Below the pieces are notes generated by a model that was given only the letters and a program-made list of their open reading frames with translations, searched no databases and was not told where the DNA came from. From NCBI RefSeq assembly GCF_024519435.1, contig NZ_JALJRZ010000002.1, positions 488,646 to 552,645 of the forward strand: DNA of 64,000 nt, read 5' to 3'. Below are positions 1-64,000 of the stretch, piece after piece. Numbering within the stretch: position 1 is the stretch's first letter; each line of letters begins with the position of its first letter. A program made the translations under genes and the position numbers. The DNA is from Terrabacter sp. Ter38 (GTDB lineage Bacteria; Actinomycetota; Actinomycetes; Actinomycetales; Dermatophilaceae).

Positions 1-2
1 TG

Positions 3-512
3 ACCGCCGACATCATCTACCAGCTGGGCGCCCTCTCGGCGGTGGCCCAGGTCGAGGGCACCGACGTCGCCTACGTCAAGCCGCACGGCGCCCTCTACAA
101 CGCGGTCGTCCACCACGAGGCGCAGGCCAGGGCGCTGGTGGATGCCGTCGTGGCGGTGGACACGTCGCTGCCCGTCCTCGGTCTGCCCGGCAGCCTCGTG
201 CTCGAGCTCGCGAGGGACGCGGGGCTGCGCGCCGTCACCGAGGCGTTCGCCGACCGCGGCTACACGCCGGACGGCCGTCTGGTCCCGCGCACCGAGCCCG
301 GCGCGGTGCTCCACGACCCCGTCGAGGTGGCGGCACGCGTCGTCCGGCTCGCGCGGGAGGGCCTCGTGACCGCCGTCGACGGCACCGACGTCGAGGTGCG
401 TGCCGAGTCGGTGTGCATCCACGGCGACACCCCGGGCGCGGTCGCGATGGCACAGGCCGTGCGCGTGGCGCTCGAGCGGTCCGGCGTCGAGATCCACCCC
501 TTCGCGGGCTGA
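3..512 (+). CDS. pxpA: 5-oxoprolinase subunit A (LamB/YcsF family), 5' truncated by window edge
   Basis: The reading frame is open from base 3, so the gene begins upstream of the window; 169 codons and the stop are visible. Seen: YQLGAL followed by VKPHGALYN, the hallmark of the LamB/YcsF family, and near the C-terminus CIHGDTPGA, also typical of the family. Known role: PxpA works with PxpB and PxpC in ATP-dependent opening of 5-oxoproline (pyroglutamate) to glutamate in the cytosol. The next gene, a PxpB-PxpC fusion, starts 2 bases after this stop, so the set is co-transcribed and probably translationally coupled. Family members are about 250 residues, so roughly the first third is missing. 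Confidence 0.93.
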
Positions 513-514
513 GC

Positions 515-2197
515 GTGGAGGCCCGCCTGCTGCCGATGGGCGGCGCAGCACTGCTCGTCGAGGTGGCCGACACCGATGCCGCCCTCGCCCTGCGTGCGCA
601 CCTGGCGTCGCTCGTCGAGCGCGCCACGGGCGTGTGGGAGGCCGTCGACCACCTCGTGGCCGGGGCCCGCACCGTGCTCGTCGTGCTCCGGGACGCCCGA
701 GGGAGCTCGGACGTCGGGCGGGAGTGCCTCGCCGAGGCGACAGGTCTCACGGTGGCGGTGGCGCCGCCGGAGGACGTGGCCGCAGTCATGGTCGAGATCC
801 CGGTGCGCTACGACGGGCCCGACCTCGACGAGGTCGCCCACCTCACCGGACTGACCCGCGACGCGGTGGTCCGCGCCCACACCGGCACACCGTGGCGGGT
901 GGGGTTCGGGGGCTTCGCGCCCGGCTTCGCCTATCTCGTCGACGGCGACGAGCGTCTGCGCGTGTCGCGTCGTAGCGAGCCCCGGAGCCGCGTCCCTGCC
1001 GGATCCGTCGCTCTCGCAGGCGATTTCAGCGGCATCTACCCCCAGGACTCTCCCGGCGGGTGGCAGCTCATCGGCACGACCGACGCCGTGATCTGGGACG
1101 TCGACCGTGACCCGCCCGCGCTGCTCGCGCCGGGCACGTCGGTCCGCTTCGTCGACGCCGGCCAGACCCCGTCGGGCGGCCCCGTGGCCCCGGCCACCTC
1201 ATCGGTCACGGGGACGGATGGGACGACGAGACCCCTCGACGGTGGTGGAGGTCGAGAGGGTGGGACTGACGAGGCTGCGCCACTCGAGGGTCTGGCAGGT
1301 CGGGGCGGTCGCGGTCTGGAGGTGCTCGCCACGGGACCGCTCACCCTCGTCGAGGACCTCGGCCGCCCGGGTCTCGCCGACGTGGGCGTGGGCCGCTCCG
1401 GGGCGGCCGACCCCACGGCATACCTCCTCGGTCTGCGGCTCGTCGGGCACCTGCTCGACCCCCACGAGCCGAGCGGGCCGGCGCCCGCGTCGCTCGAGGC
1501 CACCCTCGGCGGGCTCTCGGTGCGCGCCCACGGCGACCTCCTCGTCGCGCTCACGGGCGCGCACTGTCCCGCTGACGTCGACGGCAGGCCGGTCCCGCAC
1601 GGCGCCCCTCACGCGCTGGTCGACGGTGCCGTGCTCACCCTCGGCGCCCCTCCTGCCGGTCTGCGCACGTGGCTCGCGGTGCGCGGCGGCATCGCGGTCG
1701 CGCCGGTGCTGGGCTCGCGCTCGACCGACACGCTGGCTCGGGTGGGCCCACCGGTGCCCGCCGTGGGTGACGTCCTTCCAGTCGGGTCGCCGCCGCGGAC
1801 GTTCCCCGTCGTCGAGGTCGCACCCCATCGTGCCGTCCCGAAGGGTGAGGTCGTGCTCGAGGTCGTCCCCGGCCCCCGTGCCGACTGGTGCCACCTCACC
1901 GGTGTCGACGAGACCTCGTGGTCGGTCTCCTCGCGTAGCAACCGCGTGGGAATCCGCTTGGAGGGCAAGCCGATCCAGCGACTGCCCACGTATGCCGACC
2001 ACGAGCTCCCGAGCGAGGGGATGGTCCCCGGAGCGGTGCAGGTGCCACCCGGTGGCGAGCCCGTCGTGTTCCTCGCGGACCATCCCGTGACCGGCGGCTA
2101 CCCCGTCGTCGCCGTGCTCACTCCGCGAGCCAACGCGCTCGCCGCCCAGCTGCGCCCCGGCCAGCAGGTGCGGCTCAGGTGGTCGCGCGGGGGCTGA
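515..2197 (+). CDS. pxpBC: 5-oxoprolinase subunits B and C fused in one polypeptide
   Basis: Starts at GTG 515, two bases after the pxpA stop; the frame is open upstream but that part is only an antisense-like extension over pxpA. 560 residues. The N-terminal ~210 residues are PxpB/KipI-like (MGGAALLVEV near the start, then GFGGFAPGFAYL). A Gly/Asp-rich linker of about 40 residues follows, then a PxpC/KipA-like domain (LVEDLGRPGLADVGVGRSGA, then SNRVGIRLEG and a C-terminal DHPVTGGYPVVAV). Known: PxpB and PxpC form the carboxyltransferase-like part of prokaryotic 5-oxoprolinase; fused forms exist, often annotated as urea-amidolyase-related. No frameshift is seen across the linker. Confidence 0.9.
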   Translation: MEARLLPMGGAALLVEVADTDAALALRAHLASLVERATGVWEAVDHLVAGARTVLVVLRDARGSSDVGRECLAEATGLTVAVAPPEDVAAVMVEIPVRYDGPDLDEVAHLTGLTRDAVVRAHTGTPWRVGFGGFAPGFAYLVDGDERLRVSRRSEPRSRVPAGSVALAGDFSGIYPQDSPGGWQLIGTTDAVIWDVDRDPPALLAPGTSVRFVDAGQTPSGGPVAPATSSVTGTDGTTRPLDGGGGREGGTDEAAPLEGLAGRGGRGLEVLATGPLTLVEDLGRPGLADVGVGRSGAADPTAYLLGLRLVGHLLDPHEPSGPAPASLEATLGGLSVRAHGDLLVALTGAHCPADVDGRPVPHGAPHALVDGAVLTLGAPPAGLRTWLAVRGGIAVAPVLGSRSTDTLARVGPPVPAVGDVLPVGSPPRTFPVVEVAPHRAVPKGEVVLEVVPGPRADWCHLTGVDETSWSVSSRSNRVGIRLEGKPIQRLPTYADHELPSEGMVPGAVQVPPGGEPVVFLADHPVTGGYPVVAVLTPRANALAAQLRPGQQVRLRWSRGG

Positions 2198-2201
2198 GCC
2201 C

Positions 2202-3350
2202 TCAGGCGCTCCGTGCCCCGGTGCCGGGTTCCGGCTCGCGTCGCACTCCGGAGCGCCAGAACGACACCTGCTCCGTGGCCTCCGGGGCGATGACCGCAGT
2301 CGGGCGCCCGACGGGCAGGGCCGGCGCCGCGGGACGCACCGGGAGGATCATCGCGACGTCCGCACCGCCCCACGGAGAGACCCCGAGCTGGACCCACCCG
2401 CCGCGTCGCGTCGCGACGTCGCGGACGAGGGAGAGGCCGAGCCCGGTCTGGGAGAGGTCGTCGCGCACGCCGTCGAGCACGCCGCTCGGGAGGTCCTGGG
2501 CTGCGGCCGAGCGCAGCATGTCGGTGGTGAAGCCCCGCCCCGAGTCGGCGACCCCGAGCGCGATGGCGCCGCGCATCGGGCGCGCGTAGAGCAGGACCGT
2601 GTCGTCGTCGTGCCCGGTGTAGCGCAGCGCGTTCTCGATGAGGGTGTCGAGGCAGGCCCGCAGCCGCTCACCGGAGCAGTGGAGCGTGAGCGCCGACGAC
2701 TCGACCTTCCAGTTCCGCTGCGCGACGGCCGACCACCGCTCGGCCGTCTGGTGCAGCACCGAGTCGATCTCGACCTCGGTGACCTCGAGATCGGACCCGA
2801 CGCGCATGCTGCGCACGAGCCGCTCACACACCCGGGTGAGCCGCTCGAGCTCCTCGTCGACGACCTGGAGGTCGGCGAGGTCCTCACCGGGCGGGGTCCG
2901 GTCCATGAGCATCTCGAGGTAGCCGCGGGAGATCATGAGCGGTGACCGCATCTCGTGCGACGTGCGCAGGGTGAGCAGCTCGCGCATCGTCGAGTCGGCG
3001 CGCTCCCGTGCCGCGTTGACCGTGAGGTCCGACAGCGCCTGCTGACGACGGCGCACGTGCCAGATCATGAGCGCCATGAGCAGGAGCATGAGCGGGATCT
3101 CGGTCGTCTCCTGCCACTCGAGGACGTCCGTCATGACGCGGTTGACGAGGATCGCGCCGGTCACGAAGGTGAAGACGCCGAGCCCGACCCACGTGGACCG
3201 CGGGCTCCACTGCTCGAGGCCGAAGCAGAGCGCGAAGGCCGCCCAGGCGATGTGGTACGGCACCGTCTCGCTGCCCGGCAGCGCGATCATCGCGGCCGAG
3301 CAGAGTGCCGCGAAGACGCTCCAGACGAGGACCAACCGGTGCCGGACCAT
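2202..3350 (-). CDS. Membrane sensor histidine kinase
   Basis: 382 residues. Start ATG at 3350 is chosen because its first base overlaps the stop of the response regulator (TGATG), which couples the two genes. Residues 1-100 hold about four hydrophobic segments with short loops and no large extracellular sensor domain. The H-box is TSHEMRSPL with the phosphoacceptor His near residue 132; the N-box is LIENALRY; DSGRGF and GLGLSLV are the ATP-lid motifs. No HAMP domain is evident. The signal is therefore likely sensed within or at the membrane. It pairs with the adjacent OmpR-type regulator and is transcribed away from the copper-protein island, the obvious candidate target. The signal itself is unknown; copper or oxidative stress is inference from context. 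Confidence 0.88.
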   Translation of the reverse strand: MVRHRLVLVWSVFAALCSAAMIALPGSETVPYHIAWAAFALCFGLEQWSPRSTWVGLGVFTFVTGAILVNRVMTDVLEWQETTEIPLMLLLMALMIWHVRRRQQALSDLTVNAARERADSTMRELLTLRTSHEMRSPLMISRGYLEMLMDRTPPGEDLADLQVVDEELERLTRVCERLVRSMRVGSDLEVTEVEIDSVLHQTAERWSAVAQRNWKVESSALTLHCSGERLRACLDTLIENALRYTGHDDDTVLLYARPMRGAIALGVADSGRGFTTDMLRSAAAQDLPSGVLDGVRDDLSQTGLGLSLVRDVATRRGGWVQLGVSPWGGADVAMILPVRPAAPALPVGRPTAVIAPEATEQVSFWRSGVRREPEPGTGARSA

Positions 3351-4021
3351 CAGGCGTCCTCGTAGAGCCCGTACCCGACGCCGCGCAGCGTCTCGACGGG
3401 GATGTCCTGGCCGAGCTTGGCGCGGAGCCTGCCGACGCACACCTCGACGACGTTGCTGCCCGGGTCGAAGTCGAGGTGCCACACGTCGTGGAGCAGCTCC
3501 TCCTTGTGGCACACCTGGCCGGCGCGTCGCATGAGGTGCGCGAGCAGACTGAGCTCGCGCTCGGTGAGGGACGCGCTGCGCGAACCGAACGTCGCGCGGC
3601 GGCGCCCCACGTCGAGGCGTACGCCGGCCACCTCGAGGAAGCCGTCGTCCGCGGGAGCGCGCGGCGCCCCGACGTTGCGCCGGACGCGAGCCATGAGCTC
3701 GGTCAGGCTGAACGGCTTGGACACGACGTCGACGGCACCGCGGTCGAGCGCCTCGACCCGCGCTCCCACGTCGGTGACGCCCGACAGCACGATCACCGGC
3801 GTCGTCTGCTTGCGCTCCTTGATCGCGTTGAGCACGGCCAGGCCGTTGACCCCGGGCATCACGAGGTCGAGCAGGACGAGATCGACGTCCTTCGACGCGA
3901 GCCGGTCTATGGCGGCGTTGGCCGTTGCAGCGGTCACCACCGAGTGGCCTTGTGACGACAACGACTTCGCCAGCAACGTGCGCACGCGTTCCTCGTCGTC
4001 GACGACCATGACGGTTGCCAT
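3350..4021 (-). CDS. OmpR-family response regulator with winged-helix DNA-binding domain
   Basis: 223 residues from ATG 4021, preceded by a GGGGAGGGG ribosome site; the longer open frame upstream is not used because it lacks family similarity. The receiver domain starts MVVDDEERV, has the phosphorylated Asp at residue 52 (LLDLVMPG) and the switch Lys in SKPFS. The C-terminal winged helix ends VGRLRAKL...VETLRGVGYGLYE, as in OmpR, PhoB and CusR-type regulators. The segment FDPGSNVVEVCVGRLRAKL resembles the CusR/CopR/TcrA branch. It lies divergent to the 4337-18260 island, with an 11-bp phased repeat array in the shared upstream region, so it probably controls both that island and itself (inference). 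Confidence 0.9.
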   Translation of the reverse strand: MATVMVVDDEERVRTLLAKSLSSQGHSVVTAATANAAIDRLASKDVDLVLLDLVMPGVNGLAVLNAIKERKQTTPVIVLSGVTDVGARVEALDRGAVDVVSKPFSLTELMARVRRNVGAPRAPADDGFLEVAGVRLDVGRRRATFGSRSASLTERELSLLAHLMRRAGQVCHKEELLHDVWHLDFDPGSNVVEVCVGRLRAKLGQDIPVETLRGVGYGLYEDA

Positions 4022-4147
4022 CAGAGTGCCCCTCCCCGATCTGTCGCCAAGTATGGATCCGAGCGTGGCGGAGGGAGCGGCAAAAGGGCCTAGAGCGGCG
4101 AAACACGTGGTCGAGACGTGTGCAAACGCTCCCAATTCGGGCGCATT

Positions 4148-4191
4148 CATGACAGGAACATGACGGCGGGCTGGCAGCGGCATGACAGCCA
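4148..4191. promoter_or_regulatory. Four 11-bp phased direct repeats, candidate response-regulator binding array
   Basis: The 315-base gap between the response regulator and the giant secreted protein contains CATGAC at 4148, 4159 and 4181, i.e. spacings of 11 and 22 bases. A degenerate fourth unit (GCTGGCAGCGG) fills 4170-4180, so four 11-bp units sit head to tail on one face of the helix. Read on the minus strand the units contain CTGTCATG, close to the E. coli Pho-box half-site CTGTCAT, and ATGACA also matches half of the CusR/CopR box. OmpR-family regulators bind such tandem repeats. The rest of the gap shows no other clear element; -10/-35 boxes were not identified. Confidence 0.55.
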
Positions 4192-4336
4192 CCTGAGGCG
4201 AAGCCCATGCCGTCGGTGACAGTTGCCTGAGCCGTCGACCCATCTGGGCAGAGCGCCGTCACGGCGCGTGCGACGTTCGCGGGACGACGGGCTCGCACCG
4301 AGCCCTGCAGAGCATCACGTGGGGGTTGCCGTGGAC

Positions 4337-7300
4337 ATGCCAAGGCTGCGTAGGCGTTGCGTCCCGATCATCGCCGGACTGACCGCACTCGCCATCGCCG
4401 GAGTGGCGCAGGTCGGTGGACCGCTGGCAGCAGCGGCCGCCGCACCGAGACCGGCGGTCGCGCCCGCGGCGCCCGCCGCGGCGCCGGCCGCGGCACCGGC
4501 GGTGACCACCCCGACGGGTGGACCCTGCCCGTCGACGACTGCGGCCGGCAAGGGCTGCATCACGCTGACCGTCGCGAGCGCACGTTCGGTCAACACCGGG
4601 CCCGGCTTCGTCCACAAGGGCGAGCACGTCACGGCCTACCAGTGGATGGTCAACGAGGACAGCACCGGCGATCCGGGTACGGCTGACGCGCCGCTCCTCG
4701 ACCGCTGCCTGCCGTCGCGGGCGCCCGGCGGTAGCACGAAGCCGGCCAGCCCCCAAGCAGGCGACCCGACGGAGCCGTATGCCGACAGCTGCCCGTGGCC
4801 GTCGGTGCGGTCCACCTCAGGATTCTCCAAGATCGTGGCGCAGGGCTCCGAAGCCGACCTCGACTCCGCGACGGTCCTCGAGGGTCTGGCCCCCGGCAAG
4901 TACCTCATCTCCGTCACGGCCGACGGCTACAAGATCGACGGCGCGCACTTCACCGTGAAGGCGGGGCTCAAGGGCCTCGTCGACGTCGCGATGCAGCCGC
5001 TGCCCCTGCCGCTCGCCACCATCAAGATCCAGGTCTTCAACGACAACGTCCCCGCGGACGGCACCTACGAGGCCGACGCGGAGCGAGGTCTGTCCGGCTT
5101 CACCGGCAACCTCTCCGACGTCCTCGGGCCTGTGAGCACCGACTACTACGGCAACGCCCTGTGCACCGTCTACCGGCACAACGCCGCCGGTCGGATGACG
5201 TTCGGCACCGACGGCAAGCCGGTCGTCGACACGACCCGCTCCACCGGCAAGTGCACGAGCGACGCCTCGGGCGTCATCACCATCCCCAACCTCGGCCCGA
5301 ACCGCTACGGCGCCACCGTCTCCCCGCCCGCAGGCCAGGCGGGCTGGGTCCAGACGACGACCCTCGAGGGCGGGCACGACCACGACATCTGGGTGCAGGA
5401 GGGCGACACCGGCCTCGACACCGAGTTCATCAAGGGCGCCGAGCCCGTGCCGGCGACCCAGTTCGGCTTCGTCCGCGTCACGGCCATGCCCACGTCGTCC
5501 GCGACCGGCGAGGTCAAGGGCGTCGCCGTCGCCGGCCTGCCCTACATCGGTGGCCAAAACGGCCAGGTCGTCCCCGAGACCGGCTGGGCCGGCTCGAAGT
5601 ATGCCGGCCCGATCGCGTCGCCGTGGGTGGCGCTCTCGGACCTCACCGGCGGAGACGCGGCCGTCTACGTCGGGCGGGGCGCGGCCAACGGCTCCTTCGA
5701 CATCAAGAAGGTCCCGGACGGCACCTACCAGCTGACGATCTGGGACGACGCCCAGGACTACATCCTCTGGAGCTTCAACGTCGAGGTGTCCGGCGGCGAC
5801 CTCGTCGACGTCGGCAACAAGATGCTCGTCGGCTGGTTCACGCACGTGCGCGGCACCGTCTTCGTCGACGACAACGGCAACGGCAAGCGCGACCCGGGCG
5901 AAGCGCCGGTCCCCGGCTTCACCCTCACCGTCCGCGAGCGCGACAACTCGCTCATGGACCAGTACACGAACCTCGTCAACACCGGCGACGACGGTGCCTA
6001 CGACATCAAGGAGGGATACCCGCTCGGCAAGTGGCTCGTCCTCGAGGCGTTCAACACCCGTTACCGCACCACCGGCCTGACCTACCAGGCCGACAACGAG
6101 GACAACCCCACCACCATCCTCGGCGGCCTCGTCGACGTGAACTTCCTGCCGATCATCGGTCTCTCGGGCCGCATCGACTGGGGCGTCGAGCCGTATGCGA
6201 CGAACGAGAACGGCGGCATCGCCGCCACCGTGTCCTACGACGTGACGCGCAACGAGCTCGACCCGGCCGACGCCGTCAGCGAGGACTACCAGCCCGGCAT
6301 CCCCGACGTGAACGTCCACGTCTACGCATCCGTGCCCTGCACGGCCAACACGGCCGAGGACAAGGCGAACGCGTGCCGCCAGGGCAAGGCGATCGTGCCG
6401 CTGTCGGTGCCCAACCCGGCCCACGACACCGACCCCACCGCGCCGGCGACCATCGCGAACCCCGACCCCGAGCGTGGCGCCCTCGTCAAGGGCGCCGAGG
6501 TGCAGGACCACTACCCGAGCGAGGAGTGGGCCCCGCCGCGGGGCTGCACCGCTCGCCAGTGGGACGGCACCGAGCTGACCGACCAGCTCGCCCTGCCCGA
6601 GTCCGGGCCTGACGCGAACAACCTCTGCGTGGAGGCTCCGATGATGGGAGTGCAGGTCGGTCCGTCCGACAACACCCCCGGGGCAGCCGGCCAGACGGTC
6701 AACGGCAACTACGGCTTCGGCGACCTCCCCGCGGGTGACTACATCACCTCGGTCGAGATCCCGACCGACCCGGTCGACGGCAAGCCGATGTACCAGGTGA
6801 CCCGCGAGGAGGACGTCAACGTCTTCGACGGCGACAGCTACCTGGCCCAGGAGAACTTCCCGCCGACCGTGGCCGAGGCGGCCTCCGACGGCCCCGGCAC
6901 CGGCAACGACCCGCTGCCCCCGACCCAGCCCCCGTCGCAGGGAGCCGGCATCATCTCGGGCTGCGCGGGCGCGCTCCACACCGTGCGCGTCACGAACCCG
7001 GCCTTCCTCGACGGCGGCGGCAGCCCCTTCGAGGGCCAGGACCGGCCCCTGTGCGACTCCAAGCTCATCACCGTCCGCAGCGGTCAGACCGTCGCCCCGA
7101 ACTTCAACCTCTACACGCCCGTCCCGATCCCCACGCACTTCTGGGGCCTGACGATCAACGACCTCGGCCTGTCCCTCGACAAGCGGAGCGCCAACTACGG
7201 CGAGGCCCAGGGCCTGCCCAACGTCCCCGTCGGCCTCTACGACTACAGCGGACGCCTCGTCGACACGACGCACACCGACTTCAACGGCTTCTACGAGGCC

Positions 7301-9805
7301 CTCGAGCCCTCGACCGGGACGTACAACTGCCCGGTCCCGGCCGGTCCCTGCCCGAACATGTACCGCTTCACGGGCAACGACCCCGGAGGACCGGGTGACC
7401 CGAACCCGGACTACAACCCGGCCTACCGGACGATCAGCACGAACTTCCAGGGCTGGCCCGGTCTCTACACCGTGACCGACACGGCGCCCACCCAGGCCGC
7501 CGCGACGGTGCTCGCCCCCGGGACCACCGCGTCGAACCCGGCGCGCTGCAACCTCGGCACGACGGACCCGCAGCTGCTCGCCGTGAGCCGGCCGTACGTC
7601 CGGTCCACCGACGCCAGCCGCACCGTGACCATCACGGGCACCGGCTTCGGCGCCACGCGTGGCACCGGCACGGTGACGCTGACGAACAGCGCCGGCACGA
7701 ACATCCCCGTGACGACGTACGGGCCGTGGTCCGACACGAGCATCACCTTCACCGTCCCGGTCTTCACGCCGACGGCGACGGCGCCCCGCGGCGCCCTCAA
7801 GGTCAGCGTCACGAACGCGTCGAAGCGCTCGACGTACAACGGCCTGACCGTCTGGAACCTCGCGGGGCCCCCCGCCTCGGGAGCCTCGACGACCTACAAC
7901 CCGAACGTCGTCGAGGTGGGCCCCGGCAAGACGTACTCCTCCGTCCAGGCCGCGCTCGAGGCCGCCACGCCCTCCTCGACGAGGCGCCACTGGCTCGTCG
8001 TCGTCTGGCCGGGCACCGCGACCGCGCTCAACCCGCGCGGTGAGTACAACGAGAACCTCCTCGTCCACCACCGCGTCGCCATCCAGGGCGTCGGTCCGGG
8101 CGGCTTCACGACCAATGCCGACGGCTCCCAGCGGTGGGTGCCCGGCTCGATCATCGACGGGTCCGGGTTCAGCCCCGACCTGCCCGGTGGCACGGCGTGG
8201 ATCACCCGGCTCGGCACGCTGACCTACAGCGGCGAGCTCGACGTGCCCGACGCCGCGACGATCACCGTGCTCGACGACCCGGCTCGCGCCTCCGTCAACG
8301 ACACGGCATACCCCGTCGCCATCGACGGGCTGCAGGTGACCGGCGGCTCGCAGTCGGACTTCGCCGGCAACGTCAACGTGCTGACCGGCGGCGTCACGAC
8401 GCCGTACGGCGCCACGGGCGCGCTCGTCACCCAGGGTGGCGGCATCTACCTGCACAACAACAACCGCAGCGTCCGGATCACCGACAACGTCATCGTCGGC
8501 AACAGCGGCAGCCACGGCGGCGGCATCCGCGTGGGCACGCCCTACACGGGTGACAACCGCAACTACGACACCCTCATCGCCGACAACCAGGTGCTCAACA
8601 ACGGTGGGACCAACCTCGCCGGCGGCATCGGGCTCTTCACCGGCAGCGACGGCTACAAGGTCCTGCACAACGCCATCTGCGGCAACTTCTCCGCGGAGTA
8701 CGGCGGCGCGATGACGGCCTTCGGCTACATGTCGAACGCGGGTGGCAACGACGGCGGCACCATCACCGGCAACACCATCTGGTTCAACAGCTCCTACGAC
8801 GAGGGTGGAGCCGTGATGCTCGCCGGCGAGCTGCCGTCGAGCCCCATCGGCCTCAGCCCCGGCACGGGCGCGGCGACGATCGACGCCAACGTCATCGACG
8901 CCAACCTCGCGAGCGACGACGGCGGCGGCATCCGACTGCTCCAGGTGGCCGGCACGCACGTCACCAAGGCCGATCCGCAGACGATCACCATCACGAACAA
9001 CACCGTCACCAACAACGTGTCGGCCCACGAGGGTGGCGGCATCGCCCTCGACGACGCCCCGTTCGTCAACCTCGTCGACAACACCGTCGCGGGCAACATG
9101 ACGACGGCGACCGCGGTCACCTCGGACGGTCTCCCGGCCCCTGCGGGCCTCGCGACCGGGCCGAACAGCGACCCGCTCATGGCGAGGCTCAACAGCGGCG
9201 GCCTCGGTGCCTTCGCCGTCATCAAGGTCACCGGACAGTCGACCTTCAGCAAGCCGGTGCTCCTCGACAACGTCTTCAACGACAACCGCGCCGGCACCTT
9301 CATCGGCGGCTACGTCTACGGCATCGGCGGCACCCTGCCCGACGGGACGACCAACTCGGTCGACACGTGGGACATGGCGGTCGTCGGCGGCCCCGGCACG
9401 CTCCACCCTGTGGGCGGCGTCATCCAGACGACGACGGGCACCGACGGCGGAGTGGGCGTCACCGTCAGTGACACGCCCGGCTTCAAGGACCCGACGCCCG
9501 ACCTGGCGGTCACCGTCCTGGCCGCACGCACCTTCCCGGCCTTCCGCGAGGCGGCCATCGTCACGGCCCTGCTGCCCCCGCGCCTGCGGGCGGACTACCA
9601 CCTCTCGGGGACGGCAGCCACGGCATACGCCAAGGGCCGCGGGACGACGACCGTCACCTACGGCAGCCAGACGGTGCTCGGGGCCACCTTCCCGTGGACC
9701 GCGACCGTCAACGCCGCCGCGCGTGACATCGACAACCAGGCGAGGCCCACCGGCACCGGCACCACCCGGCGATACGACTCCGGCTCCGACCAGTACTACC
9801 CGTAA
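4337..9805 (+). CDS. Giant secreted protein: SdrD-B-like repeats, IPT/TIG domain and parallel beta-helix
   Basis: 1822 residues from ATG 4337; GTG 4331 is an alternative start better spaced from GGGGG at 4321. A Sec signal peptide (RLRRR, then a hydrophobic stretch ending AAAAAA) precedes an Ala-Pro-rich linker. Residues ~80-700 carry carboxypeptidase-regulatory/SdrD-B-type modules, for example FVDDNGNGKRDPGEAPVPGF near residue 510 and repeated 'TYQL' and 'GDYI' folds. An IPT/TIG-like module (VTITGTGFGATRGTGTV) lies near residue 1095. A right-handed beta-helix of the pectate-lyase superfold runs from ~1195 (VGPGKTYSSVQAALEAA) to ~1750, with GGGI turns and Asn ladders. No catalytic residues could be assigned. 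It heads the MCO island and ends without a sortase motif or C-terminal membrane helix. The role could be matrix, scaffold or polymer binding. Confidence 0.85.
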   Translation: MPRLRRRCVPIIAGLTALAIAGVAQVGGPLAAAAAAPRPAVAPAAPAAAPAAAPAVTTPTGGPCPSTTAAGKGCITLTVASARSVNTGPGFVHKGEHVTAYQWMVNEDSTGDPGTADAPLLDRCLPSRAPGGSTKPASPQAGDPTEPYADSCPWPSVRSTSGFSKIVAQGSEADLDSATVLEGLAPGKYLISVTADGYKIDGAHFTVKAGLKGLVDVAMQPLPLPLATIKIQVFNDNVPADGTYEADAERGLSGFTGNLSDVLGPVSTDYYGNALCTVYRHNAAGRMTFGTDGKPVVDTTRSTGKCTSDASGVITIPNLGPNRYGATVSPPAGQAGWVQTTTLEGGHDHDIWVQEGDTGLDTEFIKGAEPVPATQFGFVRVTAMPTSSATGEVKGVAVAGLPYIGGQNGQVVPETGWAGSKYAGPIASPWVALSDLTGGDAAVYVGRGAANGSFDIKKVPDGTYQLTIWDDAQDYILWSFNVEVSGGDLVDVGNKMLVGWFTHVRGTVFVDDNGNGKRDPGEAPVPGFTLTVRERDNSLMDQYTNLVNTGDDGAYDIKEGYPLGKWLVLEAFNTRYRTTGLTYQADNEDNPTTILGGLVDVNFLPIIGLSGRIDWGVEPYATNENGGIAATVSYDVTRNELDPADAVSEDYQPGIPDVNVHVYASVPCTANTAEDKANACRQGKAIVPLSVPNPAHDTDPTAPATIANPDPERGALVKGAEVQDHYPSEEWAPPRGCTARQWDGTELTDQLALPESGPDANNLCVEAPMMGVQVGPSDNTPGAAGQTVNGNYGFGDLPAGDYITSVEIPTDPVDGKPMYQVTREEDVNVFDGDSYLAQENFPPTVAEAASDGPGTGNDPLPPTQPPSQGAGIISGCAGALHTVRVTNPAFLDGGGSPFEGQDRPLCDSKLITVRSGQTVAPNFNLYTPVPIPTHFWGLTINDLGLSLDKRSANYGEAQGLPNVPVGLYDYSGRLVDTTHTDFNGFYEALEPSTGTYNCPVPAGPCPNMYRFTGNDPGGPGDPNPDYNPAYRTISTNFQGWPGLYTVTDTAPTQAAATVLAPGTTASNPARCNLGTTDPQLLAVSRPYVRSTDASRTVTITGTGFGATRGTGTVTLTNSAGTNIPVTTYGPWSDTSITFTVPVFTPTATAPRGALKVSVTNASKRSTYNGLTVWNLAGPPASGASTTYNPNVVEVGPGKTYSSVQAALEAATPSSTRRHWLVVVWPGTATALNPRGEYNENLLVHHRVAIQGVGPGGFTTNADGSQRWVPGSIIDGSGFSPDLPGGTAWITRLGTLTYSGELDVPDAATITVLDDPARASVNDTAYPVAIDGLQVTGGSQSDFAGNVNVLTGGVTTPYGATGALVTQGGGIYLHNNNRSVRITDNVIVGNSGSHGGGIRVGTPYTGDNRNYDTLIADNQVLNNGGTNLAGGIGLFTGSDGYKVLHNAICGNFSAEYGGAMTAFGYMSNAGGNDGGTITGNTIWFNSSYDEGGAVMLAGELPSSPIGLSPGTGAATIDANVIDANLASDDGGGIRLLQVAGTHVTKADPQTITITNNTVTNNVSAHEGGGIALDDAPFVNLVDNTVAGNMTTATAVTSDGLPAPAGLATGPNSDPLMARLNSGGLGAFAVIKVTGQSTFSKPVLLDNVFNDNRAGTFIGGYVYGIGGTLPDGTTNSVDTWDMAVVGGPGTLHPVGGVIQTTTGTDGGVGVTVSDTPGFKDPTPDLAVTVLAARTFPAFREAAIVTALLPPRLRADYHLSGTAATAYAKGRGTTTVTYGSQTVLGATFPWTATVNAAARDIDNQARPTGTGTTRRYDSGSDQYYP

Positions 9806-9924
9806 CCCGCAGACCGGCCCCCGGGGATCCCAGTCACCCCCACTGGAGCCCCCCCGGCGCCCCGGGGGCCAACCCACTCACCACCTGTCCGGCACAGGAG
9901 CCGGACCGACCTCAGGAGCACCTC

Positions 9925-11217
9925 ATGACCGACGAATCACGCTCAGACGCCGCACGGCGCACGGCGGGCTCAGGTCTCGGCCGACGAGCCGTCATGCTGG
10001 GTGGGGCGGGCGCCGTGGGCAGCGTCTTCCTCGGCACGCGCCTCAGCTTCGGACAGCAGGCCCCCCGCCCGACCGTCGTGCAGGCCGCCGCAACGGGCCC
10101 CGCCAAGTCGGTGCACCTGGCCGGCACCGACGGCTGGGTCAGCATGCCGGCCGGCTCGCCCGATGACCTGCCCTTCTTCCCGGACTCGCTCGCACCGTCG
10201 CCCTTCGACACGTACGTCTTCGGCTTCCGTGACGTCACGGGGATGACGGCGACGCAGGTGGCGGCCACGCGCGGGAAGGCGCAGATCTCGGCGCCGATGC
10301 TCGCCTTCGACGAGCTGGACGAGGTCACGATCACGCTGTCCAACCTCGGCCTCGTCATGCGGCCCGACCTCTTCGACGGTCACACGCTGCACTGGCACGG
10401 CTTCGTCAACGCCATCCCGCTCTTCGACGGCGTGCCGGAGCTCTCGCTCGCCGTGCCGATCGGGCGCGACCTGTCCTACTTCTACCGCCCTCGCGACGCC
10501 GGCACGTACATGTACCACTGCCACTTCGAGGACGTCGAGCACGTGCAGATGGGCATGACCGGCATGGTCTTCGTGCGGCCGAAGCAGAACAAGGCGCCGG
10601 TGGCCGGCCACCCGATCGGCACCAAGTACGCGTACAACGACGGCGACGGCAGCACGCGCTACGACCGCGAGTTCGCCTTCATGATCACCGAGCTGTGGTC
10701 GGCCGCCCACTACCGCGACGCCCACATCCAGGTCAGCGACTGGACCGACTACGCGCCGAGCTTCTGGCTGCTCAACGGGCGAGGCTACCCCGACACCATC
10801 GCACCCGCGGGCAATCCTGAGTCGACGTCGGCCGGTCGCCTCCAGTACCAGCCGATCAGCTCGCTCATCACGTGCAACGTGGACGAGACCGTGCTCCTGC
10901 GGCTGTCGAACCTCGGCTACCAGAACCACGCCCTGACGCTCGACAACGTCGACATGCAGGTCATCGCCAAGGACGCCAGCCTGCTCCGTGGTCGCGACGG
11001 ATACACGAACTACCTCGAGACCAACACCGTCGACGTGGGGCCCGGTGAGAGCCGGGACGTGCTCGTCACACCCCACCAGCCCGGCGAGTACCTGCTCTAC
11101 GACCGCAACTACGCCTATCTGGGCAACGGCGGGGGACCCGGCTGGGGCGGCATGATGACCGTCCTCCGCGTCGGCGCGCCCGGCACCTACGGGCCCCAGA
11201 CCCAGCCAAACACCTGA
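9925..11217 (+). CDS. Multicopper oxidase-like protein A: type-1 site and N-terminal half of the trinuclear site
   Basis: 430 residues; AGGAG precedes ATG 9925. The N-terminus (GLGRRAVMLGGAGAVG) is a twin-arginine-type signal, fitting export of a folded copper protein. Two cupredoxin domains. Domain 1 has H156-W-H158-G and YHCHFEDVEHVQMGM, giving H198, C199, H200, H206 and M209/M211, so it holds a possible type-1 copper site plus two of the four HxH pairs needed for a trinuclear cluster. The C199 to H206 spacing is two longer than the usual +5. Domain 2 has NHALTLDN where other MCOs have HPFHLHG, and GWGGMMTVLRV without an HCH motif, so the other half is missing. Protein B downstream supplies the complementary motifs. 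Substrate unknown (metal ion or phenol are options). Confidence 0.88.
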   Translation: MTDESRSDAARRTAGSGLGRRAVMLGGAGAVGSVFLGTRLSFGQQAPRPTVVQAAATGPAKSVHLAGTDGWVSMPAGSPDDLPFFPDSLAPSPFDTYVFGFRDVTGMTATQVAATRGKAQISAPMLAFDELDEVTITLSNLGLVMRPDLFDGHTLHWHGFVNAIPLFDGVPELSLAVPIGRDLSYFYRPRDAGTYMYHCHFEDVEHVQMGMTGMVFVRPKQNKAPVAGHPIGTKYAYNDGDGSTRYDREFAFMITELWSAAHYRDAHIQVSDWTDYAPSFWLLNGRGYPDTIAPAGNPESTSAGRLQYQPISSLITCNVDETVLLRLSNLGYQNHALTLDNVDMQVIAKDASLLRGRDGYTNYLETNTVDVGPGESRDVLVTPHQPGEYLLYDRNYAYLGNGGGPGWGGMMTVLRVGAPGTYGPQTQPNT

Positions 11218-11237
11218 CGAGCCGACGGAGGACGATC

Positions 11238-12578
11238 ATGCGACTCAACCGATCACGACGCCACCCGGGTGACGCGGCGAGTGCCGCGCGCACCCGCCGG
11301 CGCACGGGCATCCTCGCGGCCGTCGGCGCCCTCGTCGCCGCCGTGGCCGTCGGCTCGACCGCCGGCGCCCAGGCCGCGACGTCCGAGGGGCTGCTCTGCC
11401 AGACGGACCCGCAGCAGACCTTCTCGCTCACCGCGCGGACGGGCTACGTCTCGACGCCGGACGGCAACTCGATCTACATGTGGGGCTACGGGATGAGCTC
11501 CGGGCGGTTCCAGCTGCCCGGGCCGGTCCTCTGCGTCACCTCGGGCCAGCAGGTCACCGTCATCCTGCACAACGACCTACCGGAGGCGACCTCGATCCTC
11601 TTCCCGGGCCAGAAGGCGGTCAAGGCGAACGGCAACCCGGCCCAGCCGCAGCTCGACACGGGCGGTTCCCTCACCTCGATGGTCCAGCCCGCCTCGGCCT
11701 CGGGCGGCTCCGTGACGTACACCTTCACGGCCGGCTCGCCCGGGACGTACCTCTACTCGAGTGGCACCGACGTGACGAAGCAGCAGCAGATGGGCCTCTA
11801 CGGAGCGCTCGTCGTGCGCCCCTCGGGTGCGGCCGGGCAGGTCAACGCTCGCGCCGACTCGGCCTTCAACCCGCAGCACGAGTACGTCTTCCTCCTCTCG
11901 GAGATCGACCCCGAGGTGCACCTGGCCGTCGAGCGCGCGCAGCCCGTCGACTGGAGCGCCTACAACGCGCGCTACTACCTCATCAACGGCCGCAGCATGC
12001 CCGACACCCTGGCGCCCAACAACGCCTCGTGGCTGCCGAGCCAGCCCTACGGCGCCCTCGTGCACATCAAGCCGTACGACGCGACGACCAACCCGCTCCC
12101 CGCGGTCATCCGCTACCTCAACGCGGGACGCGGCAGCTACCCCTTCCACCCGCACGGGAGTGACGAACGCGTCGTCAACAAGGACGGCCACGCCCTCCAG
12201 GGCACGAGCGCCACGGCGCCCCAGGACCTGGCCTACCTCAAGTACGACATCGACGTGATGCCGGGCCAGACCGTCGACGCGCTGATGGACTGGCGCGACG
12301 TCGAGCACTGGAACGCGACGACGAACCCGATCCCGACGCAGCTGCCCGTCATCACCGACCAGCTCCTCGTGGGCGCCGACACGTGGTTCAGCGAGAGCCC
12401 CTACCTCGGCACGAAGGGCACCTTCCCGTCGAACATCACCGTGAACAACGAGTGCGGCGAGTACTACCACGTGGCCCACAGCCACGCGCTCCAGCAGGCG
12501 ACCAACTACGGCGCAGCCTTCGGCGGCATGATGACGGTCTTCCGCATCGACCCGCCCGCCGGCTGCCCGACGAGCTGA
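11238..12578 (+). CDS. Multicopper oxidase-like protein B: C-terminal half of the trinuclear site, type-1 ligands lost
   Basis: 446 residues from ATG 11238 (GGAGG upstream), 20 bases after protein A. The signal region RTRRRTGILAAVGALVAAVAVG may be Sec or twin-arginine. Domain 1 lacks copper ligands: SGTDVTKQQQMGLYGALVV replaces HCH. Domain 2 keeps YPFHPHG (H304, H306) and YHVAHSHALQQ (H411, H414, S415, H416), ending FGGMMTVFRI. Against the canonical HPFHLHG and HCHxxxHxxxxM motifs, the type-1 His is Tyr301 and the type-1 Cys is Ser415, while the type-2/type-3 His pairs remain. It is a paralogue of A and C: LINGRSMPDTLAP here corresponds to LLNGRGYPDTIAP in A and LINGKPFP in C. It probably pairs with A (inference). 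Confidence 0.87.
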   Translation: MRLNRSRRHPGDAASAARTRRRTGILAAVGALVAAVAVGSTAGAQAATSEGLLCQTDPQQTFSLTARTGYVSTPDGNSIYMWGYGMSSGRFQLPGPVLCVTSGQQVTVILHNDLPEATSILFPGQKAVKANGNPAQPQLDTGGSLTSMVQPASASGGSVTYTFTAGSPGTYLYSSGTDVTKQQQMGLYGALVVRPSGAAGQVNARADSAFNPQHEYVFLLSEIDPEVHLAVERAQPVDWSAYNARYYLINGRSMPDTLAPNNASWLPSQPYGALVHIKPYDATTNPLPAVIRYLNAGRGSYPFHPHGSDERVVNKDGHALQGTSATAPQDLAYLKYDIDVMPGQTVDALMDWRDVEHWNATTNPIPTQLPVITDQLLVGADTWFSESPYLGTKGTFPSNITVNNECGEYYHVAHSHALQQATNYGAAFGGMMTVFRIDPPAGCPTS

Positions 12579-12589
12579 GGACGACCACG

Positions 12590-15500
12590 ATGACCTCTCG
12601 ACCCAGCCTCCGGCACCGCCTCGGCGTCTCCGCCGTCGCCGCCGCGCTCGCGACCGTGCCCTTCGCCACCACGACTGCGTATGCCGTCTCGTCGACCTCC
12701 GTGGCGCCGTCGGGTTCCGCTGTCGCACCAGCCGTCGCCCCTGCCGCCGCACCCGCGGTTGCACCGGCGGCACCGGTCGGCACGCTGACCCCGAACACGC
12801 CCGGCTGCACCGTCACACCGGCAGCTGCCCCCGACCCGGAGATCGTCGCGTGCGACCTCTGGGCCAAGACGGGGACGAACCAGATTCTCGGACAACCGAT
12901 CCCGATCTGGGGCTACTCGACGACGTCGGGCGGGGCAGCCACCGCGCCCGGCCCCGCCATCATCGCCCGGCAAGGTGACCGGGTCGTCCTGACGCTGCAC
13001 AACGGGCTCGACGAGCCGACCTCGCTCGCCCTGCCCGGGCAGGCCGCTGCATCCATCACCGAGGGTCTGCCCACGGCGGCCGCGACGACCGGCATCGCGC
13101 CGGGAGCGACCGCGCGCTACGTCTTCACGGCCGGGCGCCCCGGCACGTTCCTCTACGAGGCCGGTCACACCTCGGGCGGAGCCCGTCAGGTGGCGATGGG
13201 GCTCGCCGGCGCGCTCGTCGTCCTGGGCGACGGCACGGCCTACGGCCAGACCTACGACGACGAGGCGGTGCTCGTGCTCAGCGAGATCGACCCGGCCCTC
13301 AACGCACACCCGGCGACCTTCGACATGCGCGAGTTCCACCCGGCCTACCGGCTCATCAACGGCAAGCCCTTCCCGTCGAGCGACCCCGTCCCGACCGACC
13401 AGGGCCACACCGTGCTGCTGCGCTACGTCAACGTCGGCTCGGAGCTGCACTCGATGAGCACGCTCGGCGCCGACCAGGTCGTCCTGTCCCACGACGGTCA
13501 CGGCCTCGCGTTCCCGGAGCCCTCCGTCGTCGTGCCGGTCGACCCCGGCGTCAGCGTCGACGCGCTCGTCACCGTGCCCACCGGACCGGAGTCGAAGATC
13601 GCGGTCTACGAGTCCTCGGCGCGCCTCGACAACGCCGGCCAGAGCACGGCCGACCCGCTGTCGGTGGCCTTCGGCGGGATGATGACCTTCCTGGACACCA
13701 ACGCCCCTCCGCCCTCGAGCGACGGCGTGGGCCCCGTCTCGACCGGCATCACGGCAGACCCGAACCCGTCCGACGCCACGGGTCCCGTCACGGTCACCGC
13801 GACCGTGAGCGACGCGGCCACGGGCCACGGCACGGTCAGCCAGGCCGAGTTCGTCGTCGACGACGCGGTCACCGTCGGCGTCGGCAGCGGCGTCCCGATG
13901 ACCGGGACCTGGGGGGTCGAGACCACCACCGTCACTGGCACGATCCCGGCCGTGGCGACCGCGGCGGACTGCGCTGCGCCCGTGCCTCCCGTCGACCTGC
14001 ACTGCCTGACGTCGACGAAGCACACGGTGTTCGTGCGCGGTCTCGACGCCGCCGGCAACTGGGGCGTCGTCGGGTCAGTGATCCTCAACGTCGCCAAGTC
14101 CGGCCCGCAGACCGTCGCGCTCTCGGTGAGCCCGTCGCCCGCGAGTGGCAAGGGAGCCGTCACGGTCAACGCGACCGGGGACGACACCGCGGCCGGGGGC
14201 ACGATCACCGGAGCCGAGTACTTCCTCGGCGCAGCCGCCGGCGCCGACGGCACGGGCCACACGATGAGCCTCAACCGGTCGGCGACCAAGGTCGCAGAGA
14301 CCGGGACCATCCCCGCGGCGGACGTCGCCGGCCTCGGCGAGGGAACGTCGCAGGTGTGGGTGCACAGCCGCAACTCCCAGAACATCTGGGGCCCGGCCGT
14401 GCCCGTCGACCTCACCGTCGACCTCACCGCACCGGCCGTCAACGCTGCGACCGTCGGACCCAACCCGACCAACGGCGTCGTGGGCTCGAAGTCCTACCCC
14501 GGCTACCTCGTGATCTCTGCCGAGCTGCAGGACCGCGACGCCGGCAACGGCCTGCAGAGCAACGTCCTCGCCGGCGAGGCCTTCATCGACCCGACGAGCA
14601 CGGCCCCGACCTTCGGCAAGGGCCTCAGCCTCATCGCCGTCGACGGCGCCTTCGACTCGCCGACGGAGCAGGTCTACGGCCTCCTCCCGCTGACGCAGGT
14701 CAAGGCGATGACGGCCGGTGTGCACCAGGTCTACGTCCACGGCAAGGACGCTGCCGGCAACTGGGGCAGCCTCACGGCGAGCAACGCCCTCGTGCGCCTC
14801 TTCGTCGACAAGACGGCTCCCGTCCTCGGGACGATGACCGCCAGCCCGAACCCGACGAACGGGGCAGCCACGGTCACGCTGGCTGCACCGGTGACGGAGA
14901 CCCCGGACCCGGCATACGTCGGCCCGCGCTTCCAGGGCGCCGAGTTCTGGACCGGCACGACCGATCCCGGCGCCGGCAAGGCCACGCGGGTCCAGGTGAC
15001 CGACTCGGGAACCGGTGTCACGGCGGCGATCCCGCTGACCGGCATCCAGCCCGGAACCGTCCAGTTCAACCTCCGTGTCCAGGACGCGGCGGGCACCTGG
15101 AGCAACGCGTCCGCGGTCACGGTCCAGGTGACCCGACCCAACGCGATCTTCAGCGACACGTTCAACGGCAACTCGCTGTCGACGTGGTCGGCACGCAACG
15201 GTGCGGTCTCGACGAGCCTGGTGGCCGGCATACCGTCCGGCACCGGCAACTACGGCATGGTCGCAACCGGCTCTGGGACCCCGGCGTTCGTCACCGACGA
15301 CACGCCGTCGGCCGAGACGACCTATCACGCCCAGTTCTCGTTCCACCCGAACACCCTCTCCACAGGGACGATCGCCACGACCTGGGTGACCGTCTTCGAG
15401 GGGCGGACGACGGCTGGTCAGGCGTTCGCGGTGCAGTTCCACCGCCAAGGCACAGGCGCCACGGCCGGGCAGCTGCGCATCGTGATGAACCGCAACCTCC

Positions 15501-15757
15501 TCGGTAACTCCACGGGGGCGGCCTACAACCTCCCGGCAGGTGCGCACACGGTCCGGGTCGACTGGGCCCAGGGCGCGAACGGGTCGCTCCGACTGCTCGT
15601 CGACGGCGTCTCGCGGGATCTGCGCACCGGCAACAACACCGGCGCCGCGATGCAGATCCAGTCCGCACGCCTTGGCATCACGGCGGGCACCACGTCGACC
15701 ACGGCGGGCACGGCCTGGTTCGACAGCTTCGTCTCCACCCGGAACAGCATCCCCTGA
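12590..15757 (+). CDS. Multicopper oxidase-like protein C: ligand-poor cupredoxin pair, Ig-like repeats and C-terminal sandwich domain
   Basis: 1055 residues from ATG 12590, 11 bases after protein B; the open frame upstream of 12590 is a shadow of B. A Sec signal (LGVSAVAAALATVPFATTTAYA) is followed by an Ala-Pro linker. Residues ~80-370 are two cupredoxin-like domains with nearly all copper ligands lost (EAGHTSGG and ELHSMS in the ligand positions) but the shared FGGMMTF end. Residues ~380-850 are three to four Ig-like units, two ending AAGNWG. The last ~200 residues (FSDTFNGNSLSTWSARNG onwards) resemble a concanavalin/LamG-type sandwich. It may anchor or organise the A/B oxidase on a polymer or cell surface; catalysis of its own is unlikely. 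Confidence 0.82.
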   Translation: MTSRPSLRHRLGVSAVAAALATVPFATTTAYAVSSTSVAPSGSAVAPAVAPAAAPAVAPAAPVGTLTPNTPGCTVTPAAAPDPEIVACDLWAKTGTNQILGQPIPIWGYSTTSGGAATAPGPAIIARQGDRVVLTLHNGLDEPTSLALPGQAAASITEGLPTAAATTGIAPGATARYVFTAGRPGTFLYEAGHTSGGARQVAMGLAGALVVLGDGTAYGQTYDDEAVLVLSEIDPALNAHPATFDMREFHPAYRLINGKPFPSSDPVPTDQGHTVLLRYVNVGSELHSMSTLGADQVVLSHDGHGLAFPEPSVVVPVDPGVSVDALVTVPTGPESKIAVYESSARLDNAGQSTADPLSVAFGGMMTFLDTNAPPPSSDGVGPVSTGITADPNPSDATGPVTVTATVSDAATGHGTVSQAEFVVDDAVTVGVGSGVPMTGTWGVETTTVTGTIPAVATAADCAAPVPPVDLHCLTSTKHTVFVRGLDAAGNWGVVGSVILNVAKSGPQTVALSVSPSPASGKGAVTVNATGDDTAAGGTITGAEYFLGAAAGADGTGHTMSLNRSATKVAETGTIPAADVAGLGEGTSQVWVHSRNSQNIWGPAVPVDLTVDLTAPAVNAATVGPNPTNGVVGSKSYPGYLVISAELQDRDAGNGLQSNVLAGEAFIDPTSTAPTFGKGLSLIAVDGAFDSPTEQVYGLLPLTQVKAMTAGVHQVYVHGKDAAGNWGSLTASNALVRLFVDKTAPVLGTMTASPNPTNGAATVTLAAPVTETPDPAYVGPRFQGAEFWTGTTDPGAGKATRVQVTDSGTGVTAAIPLTGIQPGTVQFNLRVQDAAGTWSNASAVTVQVTRPNAIFSDTFNGNSLSTWSARNGAVSTSLVAGIPSGTGNYGMVATGSGTPAFVTDDTPSAETTYHAQFSFHPNTLSTGTIATTWVTVFEGRTTAGQAFAVQFHRQGTGATAGQLRIVMNRNLLGNSTGAAYNLPAGAHTVRVDWAQGANGSLRLLVDGVSRDLRTGNNTGAAMQIQSARLGITAGTTSTTAGTAWFDSFVSTRNSIP

Positions 15758-15825
15758 TCCGGTCCCACCTCGTGCCGGGGTCACCTGCCCGTGACCCCGG
15801 CCGGCAGCATCGGAGGGCAGTCCGA

Positions 15826-16350
15826 ATGAGCACCACCACAGCAGTTCCGCCGGTCCAGCCGGCCGGTCCCTCCGGCCCCTCCGCCCCATCCACCCGGACG
15901 GGGCGGGAGGGCCGGGCCAGGGCTGCGCTCGCCGTCGTCGCCGTCCTCGTCGTCGCGGTCCTCGGTCTCCTCGGGGCCCGGGCGCTGCGAGGCGGCGACG
16001 ACCCGGCGCGACCGGTCCCGCACTCGACCGCGATGGAGACGGCCCTCGGCGTCCGCATCTCGCGGGTCGCGGTCGTCGGCGACGGTGGCCTCGTCACCGT
16101 CAGCTACGTCGTCCTCGACGTCGACAAGGCGAGCCGCTTCCAGGCCGACGTCAAGCACCCACCGGTGCTGCGCAGCGAGGCCCGTGACGGCTCGACGAAC
16201 CGCGTCTCGGTCATGCGACAGGGGCACATCAACCGCGCGGGCGCGACGTACTACTTCGTCTACCAGAACACGGGTGGAGCGCTCCGCGCCGGTGAGGACG
16301 CGACGATCGAGTACGGCGGCCTCCGCCTCGAGCACGTCCCGGTGCTGTGA
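15826..16350 (+). CDS. Membrane-anchored extracellular protein of unknown family in the copper island
   Basis: 174 residues; ATG 15826 follows GGAGGGCAG. I do not recognise the family. A Pro/Ser/Thr-rich N-terminus of about 30 residues precedes one membrane helix (RAALAVVAVLVVAVLGLLGARAL), giving an inside-to-outside anchor. The outer ~115 residues look like a beta-sandwich, with scattered possible metal ligands (VKHPPVLR, SVMRQGHINRAG, LEHVPVL). Its stop overlaps the start of the CopC-CopD gene (TGATG), so the two are translationally coupled. A copper-relay or MCO-anchoring role is possible but rests only on this context. Confidence 0.75.
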   Translation: MSTTTAVPPVQPAGPSGPSAPSTRTGREGRARAALAVVAVLVVAVLGLLGARALRGGDDPARPVPHSTAMETALGVRISRVAVVGDGGLVTVSYVVLDVDKASRFQADVKHPPVLRSEARDGSTNRVSVMRQGHINRAGATYYFVYQNTGGALRAGEDATIEYGGLRLEHVPVL

Positions 16351-18260
16351 TGGGCCTCCGTCGGGCCCTGCTCACCCTCGCGGTGGCGCTCGGCACCGCC
16401 CTGCTCGTCGGCCTCGGCGCGGGCCCGGCCTCGGCCCACGCGTACCTCGCGTCGAGCAACCCGGCCGACGGGGCCACCCTCGCGACCGCCCCACGCACCA
16501 TCGAGCTGCGCTTCACCGAGCACGTCGTCCTCGCCTCGACCGAGATCACCGTCACCGAGCCGGACGGTCACCGCCTGGCGCCGACGGCGATGACGCTCGT
16601 CGAGAGCGACGAGGACCAGGAGGCCCCGGCGACCGTCGTGGCCGCTCTCCCGGCGCTCGGCGTCGGCGCCTACCACGTGTCCTGGCGGACCCTGTCGAGC
16701 GACGACCTCCACGAGTCCGCGGGCATCTTCGCCTTCGGCGTGCAGAGCGAGGTCGAGGCGGCCGGTCCGAGCGAGACGAACCCGGACCTCTTCGAGCTGG
16801 TCGGCCGGTGGGCCGTCCTCGCGGGGATCGGGGCCGGGCTCGGCGCCGTCGTCGTGGGACGCCTGCTCCGTCGAGTGCCGGGGGCGAGGAGCGGTATGCC
16901 GCGGGCCTGGCTCCGCCGTCAGGCGTTCCGTCTCCTCGTCGTCGGCGCAACGGCTGCCCTGGCCGTGGCGCTCGTCGACCTCGTCCGCTTCGGTGCGGGA
17001 GCCTTCACCCCGGGATACGTGCTGCGCTGGGGGCTGCGCGAGGCGGCCCTGCTCGGAGCGGCGCTCGCCCTCCGACCGGGTCGGCCGGCGCCGGGAAGGA
17101 TGAGCCGAGATGCCGCGGCCACGACCGCCCTCGTCGGCGCGGGGCTGCTCACCGTGAGCATCGGTCACTTCGGGGTGCGCGGCGGCCCGACGTGGGTCGT
17201 CGCCTCGACGGCGCACCTCGTCGCCGCCCTCCTGTGGGCCGGCTCGGTGGCCGCCCTCGCGCTGCTCGGCGCGCGTGCCGCGCGGTTGGGGCTCGACCGC
17301 GCGGACGTCCGCTCGGTCCTGCGGGGCTTCCGCACTCCCGCGACGGTCTCGGTCGTCGTCGTCGCCGTCACCGGCGTCTACCTCGCGAGCGACGTCGTCG
17401 TCTCGGTCGACGCCGTGCTGCTCACCACCTACGGTCGCGTCCTGCTGGCCAAGGTCGTCCTGGCCGGCCTCGTCGGCCTCCTCGCCCTCGCGACGACCCG
17501 CGCCCTGCACCCTCGGGGGTTGCAGGAGGGGCAGGCGCGACGACGCTTCGTCGCGGTGGAGGCCGTGGGCCTGCTCCTCGTCGCCGCCCTCGGTGGCCTC
17601 CTCGCCACGGGGCAGCCCGCCGTCTCGCCCCGCCTCGTCAGCGAGCAGGCGCCGAGCGTCATCGACGACCGGCCGGTCGCCGACCTCCAGCAGACCCTCG
17701 CGCTGCGGCCGAACCGTCCGGGTGCCAGCGTGGCCCTCATCGACGTGCTCGACACGCGCCGCCCGTCCCCCGGGCCGGTCACGGGTGTCTCCCTCACGGT
17801 CCGAGGCGGTTCGTCCGGTGGTGTCGAGGCACGTCCCGCGGCGGCGGAGGCTCCGGTGGCAGCCACCGCCGTGACGCCGTCGCGTTGGTCGGCGGCTCTC
17901 GAGCTGCCGGCCGGTGGACCGGTCGACGTCGACGTCGTCGTGCACCGGCGTGGTCTCGACGACGTACGCAGCACCGTGCACTGGGTCGTCGGGCCGAGCT
18001 CCTCCGACCCGGCCCCCGTCGTGTCGCGGGCGCCCGTCTCGGGGCTGCTGGCCCTGGCGTCCGCCGCGCTCGCGGTGGCCGCCGTGATCGGGGCGGCCTG
18101 GCTGCTCTGGAGGCGCCGTCGTGAGCCGGCTCCGGCACCGCGTCGTACGCGTGTGGCAGCCGAGCACGGGGCCGCCGCGCCCGAGGCGCCCACCGAGGCC
18201 GGCAGCGCCGACGCGGCTCGGGACGGGGCCGTCGCTCCGCGATCCGCTGCGGGCCGGTGA
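16350..18260 (+). CDS. copCD: CopC-CopD fusion, copper uptake/resistance membrane protein
   Basis: 636 residues. ATG 16350 is preferred because it overlaps the previous stop. The signal peptide ends ASA, making His the first mature residue (HAYLASSNPADGA). The CopC domain continues to about residue 135, with ELRFTEHV and the DLHES motif that supplies the Asp and His ligands of the CopC Cu(II) site. About eight membrane helices of the CopD domain follow. After ~420 an extracellular domain of about 150 residues, a further C-terminal helix and a charged Ala/Pro/Glu tail complete the protein. Known role of CopCD/YcnJ proteins: copper import across the membrane, often to supply cuproenzymes. Here it could feed or scavenge copper for the MCO trio. 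Confidence 0.88.
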   Translation: MGLRRALLTLAVALGTALLVGLGAGPASAHAYLASSNPADGATLATAPRTIELRFTEHVVLASTEITVTEPDGHRLAPTAMTLVESDEDQEAPATVVAALPALGVGAYHVSWRTLSSDDLHESAGIFAFGVQSEVEAAGPSETNPDLFELVGRWAVLAGIGAGLGAVVVGRLLRRVPGARSGMPRAWLRRQAFRLLVVGATAALAVALVDLVRFGAGAFTPGYVLRWGLREAALLGAALALRPGRPAPGRMSRDAAATTALVGAGLLTVSIGHFGVRGGPTWVVASTAHLVAALLWAGSVAALALLGARAARLGLDRADVRSVLRGFRTPATVSVVVVAVTGVYLASDVVVSVDAVLLTTYGRVLLAKVVLAGLVGLLALATTRALHPRGLQEGQARRRFVAVEAVGLLLVAALGGLLATGQPAVSPRLVSEQAPSVIDDRPVADLQQTLALRPNRPGASVALIDVLDTRRPSPGPVTGVSLTVRGGSSGGVEARPAAAEAPVAATAVTPSRWSAALELPAGGPVDVDVVVHRRGLDDVRSTVHWVVGPSSSDPAPVVSRAPVSGLLALASAALAVAAVIGAAWLLWRRRREPAPAPRRTRVAAEHGAAAPEAPTEAGSADAARDGAVAPRSAAGR

Positions 18261-18407
18261 CGGCCGTGGGGCCCTCCCGTCGCGACGAGTCGGGCCGGAG
18301 GGCAGGATGGCCCGTGGTCCTGTGGGAGTCGGCGTTCGTCGCCGCGGTCGAGGATTTCGCGCTGTACTGGTGAGTGGGCGGCCATGTGCCCGAGGAAGGA
18401 TACGGAC

Positions 18408-19364
18408 ATGTCAGGGGCGAGCAGGAGACGACTGACGGCGGCACGAGCCGTGGCTGCCTCCGTCGCCGTGGCGACGGCCCTGCTCGGGTCAGCAGGGCGG
18501 GCCACGGCCGACACCGCTCCGGCCGTGCCGACACCGACGCCCGCACCCTTGCTCTCACCGCTGGTCCCGGGAGGTGCTGCGGCCACTCCTGGCCCGGATG
18601 GCTCGACGCCACCGGAGCCGCCCCCCTTCGACACCGGGTTCGGCTCTGTCGCAGGCGATCTCGTGCTGCCCGTCTTCGACGAGATCCGCGTCGCGGCCTC
18701 GACCCTTGCGCAGCAGGCGCCCGAGGTCGCCGCGGCGACGCTCGAGCCGGGCGGCGGGTCGAGCGCCAACCCCACGCCGTGGCGACCCAAGGCGGTCATC
18801 AAGATCCCCGTCGTCGTCACCGTGCCGCCCCAGGGCACCGCGCGGCCCGCTGCGCGCAGCAAGGACGAGATCATCTGGGCGGCATACGCCTCCGCTGCGC
18901 AGCGGCAGCGCGCCTGTCACATCCCCGTCATGCTGCTCGCCGCCATCGGCGAGGTGGAGTCGTCCTCGCTCCGCGGCCGGACGCTCGACGCGTCGCACGA
19001 CGCCGTGCCGCCGGTCCGGGGACCGGCGCTCTCGGGGGGCTCCTTCTCGGCGATCCGCGACTCCGACGGGGGCCGCTACGACGGCGACCCGGTCTGGGAC
19101 CGCGCCGTCGGCCCGATGCAGTTCATCCCGGGCACGTGGCGCATCTGGGGCGCCGACGGCAACGGCGACGGCGTCAAGGACCCGCAGAACATCGAGGACG
19201 CGGCGCTCGCCGCCGCGAACTACCTCTGCGCCGGTGGCCGCGACCTCTCGCGCCCCGCCGACCTCACCGCGGCGGTGCTGTCCTACAACCACTCGCAGGC
19301 CTATCTCGGGGCGGTGCTCGGCATCGTCCAGGCGGTCGACTCCGGCCAGCTCGCCGGCCCCTGA
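18408..19364 (+). CDS. Secreted lytic murein transglycosylase (SLT_2/MltB type)
   Basis: 318 residues; ATG 18408 is preceded by GAGGAAGGA. A Sec signal (VAASVAVATALLGSAGRATA) is followed by a long Pro/Thr/Ser-rich spacer to about residue 150. The catalytic domain shows AAIGEVESSSLRG, with the likely catalytic Glu in GEVES, then AVGPMQFIPGTWRIWGADGN and LCAGGRDLS, all typical of SLT_2. It cleaves peptidoglycan glycan strands to 1,6-anhydro-muramyl products outside the cell. It lies 147 bases after copCD and 108 before the sulfite reductase, probably as its own unit. The spacer could span the cell wall. Confidence 0.87.
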   Translation: MSGASRRRLTAARAVAASVAVATALLGSAGRATADTAPAVPTPTPAPLLSPLVPGGAAATPGPDGSTPPEPPPFDTGFGSVAGDLVLPVFDEIRVAASTLAQQAPEVAAATLEPGGGSSANPTPWRPKAVIKIPVVVTVPPQGTARPAARSKDEIIWAAYASAAQRQRACHIPVMLLAAIGEVESSSLRGRTLDASHDAVPPVRGPALSGGSFSAIRDSDGGRYDGDPVWDRAVGPMQFIPGTWRIWGADGNGDGVKDPQNIEDAALAAANYLCAGGRDLSRPADLTAAVLSYNHSQAYLGAVLGIVQAVDSGQLAGP

Positions 19365-19393
19365 CCCCGGAGACGGCGGGCTCCCCGACGCTA

Positions 19394-19414
19394 TTCCCAC
19401 TGGTTCGGTGGGAA
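19394..19414. repeat. 7-bp inverted repeat ahead of the sulfur operon
   Basis: TTCCCAC at 19394-19400 and GTGGGAA at 19408-19414 with a 7-base loop. It lies between the transglycosylase stop (19364) and the sulfite reductase start (19473), with no T-run after it. It could be a weak terminator or an operator for the sulfate-reduction operon; the distance (46 bases upstream of the putative -10) would allow either. Confidence 0.4.
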
Positions 19415-19459
19415 AGGGCCGCACTCTGGACCCCGGTGTGCCGGGATAATCGCTGGTTA

Positions 19460-19465
19460 TACATT
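19460..19465 (+). promoter_or_regulatory. Putative leaderless -10 element (TACATT) for the sulfite reductase gene
   Basis: TACATT matches TANNNT and ends exactly 7 bases before ATG 19473, with no ribosome site between. The same TANNNT plus 6-7 bases arrangement recurs at 26450, 31185, 48803 and 52981. No clear -35 is seen. Confidence 0.4.
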
Positions 19466-19472
19466 CGATTAC

Positions 19473-21197
19473 ATGACCGTCACCGACGCCACGACCGGCG
19501 CAGCCCGACCGGGCCCCCGTCCGCCGCGGGCCGACCGCTCCAACGGGCAGTGGAAGGTCGACGGGCCCGCCCCGCTCAACGGCAACGAGACGTGGAAGCA
19601 GGAGGACAACGGCCTCAACGTCCGTGAGCGCATCGAGCAGATCTACTCGCGCGAGGGCTTCGACTCCATCCCGACCCAGGACCTGTCGGGTCGTTTCCGC
19701 TGGTGGGGCCTCTACACGCAGCGCCGCCCCGGCATCGACGGCGGGCGCACGGCGCAGCTGAGTGACGACGAGCTGAGCGACCGCTACTTCATGATGCGCG
19801 TCCGCAGTGACGGGCAGGCCCTGACGCCGGAACGGCTCCGGGTCCTCGGGGGCATCTCCACCGACTTCGCCCGCGACACCGCCGACATCACCGACCGGCA
19901 GAACCTGCAGTACCACTGGGTGGGTATCGAGGACGTGCCCGAGATCTGGCGCCGGCTCGAGACCGTGGGCCTGCAGACCACCGAGGCCTGTGGTGACACC
20001 CCTCGTGGCTTCCTCGGCAGCCCCGTCGCCGGGGTGGCGGCCGACGAGATCATCGACCCGACGCCCCTCATCGCACGGATCACCGAGAAGTACCTCGGAG
20101 ACCTCGACCTCTCCAACCTCCCGCGCAAGTTCAAGACCGCCATCACCGGTCACCCCAGCCTCGACGTCGTCCACGAGATCAACGACATCTCGCTCGTCGG
20201 CGTCGTCCATCCCGAGCTCGGGCCGGGCTACGACCTCTGGGTCGGCGGCGGCCTGTCGACCTCGCCCCGTCTCGCGGAGCGCATCGGCGTCTTCGTCTCC
20301 GAGGACGTGGCCGTCGACGTCTGGCACGGCGTCATCTCGATCTTCCGCGACTACGGCTACCGCCGCCTGCGCAACAAGGCCCGCCTGAAGTTCCTGCTCG
20401 CCGAGTGGGGGCCGGTGAAGTTCCGGGAGGTGCTCGAGACCGAGTACCTCGGCCACCCGCTCCCCGACGGACCGCCGCCCGCTCCGGCGACGGGCCCCGG
20501 TGACCACGTCGGCGTGCACCTCCAGAAGGACGGCCGCTACTACGTCGGTGCGGCGCCGACGGTGGGCCGCATCAGCGGCACCCTGCTGACCCGTCTCGGT
20601 GACCTCGTCGAGTCCTACGGCGCCAGCGCCGTACGCCTCACCGCTCACCAGAAGCTCGTCGTCCTCGACGTGCCGGCCGACCGCGTGGACGACTTCGTGG
20701 CCGACCTCGAAGGTCTCGGCCTGACGGCCAAACCGAGCCCGTTCCGCCGCACGACGATGGCGTGCACCGGGATCGAGTACTGCAAGCTGGCCATCGTCGA
20801 GACGAAGCAGACCGCGACCGACGCCATCGCCGAGCTCGAGACCCGACTCGCCGACCTCGTCGACGACGGTTCGCTCGACGCGCCGATCCTGCTGAACGTC
20901 AACGGCTGCCCCAACTCGTGCGCGCGGATCCAGACGGCCGACATCGGCCTCAAGGGCCAGATCATCACCGTCGACGGAGTGCAGCAGCCCGGCTACCAGG
21001 TCCACCTCGGTGGCGGTCTCGCATCGTACGACCGGGACGAGGCCGGCCTGGGCCGAACCGTCCGCGGCCTCAAGGTCCCGGCCTCGGCGCTGCCCGACTA
21101 CGTGGAGCGCGTCGTGCGCACCTACGTCGCCGAGCGGGTCGACGGCGAGACCTTCGCCGAATGGAGCCACCGAGCAGACGAAGGAGCCCTCCAGTGA
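19473..21197 (+). CDS. sir: Ferredoxin-dependent assimilatory sulfite reductase
   Basis: 574 residues. Two sulfite/nitrite-reductase ferredoxin-like half-domains alternate with 4Fe-4S/sirohaem domains. The [4Fe-4S]-sirohaem ligands are seen as C431-x5-C437 (ACTGIEYCKLA) and C479-x3-C483 (NGCPNSCAR). The sequence YFMMRVRSDGQALTPERLR is typical of actinobacterial SirA/NirA. It reduces sulfite to sulfide with six electrons from ferredoxin in the cytosol. Nitrite reductase is the alternative, but the four following genes all belong to sulfate activation, APS reduction and sirohaem synthesis, which supports sulfite. The stop overlaps the GTG of cysH (GTGA). A leaderless start is likely. Confidence 0.93.
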   Translation: MTVTDATTGAARPGPRPPRADRSNGQWKVDGPAPLNGNETWKQEDNGLNVRERIEQIYSREGFDSIPTQDLSGRFRWWGLYTQRRPGIDGGRTAQLSDDELSDRYFMMRVRSDGQALTPERLRVLGGISTDFARDTADITDRQNLQYHWVGIEDVPEIWRRLETVGLQTTEACGDTPRGFLGSPVAGVAADEIIDPTPLIARITEKYLGDLDLSNLPRKFKTAITGHPSLDVVHEINDISLVGVVHPELGPGYDLWVGGGLSTSPRLAERIGVFVSEDVAVDVWHGVISIFRDYGYRRLRNKARLKFLLAEWGPVKFREVLETEYLGHPLPDGPPPAPATGPGDHVGVHLQKDGRYYVGAAPTVGRISGTLLTRLGDLVESYGASAVRLTAHQKLVVLDVPADRVDDFVADLEGLGLTAKPSPFRRTTMACTGIEYCKLAIVETKQTATDAIAELETRLADLVDDGSLDAPILLNVNGCPNSCARIQTADIGLKGQIITVDGVQQPGYQVHLGGGLASYDRDEAGLGRTVRGLKVPASALPDYVERVVRTYVAERVDGETFAEWSHRADEGALQ

Positions 21198-21943
21198 CTG
21201 CAGTCCACCTCGCGGCCCCCAGGGTTCCGCGCAGACGGCGCAGCGACGCCGAGCTCACGGCGATCGTCGACGACTTCAACGCCACCCTGGCGGCCGACCC
21301 CACGCGTGAGCCGACCGCCGACGAGGTCGCCGCCTGGGCGGCCTTCCACTTCGACGGCAGCCTCGCCGTAGCCTGCTCGATGGCGGATGCCGTTCTGCCG
21401 CATGTCGTCTCGCGGTTCGCTCCCGGGGTCGACGTGCTGTTCCTCGAGACCGGCTACCACTTCTCCGACACTCTCGTGACGCGCGACATCGTCGCGGAGG
21501 ACCTGCCGATCACCCTCGTGAACGTCATGCCCGAGCTGACGGTCGCCGAGCAGGACGAGAAGTACGGCGCCCGCCTCTACGAGCGCGACCCGGCACGGTG
21601 CTGCCAGATGCGCAAGGTCGAGCCGCTGGCTCGCACCCTGCCGCTGTACGAGGCGTGGGTCACCGGCGTCCGACGCGAGGAGGGCCCGACCCGCGCCGAC
21701 ACGCCGCTCGTCAGCTGGGACGCCAAGAACGGCCTCGTCAAGATCAACCCGCTGGCCGCGTGGACCTTCGACGAGCTGCTGGCGTATGCCGCCGAGCACC
21801 AGGTCGAGGTCAACTCCCTTCTGTCCGACGGCTACCCGTCGATCGGCTGCGAGCCGTGCACCCGCCGGGTCGAGCCCGGCGAGGACCCTCGTGCCGGTCG
21901 CTGGGCCGGCTTCGCCAAGACCGAGTGCGGACTCCACACATGA
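21194..21943 (+). CDS. cysH: Adenylyl-sulfate (APS) reductase, thioredoxin-dependent
   Basis: 249 residues from GTG 21194, overlapping the sir stop; the longer open frame upstream is a shadow of sir. The iron-sulfur motif is complete: C136-C137 (RCCQMRK) and C219/C222 (GCEPCTR), which marks the APS-using type rather than PAPS reductase. The catalytic Cys is C245 in KTECGLH near the C-terminus. It reduces APS to sulfite and AMP, taking the product of CysDN directly, so no APS kinase is needed; none is fused to cysN. It overlaps cysD by four bases (ATGA). Confidence 0.93.
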   Translation: MTAVHLAAPRVPRRRRSDAELTAIVDDFNATLAADPTREPTADEVAAWAAFHFDGSLAVACSMADAVLPHVVSRFAPGVDVLFLETGYHFSDTLVTRDIVAEDLPITLVNVMPELTVAEQDEKYGARLYERDPARCCQMRKVEPLARTLPLYEAWVTGVRREEGPTRADTPLVSWDAKNGLVKINPLAAWTFDELLAYAAEHQVEVNSLLSDGYPSIGCEPCTRRVEPGEDPRAGRWAGFAKTECGLHT

Positions 21944-22908
21944 CGACGACCAGCCCTGTGTTCACGACTGCGGCTCCGACCTTCACGGCGTCCCCGGTCG
22001 GCGACCCCGACGACCGGCGCCTCACCCACCTGGACGCCCTCGAGGCCGAGGCGATCCTCGTCATCCGCGAGATGGCCGGGGAGCTCGAGCGTCCCGCCCT
22101 GCTCTTCAGCGGCGGCAAGGACTCCGTCGTCATGCTCCACCTCGCGACGAAGGCCTTCTGGCCGGCGCCGATCCCCTTCCCGGTGCTGCACGTCGACACG
22201 GGCCACAACTTCCCCGAGGTGCTCGCCTACCGCGACGAGACGGTCGAGCGGCTCGGCCTGCGGCTCGTCGTGGCGAGCGTGCAGGACTACATCGACGACG
22301 GCCGGCTGCGCGAGCGCGCCGACGGCACCCGCAACCCGCTCCAGACGCTCCCGCTGCTCGACGCCATCAACGACCACCGTTTCGACGGCGTCTTCGGTGG
22401 CGGCCGTCGCGACGAGGAGAAGGCGCGCGCCAAGGAGCGGATCGTCAGCCTCCGCGACGAGTTCGGGCAGTGGGACCCGAAGAACCAGCGGCCCGAGCTG
22501 TGGAACCTCTTCAACCCCAGGCACCGGCCGGGCGAGCACGTGCGCGTCTTCCCGATCAGCAACTGGACCGAGGTCGACATCTGGCGCTACATCGACCGCG
22601 AGGACATCCCGCTCGCACCGCTCTACTACGCCCACGAGCGCGAGGTCTTCCAGCGCGACGGCATGTGGCTCGCGGTCGGGCCGGTGAGCCGTCCGCGTGA
22701 CGACGAGCCCACCTCGACCCGCCTCGTGCGCTACCGCACCGTCGGCGACATGTCGTGCACGGGGGCTGTCGAGTCCCCGGCCCGCACGAACGCCGAGATC
22801 GTCGTCGAGGTGGCCGCCTCGACCCTGACCGAGCGCGGCGCCACGCGCGCCGACGACCGGATCTCCGAGGCCGCCATGGAGGACCGCAAGAAGGAGGGGT
22901 ACTTCTGA
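21940..22908 (+). CDS. cysD: Sulfate adenylyltransferase small subunit
   Basis: 322 residues from ATG 21940, overlapping the cysH stop. The PP-loop is LLFSGGKDSVVMLHLA, followed by FPVLHVDTGHNFPEV and GGGRRDEEKARAKER, all diagnostic of CysD. With CysN it makes APS from ATP and sulfate, driven by GTP hydrolysis. The C-terminal GDMSCTGAV and the Arg/Glu-rich tail ending KKEGYF are also family features. A 73-base spacer with a strong hairpin separates it from cysN. Confidence 0.95.
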   Translation: MTTTSPVFTTAAPTFTASPVGDPDDRRLTHLDALEAEAILVIREMAGELERPALLFSGGKDSVVMLHLATKAFWPAPIPFPVLHVDTGHNFPEVLAYRDETVERLGLRLVVASVQDYIDDGRLRERADGTRNPLQTLPLLDAINDHRFDGVFGGGRRDEEKARAKERIVSLRDEFGQWDPKNQRPELWNLFNPRHRPGEHVRVFPISNWTEVDIWRYIDREDIPLAPLYYAHEREVFQRDGMWLAVGPVSRPRDDEPTSTRLVRYRTVGDMSCTGAVESPARTNAEIVVEVAASTLTERGATRADDRISEAAMEDRKKEGYF

Positions 22909-22910
22909 AC

Positions 22911-22958
22911 CCCCCACGAAGTTCTCCGCTCGTCCCTCGCTCCGATACTTCGCGGGGG
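22911..22958 (+). promoter_or_regulatory. Hairpin in the cysD-cysN spacer
   Basis: CCCCCACGAAGT (22911-22922) pairs with ACTTCGCGGGGG (22947-22958), 11 of 12 positions, enclosing a 24-base loop. It starts 3 bases after the cysD stop and ends 23 bases before cysN. There is no T-run. It may set the relative amounts of the CysD and CysN messages through processing or partial termination. Confidence 0.5.
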
Positions 22959-22981
22959 CCCCACGACAAGGACACCCTGAG

Positions 22982-24358
22982 ATGAGTGCCTCCACGCAGA
23001 CCGCGCCCGTCCTCGACCCGGTCGCCGTCGCCGGTGCCGCCCGGGGCACGCTGCTGCGCCTCGCCACCGCCGGCTCGGTCGACGACGGCAAGTCGACCCT
23101 CGTCGGCCGGCTCCTGCACGACACGAAGTCGGTCCTGTCCGACCAGCTCGCCGCCGTCGAGCGGGTGAGCCGCGACCGTGGCCTCACCGCCGCCGACCTC
23201 GCGCTGCTCACCGACGGCCTCCGCGCCGAGCGCGAGCAGGGCATCACCATCGACGTCGCCTACCGCTACTTCGCGACGGCCCACCGCTCGTTCGTCCTCG
23301 CCGACTGCCCCGGGCACGTCCAGTACACGCGGAACACCGTCACCGGCAGCTCGACGGCCGACGTCGTCGTGCTCCTCGTCGACGCGCGCAAGGGCGTCCT
23401 CGAGCAGACCCGCCGCCACCTCGCCGTGACCGCGCTGCTCCGGGTGCCGCACGTCGTCGTCGCCGTCAACAAGATCGACCTCGTCGACTTCTCGCAGGAG
23501 GTCTACGACCGCGTCGAGTCCGAGGTGCAGGCGGTGGCCCGCGAGCTCGGAGTCGTCGACGCCATCGCCATCCCGGTCAGCGCCCTCGACGGCGACAACG
23601 TCGCCGAGCGCTCCCCGCGCACGCCCTGGTACGGCGGCCCGAGCCTCCTCGAGCTGCTCGAGGCGCTCCCGCCGTCGGACGACCCGGCGAACGAGTCCTT
23701 CCGTCTGCCGGTCCAGCTCGTCATCCGGCCCCAGGGCGCGGCCCGCGACGAGGCGCACCGTGACTACCGGGGGTATGCCGGCCAGGTGGCCTCGGGCGTG
23801 GTGCGCGTCGGTGACGAGGTGGTGGCCCTGCCGTCGGGCCGCCGCACGACCGTCGCCGGCATCGACCTCGGTGACCGCGAGCTCCAGGAGGCCTTCGCGC
23901 CGCAGTCGGTGACGCTCCGGCTCACCGACGAGATCGACATCTCGCGCGGCGACGTCATCGCGGCCGCCGCCGACGCGCCGGAGCCGACGCAGGACATCAA
24001 GGCCGTCGTCTGCTGGCTCGGCGACGCGCCGCTGCGCCCGGCCCAGCGCCTGCTGCTCAAGCACGGCTCGCGCACGGTGCAGACCGCGGTGCGCTCGCTC
24101 GACGGCGCGCTGGACCTCGACGACCTCCACACGGTCCCCTCGGAGGCGTTGTCGCTCAACGACATCGGCCTCGTGACGCTCCGACTGGCGGCGCCGGTCC
24201 CCGTCGAGAACTACTCGACCTCGCGCCGCGGCGGGTCGTTCCTGCTCATCGACGCGCACGACGGACGCACCGTCGCCGCCGGCATGGTGGGCGCGACGCT
24301 GCCCACGGCCGCCGACGCCCCGACGCAGCCCGAGGGTGACGAGGAATGGGAGATCTGA
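22982..24358 (+). CDS. cysN: Sulfate adenylyltransferase large subunit (GTPase)
   Basis: 458 residues. GTPase motifs: GSVDDGKSTLVGRLLHD (G1), DCPGHVQYTRN (G3) and NKIDLVDF (G4), followed by EF-Tu-like domains 2 and 3. There is no C-terminal APS kinase (CysC) domain, consistent with the APS-reducing CysH. It ends GDEEWEI and overlaps the start of the sirohaem synthase gene by 13 bases. Ribosome site AAGGACA is weak, so expression may depend on upstream translation. Confidence 0.94.
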   Translation: MSASTQTAPVLDPVAVAGAARGTLLRLATAGSVDDGKSTLVGRLLHDTKSVLSDQLAAVERVSRDRGLTAADLALLTDGLRAEREQGITIDVAYRYFATAHRSFVLADCPGHVQYTRNTVTGSSTADVVVLLVDARKGVLEQTRRHLAVTALLRVPHVVVAVNKIDLVDFSQEVYDRVESEVQAVARELGVVDAIAIPVSALDGDNVAERSPRTPWYGGPSLLELLEALPPSDDPANESFRLPVQLVIRPQGAARDEAHRDYRGYAGQVASGVVRVGDEVVALPSGRRTTVAGIDLGDRELQEAFAPQSVTLRLTDEIDISRGDVIAAAADAPEPTQDIKAVVCWLGDAPLRPAQRLLLKHGSRTVQTAVRSLDGALDLDDLHTVPSEALSLNDIGLVTLRLAAPVPVENYSTSRRGGSFLLIDAHDGRTVAAGMVGATLPTAADAPTQPEGDEEWEI

Positions 24359-25569
24359 AGCCGGCGCTGCCGGTCGTCCTCGACCTGAGCGGACGTCTCG
24401 TCGTCGCCGTCGGTGGCGGCCCGGTGTCCGCGCGCCGGGTCCGGGCCTTCCTCGACGAGGGGGCGGTCGTGCGGGTCGTGGCCCCCTGGCTGTGCGAGGA
24501 CCTGCGCGACCTGGCGGTGGCCGGCCGCGTCGAGTGGCTGGAGCGTGACTATGCCGGAGCCGCCGACCTCGACGGTGCGTGGTTCGCCCACACGGCGACG
24601 GGCGAGCCGTCCGTCGACCGCGAGGTCGCCGCCGACGCCGAGGCCCTCCGCGTCTGGTGCGTCGACGCCACGGATGCCCGTGGGACGACCGCGAGCGTCG
24701 CGGCCCGCGCCGACGTGACCACCCCGGACGGTCGGGTCACGGTGGCTGCGTATGCCGCCGGCGACCCCGGTCTCGCCGTGACGGTCCGCGACGGGGTCGA
24801 GCGGGCGCTCGTCTCCGGCACGCTCGACCTGCGCAGGACCCGCACGCACGGCCGTCGCGGCTGGGTGGCGCTCGTCGGCGGCGGGCCCGGGGTCGACGGC
24901 CTGCTCACGACCCGTGGCAACGAGCTGCTCGCCTCGGCCGATGTCGTCGTCGTCGACCGCCTGGCGCCTCGCGCCGTCGTCGACCGGCTGCCTGCCTCCG
25001 TGCGCGTCATCGACGTCGGCAAGACGCCCGGCCACCACCCGGTGCCGCAGTCGCGCATCAACGACATCCTCGTCGAGGAGGCCCAGCGGGGCCTCGGTGT
25101 CGTGCGCCTCAAGGGTGGTGACCCCTACGTCCTCGGACGCGGAGGGGAAGAGCGTGACGCCTGCGAGGCACACGGCATACGCGTCGAGGTGGTGCCCGGC
25201 GTGACGAGCGCGGTGAGCGTGCCCGCGTCGGCCGGCATACCCGTGACCCACCGCGGCGTCGCCCGCGGCTTCACCGTCGTCACGGGCCACGCGGACATCC
25301 CGGTGCTCCCGACGGGTGGCGACCACACGCTCGTCCTGCTCATGGGCGTCACCCAGCTCGCCCGCACGACCGAGCTGCTCGCCCTGCACGGCCGGTCGGC
25401 CGACTGTCCCATCGCGGTCGTCGAGCGCGGCTTCGCCCCCGACCAGCGCACGACCGTCGGCACGGTCGGCACCATCGCCGAGCTCGCGCGCGAGCGAGGC
25501 GTGCGGGCCCCCGCGGTCGTCGTGGTGGGCGACGTCGTCCGCCTCGGACCCGACTGGCGCCGGCGCTGA
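24346..25569 (+). CDS. cysG: Sirohaem synthase-like: precorrin-2 dehydrogenase fused to uroporphyrinogen-III methyltransferase
   Basis: 407 residues. Residues 1-150 are a Rossmann-type precorrin-2 dehydrogenase/ferrochelatase-like domain (VVAVGGGPVSARRV). From ~165 comes a SUMT domain with VALVGGGPGVDGLLTTRG, VVDRLAP, VGKTPGHHPVPQ, RLKGGDPYVLGRGGEE and VVPGVTSA. It supplies sirohaem for the sulfite reductase of the same operon. Placement as the fifth and last gene, overlapping cysN, is common in actinobacterial sulfate-reduction clusters. Whether the first domain also inserts iron cannot be judged from sequence. Confidence 0.92.
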   Translation: MGDLKPALPVVLDLSGRLVVAVGGGPVSARRVRAFLDEGAVVRVVAPWLCEDLRDLAVAGRVEWLERDYAGAADLDGAWFAHTATGEPSVDREVAADAEALRVWCVDATDARGTTASVAARADVTTPDGRVTVAAYAAGDPGLAVTVRDGVERALVSGTLDLRRTRTHGRRGWVALVGGGPGVDGLLTTRGNELLASADVVVVDRLAPRAVVDRLPASVRVIDVGKTPGHHPVPQSRINDILVEEAQRGLGVVRLKGGDPYVLGRGGEERDACEAHGIRVEVVPGVTSAVSVPASAGIPVTHRGVARGFTVVTGHADIPVLPTGGDHTLVLLMGVTQLARTTELLALHGRSADCPIAVVERGFAPDQRTTVGTVGTIAELARERGVRAPAVVVVGDVVRLGPDWRRR

Positions 25570-25615
25570 CTGTGCACGTCACCGCCCGATCCCGCTGGGG
25601 TCGGGCCATCCGTGT

Positions 25616-25645
25616 TTGGCGCGCGCCCCGTCTGCGGGCTATCGT
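25616..25645 (+). promoter_or_regulatory. Candidate promoter of the small Cys-rich protein gene
   Basis: TTGGCG (25616-25621) and TATCGT (25640-25645) are separated by 18 bases. Transcription would start around 25652, just before the CsoR-like palindrome. Confidence 0.4.
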
Positions 25646-25657
25646 GGTCGGGAACGC

Positions 25658-25673
25658 ATACCCCCATGGGTAT
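25658..25673. promoter_or_regulatory. CsoR-family-like operator (ATACCC-N4-GGGTAT)
   Basis: ATACCC-CCAT-GGGTAT is a perfect palindrome with 6-bp arms. The TACCC-N4-GGGTA core matches operators known for CsoR/CstR-type repressors, which sense Cu(I) or persulfide. It lies just downstream of the candidate -10 and 22 bases upstream of the gene start, where bound repressor would block transcription. No CsoR-family gene is present in the window. Confidence 0.6.
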
Positions 25674-25695
25674 CCATCGACCAAGGAGAGCGACC

Positions 25696-25869
25696 ATGTG
25701 CCGAGCGGCCACCTGCAAGACCTGCGGCAAGACGACGTGGGCCGGCTGCGGCCAGCACGTCGACCAGGTCATGCGCACCGTACCCGCGGGCGAGCGCTGC
25801 CCGGGTCACGCGGAGTCCGAGAAGGCGTCTGGTTCCGGCTTCCTCAGTCGCCTCCTCGGTCGCGGCTGA
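25696..25869 (+). CDS. Small Cys-rich protein (putative metal-binding), 57 residues
   Basis: ATG 25696 follows AAGGAGAG. Seen: C2, TCKTCGKTTWAGCGQH with a CxxC pair, a further Cys and a His, then RCPGH and a short basic tail SRLLGRG. This compact CxxC...CxxH layout suggests a zinc- or copper-binding knuckle. Very similar small proteins are widespread in Actinobacteria as uncharacterised proteins. The CsoR-like operator immediately upstream suggests induction by copper or reactive sulfur species. It could be a metal buffer or chaperone; function is unproven. Confidence 0.8.
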   Translation: MCRAATCKTCGKTTWAGCGQHVDQVMRTVPAGERCPGHAESEKASGSGFLSRLLGRG

Positions 25870-25895
25870 CGATCGGATCCGCAGGCGCGACCCGC

Positions 25896-26450
25896 TCAGC
25901 CGAGTGCGGCCGCCTGGGCCTCGACGATCGCCGCGAGCTGCGGCCACCGCACCGCCTCGGCCCGCCCACCGAGCGCCGCCACGACGACCGTGCTGCCGAC
26001 GACGCACCACACCGTGAGGGTGCGTGAGTGCTCGCCGTCGAGGACGAACGCCTGCTCGGCCGCCTCCACGTGCGTCGTGCCGGCCACCTCCGGCGCCTCG
26101 ACCGCCCGCAGCTGCCCGACGTCGGAGAGACCCTTGCTCTGCGGCATCGTCCGCGGGAGGGCGCGCAGCTCGGTCTGGGCCGCACGGGCGTCCGCCGGTG
26201 ACGCGAAGGGGATGACCTGGATGAAGAGGTCGGCCCGACCGACCTCCTGGTAGCCGCGCACGCTCGTGACCGAGCGGATCGCGCGCGCCCGGGTGATGGC
26301 CTCGCTCGTGCTGCCGCTCGCTCCGGTGCGGTAGGTCCGTCCGCCACGCGCGACCCACGGGCCGCCGGGCACATCGCCCGGCGACAGGCAGGTGTTGCGC
26401 GAGCCGATCGACCTGACCTGCGCGAGCATGAGGCGTCCGATGTTCGTCAC
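25896..26450 (-). CDS. Hypothetical protein, 184 residues
   Basis: I do not recognise the family. GTG 26450 (VTNIGRLMLAQV) is preferred because TATCGT lies 6 bases upstream on the coding strand, a leaderless arrangement; the frame stays open to 26519. The protein is soluble, without signal peptide or membrane helix. It has a Gly/Arg-rich region near residue 40 and an alpha/beta pattern after residue 65 (ADLFIQVIPFASPADARAAQTEL, then RTLTVWCVVGSTVVVAALGG near the end). A similar spacing is seen in small actinobacterial DUF proteins. It lies convergent to the small Cys-rich protein and divergent to the alpha-mannosidase. Confidence 0.65.
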   Translation of the reverse strand: MTNIGRLMLAQVRSIGSRNTCLSPGDVPGGPWVARGGRTYRTGASGSTSEAITRARAIRSVTSVRGYQEVGRADLFIQVIPFASPADARAAQTELRALPRTMPQSKGLSDVGQLRAVEAPEVAGTTHVEAAEQAFVLDGEHSRTLTVWCVVGSTVVVAALGGRAEAVRWPQLAAIVEAQAAALG

Positions 26451-26548
26451 GCGGTCACGATATGCCTGGGATCGCCACTCGTGCGGCGATCCGTCGGGGT
26501 CGCGTCGACGGACCGACACCCCTGGACCCGCACCCCCGAGAGGCAGCC

Positions 26549-29500
26549 ATGCACGACGACATCGCCCTGACCGTGGGTCGCGTGACCCGCGTCCTCACGG
26601 AGCGCATCCTCCCGGCCGTCCACGCCGAGTCCGTGCCGCTCACGGCCCAGTGGCACGAGCTGCCGGGCGAGCCGGTGTCGCCGGCCGAGGGCCTCGCCCT
26701 CGACTACACGCCGTATGCCGTCGGGACCCCCTGGGGCGCCGCCTGGGGCACGACGTGGTTCCGGCTCACCGGCGAGGTGCCGGAGCACTGGGCCGGACGA
26801 CGCGTCGAGGTCGTCGCCGACCTCGGCTTCGACCGCGACATGACGGGCTTCCAGTGCGAGGGACTCGTCTACCGCGCCGACGGCACGCCGGTGAAGTCGC
26901 TCAACCCGGGCAACCAGTGGGTCCTCGTCGCCGACCAGGCCGAGGCCGGCCAGCCCGTCGAGCTCTACGTCGAGGCCGCCTCGAACCCGATCCTCGTCGC
27001 GGGCAACCCCTTCGTGCCGACTCGGGAGGGCGACCTCGTCACGAGCTCGTCGACGCGCCTCTACACGACCGGCCGCCTCGACCTCGCGGTCTTCGAGCGT
27101 GACGTCTTCGAGCTCGCACTCGACGTCCAGGTGCTCCTCGAGCTGCAGGCCGAGCTGCCGCCCGGACCGCGACGGATGCAGGTGCTCCAGGCGCTCGACG
27201 ACGCCATGGACCGCCTCGACCTCCAGCACGTCGCCGCGACGGCGGCCGACGCGCGCTCAGCCCTCGTCGACGTGCTGGGCCGCCCCGCCGAGGCGAGCGC
27301 CCACGAGATCTCCGCCGTCGGCCACGCCCACATCGACAGCGCCTGGCTCTGGCCCGTGCGCGAGACGATCCGCAAGGTCGCCCGCACCACCGCGTCGATG
27401 ACGACGCTCATCGACGAGACCGACGACTTCGTCTACGGCATGTCGAGCGCGCAGCAGTACGCGTGGATCAAGGAGCACCGGCCCGAGGTCTGGGAGCGGG
27501 TCAAGGCAGCCGTCGACGCGGGTCGCTTCGTCCCGCTCGGCGGCATGTGGGTCGAGAGCGACACCGTCATGCCGTCGGGCGAGTCGCTCGTGCGCCAGTT
27601 CCTCCACGGGCAGCGCTTCTTCGAGACCGAGCTCGGGGTCCGCTGCCGCGGCGTCTGGCTGCCCGACAGCTTCGGCTACTCGCCCGCCCTGCCCCAGCTG
27701 ATGCGCCGAGCCGGCTTCGAGTGGTTCTTCACCCAGAAGATCTCGTGGAACCAGGTCAACACGTTCCCGCACCACACCTTCCTCTGGGAGGGCATCGACG
27801 GCTCCCGCGTCCTCAGCCACTTCCCGCCGATGGACACCTACAACGCGCAGCTGTCCGGCGCCGAGGTCGCCCTCGCCTCGCGCCAGTTCCGCGAGAGCCG
27901 CGTCGCCACCGGCTCGATCGCGCCCGTCGGGTGGGGCGACGGCGGCGGCGGCACGACCCGCGAGATGACGGGCCGGGCGAGCCGCCTGGCCGATCTCGAG
28001 GGCAGCCCGAGGGTGCGCTGGGAGCATCCGGACGCCTTCTTCGACCGCACCCGTGAGCAGCTGCCGCAGGCACCGGTCTGGGTCGGGGAGCTCTACCTCG
28101 AGCTGCACCGGGCGACGCTGACGTCGCAGCACCGCACGAAGCAGGGCAACCGCCGCACCGAGCACCTGCTCGTCGAGGCGGAGCTGTGGGCGGCCACGGC
28201 CGCCGTGCGGACGGGGACGGCATACCCCCACGACGAGCTCGACGCCCTGTGGCAGCAGGTGCTGCTCCAGCAGTTCCACGACATCCTCCCCGGCACGTCG
28301 ATCGCGTGGGTGCACCGCGAGGCGGTCGAGCAGTATGCCCGGGTCACCGAGGCGGCCGAGGCGATCGTCGCGCGCTCACTCGCGGCGCTCGTCGGTGAGG
28401 GTGACGTCGTGCTCGAGGCGAACGCCGCGCCCTTCGAGCGCGCCGGGGTGCCGGCCGGCGGCGTCACGCCGCTCGAGGCCCACGGGCCGGCAGCGTATGC
28501 CGTGTCGCTGAGCGGACGCGAGGGAGGTTGGGTGCTCGACAACGGCGTCGTCGCGGTGACCGTCTCGGCCGCGGGGCTCGTCACCTCGGCCGTCGATCTC
28601 GTGACGGGACGCGACGCCATCGCGCCGGGCCACGAGGGCAACCTCCTCCAGCTGCACCAGGACGTCCCGAACCGGTGGGACGCGTGGGACGTCGACCGCT
28701 ACTACCGCAACCGGGTCACCGACCTGCGTGAGGTGAGCACGCTGTCGGCGTCGGTCGACGGGGAGGGTGTGGCGCGGGTCGTCGTCGAGCGGCGGATCTC
28801 GCCCGAATCCACCGTGCGACAGGAGCTCTCGCTCGCACCGGGAGCGCGGCTGCTCGAGATCGACCAGTGGACCGACTGGCACGAGACCGAGACGTTCCTC
28901 AAGATCGCCTTCCCGCTCGACGTGCGCGCCGAGCACGTCGCCGCCGAGACGCAGTTCGGCTTCCACCGCCGGGTCACGCACTCGAACACGAGCTGGGAGG
29001 TGGCGAAGTTCGAGACGTCGATGCACCGCTTCGTGCTCGCCGAGGAACGCGGCTTCGGGGTCGCGCTCGTCAACGACTCGGTCTACGGCCACGACGTGAC
29101 CCGCGACGTCGTCGGCGACGCGGTCGTCACGACACTGCGGCTCTCGCTGCTGCGGGCCCCGCGCTTCCCCGACCCCGAGACCGACCAAGGCGTGCAGACG
29201 CACCGCTACGGGCTCGTCATCGGCGCCGACGCCGAGGTCGCCACGCGCGAGGGCGCGCTCATGGGGACGCGCGCTCGCCGGCTGACGGGCGCTCGCGGTG
29301 TCGCGCCGCTCGTCACCGTGACGGGTGAGGGCATCGTCGTGTCGAGCGTCAAGGAGGCCGCCGACCGCTCGGGCGACCTCGTCGTCCGGGTCTACGAGTC
29401 ACTCGGAGGACGGGCCCGCGGCACGCTGCGGCTCCACCTCCCGGTCGGCCGGGTGACGACGGCGACGCTCCTCGAGGAGCCGCTCGACGACGGGGCTGTC

Positions 29501-29575
29501 AGGGTCGTGGACGGCGCGGTGTCGGTCGAGCTCGGCGCCTTCGAGGTGCGGACCCTGCGGGTCGTCCGGGCCTGA
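26549..29575 (+). CDS. Alpha-mannosidase, glycoside hydrolase family 38
   Basis: 1008 residues from ATG 26549 (GAGAGGCAG upstream). The catalytic domain has GHAHIDSAWLWP, giving metal ligands H261 and D263, and WLPDSFGYSP with the nucleophile D373; EWFFTQKISWNQVN and HHTFLWEGIDG are further GH38 landmarks. The C-terminal half is the GH38 beta-sandwich with DVPNRWDAWDVD. No signal peptide, so it acts in the cytosol on mannosides or oligosaccharides brought in. It is a Zn-dependent retaining enzyme. It stands alone; no transporter is adjacent, but a sugar ABC importer is present at 56.7-59.9 kb. Confidence 0.93.
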   Translation: MHDDIALTVGRVTRVLTERILPAVHAESVPLTAQWHELPGEPVSPAEGLALDYTPYAVGTPWGAAWGTTWFRLTGEVPEHWAGRRVEVVADLGFDRDMTGFQCEGLVYRADGTPVKSLNPGNQWVLVADQAEAGQPVELYVEAASNPILVAGNPFVPTREGDLVTSSSTRLYTTGRLDLAVFERDVFELALDVQVLLELQAELPPGPRRMQVLQALDDAMDRLDLQHVAATAADARSALVDVLGRPAEASAHEISAVGHAHIDSAWLWPVRETIRKVARTTASMTTLIDETDDFVYGMSSAQQYAWIKEHRPEVWERVKAAVDAGRFVPLGGMWVESDTVMPSGESLVRQFLHGQRFFETELGVRCRGVWLPDSFGYSPALPQLMRRAGFEWFFTQKISWNQVNTFPHHTFLWEGIDGSRVLSHFPPMDTYNAQLSGAEVALASRQFRESRVATGSIAPVGWGDGGGGTTREMTGRASRLADLEGSPRVRWEHPDAFFDRTREQLPQAPVWVGELYLELHRATLTSQHRTKQGNRRTEHLLVEAELWAATAAVRTGTAYPHDELDALWQQVLLQQFHDILPGTSIAWVHREAVEQYARVTEAAEAIVARSLAALVGEGDVVLEANAAPFERAGVPAGGVTPLEAHGPAAYAVSLSGREGGWVLDNGVVAVTVSAAGLVTSAVDLVTGRDAIAPGHEGNLLQLHQDVPNRWDAWDVDRYYRNRVTDLREVSTLSASVDGEGVARVVVERRISPESTVRQELSLAPGARLLEIDQWTDWHETETFLKIAFPLDVRAEHVAAETQFGFHRRVTHSNTSWEVAKFETSMHRFVLAEERGFGVALVNDSVYGHDVTRDVVGDAVVTTLRLSLLRAPRFPDPETDQGVQTHRYGLVIGADAEVATREGALMGTRARRLTGARGVAPLVTVTGEGIVVSSVKEAADRSGDLVVRVYESLGGRARGTLRLHLPVGRVTTATLLEEPLDDGAVRVVDGAVSVELGAFEVRTLRVVRA

Positions 29576-29601
29576 GGAGCGCGCCCGGGTGCTCGCCGAG
29601 C

Positions 29602-30555
29602 TCAGGTGACGGCGGAGAGCACGCGGTCGATGCGCGGCAGCGTCACCGGGTCGTCGGGGATCTCGAGGAACCAGGCTGCGAGGCGCTCCCGCTCTGACGC
29701 GCTGCTCGCACCGACCCAGCGCGAGCAGGCGAGCTGGCCGATGTGGGCCTGCTCGGCGACGAGCATCGTGAAGTGCCCGCGGCGGGTGACCCGCCCCGGT
29801 CCACCGGCCTCGGCGTATGCCGTGTGCAGCCGCCGCGCGCGGGCCGGGTCGTCGTCGCCGAACTCGAAGAGCACCATGGCGAGCTCCTGGCTCGGGTCGG
29901 CCGGGCCGAGGTTCTCGAAGTCGATGACGCAGACCTCACCGCCGGTCGTGGCGAGCACGTTGTCGGCCCAGAGGTCGCGGTGGCAGACGATGGGCGACTC
30001 GTGCGGCTCGACGACCGACTCGACGGCGACGAGCTCGTCGACGAGCGCGCCGAGCTGCCCCGCGAACGGCGCGCCCTCCTCGAGAACCCGCTGGTGCAGG
30101 TCGCGCCACCGCTGCTCGCCGAAGCCCGTCGCGAACCAGTTGTCGACGGCCTCGTCCGACGGCGCGCCCGCCCGGTGCAGCCCCGCGAGCGTGCGCCCGA
30201 CCGCGACCGGATCGAGCCGGCGCGTCCGCGGCTGAAGGTCGACCCACTCGAAGACCCGGACGGCCGTCTCGCCGTCCGGGGTGGCGACGGTCGTGGCCAC
30301 GTCGCCGCTCGTCGTGCGCTGGATCCACGGCGTGACGACGCCCTGCTCCCGGGCCGCCGCGACGAGGTCGGCATCCCTCGAGGCCTCCCCGAGGTCGGGC
30401 GTCGCGAACCACTCCTTGACGGCGTGGCTGCCGTGACCGGTGTCGAGCCGCCACACCTGGCCGAGCTGGCCGCGCGCGACCGGGCCGGTCAGGGTCGCCG
30501 TGCCGTCGAGACCGTAGGCATCCGCGACGACCCGGGCTGCCGAGGGGGTGAGCAT
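29602..30555 (-). CDS. Aminoglycoside phosphotransferase-like kinase (APH family)
   Basis: 317 residues; ATG 30555 follows GAGGGGG. Kinase-like fold motifs: VCHRDLWADNVL (catalytic loop, HxDxxxxN) and VIDFENLGPADPSQELA (metal-binding Asp). The N-lobe Lys is in SHAVKEWFATP. The substrate cannot be told from sequence: the family includes aminoglycoside, homoserine, choline and sugar kinases. It probably shares a transcript with the membrane protein upstream, whose stop is 30 bases away. Confidence 0.85.
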   Translation of the reverse strand: MLTPSAARVVADAYGLDGTATLTGPVARGQLGQVWRLDTGHGSHAVKEWFATPDLGEASRDADLVAAAREQGVVTPWIQRTTSGDVATTVATPDGETAVRVFEWVDLQPRTRRLDPVAVGRTLAGLHRAGAPSDEAVDNWFATGFGEQRWRDLHQRVLEEGAPFAGQLGALVDELVAVESVVEPHESPIVCHRDLWADNVLATTGGEVCVIDFENLGPADPSQELAMVLFEFGDDDPARARRLHTAYAEAGGPGRVTRRGHFTMLVAEQAHIGQLACSRWVGASSASERERLAAWFLEIPDDPVTLPRIDRVLSAVT

Positions 30556-30585
30556 CGGATCCCCCTCGCGCTCAGGCGTTCCCGG

Positions 30586-31185
30586 TCACGGGAGGAGTCG
30601 CCACACGGCGAGACCGACCGTGACGACGGCGAGGGCGAGGGAGGCCCACCCGAGGGGCGAGCGGCCGGCGCGCCCGCGACCGAGGAGGAGCAGCAGGGCT
30701 GCGAGGACCGACAGGGCCGCCGCGACGACGGTCTCCTCGGCGCCGAGGTCGATGGTGCGGATGAGGATCGTGCCCGTGACGCCGTGCCGGGTGAGGAAGC
30801 CGACGATGCGGATGAGGACGAAGAGCCACCAGCCGACGGTGATCCAGAAGAGCGCGACGCCGATCTGCCCGAGCAGCGGGTCGACCGTCTCGTCGGTGGC
30901 CCGGCTGGGACTGGGCGCGGCCGGCCAGACCGGCTGTCCGGCATACGGATTCGGCGGCACGGGTGGAGCTGCGGGCTGCGGGGAGGGCCACGACGGGTCG
31001 GCGGTCGGCAGCTCACGCGTCGGCTCGAAGACGGGGATGGCCTGCGTCGGAGCCGTAGCCGCAGGTGTCGTGGGACCGGCCGCTCCGGCACCAGGACCGC
31101 GCGGCACGTTGGGGACGGGGACGGTGAACTGCTCGTCCGGGGCCGTCGACCCGGTGGACCCGCCTGACACGGGGGTGTCGCTCAT
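30586..31185 (-). CDS. Membrane protein with Pro-rich cytosolic N-terminus
   Basis: 199 residues. TACGTT lies 6 bases upstream of ATG 31185, indicating a leaderless start. Residues 1-95 are low-complexity Pro/Ala/Thr-rich. Three membrane helices follow, at about 105-130, 150-170 and 178-197. No family recognised; similar 'DUF3899-like' or Pro-rich 3-TM proteins are common in Actinobacteria, but I cannot assign one. Confidence 0.7.
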   Translation of the reverse strand: MSDTPVSGGSTGSTAPDEQFTVPVPNVPRGPGAGAAGPTTPAATAPTQAIPVFEPTRELPTADPSWPSPQPAAPPVPPNPYAGQPVWPAAPSPSRATDETVDPLLGQIGVALFWITVGWWLFVLIRIVGFLTRHGVTGTILIRTIDLGAEETVVAAALSVLAALLLLLGRGRAGRSPLGWASLALAVVTVGLAVWRLLP

Positions 31186-31316
31186 GGCGACAACGTACCT
31201 CGCGACCCGGCGCCCCGGCGGGATCGTCAGCGCCCGGATGGCAGGGTGGACGACCCGAGCGTCGGTGGGGGACGTGCGTCCACGTGTCTCGGCGCCCGCC
31301 CGTCAGCGTGGACCGG

Positions 31317-31709
31317 TCAGGCGTCGACCGGCGGGGGCCCCGCGAGCGGGCGCACCTCGATCGGGACGCTGGTCGGTGCACCTCCGGGACCGGGTGACGA
31401 CGACGCCTTCGCCGCGATGGCGTACGCCCGCTCCTCGCTGTCGCACTCGACGACCCAGAAGCCGATGAGGAACGGCCGTCCCGGTGGGAACGGCCCGTCG
31501 CTGACGGCGGGAGCCCCGCCGGTGTTGGTCACGACGCGGGCCTGGTCGGGCCACGCGAGCCCGGCGTTGAAGACCATCTCGCCGTTCTCCTCGAGCTCCC
31601 GGTCGAACGCCCGCTGGAACTCGACCATGTTCGCGATGTCCGCCTGGTCCCACTCGAGCACCTCGCGGCCGTCGTCCTGCCCCACGTGCATCATCAGCAT
31701 GAACCTCAT
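31317..31709 (-). CDS. YCII-related (DGPF) domain protein
   Basis: 130 residues; GAGGGAGG precedes ATG 31709, and the open frame beyond is not used. It starts MRFMLMMHVG and has VSDGPFPPGRPFLIGFWVVE, the DGPF/YCII signature, followed by RAYAIAAKA. This small ferredoxin-fold family has a conserved acidic/His pair, but its biochemical role is largely unknown; members often sit beside ECF sigma factors. A second member of the family is at 47516-47884. Confidence 0.85.
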   Translation of the reverse strand: MRFMLMMHVGQDDGREVLEWDQADIANMVEFQRAFDRELEENGEMVFNAGLAWPDQARVVTNTGGAPAVSDGPFPPGRPFLIGFWVVECDSEERAYAIAAKASSSPGPGGAPTSVPIEVRPLAGPPPVDA

Positions 31710-31875
31710 TGCGGCCTCCCTCGACGCTGGCGGTGCTCCGATGTCGACACTAGCCATGGGAGCCCCTCGCGCAGGGACAGGGACGTGGTCGACGTCGGGG
31801 GCGACCGACCGGGCAGCGCAGCCCTGACGCGAGCTCGACGATGATGGGACGAAACGCCCGCACGGAAGGTGATCG

Positions 31876-32409
31876 ATGAACGGCCCGACCTTGTTCCTGA
31901 CCGTGGGACTGCCCGGCACCGGCAAGACCACCACCGCCCGGCGCCTCGAGGTCGAGCAGCGGGCCCTCCGTCTGACGAAGGACGAGTGGGTCAAGGCGCT
32001 CTACGGGCAGGACAACCCGCCGTCGGCGCAGGACGTCATCGAGGGCCGGCTCATCGAGATCGGCCTGCGCGCCCTCGAGCTCGGCACCAACGTCGTCATC
32101 GACTACGGCCTGTGGGGCCGGGACGAGCGCTCCGCCCTGCGTCAGGCCGCCGCCGACCGGGGTGCCGAGGTCGAGATGCACTACGTCGAGCTGACCAGGG
32201 ACGAGCAGCGGCGTCGTCTGGAGCAGCGTCTGGCCGAGGCGTCGCACACGACGTGGCACATGTCCGACGAGGAGCTCGACGCGTGGGCCACGAGCATCGA
32301 GGTCCCGACTTTGGGTGAGCTCGACGGCAGCGAACCCGTCGACGACCCGCCGGCGGCCTTCGCGACCTGGGACGACTGGCGCCGTCATCGCTGGCCCCCG
32401 TCCGTCTGA
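31876..32409 (+). CDS. P-loop kinase-like ATPase (AAA_33 type)
   Basis: 177 residues; GGAAGGTG precedes ATG 31876. Walker A is GLPGTGKTTTARRLE, and NVVIDYGLW matches a Walker B-like strand. The C-terminal half, with VELTRDEQRRRLEQRL and a Trp-rich tail (WDDWRRHRWPP), resembles small-molecule or zeta-toxin-like kinases. No antitoxin-like partner is adjacent. It phosphorylates an unknown nucleoside, sugar or similar substrate. Confidence 0.8.
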   Translation: MNGPTLFLTVGLPGTGKTTTARRLEVEQRALRLTKDEWVKALYGQDNPPSAQDVIEGRLIEIGLRALELGTNVVIDYGLWGRDERSALRQAAADRGAEVEMHYVELTRDEQRRRLEQRLAEASHTTWHMSDEELDAWATSIEVPTLGELDGSEPVDDPPAAFATWDDWRRHRWPPSV

Positions 32410-32480
32410 CGCCCGCCCGACGGGGGCGTATGCCGTCCGCGACGTGGGGCGAGCACGCCGACGCCGCGGACGGCCGGCGC

Positions 32481-33764
32481 TCAGGCTGCGCCGTAGCGTC
32501 GGCGCGCCACCGTCAGCCCGACGAGCGAGACCACGGCGACCACGATGTAGTAGACGCTGGGGGCGTTGAGCGATCCGGTGAGCCCGATGAGCCAGGTCAG
32601 CACCAGCGGGGCGATGCCGCCCATGACCGTGACGCCCACGTTGTAGGCGACGGAGACGCCGGTGGCCCGCACGTCGCTCGGGAAGAGCGTCGTCAGCAGG
32701 GCCGGCAGGGGGCCGAAGTAGAAGGCCATGATGACGCCGAGGACCCCGATCGACACGACGAGGACCGGGACGGTCGGCGAGGCGATGACGACCGCGAAGA
32801 GCGGCCACGCGAGCACGAGCGCGCCCACGGCGGCCCAGACCATGACCCGGGCCGGTCCGACCCGGTCCGCGAGCCGGCCGACGAGCGGGACGCCGACCAT
32901 CGTCACGATGCCCGCCACGACGCCACCGAGGTAGGCGGCGCTCGCGGGGACGCCGAGGTTCTTCACCGCATACGTCGGCATGAAGAGGATGAGGTAGACC
33001 GAGATGGTGGCGACGCCGACGCAGGCCGAGCCGGTGGCGACCCGTCCGAGGTGCTCGGTGAAGGTCGAGCGGATCGGGGCCTCGTTCGGCGTGCTGTCGG
33101 TGAACTCCTTGGGCTCGGAGAGGTGCGCCCGGATGTAGAGGCCGACGGGCCCGATGAGGCACCCGATGACGAACGGGATGCGCCAGCCCCAGGAGTAGAG
33201 GTCCTCCTTGGACAGCTGGGTGAACAGCACGTAGCCGAACGCCGACGCGAGGAACATCGAGATGCCCTGGCTCGCCACCTGCCAGGAGGCGTAGTAGGCC
33301 TTGCGGTGGGGTGCGGTCTCGACGAGGAACGTCGTCGCCGAGCCGAACTCGCCGCCCGCCGAGAAGCCCTGGACGAGCCGTGAGACGAGGATGATGACCC
33401 CGGCCCAGGCGCCGACCATGGCGTGGGTGGGCGCCGCGGCCATGAGGACGGTGCCCACCATCATGAGCAGGAGGGTCAGGGTCAGCGCCTTCTTGCGTCC
33501 GTGCCGGTCGCCGTAGCCGCCGATGAGCATCCCACCGAGCGGCCGGACGAGGTAGGAGATGGCGAACGTCGCGAACGTGAGGATCAGGCCCAGGGTCGCG
33601 TCGCCCTCGGGGAAGAAGTTCTCGGCGATGACGATGGCGAACGAGGCGTAGACGATGATGTCGAACCACTCGAGCGCGGCGCCGATGGAGCTGCTCAGCA
33701 CCGCCTTGCGGGCTTCGGCCAAGCGTTCGGGAGTCACGTCTGTCGGTGTGGCGGTCAGGGTCAT
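32481..33764 (-). CDS. MFS transporter, metabolite:H+ symporter (MHS) type
   Basis: 427 residues with about 12 helices. GGYGDRHGRKKALTLTLL is the motif between helices 2 and 3, and RLVQGFSAGGEFGSATTFLVE is characteristic of the MHS branch (citrate, alpha-ketoglutarate, shikimate, proline/betaine carriers). It follows the ArgE-like deacetylase by 40 bases on the same strand, so it probably imports that enzyme's substrate, perhaps an N-acyl amino acid (inference). Confidence 0.9.
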   Translation of the reverse strand: MTLTATPTDVTPERLAEARKAVLSSSIGAALEWFDIIVYASFAIVIAENFFPEGDATLGLILTFATFAISYLVRPLGGMLIGGYGDRHGRKKALTLTLLLMMVGTVLMAAAPTHAMVGAWAGVIILVSRLVQGFSAGGEFGSATTFLVETAPHRKAYYASWQVASQGISMFLASAFGYVLFTQLSKEDLYSWGWRIPFVIGCLIGPVGLYIRAHLSEPKEFTDSTPNEAPIRSTFTEHLGRVATGSACVGVATISVYLILFMPTYAVKNLGVPASAAYLGGVVAGIVTMVGVPLVGRLADRVGPARVMVWAAVGALVLAWPLFAVVIASPTVPVLVVSIGVLGVIMAFYFGPLPALLTTLFPSDVRATGVSVAYNVGVTVMGGIAPLVLTWLIGLTGSLNAPSVYYIVVAVVSLVGLTVARRRYGAA

Positions 33765-33804
33765 GGTGCTCCTTCGGGACGGCGTGGGAGGTCGGGCGCG
33801 CAGG

Positions 33805-35004
33805 TCAGGCGCTGAGGTGGGTCAGGAGGTTGGCGAGGAACGCGTCGCAGCGCTCGATCTGGTCGATCGCGACGAACTCGTCCGGCGCGTGGGCCTGCGC
33901 GATGTCGCCGGGGCCGCAGACGACGGTCGGGATGCCTGCCCTCTGGAAGAGTCCGGCCTCGGTGCCGTAGGCCACCTTCTCGGTGGAGGCCTCGCCGCCG
34001 AGCCGGGTCACGAGGTCGATGACCTCCTCGTCGTCCGGGGTGTCGAGGCCGGGGGCCTGGGCGCCGATCGACACCTCGACGCGGGCGTCGGGGTTCTCGC
34101 GACGCATCTCGGCCTCGATCCGACGCGCCTCGGCCCGGAACGTCTCGACGGTCGCGTCGACGTCCACCGCGCCGACGGCGCGGAACTCGAAGGTGAGCGC
34201 GCACTCGGCCGGGACGGTGTTGACGGCGATCCCGCCCTCGATCTGGTTGACCGTCGCCGTCGTGAAGGGCACGTCGTAGTGCTCGTCGAACGGGCCGTCG
34301 GTGCGGAAGCCGTCGGCGACGCCACGGACGAAGCGAACGAGCTGGGCGGCATACTCGATCGCGTTGACGCCGAAAGGCGTCCGCGAGGAGTGGGCCGCGA
34401 CGCCGTGGAAGGTCACCTGCAGCATCGTCAGCGACTTGTGGCCGCGGATCACTCGCATGCTCGTCGGCTCTCCGACGATGCAGGCGCGGGGGCTCAGCCC
34501 GCGCTCGACGATCGCGCCGACGAGCGAGACGGCGCCGACGCAGCCGACCTCCTCGTCGTAGGACAGGGCCAGGTGCACCGGCTCACGAAGCGGCGTGGTG
34601 CTCAGGGCCGGCACGGTGGCCAGGACGGACCCGATGAAGGCCTTCATGTCGCAGGAGCCGCGGCCGTAGAGCCGGCCGTCGCGGATCTCGGGGACGAACG
34701 GCTCGCTGGCCCAGTCCTGCCCGTCCACCGGCACGACGTCCGTGTGCCCCGACAGGACGACGCCACCGGTGGTCGTGCCGTCCGCCGCCGGGAAGGTCGC
34801 GAGCAGGTTGGCCTTGGTGCCGTCGTCGTTCGTCATGAGGACGGGCTCGACGCCGTGCTCCCGCAGGTGTGCGGCGACGAGGTCGATGAGCGGCAGGTTG
34901 CTGTCGCGGCTCGTCGTGTCGATCTCCATGAGCCGCGTGGTCCAGTCGAGACCGGCCGGCTGGGTCGGTCGCGTCATCTCGCGGGTCGCGCCTTCGGGCG
35001 GCAT
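33805..35004 (-). CDS. argE: M20 peptidase, acetylornithine deacetylase (ArgE) type
   Basis: 399 residues from ATG 35004, which has AGGAG 8 bases upstream. Metal-site motifs: LSGHTDVVPVDGQDW (His-x-Asp), YGRGSCDMKAF (bridging Asp) and SYDEEVGCVGA (catalytic and ligand Glu), with the C-terminal ligand in DIAQAHAPDEFV. The dimerisation domain spans roughly 185-300. It hydrolyses N-acetylornithine or another N-acyl amino acid. Because it is not next to arginine genes but next to an MHS carrier and an AsnC-type regulator, a catabolic N-acyl amino acid role is as likely as arginine biosynthesis. Confidence 0.85.
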   Translation of the reverse strand: MPPEGATREMTRPTQPAGLDWTTRLMEIDTTSRDSNLPLIDLVAAHLREHGVEPVLMTNDDGTKANLLATFPAADGTTTGGVVLSGHTDVVPVDGQDWASEPFVPEIRDGRLYGRGSCDMKAFIGSVLATVPALSTTPLREPVHLALSYDEEVGCVGAVSLVGAIVERGLSPRACIVGEPTSMRVIRGHKSLTMLQVTFHGVAAHSSRTPFGVNAIEYAAQLVRFVRGVADGFRTDGPFDEHYDVPFTTATVNQIEGGIAVNTVPAECALTFEFRAVGAVDVDATVETFRAEARRIEAEMRRENPDARVEVSIGAQAPGLDTPDDEEVIDLVTRLGGEASTEKVAYGTEAGLFQRAGIPTVVCGPGDIAQAHAPDEFVAIDQIERCDAFLANLLTHLSA

Positions 35005-35083
35005 GCGTCGCTCCTGTGTCGGTCGTGCGTGCTGAGGACGGTGGCGTCGGGCCGCCTTGAGCGGGCCGCACCAGTGACCGAGA

Positions 35084-36208
35084 ATGGCAGCCATGCCACG
35101 AAGAGCCCGGAATGCGCAGGATCTCGCGACGAGTGCTGAGATTCCGCAGGATTCCGCCGCACGCGCCGACGAGCTGGACCTGGCGGTCGTCAACTGCCTC
35201 CAGCTGCAGCCTCGTGCGTCGTGGACGCTTGTCGGCGAGGCGCTCGACGTCGACCCGGTGACGGTGGCCCGACGCTGGCAGCGCCTCTCCGCGGCGGGCA
35301 TCGCCTGGGTGTCCGGCCGGGCGGCGGGTCAGGGCCGCCCCGAGTCGTGCCTCGCCGTCGTCGAGCTGAGCTGTAGCGCTGCCCAGACGCTCGCCATCGC
35401 CCGGCGCGTCACCGAGCTGCCCCACGTGCTCAGCGTCGAGCACACGAGCGGTCCCCGGTCGCTGACGATCCTCGTCGAGGTGCGCGACCTCGCGTTCCTC
35501 TCCCGCTTCCTCCTCGAGTCGGTCGGCACGATCCCGGGCGTCGTCGCGACGAGCAGCCACGCAGTGACGAAGGTCTACTCGATGGGCGACCACTGGCAGC
35601 TGCACGTGCTCGACGCCTCGCAGCGCGCGGTCATGATGCGGGCGCCGCAGCCGCGTCTCGACGGCCTGACGTCCGAGCAGACCGACCTCGCCCGCGGCTA
35701 CGACGCCGTCGAGCGGCAGCTGATCCTGCTGCTCGGCGAGGACGGCCGGATGCCGGTGGCCGCCATGGCAGCGCGGGCGGGGCTGAGCGAGAGCACGGTC
35801 CGGCGCCGGCTCGCCGACCTCGTCGGCAACGGACGCGTCGTCCTCCGGTGCGACATGGCTCTGCCGGACTCGGGGTGGCCGGTCATCAGCTGGCTCTGGG
35901 CCTACGCCGACGCCGGCGACATCGACGCCGTGGCCACGACCCTGCGCCGGCTGCCGGGCATCCGCGTGTGCTGGCGGATCTCCGGTGGCCGCCCCAACCT
36001 CATGATCGCCCTGACGACCCACTCGCTGACCGAGCTGTCGCACGTCGAGGCGCGGCTCGCCGCCGAGGTGCCGCAGATGACGATCCACGACCGGTCGATG
36101 GTCCTGCGGTCGATCAAGCGGATGGGTCGAGAGCTCGACCTCGACGGCCGCAGCGTCCGCTCGGTCCCGCTCGACATCTGGGCCGACGCGGCCGGCCCAC
36201 CGCACTGA
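35084..36208 (+). CDS. Lrp/AsnC-family regulator with duplicated modules
   Basis: 374 residues, about twice a normal Lrp. Two HTH-plus-ligand (RAM) modules follow in tandem: residues ~25-185 (LDLAVVNCLQLQPRASWTLVG) and ~200-350 (YDAVERQLILLL, SESTVRRRLADLVGNGRVV). It is divergent from the argE-MFS pair, 79 bases start to start, and likely controls that pair in response to an amino acid or its derivative. Both HTH motifs look intact, so one chain may bind as a pseudo-dimer. Confidence 0.85.
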   Translation: MAAMPRRARNAQDLATSAEIPQDSAARADELDLAVVNCLQLQPRASWTLVGEALDVDPVTVARRWQRLSAAGIAWVSGRAAGQGRPESCLAVVELSCSAAQTLAIARRVTELPHVLSVEHTSGPRSLTILVEVRDLAFLSRFLLESVGTIPGVVATSSHAVTKVYSMGDHWQLHVLDASQRAVMMRAPQPRLDGLTSEQTDLARGYDAVERQLILLLGEDGRMPVAAMAARAGLSESTVRRRLADLVGNGRVVLRCDMALPDSGWPVISWLWAYADAGDIDAVATTLRRLPGIRVCWRISGGRPNLMIALTTHSLTELSHVEARLAAEVPQMTIHDRSMVLRSIKRMGRELDLDGRSVRSVPLDIWADAAGPPH

Positions 36209-36428
36209 AGCGCGCCGACCGATGGCGTATGCCGTCCGCGACCTCGGGTGGACGAGTCGCCCAGGTGGCCGTCGCGAACCGCCGCGGCTTGCCCGGACCG
36301 AAGGGAGCCGCATCAGGCACCGGCTCGACGACGACGTGCTGGCTCGAGACGTGGCCGAGCCCCATGTGTGCCTGCTCCCCTGACGTGGTCACCCAGGCGA
36401 ATGTGACAGCCGGGTCGCGGCCCACCCG

Positions 36429-37451
36429 TCAGCCGACCGGGTCGGCGAGGTCCCAGCCCTCGGCGACGACCTCGTCGACGGCGGCGGTGGCCGCGGCCAG
36501 TCGCTCGTCGCGCGTGCCCTGCACCTCGACCCACGGCACGCGGCGGGCGGCGAGCTCCTCGCGGAACCGACCCTGCATCCACGCGCGCCCGTGCTCGCCG
36601 TCGCGCATGCCGTCCGGGACGAAGGGGATCTCGTCGCCGGTCAGGAGGTAGAGGGCCGGAGTCGGGCGGGCATCGGCGAGGGCCCGCACGCTGGGCGACG
36701 GGGCGCCGACGTGGCGCTCGTGCAGGAGCGTCGTCGCGAAGGCATCGCTGTCGCAGACGAGCAGTGGTCGCGGTGCGGCGGCGGCCGCCGCGTCCTCGAG
36801 GGCGGCCTGCTCGCGGGCCACGAGCTCGAACTCGGCGGCGTGCCACGGCCCGGTCAGCCCGCCGGCTCGCCGCTCGCTCCACTCACGCCAGAACTCGGGG
36901 ACGACCGTCGTGCCGTAGTGAGGGCCCAGGGCGTCGGCCAGCGTCGTCGCGCCCGTCGACTCGGCGCCCACGACGACGATTCGCTTGGCGAACCACGCCC
37001 GGACCGGCGACGGCAGCGCCCACCAGGAGCCCGCGACGTCCGCGCGCACGGCCGTGCCCGAGATCGGGGTCGAGGCCCGCCCCGGGTCGACCTGCACCCA
37101 CGTCGCGCCGAGCCGGCGGGCCATCTCCTCTCCGTACGCGTCGCTGGTGAAGACCGCGTCCACGGGAGCGTCGAGGTGCGACTCGATGACGTCCATGTGC
37201 AGGTCCCAGACCTCCGGCGAGTCGAAGTCGACGTCGTGATCGTCCGGGGCCGCGACGACGCGCGCCGTCGGGTGCTCGGCCTGCACCCAGCCCACGCGGA
37301 CATCGACGGGGATCGACTCGACGGTGTGCGCCATGACCTCGACGGTGACGCGGTCGCACGAGCTCGTCGCCGCCCGCACGAGCGCCTGGTGGCCGGCGTG
37401 GAAGGGGTAGAACTTCCCGATGACGAGCCCGTGCCCGTGACGCCCGGTCAT
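36429..37451 (-). CDS. nadR: NadR-like NMN adenylyltransferase / nicotinamide riboside kinase
   Basis: 340 residues from ATG 37451. The nucleotidyltransferase domain begins VIGKFYPFHAGHQALV (the GxFxPxHxGH type motif) and has the ISGTAVR signature (TPISGTAVRAD). The P-loop kinase domain follows from ~175, IVVVGAESTGATTLADAL, where Ala replaces the Lys of the usual GKTTL at the loop (GATTL); the kinase activity may therefore be altered. It makes NAD from nicotinamide riboside or NMN in the cytosol. No HTH domain, unlike enterobacterial NadR. Its start overlaps the stop of a 23-codon upstream frame. Confidence 0.85.
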   Translation of the reverse strand: MTGRHGHGLVIGKFYPFHAGHQALVRAATSSCDRVTVEVMAHTVESIPVDVRVGWVQAEHPTARVVAAPDDHDVDFDSPEVWDLHMDVIESHLDAPVDAVFTSDAYGEEMARRLGATWVQVDPGRASTPISGTAVRADVAGSWWALPSPVRAWFAKRIVVVGAESTGATTLADALGPHYGTTVVPEFWREWSERRAGGLTGPWHAAEFELVAREQAALEDAAAAAAPRPLLVCDSDAFATTLLHERHVGAPSPSVRALADARPTPALYLLTGDEIPFVPDGMRDGEHGRAWMQGRFREELAARRVPWVEVQGTRDERLAAATAAVDEVVAEGWDLADPVG

Positions 37452-37519
37452 CGTCCGCGCACGACGAGGGCCACGCATACGGCACCCTTGGGGAAGCCCG
37501 CCGCCTCGATCCGGTCCAT
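37448..37519 (-). other. Possible 23-codon upstream open reading frame coupled to nadR
   Basis: ATG 37519 opens a frame of 23 codons beginning MDRIEAAGFPKG and ending at a stop whose TGA overlaps the nadR ATG (ATGA). nadR has no clear ribosome site of its own, so translation could depend on this frame. Alternatively it is chance. Confidence 0.35.
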
Positions 37520-37690
37520 GGCAGGAGAACGTACCGGGACGACCGGCCCGGAGTCGCCGACGGAGCCGGCTGCCCACGTCGACCGACGTCCCGACGTCCC
37601 GACATCGCGACGTTCCGACATCGCGGCAACCGACGGCTCACGATCATCAATCCGGGTGCGGCCGGCCGCCGGGTGGGGTGCACTGGCGTC

Positions 37691-38170
37691 ATGGGTGGAG
37701 TCCACGAACCTGAGCTGCCGACGCTGTACGAGTGGGCGGGCGGCCTCGGGCCGCTGCGCCGGATGATCGACTGCTTCTACGACCGGGTGGAGCTCGACGA
37801 GACCCTGTCGGGTTTCTTCCCGGGCGGGGTGTCGGAGCATCATCGAGCGCACGTCGCGGACTGGTGGGCCGAGGTGCTCGGCGGTCCTGCGACCTACACG
37901 CAGCGGCACGGGGGGTATGAGTCGATGCTCCGCCACCACCTCGGACTGGCCATCACGCCAGCGCAACGCCACCGGTTCGCAGCCACGATGAGTCTGGCGG
38001 CCGACGACGCCGAGCTGCCCGCCGACCCGGAGTTCCGGGCCGCGATCATCGGCTACCTCGAGTGGGGCACCCGGCTCGCCATGGAGAACTCCCAGCCCGG
38101 CGCCGAACCGGTCGAACGTGCTCCCACTCCACGGTGGGGCTGGGGCGTCGCGCCGCCGTACCAGGGGTGA
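37691..38170 (+). CDS. Group II truncated haemoglobin
   Basis: 159 residues; ATG 37691 (MGGVHEPELPTLYEWAGG) is used, although the frame is open from 37673. Seen: YDRVELDETLSGFFPG (B/E helices with Tyr), HRAHVADWWAEVLGG, and MLRHHLGLAIT with the likely proximal His. The Trp residues at the G-helix (ADWW) fit group II. Known members bind oxygen, nitric oxide or sulfide with high affinity. The C-terminal tail is Pro/Trp-rich (PTPRWGWGVAPPYQG), common for actinobacterial members. No ribosome site is obvious. Confidence 0.88.
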   Translation: MGGVHEPELPTLYEWAGGLGPLRRMIDCFYDRVELDETLSGFFPGGVSEHHRAHVADWWAEVLGGPATYTQRHGGYESMLRHHLGLAITPAQRHRFAATMSLAADDAELPADPEFRAAIIGYLEWGTRLAMENSQPGAEPVERAPTPRWGWGVAPPYQG

Positions 38171-38213
38171 CCGATCCGGGAGTCGTCGGAGCGATTCCCG
38201 CCGGAGCGCGGAG

Positions 38214-38271
38214 GTCGGGCGGTCACGAGCTCCAGCTGGGGAAGCCGGGAGCGAGCTCGTGACCGCCCGAC
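38214..38271. terminator. Strong 19-bp hairpin between convergent genes
   Basis: Arms 38214-38232 and 38253-38271 are perfectly complementary (GTCGGGCGGTCACGAGCTC outer arm), with a 20-base loop. It lies between the convergent haemoglobin and rskA genes and has no T-run, as is usual for actinobacterial terminators; it can serve both strands. Confidence 0.75.
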
Positions 38272-38289
38272 GTCCGGGCGATCGGTGGC

Positions 38290-39120
38290 TCAGGCGAAGG
38301 CGATGAACGCGACGGGGTCGGAGGTCGGCTGGTCCGAACCACCGTCGGGCTCGACCGTGATGCCGGCGCCCTTCGAGTGGCTGGCGTCGCCGCTCAGCAC
38401 GACCACCTGGTCGCCGCCGCCGGGCATGAGGCCCGCCGAGGTCATGTGACCCGTCGCGTCCTGGAGCCACAGCTGGAAGACCTTGCCCGAGGGTGGCTGC
38501 GACATGCCGGACGTGACGATGACGGCCTTGTGGAGCGCGTTGGAGCGGACGACCGTGGCCGTCGCCCCGCCGGCGAGCCGCTGCCCGTAGCGCGTGGCGT
38601 CGGGGGCCGCGAGCACCTGGTCGGCGATGGCTCGGGACGGGTCCTTGTCGATCTGCTTCCAGACCGTGAACCCGCCGATGGCGAGCACGGCCACCGTGGC
38701 AGCAGCGACGACGACCCGCCAGCCGCGGGCGAGCCCACGGGCGGAGCGGGACCGGCGGCGCTCGGCGAGGTCGTCGGCGTGCTCGAGCTGCGTGCCGGGG
38801 GCTGCGGTGGCGGTCGGAGCCTGCGCGGGCTCCGGGGGCGTGGACGACGTGACGTCCTCGTCCGCGGAGTCGTGCTGCGGTGCCGTGAGGGGCGGCAGGG
38901 GGCGGACGGTCGCGATCTCGGCGAGCACCTTGGCCCGGAGCGACGCCGGCGGAGCGGCTTCGGTCAGCACCGACAGCTCCGACGCCGCGGCGACGAGGCT
39001 CTCGACCTCGGCCTGGCAGGCGGTGCAGCCGGCGAGGTGGCGCTCGAAGCGCGCTCGCTCGACGTCGTCGAGGGCGTCCACGGCGTAGGCACCCGAGAGT
39101 GCGTGGATGTCGTCGCTCAC
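38290..39120 (-). CDS. rskA: Anti-sigma factor, RskA type with zinc-finger
   Basis: 276 residues. The cytosolic zinc-binding anti-sigma domain has ALSGAYAVDALDDVERARFERH and HLAGCTAC (HxxxCxxC). A Pro-rich linker, one membrane helix (VVVAAATVAVLAIGGFTVW) and an extracellular RskA-type domain (SGKVFQLWLQDATG) follow. It holds SigK inactive at the membrane until regulated proteolysis. It overlaps sigK by four bases (ATGA). Confidence 0.92.
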   Translation of the reverse strand: MSDDIHALSGAYAVDALDDVERARFERHLAGCTACQAEVESLVAAASELSVLTEAAPPASLRAKVLAEIATVRPLPPLTAPQHDSADEDVTSSTPPEPAQAPTATAAPGTQLEHADDLAERRRSRSARGLARGWRVVVAAATVAVLAIGGFTVWKQIDKDPSRAIADQVLAAPDATRYGQRLAGGATATVVRSNALHKAVIVTSGMSQPPSGKVFQLWLQDATGHMTSAGLMPGGGDQVVVLSGDASHSKGAGITVEPDGGSDQPTSDPVAFIAFA

Positions 39121-39728
39121 AGTGTCACCCCCAACGTGTCTCGTAGTCTGATCAGTCCATCACGGATGCGTGTCTTGGCGGTCCCAAGTGGCAGGTCGAG
39201 CATGGTGGCCACCTCCGTATGGGTGTATCCCGAGAGGTAGGCCAGCTCGAGGGCCTGCCGCTGGACCGGTGTGAGGGTCTCCAGTGCCCGATGAACCCGC
39301 TCCGCGTCGAGCCGTTCGACGACGGCCTCCGCGGTGGAGTCGTGGGTGACGTCCTGGTTGCTGGCGCCGTATCCCTCGTCGCGGTGGCGGGCTGCCTCCG
39401 CCGACCGGACCCGGTCGACGGCCTTGCGGTGAGCGATGGTGAGCATCCACGAGAGAGCGGCACCCTTGCTCGGGTCGAACCGTGCGCTGTGCCGCCAGAT
39501 CTCGAGGAACACCTCCTGGGTGACCTCCTCGGACTGGGCCGGGTCGCGCACGACCCGGCGGACGAGACCGAAGAGCCGGGAGGAGACGGCGTCGTAGAGC
39601 TCTGCGAACGCCGTCTCGTCCCCCGTCGCCGCTCGGTGGAGCAGCTGCTCGAGGGTGACTGGGCGGGCGGGTCCCCCCGGCGACGCATCGCCGGAGGGAA
39701 CCACCGAGAACCGTGACATGGGATCCAT
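39117..39728 (-). CDS. sigK: ECF sigma factor SigK
   Basis: 203 residues. Region 2 has AELYDAVSSRLFGLV and EEVTQEVFLEIWRHSARFDPSKGAALSWMLTIAHRKAVDRVR; region 4 has LTPVQRQALELAYLSGYTHTEVATMLDLPLGTAKTRIRDGL. The match is to ECF19/SigK, which in mycobacteria directs transcription of MPT70/MPT83-like fasciclin proteins and associated redox genes. Here the fasciclin gene and a Mo-cofactor oxidoreductase lie just upstream on the same strand, both preceded by matching SigK-type promoters. No such promoter was found in front of sigK itself. Confidence 0.92.
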   Translation of the reverse strand: MDPMSRFSVVPSGDASPGGPARPVTLEQLLHRAATGDETAFAELYDAVSSRLFGLVRRVVRDPAQSEEVTQEVFLEIWRHSARFDPSKGAALSWMLTIAHRKAVDRVRSAEAARHRDEGYGASNQDVTHDSTAEAVVERLDAERVHRALETLTPVQRQALELAYLSGYTHTEVATMLDLPLGTAKTRIRDGLIRLRDTLGVTL

Positions 39729-39774
39729 TGTGTCGCCCGTCGTCGTGGTCTGCGTCAGCCTGGTCCGGTGTCGA

Positions 39775-40443
39775 TCAGGGCATCAGGACGCCGTCGATGA
39801 TGTACACCGTGGCGTTGGCGGTCGGGACGTTGCCACAGATGACCTTGGCGTCGGCCTTGCCGACGGTGAAGTTCTCGCCAGAGCCCTTGACCGTGATCGT
39901 CGTGCCGGCGAGCGTCTTGTGGTCGCCCGCGAGCTGGTCCGGCGAGATCTTGCCGGCCACGACGTGGTTCGTGAGGATCTTGGTGAGGGTCGGCTTGTCG
40001 GCGAGGACCTTCTTGAGGTCGGCGGCCGGGATCTTGGCGAACGCGTCGTTGACGGGCGCGAAGACGGTGATCTCGGGAGCCGAGTTCAGGGTGTCGACGA
40101 GGCCGGCCTGCTTGACGGCGGTGACGAGCGTCGAGAGCAGCGGGTTGTTGCTCGCGGCGGTCGCGACCGGGTCGGTGGCCATGCCGTTGAACGAGCCGGA
40201 GCCGTCCTTCGGCACCGCGGCGCAGCCCTCACCGAAGACGGCCGCCGCGGCGTCCATCGAAGGGGACGAGGACATCGTGTCGGACGGGGTGCTCGACATC
40301 GAGTCCGAGGACGTCGCCGCAGGGGTGCTGCCGGCGGCCGGGGACGCGGTGTTGTCGCTGGAGCTGCCGCAGGCCGCGAGGCTCAGGGGCAGGGCGATGG
40401 CGAGGGCGACGAGGCCGGTACGGGTCTTCATGGTGCTCTTCAT
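39775..40443 (-). CDS. Fasciclin (FAS1) domain lipoprotein, MPT83-like
   Basis: 222 residues from ATG 40443 (AAGGAG 8 bases upstream). Lipobox LAAC within a signal peptide, then a Ser/Thr/Met-rich spacer and one FAS1 domain with ITVFAPVNDAFAKIP and the C-terminal VYIIDGVLMP. It is anchored on the outer face of the membrane and in related organisms mediates adhesion or is a redox-regulated antigen. It lies between the Mo-enzyme and sigK genes and is a probable SigK target. Confidence 0.92.
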   Translation of the reverse strand: MKSTMKTRTGLVALAIALPLSLAACGSSSDNTASPAAGSTPAATSSDSMSSTPSDTMSSSPSMDAAAAVFGEGCAAVPKDGSGSFNGMATDPVATAASNNPLLSTLVTAVKQAGLVDTLNSAPEITVFAPVNDAFAKIPAADLKKVLADKPTLTKILTNHVVAGKISPDQLAGDHKTLAGTTITVKGSGENFTVGKADAKVICGNVPTANATVYIIDGVLMP

Positions 40444-40485
40444 GTCAGTCACTCCTTGTGGCTGTGTGGTGCACGGTCATGTGGG

Positions 40486-40512
40486 ATTCGGTGCCGCTGT
40501 GGCTCCGGATTG
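40486..40512 (-). promoter_or_regulatory. SigK-type promoter of the fasciclin gene
   Basis: On the minus strand CAATCC (40512-40507) and CCGAAT (40491-40486) are 15 bases apart. The mycobacterial SigK consensus is CCATCC-N16/17-CCGAAT; spacing is one short, but the -10 is exact. Confidence 0.5.
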
Positions 40513-40554
40513 CTTGTCGGAGAGGTTTTTTCGCGGGTGCTTGGCCGTAGGCGT

Positions 40555-42126
40555 TCACGCGACGGTCACCACCACCTCCTGGATGCCGCTCGACCCGCTG
40601 GGGAACGGCGTGGCACGTTCGGTGATCTGCGCCCGACCCGAGCGGTCGGTGGCACGCACGGCGATGCGGTGCAGTCCGGGCTTGGCGTCCCACTCGAGGT
40701 ACCACTGGCGCCAGTAGTCGATGCCGACATCGGGACCGAGCTTCGTCTTCTGCCACTGCCCGTCGTCGACCTTGACCTCGACGGTGCCGACGCCGCGGTG
40801 CTGGGCCCAGGCGACGCCGCCGATGGCGGTGGCGCCGGCCTTGATGGTCGACAGGGGTGCGGGAGTGTCGATGCGCGCGCTCGTCTTGATCGGTGCGTCC
40901 GTCGCCCACTGCCGTTTCGTCCAGTAGGACTGGTCGGCGGCATACGTCGTCAGCGTGAGCTTCGTGAGCCACTTCGTCGCGCCGACGAAGCCGTAGAGGC
41001 CGGGCGTGATGAGGCGCGCGGGGAAGCCGTGGGTGTCGCTGAGCTGGGCGCCGTTCATGCCGATGGCGATCATCGCGTCGCGTCCGTCGCGGACGACGGC
41101 GAGCGGGGTGCTGATGGTGAAGCCGTCGACGGCGGTGCTCAGCACCTGGTCGGGGCTGCCGGTGATGCCGGCCCGGTCGAGGACGTCGGTCAGCCTGACG
41201 CCGAGCCAGCGGGCGGAACCGATGTAGCCGCCGCCGACCTCGTTGGAGACGCAGGTCATGGTGATGTCGCGCTCGATGAGCGGCATGGCGGCGAGCTCGG
41301 CGAAGGTCATCGTGAAGGGCTTCTCGACCATGCCGTCGACCTCGAGCGTCCACGTGTCGACGTCGACCTGAGGCACGACGAGGTTGGTGTCGACGCGGTA
41401 GAACGTGTCGGTCGGGGTGCGCAGCGGGGAGATGCCGGAGACGGTCGTCTCGAGCCCCTTCGGCAGCGCCGTGGCCTGGTCGGCGGCGGCGGGCAGGACG
41501 ACCTTCTTGACCGACTGGGCACCGGCGCGCAGCTGGCCACCGACCGCGGCGAGCACGGCGAGGGCCGTGACGCCGAGTGCGCCACCGAGGAAGCGACGGC
41601 GTCCGGCGGTCGAGCCTGCGGTGGACGTGCGCCCGGGGTCGGTGGCGTTCGTCATGACCGAGCCGCGTGGGCCGCTGGTCTCCTGGACGACGTCGCCCGA
41701 GGCGGTCCGGGCCAGGCGGGTGAGCCAGACGAGGGTGGCGACCCCGGCGGCCATCGCCGCGACGGCGGGCAGGGCGTCGAGCGGACGGGCCGCAGGCCGA
41801 AGCAGCGCGGCCGCACCGGCGAGGCCGGTGAGCAGCACGATGAAGCCGATGGCGACGGGCATCCGACGACGGGCGAGCAGGCCGGCCACGGCGGCCAGGA
41901 CGAGCGTCACGACGAGAACCGACCCCTGGAGGATCACCTTGTCGTTGGTGCCGAAGGTCGCGATCGCCCATTCCTTGACGGGCGTGGGGGTCAGGTCGAT
42001 CACGGTCGACCCGATGGCGAGCACCGGCGACGATGCGGGGGCGAGGAACCCCGCGACGAGGTGGCCGGCAGCGATCCCGGCGACCGCGGCGAGGATCCCG
42101 CTGAGGGCAAATCGTAGGCGCGTCAT
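40555..42126 (-). CDS. Membrane-bound molybdopterin-dependent oxidoreductase (sulfite oxidase fold)
   Basis: 523 residues from ATG 42126. About four membrane helices occupy residues 1-140. Then a twin-arginine-like stretch GRRRFLGGALGVTALAVLAAVGG (near 176-198) forms a further helix that places the catalytic domain outside. The sulfite oxidase-type Mo-cofactor domain follows, with the Mo-ligand Cys292 in TCVSNEVGGGYIG, HGFPARLITPGLYGF and a C-terminal Ig-like domain. Electron partners and substrate are unknown; related MsrP-like or sulfite oxidase enzymes act on sulfoxides or sulfite. It is a probable SigK-regulated gene. Confidence 0.9.
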   Translation of the reverse strand: MTRLRFALSGILAAVAGIAAGHLVAGFLAPASSPVLAIGSTVIDLTPTPVKEWAIATFGTNDKVILQGSVLVVTLVLAAVAGLLARRRMPVAIGFIVLLTGLAGAAALLRPAARPLDALPAVAAMAAGVATLVWLTRLARTASGDVVQETSGPRGSVMTNATDPGRTSTAGSTAGRRRFLGGALGVTALAVLAAVGGQLRAGAQSVKKVVLPAAADQATALPKGLETTVSGISPLRTPTDTFYRVDTNLVVPQVDVDTWTLEVDGMVEKPFTMTFAELAAMPLIERDITMTCVSNEVGGGYIGSARWLGVRLTDVLDRAGITGSPDQVLSTAVDGFTISTPLAVVRDGRDAMIAIGMNGAQLSDTHGFPARLITPGLYGFVGATKWLTKLTLTTYAADQSYWTKRQWATDAPIKTSARIDTPAPLSTIKAGATAIGGVAWAQHRGVGTVEVKVDDGQWQKTKLGPDVGIDYWRQWYLEWDAKPGLHRIAVRATDRSGRAQITERATPFPSGSSGIQEVVVTVA

Positions 42127-42134
42127 GCCTCGTC

Positions 42135-42162
42135 GTTCGGTGCGAGAGGGCGATCCGGATTG
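42135..42162 (-). promoter_or_regulatory. SigK-type promoter of the Mo-cofactor oxidoreductase gene
   Basis: On the minus strand CAATCC (42162-42157) and CCGAAC (42140-42135) are 16 bases apart, each 5/6 to the mycobacterial consensus CCATCC / CCGAAT. The -10 lies 8 bases from ATG 42126. Confidence 0.5.
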
Positions 42163-42229
42163 TCGGTCGCGCTCGCCGGCGGGCGTGCGGTGGTGGGAAG
42201 AGCAGGGGCGCCCCCGTTGTTGACCGCAC

Positions 42230-43246
42230 GTGAAGAAGATCGGATTCCTCTCGTTCGGGCACTGGAACCCGTCGCCGCACTCGGGCACGCAGTCGGCCTC
42301 GGACGCCCTGCTCCAGTCCATCGACCTCGCCGTCGCTGCCGAGGAGCTCGGCGCGGACGGCGCCTACTTCCGGATCCACCACTTCGCGCGCCAGCTCGCG
42401 TCGCCGTTCCCGCTGCTCGCCGCGGTCGGGGCGCGCACGAGCCGGATCGAGATCGGGACCGGCGTCATCGACATGCGCTACGAGAACCCGCTCTACATGG
42501 CGGAGGACGCCGGCGCGGCCGACCTCATCTCCGGCGGACGCCTCCAGCTCGGCATCAGCCGTGGGTCACCCGAGCAGGTCGTCGACGGCTTCCGATACTT
42601 CGGCTACGAGCCCACCGACGGCGACCACGCCGCGATGGCCCGACAGCACACCGAGGTCTTCCTCGACGTCCTCTCCGGCCGGGGCTTCGCCGAGCCGAAC
42701 CCGCGCCCGATGTTCCCCAACCCGCCCGGGCTGCTCCGCATCGAGCCGCACGCGCCCGGGCTCCGCGACCGCATCTGGTGGGGTGCCGGCAGTCGGGCCA
42801 CTGCGGAGTGGACGGCTGAGCAGGGGATGAACCTCATGAGCTCGACGCTGCTCACCGAGGACACCGGCGTGCCCTTCCACCAGCTCCAGGCCGAGCAGAT
42901 CCAGCGCTTCCGCGATGCCTGGACGGCCGCCGGGCACGAGCGCGAGCCGCGTGTCTCCGTGAGCCGCAGCGTCTTCCCCATCGTCGACGACCGGGACCGC
43001 GCGTACTTCGGCCGCGAGTCGGCGAGCCAGGACCAGGTCGGCCACATCGACGGCGGGACGGCCCGCTTCGGCAAGACGTATGCCGGTGAGCCCGACCAGC
43101 TGGTCCGTGACCTCGCGGAGGACGAGGCCATTGCCGCCGCCGACACCCTGCTCATCACCGTGCCCAACCAGCTGGGCGTCGACTACAACGCGCACGTCAT
43201 CGAGAGCCTCCTGACGCACGTCGCTCCGGAGCTCGGCTGGCGCTGA
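42230..43246 (+). CDS. LLM-class flavin-dependent oxidoreductase
   Basis: 338 residues from GTG 42230 (MKKIGFLSFGHW). Bacterial-luciferase-like barrel: AEELGADGAYFRIHHF near the start, EIGTGVIDMRYENPLYMAEDAGAADLISGGRLQLGISRGSPEQVV in the middle, and a late WGAGSRATAEWTAEQGMNL. It uses FMN or coenzyme F420; the family in Actinobacteria is large and the substrate unknown. It stands between the Mo-enzyme (divergent) and a convergent SRPBCC gene. Confidence 0.88.
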   Translation: MKKIGFLSFGHWNPSPHSGTQSASDALLQSIDLAVAAEELGADGAYFRIHHFARQLASPFPLLAAVGARTSRIEIGTGVIDMRYENPLYMAEDAGAADLISGGRLQLGISRGSPEQVVDGFRYFGYEPTDGDHAAMARQHTEVFLDVLSGRGFAEPNPRPMFPNPPGLLRIEPHAPGLRDRIWWGAGSRATAEWTAEQGMNLMSSTLLTEDTGVPFHQLQAEQIQRFRDAWTAAGHEREPRVSVSRSVFPIVDDRDRAYFGRESASQDQVGHIDGGTARFGKTYAGEPDQLVRDLAEDEAIAAADTLLITVPNQLGVDYNAHVIESLLTHVAPELGWR

Positions 43247-43262
43247 CCGCCACGGTCCCCCA

Positions 43263-43334
43263 CGACACACGAAGTCCGTCCCGCGTGGGGTGACCTCCCA
43301 CGGGGAGCGCGTCCGGGCGGCACCTCGTGTGTCG
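43263..43334. terminator. Branched inverted repeat between convergent genes
   Basis: CGACACACGA (43263-43272) pairs with TCGTGTGTCG (43325-43334); inside, CGTGGG (43284-43289) pairs with CCCACG (43297-43302). It lies between the LLM oxidoreductase and SRPBCC stops and is a likely two-way terminator. Confidence 0.5.
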
Positions 43335-43354
43335 CGCGGGCCGGCGCGTGCCCC

Positions 43355-43798
43355 TCACTCGCGGGCGAGCAGCCTACGGAGGGTCGAGCCGTATGCCGCC
43401 CCGGCGACCTTCGCGACGACGGGGTCGAGGAGCGCGGGCACGCCTCGCACCCCGATGCGCTGCGTCCATAGGACCGTCGACCCGGAGGCCGTGGGGGTCA
43501 CGAGCAGGTCGATGCGTCCGCGGACGACCTTGCCCTCCTTGCGGATCCGCGCGCTCCCAGCCGAGTGCGTCGTCGGCCGGACGATCGACTGCACGACCAT
43601 GACGTCGTCGAAACCCATCGGCCCGAGGCCCGTTCGCGCGATGAAGCGCGACCCCTCGACGAGCTCGCTCGCGCCCATCGCCTCCCCGGTCACGGTCGTG
43701 AGCGGGATGACGGCGGTGTGCGCGCGCAGGTCGAGGATCCGCCGCCACGCCTCGGGGGCGGGCAGGGGTGAGTCGAGGTGCACCTCGAAGTCGGCCAT
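43355..43798 (-). CDS. SRPBCC (START-like) superfamily protein
   Basis: 147 residues; ATG 43798 chosen because the strand upstream is shared with an unrelated frame. It begins MADFEVHLDSPLPAPEAWRRILDLRAHTAVIPL and ends VWTQRIGVRGVPALLDPVVAKVAGAAYGSTLRRLL, typical of polyketide-cyclase/START-like proteins that bind hydrophobic ligands. Ligand unknown. Convergent to the LLM oxidoreductase gene. Confidence 0.82.
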   Translation of the reverse strand: MADFEVHLDSPLPAPEAWRRILDLRAHTAVIPLTTVTGEAMGASELVEGSRFIARTGLGPMGFDDVMVVQSIVRPTTHSAGSARIRKEGKVVRGRIDLLVTPTASGSTVLWTQRIGVRGVPALLDPVVAKVAGAAYGSTLRRLLARE

Positions 43799-43898
43799 GG
43801 GACCAGTCTGTCCGGTCCGGCGCCCCGTGACACCTGTCACGCGCACGACGTGACGCCTGCTGCTGACGCGGAGCATCCCCGAGCGGGAGAGTTGGATC

Positions 43899-44933
43899 AT
43901 GACCACCACACCTCGTCCGGTCGACGGCGCCTCGGGGGCGCCGGCGATCGAGCTGCGTTCGCTCGTCAAGAGCTTCCCTCCCCGACGCGGGTCCAAGGAT
44001 GCGGAGGTCCGTGCCGTCGACGGCATCGACCTGCGCATCGAGCCCGGCGAGGTCGTCGCCTTCCTCGGCCCCAACGGTGCCGGCAAGACGACGACCCTCG
44101 ACATGGTGCTCGGCCTCACCGAGCCGACGAGCGGCACGGCGGAGGTCTTCGGCCGACGTCCGCGCGAGGCCGTCGTCGGTGGGCACGTGTCCGCCGTCCT
44201 CCAGACGGGCGGGCTCCTGCGCGACCTCACCGTCCGCGAGACGGTCCGGATGATCGCGTCGACGTATGCCGTCCACTCGCCGGTCGACGAGGTCATCGAC
44301 CGTGCCGGGCTGAGGCGGCTCGCCGACCGCCGCGTCTCCAAGTGCTCGGGCGGCGAGCAGCAGCGGCTGCGTTTCGCCCTGGCCCTCCTGCCCGACCCGC
44401 GCCTGCTCGTCCTCGACGAGCCGACGGCGGGCATGGACGTCACGGCCCGGCGCGACTTCTGGGACACCATGCACGCCGACGCCAGTGCAGGCCGCACCGT
44501 CGTCTTCGCGACGCACTACCTCGAGGAGGCCGACGCCTTCGCCGACCGCATCGTCCTCATCGCCGGCGGCCGCATCGTCGCAGACGGCACGACGGCCGAG
44601 ATCCGCTCGCAGGCGAGCGGGCGCACGGTCTCCGCGACGCTGCCGCCGGGCTCGCTCGCCGAGTGCGTCGCGAGGCTGCGGACGGTCGACGGCGTGCACG
44701 AGGTCGAGGAGCGCGGCAGCCGGGTCGTCGTCACGGCCGGTGACTCCGACGCCGTCGCGCGGCTGCTCCTGCTCGAGCTCGGCGGCACCGACCTCGAGAT
44801 CGTCACCGCCGGCCTCGAGCAGGCCTTCATGACCCTGACCGGGGACGGCCGCGACACCCGCGCCACGGGTGTCGCCCGCGACGCCCGCGACGCCCGCGAC
44901 GCCACGACCCACGACGAGGAGCTCGTCCGATGA
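43899..44933 (+). CDS. ABC-2 type transporter ATP-binding protein
   Basis: 344 residues. Walker A LGPNGAGKTTTLDMVLGL, signature CSGGEQQRLRFALAL, Walker B LLVLDEPTAGMD, switch FATHYLEEADAF. A C-terminal extension after ~220 resembles daunorubicin/DrrA-like exporters, ending in a 9-bp tandem repeat (44874-44900, coding ARDARDARD). Partner permease overlaps by four bases. Exports a drug, lipid or signal; which is unknown. The adjacent DesK/DesR-like pair suggests induction by membrane stress. Confidence 0.92.
   Translation: MTTTPRPVDGASGAPAIELRSLVKSFPPRRGSKDAEVRAVDGIDLRIEPGEVVAFLGPNGAGKTTTLDMVLGLTEPTSGTAEVFGRRPREAVVGGHVSAVLQTGGLLRDLTVRETVRMIASTYAVHSPVDEVIDRAGLRRLADRRVSKCSGGEQQRLRFALALLPDPRLLVLDEPTAGMDVTARRDFWDTMHADASAGRTVVFATHYLEEADAFADRIVLIAGGRIVADGTTAEIRSQASGRTVSATLPPGSLAECVARLRTVDGVHEVEERGSRVVVTAGDSDAVARLLLLELGGTDLEIVTAGLEQAFMTLTGDGRDTRATGVARDARDARDATTHDEELVR
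44874..44900 (+). repeat. Three perfect 9-bp tandem repeats within the ABC ATPase gene
   Basis: GCCCGCGAC repeated three times, in frame, at the very C-terminal end. It adds ARD units without disrupting the reading frame. Confidence 0.8.
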
Positions 44934-45676
44934 ACGCCACCTTCACGCTGCTCGAGATGCGCCGGATCACGCGCGACTGGGCGGGCATGTTCTTCACCGC
45001 GGTGCTGCCCGCCTTCTTCTACCTCATCTTCGGCGCGACGGTCGACGCCAAGGACGCGACGATCGGCAACGGCAACGTCGCGATGTACGTCATGATCAGC
45101 ATGGCCGCCTACGGCGCCGTCACCGCGACGACGAGCATCGGGGGCAACGCGGCCGTCGAGCGCCAGCAGGGCTGGGGCCGCCAGCTGGGACTCACCCCGC
45201 TCGCCGACTCGTCCTACATCGCCATGAAGGCGCTCATCGCCATGACCGTGGCCGCCGTGCCGATCCTGCTGACCTTCACCCTCGGTGCCGCGACCGGCGC
45301 CCGCGGGTCGGCCCGGGCCTGGGTGCTCAGTGCGGTGCTCTGCCTCGTCGGGTCCGCGGTCTTCGCGGTCTACGGCCTGCTCGTCGGCACGGCCTTCCGC
45401 TCCGAAGCCGCGGTCGGTGCTGCGAGCGGCACCATGGTGATCTTCGCCTTCCTCGGCAACGTCTTCATCCCGCTGTCGGGGGCCCTGCTGGCGTTCGCGA
45501 AGTTCACCCCGCTCTACGGGTATGCCGCCCTGGCGCGCTATCCGCTCACCGAGGGCTACCTGCCCGACGGGTCGCAGGACCCGCTGTGGCTGCCGATCGT
45601 CAACGTGCTCGCCTGGCTCGCGATCTTCGGGACCGCCGCGGTGCTCCTCGTGCGCCGCGGCCGGGAGCGACAGTGA
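44930..45676 (+). CDS. ABC-2 type transporter permease
   Basis: 248 residues with six membrane helices. It starts MNATFTLLEMRRITRDWAGMFFTAVLPAFFYLIFG and has the family 'VGSAVFAVYGLLVG' helix and a closing GRERQ. It overlaps the ATPase (ATGA) and the kinase (GTGA), so ATPase, permease, kinase and regulator form one tight operon. Confidence 0.9.
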   Translation: MNATFTLLEMRRITRDWAGMFFTAVLPAFFYLIFGATVDAKDATIGNGNVAMYVMISMAAYGAVTATTSIGGNAAVERQQGWGRQLGLTPLADSSYIAMKALIAMTVAAVPILLTFTLGAATGARGSARAWVLSAVLCLVGSAVFAVYGLLVGTAFRSEAAVGAASGTMVIFAFLGNVFIPLSGALLAFAKFTPLYGYAALARYPLTEGYLPDGSQDPLWLPIVNVLAWLAIFGTAAVLLVRRGRERQ

Positions 45677-46806
45677 CCGAGCGGGCGTCGGTCTCGCACG
45701 TCCCGGGTGCCCCGGCCGCCGACCCGGCGCGGGGGCGCAACCCGTGGGAGCGCTTCGGCTGGGTCGTCCAGTCGGTGTGGCTGGTCTTCCTCGTCTTCCC
45801 CGTCATCGCGATCGTCTCGAGCGGTCTGCCGCTCTGGCAGGTCGTGCTCGGGCTGGCGCTCGTGCTGACGTTCGCCGTCGTCTACGGCCTCGGCGCGCAG
45901 CACCTCCAGCGTCTGCACCGCAGGTGCGCGCCGACGCAGCGTCGGGGTGTCGGCTACCTGGTCGTGCTCGTCGGCTGCGCGGTCGGGCTGGTTCCGCTCA
46001 TCGGCGCCGGCAGCCTCAGCTTCCTGCCCTTCATCGTGTCGTTCGGGATGTTCGCGCTGCCGCTCGCGTGGTCGATCGCCCTGGGCATCGCGTGCGTGGC
46101 GGTCGCGACGGCGGTCGCGGTCTTCGTCGACCCGGACGAGGGAACGTGGGTCGTGGCCATCATCGTCTTCGCCGTCGGTGCGATGACCGGGGCGGTCCGG
46201 CTCATGACCGACCGGGGTGAGGACTACGAGCGGATCTCGCGCGACCTCGCCATCGTCGAGGAGCGCGAGCGGGTGGCCCGCGACGTCCACGACGTGCTCG
46301 GTCACTCGCTCACGGTCGTCACGGTCAAGGCCGAGCTGGCCGAGCGTCTCGTCGACCTCGACCCCGAGCGGGCCAAGGGCGAGCTCGCCGAGATCCAGGC
46401 CCTGAGCCGTCAGGCGCTCGCCGAGATCCGGGCGACCGTCGGCGGCCTGCGGGTGGCCCGGCTCGGGGACGAGCTGGCCTCGGCACGCACGGCGCTCGCC
46501 GGCGCCGGCATCGAGGGCCACGTGCCCGACGACCCGAGTGCGGTCGACCCGCGCCACCGCACGGTCCTCGCCTGGGTGCTGCGCGAGGCGACGACCAACG
46601 TCGTGCGCCACAGCGACGCCGACGCCTGCTGGGTCGAGCTCGAGTCGAACCGCCTGACCGTCCGCGACGACGGACGCGGCCTCGGCGAGCGGCCGGAGGG
46701 GAACGGCATACGCGGGCTGCGTGAGAGGGTCGAGGCCGCGGGAGGTCAGCTCTCGATCGAGACCGGCCCGGAGGGCCACGGGACCCTGCTGGAGGTGGTG
46801 CTGTGA
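45673..46806 (+). CDS. Sensor histidine kinase, NarL-partner (HisKA_3, DesK-like)
   Basis: 377 residues from GTG 45673, overlapping the permease stop. Five to six membrane helices in the first ~180 residues. The H-box is ERERVARDVHDVLGHSLTVV, the ATP-binding end has VLREATTNVVRHSDA and DDGRGLGERPEGNGIRGLRERV. As in DesK, the helices could sense membrane state or a compound exported by the ABC system. It phosphorylates the next gene's product. Confidence 0.9.
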   Translation: MTERASVSHVPGAPAADPARGRNPWERFGWVVQSVWLVFLVFPVIAIVSSGLPLWQVVLGLALVLTFAVVYGLGAQHLQRLHRRCAPTQRRGVGYLVVLVGCAVGLVPLIGAGSLSFLPFIVSFGMFALPLAWSIALGIACVAVATAVAVFVDPDEGTWVVAIIVFAVGAMTGAVRLMTDRGEDYERISRDLAIVEERERVARDVHDVLGHSLTVVTVKAELAERLVDLDPERAKGELAEIQALSRQALAEIRATVGGLRVARLGDELASARTALAGAGIEGHVPDDPSAVDPRHRTVLAWVLREATTNVVRHSDADACWVELESNRLTVRDDGRGLGERPEGNGIRGLRERVEAAGGQLSIETGPEGHGTLLEVVL

Positions 46807-47417
46807 GCGCGACGATCAAGGTCCTGCTCGCCGACGACCAGGCCCTCGTGCGTGGGGCGCTCGCGGCGCTGCTCGCGCTCGAGCCCGACCTCGAGGTCGT
46901 GGCGGAGGTGGGGCGCGGCGACGAGGTCGTCGACGCCGCACGTGCCTCGGCCGCCGACGTGTGCCTCCTCGACATCGAGATGCCCGGCGTCGACGGCATC
47001 GCCGCCGCGGCCGCGGTGCGCGACGCCCTGCCTGGCGTGCGCACGCTCGTCGTCACGACCTTCGGCCGACCCGGCTACCTGCGTCGGGCGCTCGAGGCCG
47101 GCGCGTCGGGCTTCGTCGTCAAGGACACCCCGGCCCGTCAGCTCGCCGAGGCGGTGCGCCGCGTGCACGCCGGGCTCCGCGTCGTCGACCCGTCCCTCGC
47201 CACCGAGTCGCTCGTCGACGGCGCCAACCCGCTGACCGAGCGCGAGCGCGAGGTGCTCGGGGTCGCTCTGCGCGGCGGCACGGTCGCCGCCATCGCCGGG
47301 GTCGTCCACCTCTCGCCGGGCACGGTGCGCAACCACCTCAGCTCGGCCATCGGCAAGACGGGCACGTCGACGCGCGCCGAGGCCGCCCGCGTCGCCCAGG
47401 AGCGCGGCTGGCTCTAG
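46803..47417 (+). CDS. NarL/LuxR-family response regulator (DesR-like)
   Basis: 204 residues, overlapping the kinase by four bases. Receiver: VLLADDQALVRGAL, phospho-Asp in CLLDIEMPGVDG, KDTPARQ switch. LuxR HTH: NPLTEREREVLGVALRGGTVAAIAGVVHLSPGTVRNHLSSAIGKTG. It likely controls the ABC exporter operon it belongs to. Confidence 0.93.
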   Translation: MSATIKVLLADDQALVRGALAALLALEPDLEVVAEVGRGDEVVDAARASAADVCLLDIEMPGVDGIAAAAAVRDALPGVRTLVVTTFGRPGYLRRALEAGASGFVVKDTPARQLAEAVRRVHAGLRVVDPSLATESLVDGANPLTEREREVLGVALRGGTVAAIAGVVHLSPGTVRNHLSSAIGKTGTSTRAEAARVAQERGWL

Positions 47418-47515
47418 CTGGCCTTTCGATGATCGAAATGTCGAGTCGGGCCTCCCCCGTTCGACGTCGTGGTGGAGGCTGGGACGGACCCGGCACGAGA
47501 CGCAAGGAGAGACCG

Positions 47516-47884
47516 ATGCGCTACCTCATGATCCACAAGATCGACGAGTCCCGCCCCGAGGCCTGGAACCCGAGCCAGGAGTTCCAGGACGCGATGGGCG
47601 CGCTCATGTCGGAGTACGCCGAGTCGGGCGTCCTGCTCGCTGCCGAGGGCGTGACGCAGAGCAAGGACGGCGCGATCCTCCGCAAGACCGAGGGCGCCGG
47701 CGTCACGGTGACCGACGGGCCGTTCAGCGAGGCGCGCGAGGTCATCGGCGGCTTCGCCCTCGTCAACGTCGAGAGCAAGGAGCAGGCGCTCGAGCTGGCC
47801 GGGAGGTTCGCCTCGCTCTTCGACGAGGTCTCGGTCGAGGTGCGCCGCGTCTACGAGTTCGAGGACCTGCCGCAGCCGTCCTGA
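47516..47884 (+). CDS. YCII-related (DGPF) domain protein
   Basis: 122 residues; AAGGAGA precedes ATG 47516. It begins MRYLMIHKIDESRPE and contains VTVTDGPFSEAREVIGGFALV, then EALELAGRF-like pattern (KEQALELAGRFASLF). Paralogue of the protein at 31317-31709. No sigma factor is adjacent here. Function unknown. Confidence 0.85.
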   Translation: MRYLMIHKIDESRPEAWNPSQEFQDAMGALMSEYAESGVLLAAEGVTQSKDGAILRKTEGAGVTVTDGPFSEAREVIGGFALVNVESKEQALELAGRFASLFDEVSVEVRRVYEFEDLPQPS

Positions 47885-47896
47885 GCCGACCGACGT

Positions 47897-47938
47897 CGTG
47901 GAGGTTCGCACCCCCCGGTCGGGGTGCGAACCTCCACG
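47897..47938. terminator. 18-bp perfect hairpin between convergent genes
   Basis: Arms 47897-47914 and 47921-47938 (CGTGGAGGTTCGCACCCC and its complement) enclose a 6-base loop. It lies between the convergent YCII and HdeD-like genes, so it ends both transcripts. There is no T-run. Confidence 0.8.
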
Positions 47939-47968
47939 CTGTCGTATGCCGTCCGGTGGCTCGAGGGG

Positions 47969-48640
47969 TCAGGCGGTGGCCGGCGCCGTGGTGCTGCTGG
48001 TGCCGGCGGCGCGGCGCGCCATGAGGGCCGTGACGAGCTCGACGATGCCGATGACGATGAGCGCGATGCCGGCGATGCGGGTCAGCACGACGAGCGACGA
48101 GCCCGGGAAGACCGCGACGACGAGCCCCCCGAGGATCGAGACGACGCCGCAGACGATGAGGAAGACGCGCGTGCCGGTCGTCCGGTCGGCGCCGAAGCCC
48201 TGGACGAGCGCGGCGATGCCCTCGGCGATCCAGCCGATCGCGATGAAGATGGCGATGACGAAGAGGGACGCGTTCGGCCGGAACAGGCAGATGATGCCGG
48301 CGACGATCGAGAGTGCGCCGAGACCGATGGAGACGGGCTTGATCCAGCCCGGGTCGCTCGGCAGGTCGCGCGTCACCGAGAGGCGCACGGCTCCGGCGAC
48401 GATGAGCTGCAGGCCGAACATGATGGCCACGATGAGCAGGGTCGCCTTCGGCCAGACGAGCACGAGGATGCCGAGGACGACGGACAGGATGCCCATGGCG
48501 ATGAGGGCGCCCGACCACCCGGTCGAGGTGGCGGCGGCGGTGGACGACCATGCCGCGGCGGCCTCACGGCGCGTTCTCGGCGAGTCGGGCGCGGGGTCGG
48601 TCGGGTCGGGTGACGCTGCGTTCGGGACGGTGCTCGACAT
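47969..48640 (-). CDS. HdeD-like (DUF308) membrane protein
   Basis: 223 residues from ATG 48640 (AGGAGGAAGCC upstream). After a Ser/Pro/Ala-rich N-terminus of about 40 residues come six membrane helices arranged as three repeats (ILSVVLGILVLVWPKATLL; GLGALSIVAGIICLFRPNASL; VSILGGLVVAVFPGSSL), the DUF308 pattern. Known HdeD links to acid stress resistance; the role here is inferred. The three-fold repeat is typical for the family. Confidence 0.88.
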   Translation of the reverse strand: MSSTVPNAASPDPTDPAPDSPRTRREAAAAWSSTAAATSTGWSGALIAMGILSVVLGILVLVWPKATLLIVAIMFGLQLIVAGAVRLSVTRDLPSDPGWIKPVSIGLGALSIVAGIICLFRPNASLFVIAIFIAIGWIAEGIAALVQGFGADRTTGTRVFLIVCGVVSILGGLVVAVFPGSSLVVLTRIAGIALIVIGIVELVTALMARRAAGTSSTTAPATA

Positions 48641-48789
48641 GGCTTCCTCCTGAGGGTGTGAGGTGCTGCCCGAGGTGCGGCACCACCAGTCTCGTCCTCG
48701 ACAGCCCCCGGTGCGCGCTTTTGCCTCGCGACCCGCGCGGCGCCAGACGGCGGCGCGCGGCGTCCGTGGCGGGCCCCCCGGTGGACCGA

Positions 48790-48795
48790 TAGCGT
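48790..48795 (+). promoter_or_regulatory. Putative leaderless -10 (TAGCGT) for the ATP-grasp operon
   Basis: TAGCGT ends 7 bases before GTG 48803, the same hexamer and spacing as at 52968-52973 before the UvrA-like gene. No ribosome site is seen at this start. Confidence 0.4.
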
Positions 48796-48802
48796 CAACG
48801 CC

Positions 48803-50032
48803 GTGAACATCATCTTCGTGGAGCCGTCGTTCCCGGCGAACCAGCGTCGCTTCGTGCACGCCCTCGCCTCGGTGGGTGCGAACGTCTACGGCATCGGCGA
48901 GTCCGACGAGGCGCACCTCGGCGACGAGCTGCGGGGCGCGCTCCGCGGCTACTACCGCGTCGGCTCGGTGACGAACGTCGACCAGATGGTCGAGGCGGTC
49001 CGCTACTTCCAGGACAAGGTCTGGATCGACGCGCTCGAGGCGACCGTCGAGGCGCACACGATGCCTGCGGCGCAGGTCCGCGAGGCGTGCGGCATCCCCG
49101 GCACGAGCGTCCGTACGACGTGGCTGTGCCGCGACAAGCCGTCGATGAAGGAGGCGCTGCGCCAGGCGGGCGTGCCCACCGCGGCGAGCGCGGCCGTCGA
49201 CTCGGCCGCCGAGGCGCGCGCGTTCGCCGAGCGGGAGGGCTACCCGCTCATCCTCAAGCCGCGCGCGGGCGCCGGCGCCCAGGGCACGGTCCGCGTCGAC
49301 TCCGACCACGAGCTCGAGCAGGCCCTCCAGGGCTACGCCCGCGAGGGTGCGAGCTCCATCGCCATCGAGGAGTTCGTCGAGGGCCACGAGGGCTTCTACG
49401 ACACGATCAGCCTGGACGGCCGCGTCGTGCACGACTGGGCGACGCACTACTACCCCAACGTCCTCGAGGCGATGCGCCAGCGCTGGATCTCGCCGCAGTT
49501 CATCACGACGAACCGCATCGACGAGCCGGGCAACGCCTTCTACACCGAGGTGCGTGAGCTCGGGCGCCGCGTCATCGAGGCGCTCGGCATCGAGACGTCG
49601 GCCACGCACATGGAGTGGTTCTACGGCCCGAAGGGCCTGAAGTTCAGCGAGATCGGCGCCCGCCCCCCGGGTGTCGGAGCCTGGGACGTCTACTCCGCGG
49701 CCAACGAGGTCGACGTCTACCGCGAGTGGGCGCACGTCATCACCCACCGCGCCCCCGAGCGTCAGATGCAGCGCACGTATGCCGCGGGCATCGTCGCGCT
49801 CCGCCCCGACCACGACGGGTCGATCACCGGCTACAGCGGCATCGACGAGATCCAGTCGCGCTACGGCGAGTGGGTCATCGACGGCCACTTCCCACCGGTC
49901 GGGCACGGCACCCAGGGCGTCGAGGCCGGCTACATGGCCAACGCGTGGGTCCGACTGCGCCACCCCGACTTCGACACCGCGCGAGCCATGCTCGACGACG
50001 TCGGCCGCACGATCCACGTGCACGCCGGCTGA
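48803..50032 (+). CDS. ATP-grasp ligase, first gene of a four-gene hydrolase operon
   Basis: 409 residues from GTG 48803. N-terminal Rossmann-like part (NIIFVEPSFPANQRRFVHALASVGANVYGIGESDEAHL), then ATP-grasp: TWLCRDKPSMKEALRQAGVPT, PLILKPRAGAGAQGT, IAIEEFVEGHEGFYDTIS and THMEWFYGPKGLKFSEIGARPPG, with Glu and Asn-type metal ligands at the last motif. Members join a carboxylate to an amine or thiol using ATP. Substrate unknown. It is followed at 21 bases by an S51-type peptidase and two esterases, suggesting synthesis and turnover of the same metabolite. Confidence 0.87.
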   Translation: MNIIFVEPSFPANQRRFVHALASVGANVYGIGESDEAHLGDELRGALRGYYRVGSVTNVDQMVEAVRYFQDKVWIDALEATVEAHTMPAAQVREACGIPGTSVRTTWLCRDKPSMKEALRQAGVPTAASAAVDSAAEARAFAEREGYPLILKPRAGAGAQGTVRVDSDHELEQALQGYAREGASSIAIEEFVEGHEGFYDTISLDGRVVHDWATHYYPNVLEAMRQRWISPQFITTNRIDEPGNAFYTEVRELGRRVIEALGIETSATHMEWFYGPKGLKFSEIGARPPGVGAWDVYSAANEVDVYREWAHVITHRAPERQMQRTYAAGIVALRPDHDGSITGYSGIDEIQSRYGEWVIDGHFPPVGHGTQGVEAGYMANAWVRLRHPDFDTARAMLDDVGRTIHVHAG

Positions 50033-50053
50033 GCGCGGCTGAGCCCTTCCTCG

Positions 50054-50980
50054 ATGTCGACGACGATCCTGCTCGGCCCCCAGCGGTTCACGACGACCGT
50101 GGGCGCCACCGTGCGCTCCCTCGGCGTGACCGGCCGCATCGCCATGGTCAACTCCGGCTGGGAGGAGCGCGAGTCCGACGACGGCGAGCTCGCCGGCCAC
50201 CTCGACGGGCGCGGTGTCAACCTGCGCCTGCACCACCGGATGATGGACGTGCTCACCAAGGACCAGCACTTCGCCGCGGCGGCGGTCGCGTTCCGCGACC
50301 GGATGGACGAGCTCCGTGCCTTCTACGGCATACGCCTCCAGGCGGCGATCGACGCCGTGCACGCCGTCTCGCACCGCACCTCGATCCACGCGGTCGGCCC
50401 CATCGCCGAGGAGTCCGCCATGGAGGCCGTGCGCGAGGTCGACCGGTGGTATGCCGCCGAGCTCGACGAGCTCTACGGCTCGGTCCGCGCCACCGCGCCG
50501 CTCGACGAGAGCGGCACCATCGGCTGGCACCGGGGCGAGATCGGTGCGCTTCTCGCCGAGTGCGAAGCGGTCGTCATCGCCGGTGGCAACGTGCGCACCC
50601 TGCTGCGCACGCTCCGCGTCTTCGACGTCACCTTCGGGCCCGAGCAGTCGGTCGTCGCGTGGTCCGCCGGCGCGATGGCCCTGACCGACGAGGTCGTCCT
50701 CTTCCACGACTTCACACCGCACGGCGTGGACGCGGCCGAGCTCCACGACCGGGGGGTGGGGCGGCTGCCCGGGATCGTCGCGCTGCCGCACGCCAAGAGG
50801 CGGCTGCTGCTCGACGACCACGAGCGCATGTCGGTGCTGGCCCGGCGCTTCGCCGAGCACCGGCTGCTCCTCCTCGACGACGGGGCCGTCGTGCGCTTCC
50901 CCGACGGCGCGACCGAGCTGCCTGCCGGTGCTCGGTTCATCGACCGCACCGGCCACGTCTCGGTGGTGGGGGTCGCGTGA
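50054..50980 (+). CDS. Peptidase S51-like / type 1 glutamine amidotransferase-like protein
   Basis: 308 residues. The C-terminal half shows the S51 pattern: AVVIAGGNVRTLLRTLRVF (GGN turn near 177) and AWSAGAMAL with nucleophile S204, like cyanophycinase and peptidase E, then LPHAKRRLLLDDHERM. The N-terminal half starts STTILLGPQRF. S51 enzymes cleave isopeptide or Asp-linked peptides. Its coupling to an ATP-grasp ligase (21 bases upstream) and an esterase (overlap GTGA) suggests it trims the product the ligase makes. Not a true glutaminase: the Cys of class I amidotransferases is absent. Confidence 0.82.
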   Translation: MSTTILLGPQRFTTTVGATVRSLGVTGRIAMVNSGWEERESDDGELAGHLDGRGVNLRLHHRMMDVLTKDQHFAAAAVAFRDRMDELRAFYGIRLQAAIDAVHAVSHRTSIHAVGPIAEESAMEAVREVDRWYAAELDELYGSVRATAPLDESGTIGWHRGEIGALLAECEAVVIAGGNVRTLLRTLRVFDVTFGPEQSVVAWSAGAMALTDEVVLFHDFTPHGVDAAELHDRGVGRLPGIVALPHAKRRLLLDDHERMSVLARRFAEHRLLLLDDGAVVRFPDGATELPAGARFIDRTGHVSVVGVA

Positions 50981-52128
50981 GCGCCATGGAACGCCTCGCC
51001 GTCAACCGCCTCCGCGAGCGGCTGCCGCTCGACGGCCCGACGATCGACCGCTTCGTCGGGCGCTACGGGTGCCCGATCATCGAGGGCGAGCGCGCGACCT
51101 TCCTCTACCGGGGTGACGTCGACGAGGTGTGGGTGCGCCACCGCGTCGTCGGCCTGCCGGATCCCCTGCCGCTCAAGCGGATCGGCGAGTCCGACCTCTG
51201 GGCCGTCACGACCGTGCTGCCCGAGGGGTCGCGGGTCGAGTACCAGATCGAGATCCGCAAGGGCGAGCACTACGAGCGCTTCAACGACCCGCTCAACCCG
51301 CGCCTGGCGCACAGTCCGATGGGGTCGTCGTCGGTGTGTGCGGCGATCGGCTACCGCGTGCCCGAGTGGGTGGCCCACGACCCGGAGGCCCGCCCGGGCA
51401 CGCTCGTCGAGGAGCAGGTCCACAGCAAGGCGCTGCGCCGCGACCAGCCGGTGCAGATCTACCTGCCGGCACGCTTCAACCGGGCGCAGCGCTACCCGCT
51501 CCTCGTCGTGCACGACGGCACCGACTACCTCCAGTTCGCCGCGATGAAGACCGTCCTCGACAACCTCATCCACCGGCTCGACGTCGACCCGCTCGTCGCC
51601 GTCTTCGTGCCGCCCCGGGACCGGCTCAAGGAGTACCCCAACCACGCGCCGCACGCCCGGTTCATCGCACGCGAGCTCGTGCCGCTGCTCACCGAGCGAC
51701 TCCCCCTCGTCGACACCCCGGAGGCGCGCTGCCTCATGGGCAGCTCCTTCGGGGGCATCGCGTCGCTCTCGACGGCGGTGCGCTACCCCGGCTTCTTCGG
51801 CTCGCTCATGCTCCAGTCCGCCTCCCTCGTCTTCACCGACATCGGCTTCGACCACGGTGGCGGGCCGGCCTTCGACCCGGTCGTGAAGTTCGTCAACCGT
51901 TTCCGCGAGAAGCCGTCCGCGGTCGTCGACCGCCTCTTCATGTCGTGCGGCGTCTACGAGCCGCTCATCACCCCGAACCGGTCGATGGTCCCGGTCTTCC
52001 GCCACGCGGGCATGACGGTGCGCTACACGGAGTCGCGCGACGGCCACAACTGGGAGAACTGGCGCGACCGTCTCGGTGACGGACTCGCGTGGCTCTTTCC
52101 CGGACCCCAGAAGTTCGTCTACGAGTGA
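50977..52128 (+). CDS. Enterochelin esterase-like alpha/beta hydrolase with N-terminal E-set domain
   Basis: 383 residues from GTG 50977, overlapping the previous stop; ATG 50986 is an alternative. The N-terminal ~130 residues form an E-set/CBM48-like fold (ATFLYRGDVDEVWVRHRVVG). The hydrolase domain has YPLLVVHDGTDYLQF, LMGSSFGGIASL (nucleophile S257) and DGHNWENW (H357). This is the Fes/esterase D-like architecture that hydrolyses trilactone or acyl esters. It has no signal peptide. Fits as the ester-cleaving arm of the operon. Confidence 0.85.
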   Translation: MSAMERLAVNRLRERLPLDGPTIDRFVGRYGCPIIEGERATFLYRGDVDEVWVRHRVVGLPDPLPLKRIGESDLWAVTTVLPEGSRVEYQIEIRKGEHYERFNDPLNPRLAHSPMGSSSVCAAIGYRVPEWVAHDPEARPGTLVEEQVHSKALRRDQPVQIYLPARFNRAQRYPLLVVHDGTDYLQFAAMKTVLDNLIHRLDVDPLVAVFVPPRDRLKEYPNHAPHARFIARELVPLLTERLPLVDTPEARCLMGSSFGGIASLSTAVRYPGFFGSLMLQSASLVFTDIGFDHGGGPAFDPVVKFVNRFREKPSAVVDRLFMSCGVYEPLITPNRSMVPVFRHAGMTVRYTESRDGHNWENWRDRLGDGLAWLFPGPQKFVYE

Positions 52129-52156
52129 CGAGCGCAAGTGAGAAGGCAGGTCACCC

Positions 52157-52885
52157 ATGAAGGTCACCGACAGGTGGTACTCCGACCGTCTGGGCCAGGA
52201 CATCAGCGTCGCAAGGTGGGGCACCTACGGCGCGCCCGTGCTGCTCTTCCCGACCGCAGGCGGTGATGCCGAGGAGGTCGAGCGTCACAAGATGATCGCG
52301 CACCTCGAGCCGCTCATCGCGGCCGGCCGCGCGAAGGTCTACTCCGTCGACAGCGTCGCGGGGCGCGCCCTGGCCGAGGGACGCGGCACGCCGGACCACC
52401 AGCTCGCCCTCTTCAACGGCTTCCACGAGGCGATCGCCCGCGAGGTCATCCCGGCGATCCACTCCGACCTCGGAGGCCAGCCGATGCCGGTCACCGTCGC
52501 GGGCGCCTCGATCGGCGCCTTCAACGCCCTCGCCGTCACGTGCCGCTACCCCGAGCTCGTGCAGTCGGCGGTGTGCATGAGCGGCACGTACGCCATCGAG
52601 CAGTTCCTCGGCGGCCACGTCAACGACGACCTCTACTTCAGCTCGCCGCTGCGCTTCCTGCCCGGTCTCGAGGGTCCGGCGCTCGACGTGCTCCGAACGC
52701 GGATGATCGTGCTCGCCTCGGGCAGCGGCCGCTGGGAGGACGTCGGCGAGTCCCGGACCGTCGCGCACGTCCTCGGCAGCAAGGGCATCCCCAACCGCGT
52801 CGACGACTGGGGCACGGGCTACGACCACGACTGGCCGACGTGGTGGGCGATGCTCCCGCTCTACCTCGACGACCTCCTCCCCTGA
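52157..52885 (+). CDS. Alpha/beta-hydrolase, esterase family
   Basis: 242 residues, 28 bases after the Fes-like gene. It begins MKVTDRWYSDRLGQDISVARWG, has VLLFPTAGGDAEE (oxyanion-type loop), VAGASIGAFNAL with nucleophile S118 and GYDHDWPTWW with His224. Related to the esterase/DUF3089-like hydrolases found with ATP-grasp genes. Two hydrolases in one operon suggest either two bonds or two steps in breakdown of the same compound. Confidence 0.82.
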   Translation: MKVTDRWYSDRLGQDISVARWGTYGAPVLLFPTAGGDAEEVERHKMIAHLEPLIAAGRAKVYSVDSVAGRALAEGRGTPDHQLALFNGFHEAIAREVIPAIHSDLGGQPMPVTVAGASIGAFNALAVTCRYPELVQSAVCMSGTYAIEQFLGGHVNDDLYFSSPLRFLPGLEGPALDVLRTRMIVLASGSGRWEDVGESRTVAHVLGSKGIPNRVDDWGTGYDHDWPTWWAMLPLYLDDLLP

Positions 52886-52967
52886 CGGCGTACGCCCTCT
52901 GGGCCGGGTGCCGCTCGGTCACATGATGTCGTCGGGAATCGGGAGGCCCGGGGTGGGCGCGGGGCCG

Positions 52968-52973
52968 TAGCGT
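52968..52973 (+). promoter_or_regulatory. Putative leaderless -10 (TAGCGT) for the UvrA-like gene
   Basis: TAGCGT ends 7 bases before ATG 52981, identical in sequence and spacing to the element before the ATP-grasp gene. Confidence 0.4.
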
Positions 52974-52980
52974 ACGTCGC

Positions 52981-55383
<2,403 letters not shown>

Positions 55384-55395
55384 CCGGAGCGCGCC

Positions 55396-56397
55396 GTGGA
55401 CCTCGACGCCGCGGTCGCCGACGTCGTGCGTGAGCACGGCTTCTCGGGCGTCGTCCGCGTCGACCGCGGCGGCGAGGTCGTGCACGCCTCGGCACACGGT
55501 CTCGCCGACCGTGCCCACGGCCTGCCCAACACCCTCGACACGCAGTTCGGGACCGCCAGCGTCTGCAAGGGCCTGACCGCGCTCACCGTCGTGAGCCTCG
55601 TGGCCGAGGGTCGCGTCGCCCTCGAGACGCCCGTGCGCGCGGTCGTCGGCGACGACCTGCCCGACATCGGGGGTGACGTCACGATCGAGCACCTCCTCTC
55701 CCACCGTTCGGGCATCGGTGACTACCTCGACGAGGACACCGACCTCGATGCCTCCGACTACGTCATGACCCTCCCGGTGCACCGGTTCGCCACGACCGAG
55801 GGCTACCTGCCAGCCCTCCGCGGACGGCCGGCGAAGTTCGCTGCGGGAGAACGCTTCTCGTACTGCAACAGCGGCTTCGTCGTGCTGGCCCTCGTCGTGG
55901 AGCGCCTGACCGGCACGGGCTTCCACGAGGCGGTCGAGGCGCGGGTCTGCGCTCCCGTCGGGATGGTCGACACGGCATACCTGCGCTCCGACGAGCTTCC
56001 GGGGCGCGCCGCGCTCGGCTACCTCGATGCCGACGGGCTGCGCACCAACGTGCTGCACCTTCCGGTTCGGGGCAGCGGCGACGGTGGGCTGTACACGACG
56101 GCGGCCGACCTCCACGCGTTGTGGGACGCGTTCCTCGGTGGGCGCATCGTCGACCCGCCATGGGTCGCCGAGATGCTGCGCGCGCGCACCGACGTCATGG
56201 ACGACGGCCGGTGCTACGGCCTCGGCGTGTGGCTCGACGGGACGGGTGACGGGGTCGTGCTGAGCGGCTACGACGCCGGCGCCTCGGCGGTGACCCGGCA
56301 CGAGCCGTCGCGGGCCCTGACGTGGTCGGTCCTGGCCAACCGCAGCGACGTCGCGTGGCCGGTCGCGCGGCGGCTCCGCGAGGTCCTGGCGGGCTGA
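55396..56397 (+). CDS. Serine hydrolase of the beta-lactamase class C / D-Ala-D-Ala peptidase fold
   Basis: 333 residues from GTG 55396, 12 bases after the UvrA-like stop. Active-site pattern S55-V-C-K58 (TASVCKG), Y156-C-N158 (FSYCNSG), LLSHRSGIGDY and a late GLGVWL. No signal peptide, so it is cytosolic and more likely an esterase or peptidase than a classical beta-lactamase. Co-transcription with a UvrA-like protein suggests a shared resistance or detoxification role, which is inference. Confidence 0.85.
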   Translation: MDLDAAVADVVREHGFSGVVRVDRGGEVVHASAHGLADRAHGLPNTLDTQFGTASVCKGLTALTVVSLVAEGRVALETPVRAVVGDDLPDIGGDVTIEHLLSHRSGIGDYLDEDTDLDASDYVMTLPVHRFATTEGYLPALRGRPAKFAAGERFSYCNSGFVVLALVVERLTGTGFHEAVEARVCAPVGMVDTAYLRSDELPGRAALGYLDADGLRTNVLHLPVRGSGDGGLYTTAADLHALWDAFLGGRIVDPPWVAEMLRARTDVMDDGRCYGLGVWLDGTGDGVVLSGYDAGASAVTRHEPSRALTWSVLANRSDVAWPVARRLREVLAG

Positions 56398-56541
56398 CGC
56401 CCAGACCTCGAGACGTCCGCATCGCGGACCTCCAGTCGCGACGCCCGACGCGGTGAGCGATGCCTCCGGGCAGCACGCAGGGGCCCGCGGCGGTCTGCCC
56501 CACAGGCCTGTCCCGGGCCGGTCCCGGACCTGCCCTACGGA

Positions 56542-56570
56542 TTGACAGGTGATCGAATGTGCTCGATTGT
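56542..56570 (+). promoter_or_regulatory. Candidate promoter and palindromic operator of the sugar ABC operon
   Basis: TTGACA (56542-56547) is an exact -35. A weak -10 (GATTGT, 56565-56570) lies 17 bases on. Within the spacer ATCGA-N6-TCGAT (56552-56567) is a perfect inverted repeat, the size of a LacI-family operator. No repressor gene is adjacent. Upstream, 56415-56429 carries a small hairpin GTCCGC-ATC-GCGGAC. Confidence 0.5.
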
Positions 56571-56677
56571 AGTCCCGCCCAAGCACAAACGAGCGATCAG
56601 GCTTGGGCTGCCCGATGACGTGCACCGGACCGCAGCGGCCCCCAGCCAGCTGCGGGCCCCCACCCAAGGAGTCGCGA

Positions 56678-57967
56678 ATGCGCAGAACGTCCACGCTGGC
56701 CGCCACGGCCGCGCTCACCCCGTTGCTCGTGCTCGGCCTCGCCGCGTGCGGCCAGTCCACCGGCGGCGCCACGGCTGACGCCCAGCCCGAGTCGGGGCCG
56801 GTCACGATCTCCTATGGCATCTGGGACAAGAACCAGGTGCCGGCCATGCAGAAGATCGCCGACGAGTTCCACGCCGCGAACCCGAACGTCACGGTCAAGA
56901 TCCAGGTGACGCCGTTCAAGCAGTACTTCACGACCCTGCAGACGGCCGCGGCCGGCGGCGGTGCCCCCGACGTCTTCTGGATGAACGGTCCCAACGTCAA
57001 GCTGTACGCCGCCAACCAGCAGCTGCTGCCCCTCGACCAGACGATCAGCCGCGCCAAGCTCGACCTCGCGAAGTACCCCGAGGCCCTCGTCGACCTCTAC
57101 ACCTACGACGGCAAGAGGTACGGCATCCCGAAGGACTTCGACACGATCGGCGTCTGGTACAACAAGGCGCTCTTCGACGCGAAGAAGCTCGCCTACCCCA
57201 AGGACACCTGGACCTGGGCCGACTTCCAGTCCGCAGCCCGGGCACTCACCGACAAGACCAAGGGCGTCTACGGAGCGGCCGCTCCCGTCGAGGACCAGGC
57301 CGGCTTCTACGACACCATCCCGTCGGCCGGTGGCCAGGTCATCGACGCCGCCGGCACCAAGAGCGGCTTCGACTCCCCCGAGGCGCTGCAGGGCATCGAG
57401 TTCTGGACCTCGCTCGTCAAGGACGGGGCGTCGCCGACGGTGCAGCAGATGACCGACACGAGCCCCGGCGACATGTTCAAGGCCGGCAAGGTCGCGATGT
57501 ACTGGAACGGCTCGTGGGCCGCGGTCGAGTACAGCGACGTCCCCGAGCTCAAGGACGCCGTCAACGTCGCGCCGGTCCCCGCCGGCCCCAAGGGCCAGGT
57601 CTCCGTCATCCACGGCCTCGGCAACGTCATCTACGCCAAGACGAAGCACCAGGACGCCGCGCAGAAGTTCGTCGGCTTCCTCGGCGGTGAGCGCGCCGCG
57701 CAGATCCAGGCCGACGCCGGCGCCGTCATCCCCGCCTACGAGGGCACCCAGGAGGCATGGGTGAAGTCGATGCCGCAGTTCAACCTCAAGGCCTACGTCG
57801 ACGAGGTCGCGACGGCCGTGCCCTACCCGGCGTCGAAGAACACCAAGGCGTGGACGACCCTCCAGACCGACCTCCTGACGAAGGTGTGGAACGGCGAGGT
57901 CGACGCGGCGACGGGCCTGAAGGACCTCGCCACGCAGATGAACGCGGCGCTCGCCAAGGAGAAGTGA
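56678..57967 (+). CDS. Sugar ABC transporter substrate-binding lipoprotein
   Basis: 429 residues from ATG 56678 (AAGGAGTCGCG upstream). Lipobox LAAC after a signal peptide. Family-1 solute-binding features: KIADEFHAANPNVTVKIQV, GGAPDVFWMNGPN, VWYNKALFDAKK and YWNGSWAAVEYSDVPELKD. It captures a mono- or oligosaccharide at the cell surface for the two permeases that follow. No ATPase gene is in the operon; a shared MsiK-like ATPase elsewhere is typical of Actinobacteria (inference). Confidence 0.93.
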   Translation: MRRTSTLAATAALTPLLVLGLAACGQSTGGATADAQPESGPVTISYGIWDKNQVPAMQKIADEFHAANPNVTVKIQVTPFKQYFTTLQTAAAGGGAPDVFWMNGPNVKLYAANQQLLPLDQTISRAKLDLAKYPEALVDLYTYDGKRYGIPKDFDTIGVWYNKALFDAKKLAYPKDTWTWADFQSAARALTDKTKGVYGAAAPVEDQAGFYDTIPSAGGQVIDAAGTKSGFDSPEALQGIEFWTSLVKDGASPTVQQMTDTSPGDMFKAGKVAMYWNGSWAAVEYSDVPELKDAVNVAPVPAGPKGQVSVIHGLGNVIYAKTKHQDAAQKFVGFLGGERAAQIQADAGAVIPAYEGTQEAWVKSMPQFNLKAYVDEVATAVPYPASKNTKAWTTLQTDLLTKVWNGEVDAATGLKDLATQMNAALAKEK

Positions 57968-59010
57968 TCGTGGCGGGCGTGCTCACCGACAGGGAGCAGG
58001 CGTCGGGGACCGTCGGCGCGACCGCGCCGGCCGGCTCCTCCTCGGGGTCGGGTAGCCGGGGCGACACCCCGGCCCCCGGCCGCCGGCCCGGGCGGCCCGG
58101 TCGATCCCATCAGCCCGGTCGAGGCATGTCGCGGATGCGACGCAACGACCTCTTCTGGGCGGCGGTCTTCATCCTCCCGACCCTGCTCGGCCTCGTCGTC
58201 TTCTACCTCTGGCCGGTCGTGCGCACGTTGCTCATCTCCTTCACGGAGACCGGGCCGTTCGGCGGCTCGGAGTTCGTCGGCCTCGCCAACTACCGCGAGC
58301 TGTTCGGCGACGCGCGGCTCTGGGAGACCATGCTCAACACCGTGAAGTTCACGGTCGTCGCGCTCCTCGGCATCCCCGTAGCGCTCGTCATCGCGGCGCT
58401 GCTCAGCACCGAGGGCCTGCGCGGGGTGCGCATCTACCGCGTCCTCTACTTCCTGCCCGTCGTGACGATGCCGGCCGCGGTCGGCCTCATCTGGCGCACG
58501 CTCTACAACGGCGACGTCGGCGTCATCAACGCCCTGCTCGGGCTCGTCGGCATCGAGGGCACGAACTGGCTCTCCAACCCCGCGACGGCTCTGTATGCCA
58601 TTGCCGCCGTGGGCATCTGGCTCAGCCTGGGCACGCAGATCGTCATCTTCCTCGCCGCGATCCAGGGCGTGCCGAAAGACCTCTACGAGGCGGCCGCGCT
58701 CGACGGCGCGGGACGCATCCGACAGTTCTGGTCGATCACGCTCCCGCAGATCAGCCCGAGCGTCTTCTTCATCTCGGTGCTCGCCGTCATCGGCGCGCTG
58801 CAGACGTTCGACCTCATCTTCGTCATGACCGGGCCGACGAACCCGGCCTACCCGCAGACCGAGACGATCGTCGCGCAGTTCTACCAGCGGGGCTTCGTCG
58901 AGAACCAGCAGGGATATGCCGCCGCGATCGCCCTCGTCATCCTCGTCGTCATCGTCGCGGTGACCGCCCTGCAGTTCCGGCTCCAGAAGAAGTGGGTCCA
59001 CTATGTCTGA
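57964..59010 (+). CDS. Sugar ABC transporter permease (MalF/UgpA type)
   Basis: 348 residues if GTG 57964 (overlapping the previous stop) is used; GTG 57970 or ATG 58126 are possible, and the first ~55 residues are a Ser/Gly/Pro/Arg-rich tail with no family similarity. Six helices follow; the EAA loop is EAAALDGAGRIRQFWSITLPQI. It makes the membrane channel with the next gene and overlaps it by eight bases. Confidence 0.9.
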   Translation: MIVAGVLTDREQASGTVGATAPAGSSSGSGSRGDTPAPGRRPGRPGRSHQPGRGMSRMRRNDLFWAAVFILPTLLGLVVFYLWPVVRTLLISFTETGPFGGSEFVGLANYRELFGDARLWETMLNTVKFTVVALLGIPVALVIAALLSTEGLRGVRIYRVLYFLPVVTMPAAVGLIWRTLYNGDVGVINALLGLVGIEGTNWLSNPATALYAIAAVGIWLSLGTQIVIFLAAIQGVPKDLYEAAALDGAGRIRQFWSITLPQISPSVFFISVLAVIGALQTFDLIFVMTGPTNPAYPQTETIVAQFYQRGFVENQQGYAAAIALVILVVIVAVTALQFRLQKKWVHYV

Positions 59011-59866
59011 GCTCACGACCGGGCTCCCCCGCCGGCCGCGCCCGAAGCCGTTGCGCCGCAGACACCTCGGGGTCCATGCCGTCCTCATCCTCGGCTCGGT
59101 CGTCATGGTCGGCCCGTTCTTCTGGGAGGTCATGACCTCCCTCAAGACCCTCGGGGAGACGCTGACCGTGCCACCGACGGTCTTCCCCCGCTCGCCCCGG
59201 TGGAGCAACTACGGCGACGTCTTCGACACGCTCCCCTTCGGCCAGATGTTCTGGAACAGCACGATCCAGACGCTCGGGCGGGTGCTCGGCCAGCTCGTGC
59301 TCTGCTCGATGGCCGGCTACGCGTTCGCCCGCTTCGAGTTCCGAGGGCGGAGCCTGCTCTTCGGCCTGTTCCTGTCGGTCCTCATGGTCCCGAGCCAGCT
59401 CTTCCTGCTGCCGCAGTACGAGATCGTCGCGGGCCTCGGCTGGCTCAACTCGCTCCAGGCGCTCATCGTGCCCGGCCTCTTCAGCGCCTTCGGGACGTTC
59501 CTGCTGCGCCAGTTCTTCCTCAGCCTGCCGCGCGAGCTCGAGGAGGCGGCCAAGCTCGACGGTGCGAACCACTGGCAGATCTTCACCCGGATCATGCTGC
59601 CGCTCGCCAAGCCGGGCCTCATCGCGCTGGCCGTCCTCGACGTGCTGTGGTCGTGGAACGACCTCATGTGGCCGCTCGTGGTCAACAACGACCCGTCGAA
59701 GATGCCACTGTCGGTCGGGCTCGCCTCGCTCATCGGCCAGTTCTCCGTCGACACGACGACGCTCATGGCCGGCTCGGTCCTCGCGACGCTGCCGGTGCTC
59801 CTGCTCTTCGTCGTGCTCCAGAAGCAGTTCATCCAGGGGATCGCGTTCAGCGGCTCCAAGGGCTGA
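59003..59866 (+). CDS. Sugar ABC transporter permease (MalG/UgpE type)
   Basis: 287 residues, six helices. EAA loop EEAAKLDGANHWQIFTRIMLPLAKPGL, and the start of the helix set EVMTSLKTLGETLTVPPTVFPR is typical. The N-terminus is basic. Overlaps the first permease. Confidence 0.92.
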   Translation: MSELTTGLPRRPRPKPLRRRHLGVHAVLILGSVVMVGPFFWEVMTSLKTLGETLTVPPTVFPRSPRWSNYGDVFDTLPFGQMFWNSTIQTLGRVLGQLVLCSMAGYAFARFEFRGRSLLFGLFLSVLMVPSQLFLLPQYEIVAGLGWLNSLQALIVPGLFSAFGTFLLRQFFLSLPRELEEAAKLDGANHWQIFTRIMLPLAKPGLIALAVLDVLWSWNDLMWPLVVNNDPSKMPLSVGLASLIGQFSVDTTTLMAGSVLATLPVLLLFVVLQKQFIQGIAFSGSKG

Positions 59867-59906
59867 GACCCTCGAACCACCACCACCCCGGAAGGTGCCC
59901 CCACCC

Positions 59907-61154
59907 ATGACCGACCAGCCCGACCAGCCCGACCAGCCCGACCAGCCCGACCAGCCCGACCAGCCGGACCAGCCGGACCTGCGCATCGCCATCATCGGCT
60001 TCGGCCTGCGGGCCAGCCTCGCGAGGTACGCCCACCGTCCCGGTGAGGGCAGCCGCGTCACGGTCGTCTGCGACCCGGCCGAGCGGGGGCGCGCGGACGC
60101 CGCCGAGCGGATCGACGGCGTACGCCTCGTCGACGGTCTCGACGACCTGCTCGCTCCCGACGTGCGCGCCGACATCGACGCGGTGCTCGTCCTGACGCCC
60201 GACCACGCGCACGCCGACCATGCCGTGCGCACGCTCGAGGCCGGCATACCGACGTTCGTCGAGAAGCCGCTCGCGACCAGCGTCGCCGACGCCGACCGGG
60301 TGCTCGAGGCAGCGCACCGCACGGGCACGCGCCTCTACGTCGGGCACAACATGCGGCACATGCCGGTGGTCCGGGCGATGCGCGACGTCATCGAGGCAGG
60401 CACGATCGGCGAGGTCAAGGCGGTGTGGTGCCGGCACTTCGTCTCGGCCGGCGGCGACTACTACTTCAAGGACTGGCACGCCGACCGGCGCAACACGACG
60501 GGTCTGCTGCTGCAGAAGGGCGCCCACGACATCGACGTCATCCACTGGCTCGCCGGCGCCTACACGCGCCGGGTCAGCGCGGTCGGCGCCCTCGCGGTCT
60601 ACGGCGACATCACCGACCACCGCGACAACTCCGACCGGCGGATGGCCGACTGGTACTCCCTCGACAACTGGCCGCCCACCGCGCAGCGCGAGCTCCACCC
60701 CGTGGTCGACATCGAGGACATCTCGATGGCCAACCTCGTCCTCGAGGGCGGCGTGCTCGCCAGCTACCAGCAGTGCCACTTCACGCCGGACTACTGGCGC
60801 AACTACACCGTCATCGGCACGTCGGGTCGGCTCGAGAACTTCGGCGACGGCCCCGGCGCGCTCGTCAAGGTGTGGACCCGCCGCACCGACACCTACCGCG
60901 ACGACGCCGACGAGGTCATCGAGATCCCGGCCGCCGACACGACGGGCCACGGCGGCGCCGACCCGCTGCTCATCGCGGAGTTCGTCCGCTTCGCCCGTGA
61001 CGGCGGCCCGACGATGACCTCGCCCGTCGCGGCCCGTGAGGCCGTGGCGGCCGGGGCCTCGGCCACCACCTCGCTGCGCACCGGCGGTGGAGCGGTCGAC
61101 GTGCCGGCACTCGACCCCACCCTCGTCGCATGGTTCGAGGGCGGCCAGGCCTGA
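59907..61154 (+). CDS. Gfo/Idh/MocA family dehydrogenase with repeat-coded N-terminus
   Basis: 415 residues from ATG 59907. After M-T the N-terminus is seven DQP units, coded by 9-bp repeats, and then the Rossmann start LRIAIIGFGLRAS. Motifs: PTFVEKPLATSVADADR (active-site EKP), YVGHNMRHMPVVRAM, LLQKGAHDIDVIHWLAGAY. NAD(P)-linked oxidation or reduction of a sugar or cyclitol is the usual role. Its place after the importer suggests it acts on the imported sugar. The repeat tail is not part of the family fold. Confidence 0.9.
   Translation: MTDQPDQPDQPDQPDQPDQPDQPDLRIAIIGFGLRASLARYAHRPGEGSRVTVVCDPAERGRADAAERIDGVRLVDGLDDLLAPDVRADIDAVLVLTPDHAHADHAVRTLEAGIPTFVEKPLATSVADADRVLEAAHRTGTRLYVGHNMRHMPVVRAMRDVIEAGTIGEVKAVWCRHFVSAGGDYYFKDWHADRRNTTGLLLQKGAHDIDVIHWLAGAYTRRVSAVGALAVYGDITDHRDNSDRRMADWYSLDNWPPTAQRELHPVVDIEDISMANLVLEGGVLASYQQCHFTPDYWRNYTVIGTSGRLENFGDGPGALVKVWTRRTDTYRDDADEVIEIPAADTTGHGGADPLLIAEFVRFARDGGPTMTSPVAAREAVAAGASATTSLRTGGGAVDVPALDPTLVAWFEGGQA
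59913..59975 (+). repeat. Seven 9-bp tandem repeats coding (DQP)7
   Basis: Five perfect GACCAGCCC units then two GACCAGCCG units, in frame, immediately after the start codon. Slippage would add or remove DQP units without breaking the frame. Confidence 0.92.
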
Positions 61155-61235
61155 GGCGTATCAGCGCCGTGACCGGCGTCCTCTGAGGCGTAGGGGTCCG
61201 TGGGTCGAGCGGGCCCGTTCCCCGAAGGACGATCC

Positions 61236-61649
61236 ATGAGCGTCACCGACGTCTTCCCGCTGATCAAGGCGCCCGCGGCCTGGCCCGTGCCGGTCGTCGC
61301 GACGGTCGCGATGGTCTGCCTCGCGGGGCTCGACCTGCTCGGGGCGGTCCTCGCCAAGGAGTGGGCCGAGAACGGCAGCGCGCGGGCGCTCGTGCTCGGC
61401 GCGGGTGCCTTCCTCGTCCTCTTCTGGGTGTATGCGTCGTCGTTGAAGTACGCCGAGCTGGCCCTCGTGACGATGGGCTGGGTCGTCATGCTCCAGGTCG
61501 GGCTCGTCCTCATCGACCGCTGGCGCTACGGGGTCGAGCTCCCCACGGGCAAGTGGGTGGCGATCGGGGTCGTGCTCCTCGCGCAGGCCTATCTCGTGCT
61601 CGCCCCTGCGGCCGAGCAGGCGGGCGCCGCGGCGGGCTCCGGCGGCTAG
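61236..61649 (+). CDS. Small four-helix membrane protein, SMR-like
   Basis: 137 residues; ATG 61236 follows GAAGGACG. Four hydrophobic segments, at about 15-40, 46-63, 68-88 and 103-120. The DLLGAVLAKEWAENGSA stretch in helix 1 and LGLVLIDRWRYGVELPTGKWVAIGVVLLAQAYL-like end (QVGLVLIDRWRYGVE, TGKWVAIGVVLL) recall the small multidrug resistance fold. Helix 1 has Asp and Glu (AKEWAE), but not the family's membrane Glu in the usual place. I would call it SMR-like, not a proven SMR. Confidence 0.6.
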   Translation: MSVTDVFPLIKAPAAWPVPVVATVAMVCLAGLDLLGAVLAKEWAENGSARALVLGAGAFLVLFWVYASSLKYAELALVTMGWVVMLQVGLVLIDRWRYGVELPTGKWVAIGVVLLAQAYLVLAPAAEQAGAAAGSGG

Positions 61650-61767
61650 ACTTTGGACCACGGACAGGGGTGCTCCGGGTCGCCGTCGGTGCCACCTGCC
61701 ACCGTGCTCTGCGTGCCCGCCGAAGTCCCGGGTCCGGTCTCCGGTCCGGGTGCCCCGAAGGAAGTCC

Positions 61768-63582
61768 ATGCGTCGACGTCTCGTCCGCCCCACCGCGGTG
61801 GCGGCCCTCGGCGTACTCGCGCTGGCCTCGGGTGCCGCGTGCACGACGAGCACCGCGACGCCGGCCCCGACGCGAGGCACGACGGCGAGCACGACCCCCA
61901 CGGCGGCGCCGACGACCGCGGTCGCGCCGCTCGTCGTCGGGGCGGTCTTCGACCACACGACGCTCGACCCGACGCGACAGTTCGACCGCAGCGGGTCGAT
62001 GCTGACGCACGCGCTCTACGAGACACTGACGACGCTCGACCCCGACGACCCGACGAAGGTCGTGCCCGGGATGGCCGAGTACACCCTGTCCCCCGAGGGC
62101 CGGTGGCTCACGCTGCGGCTGCGAAGGGGCCTCGTCTTCTCCGACGGCACTCCGGTCACGACCGACGACGTCCTCTTCACGCTCCAGCGCGCGCGAGGGC
62201 TGTCCGGTCCCGCCGGCTCGATCCTCGGCACCGTGTCGGCGGTCAAGGTCGACGACCGCACCTTCACGCTCAGCTCTCCCGGCTCGAACTTCGCCCTGCC
62301 GGCGATCCTCGCCAACCCGGCCTTCGGTATCCTCAACGCGACGGCGGTCAAGGCGCACGGCGGCACCATCGGACCCGGTGATGAGGCGAGTGCCTACCTC
62401 TCGCAGCACTCGGCGGGTTCGGGTCCCTACGTCATCGAGAGCGTCCGCGGCACCTCCGAGGTGCGGCTCGCGGCCAACCCGATGTGGTCGGGTGCGACCC
62501 CGGCCTTTCCCGAGATCGTCGTGCGCAACCTCGACGCGCGCCAGCAGCTGGCCGCCATCGGGTCCGGTGGCGCCGACCTCGTGCTCGACCTCTCGCCGAG
62601 CCAGGCCGACGCGGCCACCGGCCGGCCGCAGCTCGCGGCCGTCACGGTGACGACGATGCGGTCGAGCTCGCTCGTCTACCTCGCCCTCGGGCGCGAGAAG
62701 GCCCTCAACCCGTGGACCGCCGACCCCGACTTCGCCGAGGCGGTGCGTCGCGGCCTCGACCGGGAGGCGCTCGGCAGAGCCGCCGCACCCGGGTCCATGC
62801 CCGCGGCGGGTCTCATCCCGGCCGGCATCGTCGGCGCGCTCGAGGACCTCGCGCCCGCGCCCGCCCCCACTGGCGGCACCGGCACCACCGGCACCGACGG
62901 CACGGGGACCCCGACCCCCACGACGTCGACGACGTCCGCCACGCCGGCACCGTCCTCCTCGGGCACCACGGCGACTCCCGACGGCATCCTCACGACCGGG
63001 GCGGACGGCATACCCACGCCGGTGGTGACGCTGCCCGTCGTGCCCCAGCGCGATCTCGCCGCGGCCAAGGCGGCGCTGCGCCGCTCTGGCTACAGGGGCC
63101 AGCCGATCCCGCTGTCGTATGCCGCCGACCTGCCCATCCAGGGCATCCCGACGAGCGCGCTCGCGGTGGCCGTGCGTGCGCAGCTCGCGCAGGTCGGCAT
63201 CAAGGTGCAGCTCAACCCGGCGCCAGCGGCCCAGGCGATCGCCGCCTACCGCAGCGGACGCACGGCGTTCAGCCTGTGGAGCTGGAACCCCGACTACCCG
63301 GATCCCGAGAACTACCTCGCCTTCGCGCCGGGCGAGCTCGTCGGGTCGCGCGCCGGGTGGGCGCGCGGCACCGACCCGCTCGTCGACGACCTCACCGAGG
63401 CGGCGCGCTCGTCCGTGGGTGACAACCGGGCGGGGGCGTATGCCGCATGGCAGCTCGCGATGAATCAGCGCAGCCCGTTCGTCCCCCTGCTCCAGCCCTC
63501 GACGCGCTTCGCGAGCGGCGAGCGGGTCAAGGTCCTGCCGGGCAACCCGGTCTGGACCGTCGACCTCGCCCGGCTCAGCTGA
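61768..63582 (+). CDS. Peptide/oligopeptide-type ABC substrate-binding lipoprotein (SBP_bac_5)
   Basis: 604 residues from ATG 61768. Signal peptide with lipobox SGAAC and a Thr/Pro-rich spacer. Family features: DHTTLDPTRQFDRS, LYETLTTLDPDDP, LRRGLVFSDGTPVTTDDVLFTLQRA, SWNPDYPDPENYLAF-like (LWSWNPDYPDPENYLAF) near the end. An insertion of about 55 low-complexity residues (Thr/Pro/Gly/Ser-rich, near 370-425) splits the C-terminal domain. No permease or ATPase is adjacent, so it is an orphan binding protein. Confidence 0.87.
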   Translation: MRRRLVRPTAVAALGVLALASGAACTTSTATPAPTRGTTASTTPTAAPTTAVAPLVVGAVFDHTTLDPTRQFDRSGSMLTHALYETLTTLDPDDPTKVVPGMAEYTLSPEGRWLTLRLRRGLVFSDGTPVTTDDVLFTLQRARGLSGPAGSILGTVSAVKVDDRTFTLSSPGSNFALPAILANPAFGILNATAVKAHGGTIGPGDEASAYLSQHSAGSGPYVIESVRGTSEVRLAANPMWSGATPAFPEIVVRNLDARQQLAAIGSGGADLVLDLSPSQADAATGRPQLAAVTVTTMRSSSLVYLALGREKALNPWTADPDFAEAVRRGLDREALGRAAAPGSMPAAGLIPAGIVGALEDLAPAPAPTGGTGTTGTDGTGTPTPTTSTTSATPAPSSSGTTATPDGILTTGADGIPTPVVTLPVVPQRDLAAAKAALRRSGYRGQPIPLSYAADLPIQGIPTSALAVAVRAQLAQVGIKVQLNPAPAAQAIAAYRSGRTAFSLWSWNPDYPDPENYLAFAPGELVGSRAGWARGTDPLVDDLTEAARSSVGDNRAGAYAAWQLAMNQRSPFVPLLQPSTRFASGERVKVLPGNPVWTVDLARLS

Positions 63583-64000
63583 CCGGCCGTCTCGGTGGCG
63601 CTCCTCGTGGTGCTCCCCGCCGGCCTCCGATGGGCTCCAGGCGGGCTCGCCAGAGTGTCCGAGAGGGTCTCCCGACCGCTCCGTCGAGGGCCCCGGGAGG
63701 GGGTCCGACGGCCCGATTATGAGATCTCGGGGGAGGCCCTGTAACGTTCTCTTCGTCAGCCCGACAGGGAGCACCGGACGCCACCGCTGAGCGATACGTC
63801 GCTCGCGAAGTAGGCCGGCCCCGGGGTTGGCACCACAGAGTGAAGGACCGTTCGATCGGTCTCATCTACGTGGAAGCCCGCGTGTCTGGCGTGGTCGGTC
63901 GGGTCTGCTCCTCGGAGCCGGCGCCGATTTGGACCAGCGCATCGAGGCGGGTAAGTTTGAAGGGTTGCCCCGGAGGTCTCCTCGTTGAGGTGGTTGATGG
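63583..64000 (+). other. Probable leader region of an rRNA operon continuing past the window
   Basis: No gene is seen in these 418 bases. The texture changes to non-coding, with short hairpins. A possible promoter is TTATGA (63717-63722) and TAACGT (63742-63747), spacer 19. GGGTAAGTTTGAAGGGTTGCC (63950-63969 region) resembles the sequence I recall shortly upstream of 16S rRNA in Micrococcales. The 16S gene itself would start beyond base 64000, so this rests on memory of the leader pattern. Confidence 0.4.

Follow-up and report, generated by a model that had tools for sequence, protein, structure and literature searches.

Two neighbouring two-domain oxidase-like proteins of a Terrabacter locus as likely complementary halves of one trinuclear copper site, with a copper-less paralogue as probable third subunit

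Multicopper oxidases are usually recognised by the presence of all ligand motifs within one chain. In the window (the whole stretch of 64,000 nt analysed here), three adjacent genes encode oxidase-like proteins that each fail this recognition when taken singly, which raises the question of whether ligands carried by different chains could make up one active site. The original prediction held that the first two proteins, A and B, are complementary halves of one type-C-like site, that is, a type-C two-domain oxidase split over two genes. The three genes are:

9925..11217, + strand: protein A, 430 aa, two cupredoxin domains (Pfam Cu-oxidase above cut-off)
11238..12578, + strand: protein B, 446 aa, two cupredoxin domains (Pfam multicopper-oxidase model above cut-off)
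12590..15757, + strand: protein C, 1055 aa, third two-cupredoxin paralogue (Pfam Cu-oxidase_3 above cut-off)

They are consecutive, with gaps of 20 bases between A and B and 11 bases between B and C, and are three separate genes rather than one six-domain chain. Pfam and PDB profile matches gave two cupredoxin domains for each chain; 3g5w was the top PDB match for all three proteins, and 3g5w and 2zwn were the best PDB relatives of A. A promoter scan returned no promoter-like site, and a terminator scan returned four terminator-like sites, against 3.0 expected. Relatives are numerous: with E ≤ 0.001 counted as a match, there are 6896 among 7997 scored candidates and 4178 among 7999, numbers in which ordinary oxidases may be included. 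Their names, where any were given, are generic, e.g. “multicopper oxidase domain-containing protein”, and the named A proteins nearest to the A of the window, from the Terracoccus/Terrabacter vicinity, are 98% identical to it.

The copper ligands of A and B lie in four short segments:

10381..10398, + strand: H153 (type-1), H156 and H158 (trinuclear cluster) of A, motif HTLHWH, aligned with HTIHWHG of 3g5w
10516..10557, + strand: H198-C199-H200, H206 and M211 of A (two cluster His; type-1 Cys, His and Met), from the ligand table
12147..12155, + strand: H304-P-H306 of B, domain-2 cluster His, aligned with H-T-H of 3g5w
12477..12485, + strand: H414-S-H416 of B, domain-2 cluster His on either side of a Ser that stands in place of the type-1 Cys; weak alignment to H-D-H of 2zwn

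Domain 1 of A holds the full type-1 set plus four histidines of the trinuclear cluster, in motifs that align with 3g5w, and in its domain 2 the cluster-histidine positions of the alignment are occupied by T338/D340 and Y392/R394. The reverse was found for B: four cluster histidines are present in domain 2, L121/P123 and S174/G176 stand at the cluster-histidine positions of domain 1, and a type-1 site is absent. In the profile alignment, H304-P-H306 matched domain 2 of 3g5w and 2zwn with 10–12 bits; the match of H414-S-H416 to H-D-H of 2zwn lies in a weak stretch (−0.7 bits). The residues originally named (H156-W-H158, H198-C199-H200 and a type-1 Cys in domain 1 of A; Y301, H304-P-H306 and H414-S-H416 in B) are numbered exactly, and the claimed losses of the domain-2 cluster motifs in A and of the domain-1 motifs in B are borne out. 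As read from the sequences, domain 1 of A and domain 2 of B jointly give the eight putative cluster histidines and the one type-1 site that one type-C cluster needs.

Conservation of these positions was followed in a genome-collection scan with A, which gave 278 relatives. The top 80 of these, representing 79 distinct loci, were taken further; their sources are Actinomycetota, Chloroflexota and Dormiibacterota, together with a single Methylococcaceae MAG and some bacteria without assignment. The Methylococcaceae contig (L051) carries the triad, for which horizontal transfer and mis-binning are both possible. The conservation rows include the second B and C copies of one locus (L058) and two pieces of B from another, L050, where B is broken into two frames. 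In the former, from Oscillochloris (157-4842 and 9773-14922), another B-C pair precedes the A-B-C triad; an A belonging to that pair, if there is one, would lie outside the part of the contig covered here.

Over the 79 loci and the window, H153, H156, H158, H198, C199, H200 and H206 of A were invariant (80/80 each), and M211 was kept in 79 of 80. In B, H304 and H306 were present in 79 of 79 rows, and H414 and H416 in 78 of 78 (related loci plus window). No histidine was ever found at the lost cluster positions, either in domain 2 of A (0/80) or in domain 1 of B (0/79 or 0/78). Therefore, the complementary ligand pattern is more than chance, since across loci the retained histidines are invariant and the lost positions are without His in both proteins; the eight cluster histidines do not vary freely. 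The old type-1 position of domain 2 of A, position 335, is His in 42 of 80 rows, with the partnering Cys absent.

Tyr301 and Ser415 had been predicted to stand in B exactly where the type-1 His and Cys should be. This is true for the B of the window; across relatives both positions vary. Position 301 is Y in 57, H in 7 and F in 6 of 79 rows, those His being without a partnering Cys, and position 415 is S in 41 and N in 33 of 78, never Cys. A missing type-1 Cys in domain 2 looks, from the sequence comparison, like the normal type-C state: 3g5w and 2zwn, both type-C two-domain oxidases, lack a Cys at the matching position as well, so that Ser415 is no oddity.

Homologues of A were not routinely found without B. 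B came after A in 77 of the 79 loci, and the A-B-C order was found in 70. The two exceptions to the A-then-B arrangement are L042, whose contig ends within a fragment of B, and L061, where 181 bases are left. Among the nine loci without the full order, eight have contigs that end 181 to 2125 bases after A, one of them (L024) showing C-like pieces before the contig end, and the ninth is L063; the full order was not seen in these nine because their contigs end too soon to tell. In L063, a 1014-aa open frame that follows B runs to the contig end, without a match to C.

Of 119 genomes sampled from the family, the same 13 contained each of A, B and C, the A and B matches being adjacent to one another; the other 106 had none of the three at the thresholds used. 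In a phylum sample of 246 genomes, strong A and strong B matches coincided in three genomes. A weak A-only match (G132) and a weak B-only match (G195) of the phylum sample were discarded: their motifs are those of complete ordinary oxidases, of the two-domain and three-domain kinds. Contig ends aside, no A without B was found among the 79 loci, the 119 family genomes and the 246 phylum genomes, and a chance pairing of unrelated oxidases was rejected in view of the co-occurrence of A, B and C.

A quick tree covered 23 of the 46 loci having all three; among its 69 proteins, A, B and C formed three clades (support 100, 98 and 100) with a broadly similar inner order. Distances over the 46 loci were correlated (0.86 for A-B, 0.72 for A-C and 0.74 for B-C), which is weak evidence of contact, because it is expected of any co-inherited genes. 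No true A-B fusion was present among the 120 proteins listed of 1814. One of the 120 (P0244) spans both, and was rejected as a natural fusion proving contact: its A-B junction reads as a shifted frame and its B is truncated.

The third protein, C, is without copper ligands, all eight cluster histidines and the type-1 site being absent. At the cluster positions of its domain 1, His was found in 0 or 1 of 72 rows (0/71 at one position), and at those of domain 2 in none of 72; position 287, the old type-1 position, is His in 62 of 72, with no partnering Cys. Mean pairwise identity is lowest for the two domains of C, at 48 and 42%, versus 66 and 55% for domains 1 and 2 of A, and 60 and 55% for those of B. 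The half-site domain is thus not uniformly the most conserved, as B has 55% in its half-site domain 2 versus 60% in domain 1. The tail of C after the cupredoxins is about 680 aa long and gave weak Ig-like and carbohydrate-binding matches below the Pfam cut-offs.

AlphaFold models were built as copper-free single chains in which the stop codons between neighbouring genes were read as Gly. The full joined set was present in 12 of 57 alignment rows for A-B and in 2 of 54 for A-B-C. The folded alignments were without the misplaced rows seen in A4 (five of protein A and all 20 single C) and A9 (11 of B, including that of the window); further rows left out were one single B (L051) in A5 and three of protein A (L018, L068 and L075) in A10. 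Row placement was assessed by the identity list for A5 and by script for A10. The pTM was 0.88 for the read-through A-B model and 0.86 for A-B-C. One row of 50 superposed the A-B model on 6vow, a single-chain oxidase, and covered 385 of its 409 residues at 3.2 Å, with A at the start of the match and B at its end. Domain 1 of A is therefore predicted to pack against domain 2 of B, like the first against the last domain of 6vow, which is taken as three-domain because it is 409 residues long. Foldseek aligned the same 6vow otherwise (TM 0.55, rmsd 13.0) and gave TM 0.48–0.50 for three other Thermus laccase entries, all rmsd values in its list being large. As to whether models would place the two sets of histidines far apart, the fit of A-B to 6vow indicates, indirectly, that the two halves are not far from each other.

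The A-B-C model had high local similarity to ceruloplasmin (E 8.7e-43), yet TM was 0.21 and rmsd 33 Å, and ceruloplasmin failed as a template for the ring order (TM 0.21–0.30 despite the high local similarity). The joined chain, as modelled, is without the linear domain order of ceruloplasmin; this agrees with a ring order A-C-B, and is not proof of a ring. VIA-align gave no well-superposed row over several subunits of A-B-C, only rows on C alone or wider ones at poor rmsd. Against Thermus laccase, A-B-C reached TM 0.70–0.73 by target over ~745 columns, a score not counted as evidence because A-B or B-C could be what is matched. AlphaFold may also repeat the known homotrimer in both the A-B and the A-B-C models.

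Does the assembly need C? A and B might share the cluster in a complex of A and B alone, e.g. an alternating A3B3, with C as a separate surface protein or anchor. The faster divergence of C (42–48% domain identity, versus 55–66% for A and B) and its lack of any copper ligand set would fit, as would the fact that only A-B reached a good superposition. In two loci, L039 and L067, the oxidase-like region of C lies far downstream in very long open frames (2585 and 1920 aa), and a place so deep inside a long frame also suits a separate protein. Nevertheless, C is found in the same 13 of 119 genomes as A and B and comes after B in 70 of 79 loci, it has kept a region of two cupredoxins whose best PDB match is 3g5w, the A-B-C model has a pTM of 0.86, and known two-domain oxidases are trimers in which each cluster is formed from two protomers (PMC13151041). 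We therefore regard a complex without C as unlikely. With C probably a member of the unit, the assembly is likely A:B:C with one active site. Of the claim of a type-C oxidase split over two genes, the split between A and B is thus supported; a third gene, C, is likely involved, giving A:B:C and not A:B alone.

A second alternative is that A acts without a cluster, as a type-1 electron-transfer or nitrite-reductase-like protein, with B and C as scaffold pseudoenzymes. A does have a complete type-1 site, and copper nitrite reductases are close structural matches. In NirK, the interface has only one type-2 copper, mononuclear and bound by three His. This pattern was not found here: four cluster histidines of A and four of B are invariant, which would be needless for a scaffold or an electron carrier, and the H-x-H and H-C-H pairs of an oxidase are present in A. 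With all eight cluster histidines invariant, A alone as a nitrite reductase or electron carrier was rejected, and we hold this alternative to be most improbable. Equally slight are the chances that the conserved histidines bind metals separately in A and B, e.g. in homotrimers with another metal site and no shared cluster, for a homotrimer of either would have four His facing none at every interface, and the two ligand sets are exactly complementary, co-inherited and docked together in the A-B model.

The invariant complementary histidines, the co-occurrence and the A-B model thus support the proposal that A and B are complementary halves of one type-C-like site. A shared A/B cluster is likely, and a place for C as the third subunit is probable; with good confidence, we favour complementary type-C-like halves A and B with a predicted single shared trinuclear cluster, likely within an A:B:C heterotrimer whose C is copper-less. 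Four histidines and the type-1 site would come from domain 1 of A and the other four histidines from domain 2 of B. Electrons would enter at the type-1 copper of A and pass over the Cys199-His198/200 bridge to the cluster, where O2 would be reduced to water. We infer an ancestral homotrimer whose three identical subunits gave way to three paralogues, one interface site being retained and the other two lost by decay.

Export signals differ among the three proteins. A twin-arginine motif with a hydrophobic stretch was found in 79 of the 79 A proteins having enough N-terminus, and the motif is rare in B (7/78, the leader of B being without a Tat motif in most relatives) and in C (3/70), as judged by a simple pattern search, not a trained predictor. 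Therefore, A is probably exported folded via Tat, and B and C mostly via Sec. With different export routes, the chains could build the shared cluster only after leaving the cytoplasm. The tail of C may anchor the enzyme. It seems to us rather probable that this is an ancient family in which the cluster exists only in the heterotrimer, formed of A (Tat-exported, with the type-1 site and half of the cluster), B (mostly Sec-exported, with the other half) and a copper-dead C whose tail is an anchor outside the cell. The site would be absent until the differently exported chains meet, and complementary loss in a homotrimer would have become fixed in at least two phyla. The differing export signals make copper loading and extracytoplasmic assembly open to direct test.

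How does this arrangement compare with known oxidases? It shares with type C (3g5w, 2zwn) the pairing of two cupredoxin domains in a chain, the placing of the type-1 copper in domain 1 and the occurrence of cluster histidines in both domains; it differs in that A and B each lost one of the two half-sites and three genes replace one. The type-1 site of type C is in the N-terminal domain (PMC13151041), which is true here for A only, B and C having none. The type-C rule of both half-sites in one chain does not hold, as A is without the four domain-2 histidines and B without the four domain-1 histidines. By prediction, the system would work in a type-C-like way, yet outside the rule of one chain kind with both half-sites. 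Six-domain proteins keep at most one cluster, the others being lost within one chain (PMC3600357). The proposed A:B:C resembles ceruloplasmin and MnxG in its six cupredoxin domains and one surviving cluster, and differs in consisting of three chains and in a model that could not be superposed on ceruloplasmin in linear order.

The single-chain three-domain oxidases (6vow, 2xu9) resemble the A-B model, in which A packs against B as first against last domain, and differ in being one chain. Three-domain oxidases have the type-1 site in the last domain, and A has it in the first. In a fungal three-domain laccase, the T1 and T2/T3 sites lie between domains a and c (PMC10673308). The Mnx complex (MnxE3F3G) is likewise a bacterial multicopper oxidase of several subunits. 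Among these, MnxG alone resembles known oxidases, MnxE/F being without known homologues, and a split cluster is not described in the abstract and passages of PMC5622069 that were consulted. Heterodimeric fungal laccases of the POXA3 type also have a second, different subunit, a small stabilising protein whose function is not known (PMC10741624); these are not two halves of one active site. Searches of an open-access literature collection listed no multicopper oxidase with a cluster split between different gene products. If the shared cluster is real, the triad is an unrecognised extracellular oxidase in a group of Actinomycetota and Chloroflexota. It would also be a clean example from nature of how complementary loss makes an obligate heterotrimer out of a homotrimer, in pieces where ceruloplasmin is one chain.

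The genes around the triad are:

2202..4343, − strand: sensor histidine kinase, divergent from the cassette (HisKA/HATPase_c)
4223..9805, + strand: giant protein of 1860 aa, probably secreted (Pfam; SdrD_B, TIG and weak beta-helix matches)
15772..16350, + strand: 192-aa protein with one hydrophobic segment (open frame)
16347..18260, + strand: CopC-CopD fusion with a predicted role in copper binding/uptake (both Pfam models, CopC and CopD, above cut-off)

The giant gene was found upstream of A in 74 of the 79 loci, both by tblastn with the window protein and by clustering. The 192-aa protein, which had no family match in Pfam or NCBIfam, was near C in 51 (tblastn) or 58 (clustering) of the 79 loci and is possibly an assembly or copper-handling factor. 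The CopC-CopD fusion was present in 42 (tblastn) or 39 (clustering) loci and the histidine kinase, possibly a regulator, in 22 or 23, all of these neighbour counts being affected by several contigs that end before these genes. Clustering of open frames also gave a family resembling response regulators, in 28 of the 79 loci; no further electron carrier or metal transporter was conspicuous in the open-frame clusters shown. A copper-handling neighbour fits a copper enzyme, and CopC-CopD may help supply the copper.

A metal ion (Mn, Fe or Cu) as the natural substrate is a guess, to which we give somewhat less than an even chance. Four further residues of A are nearly invariant: E202 and E205, two Glu beside the type-1 ligands, and H262 and H267, an H-x4-H pair. 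They might, again as a guess from sequence, mark a place close to the type-1 copper where a substrate metal binds.
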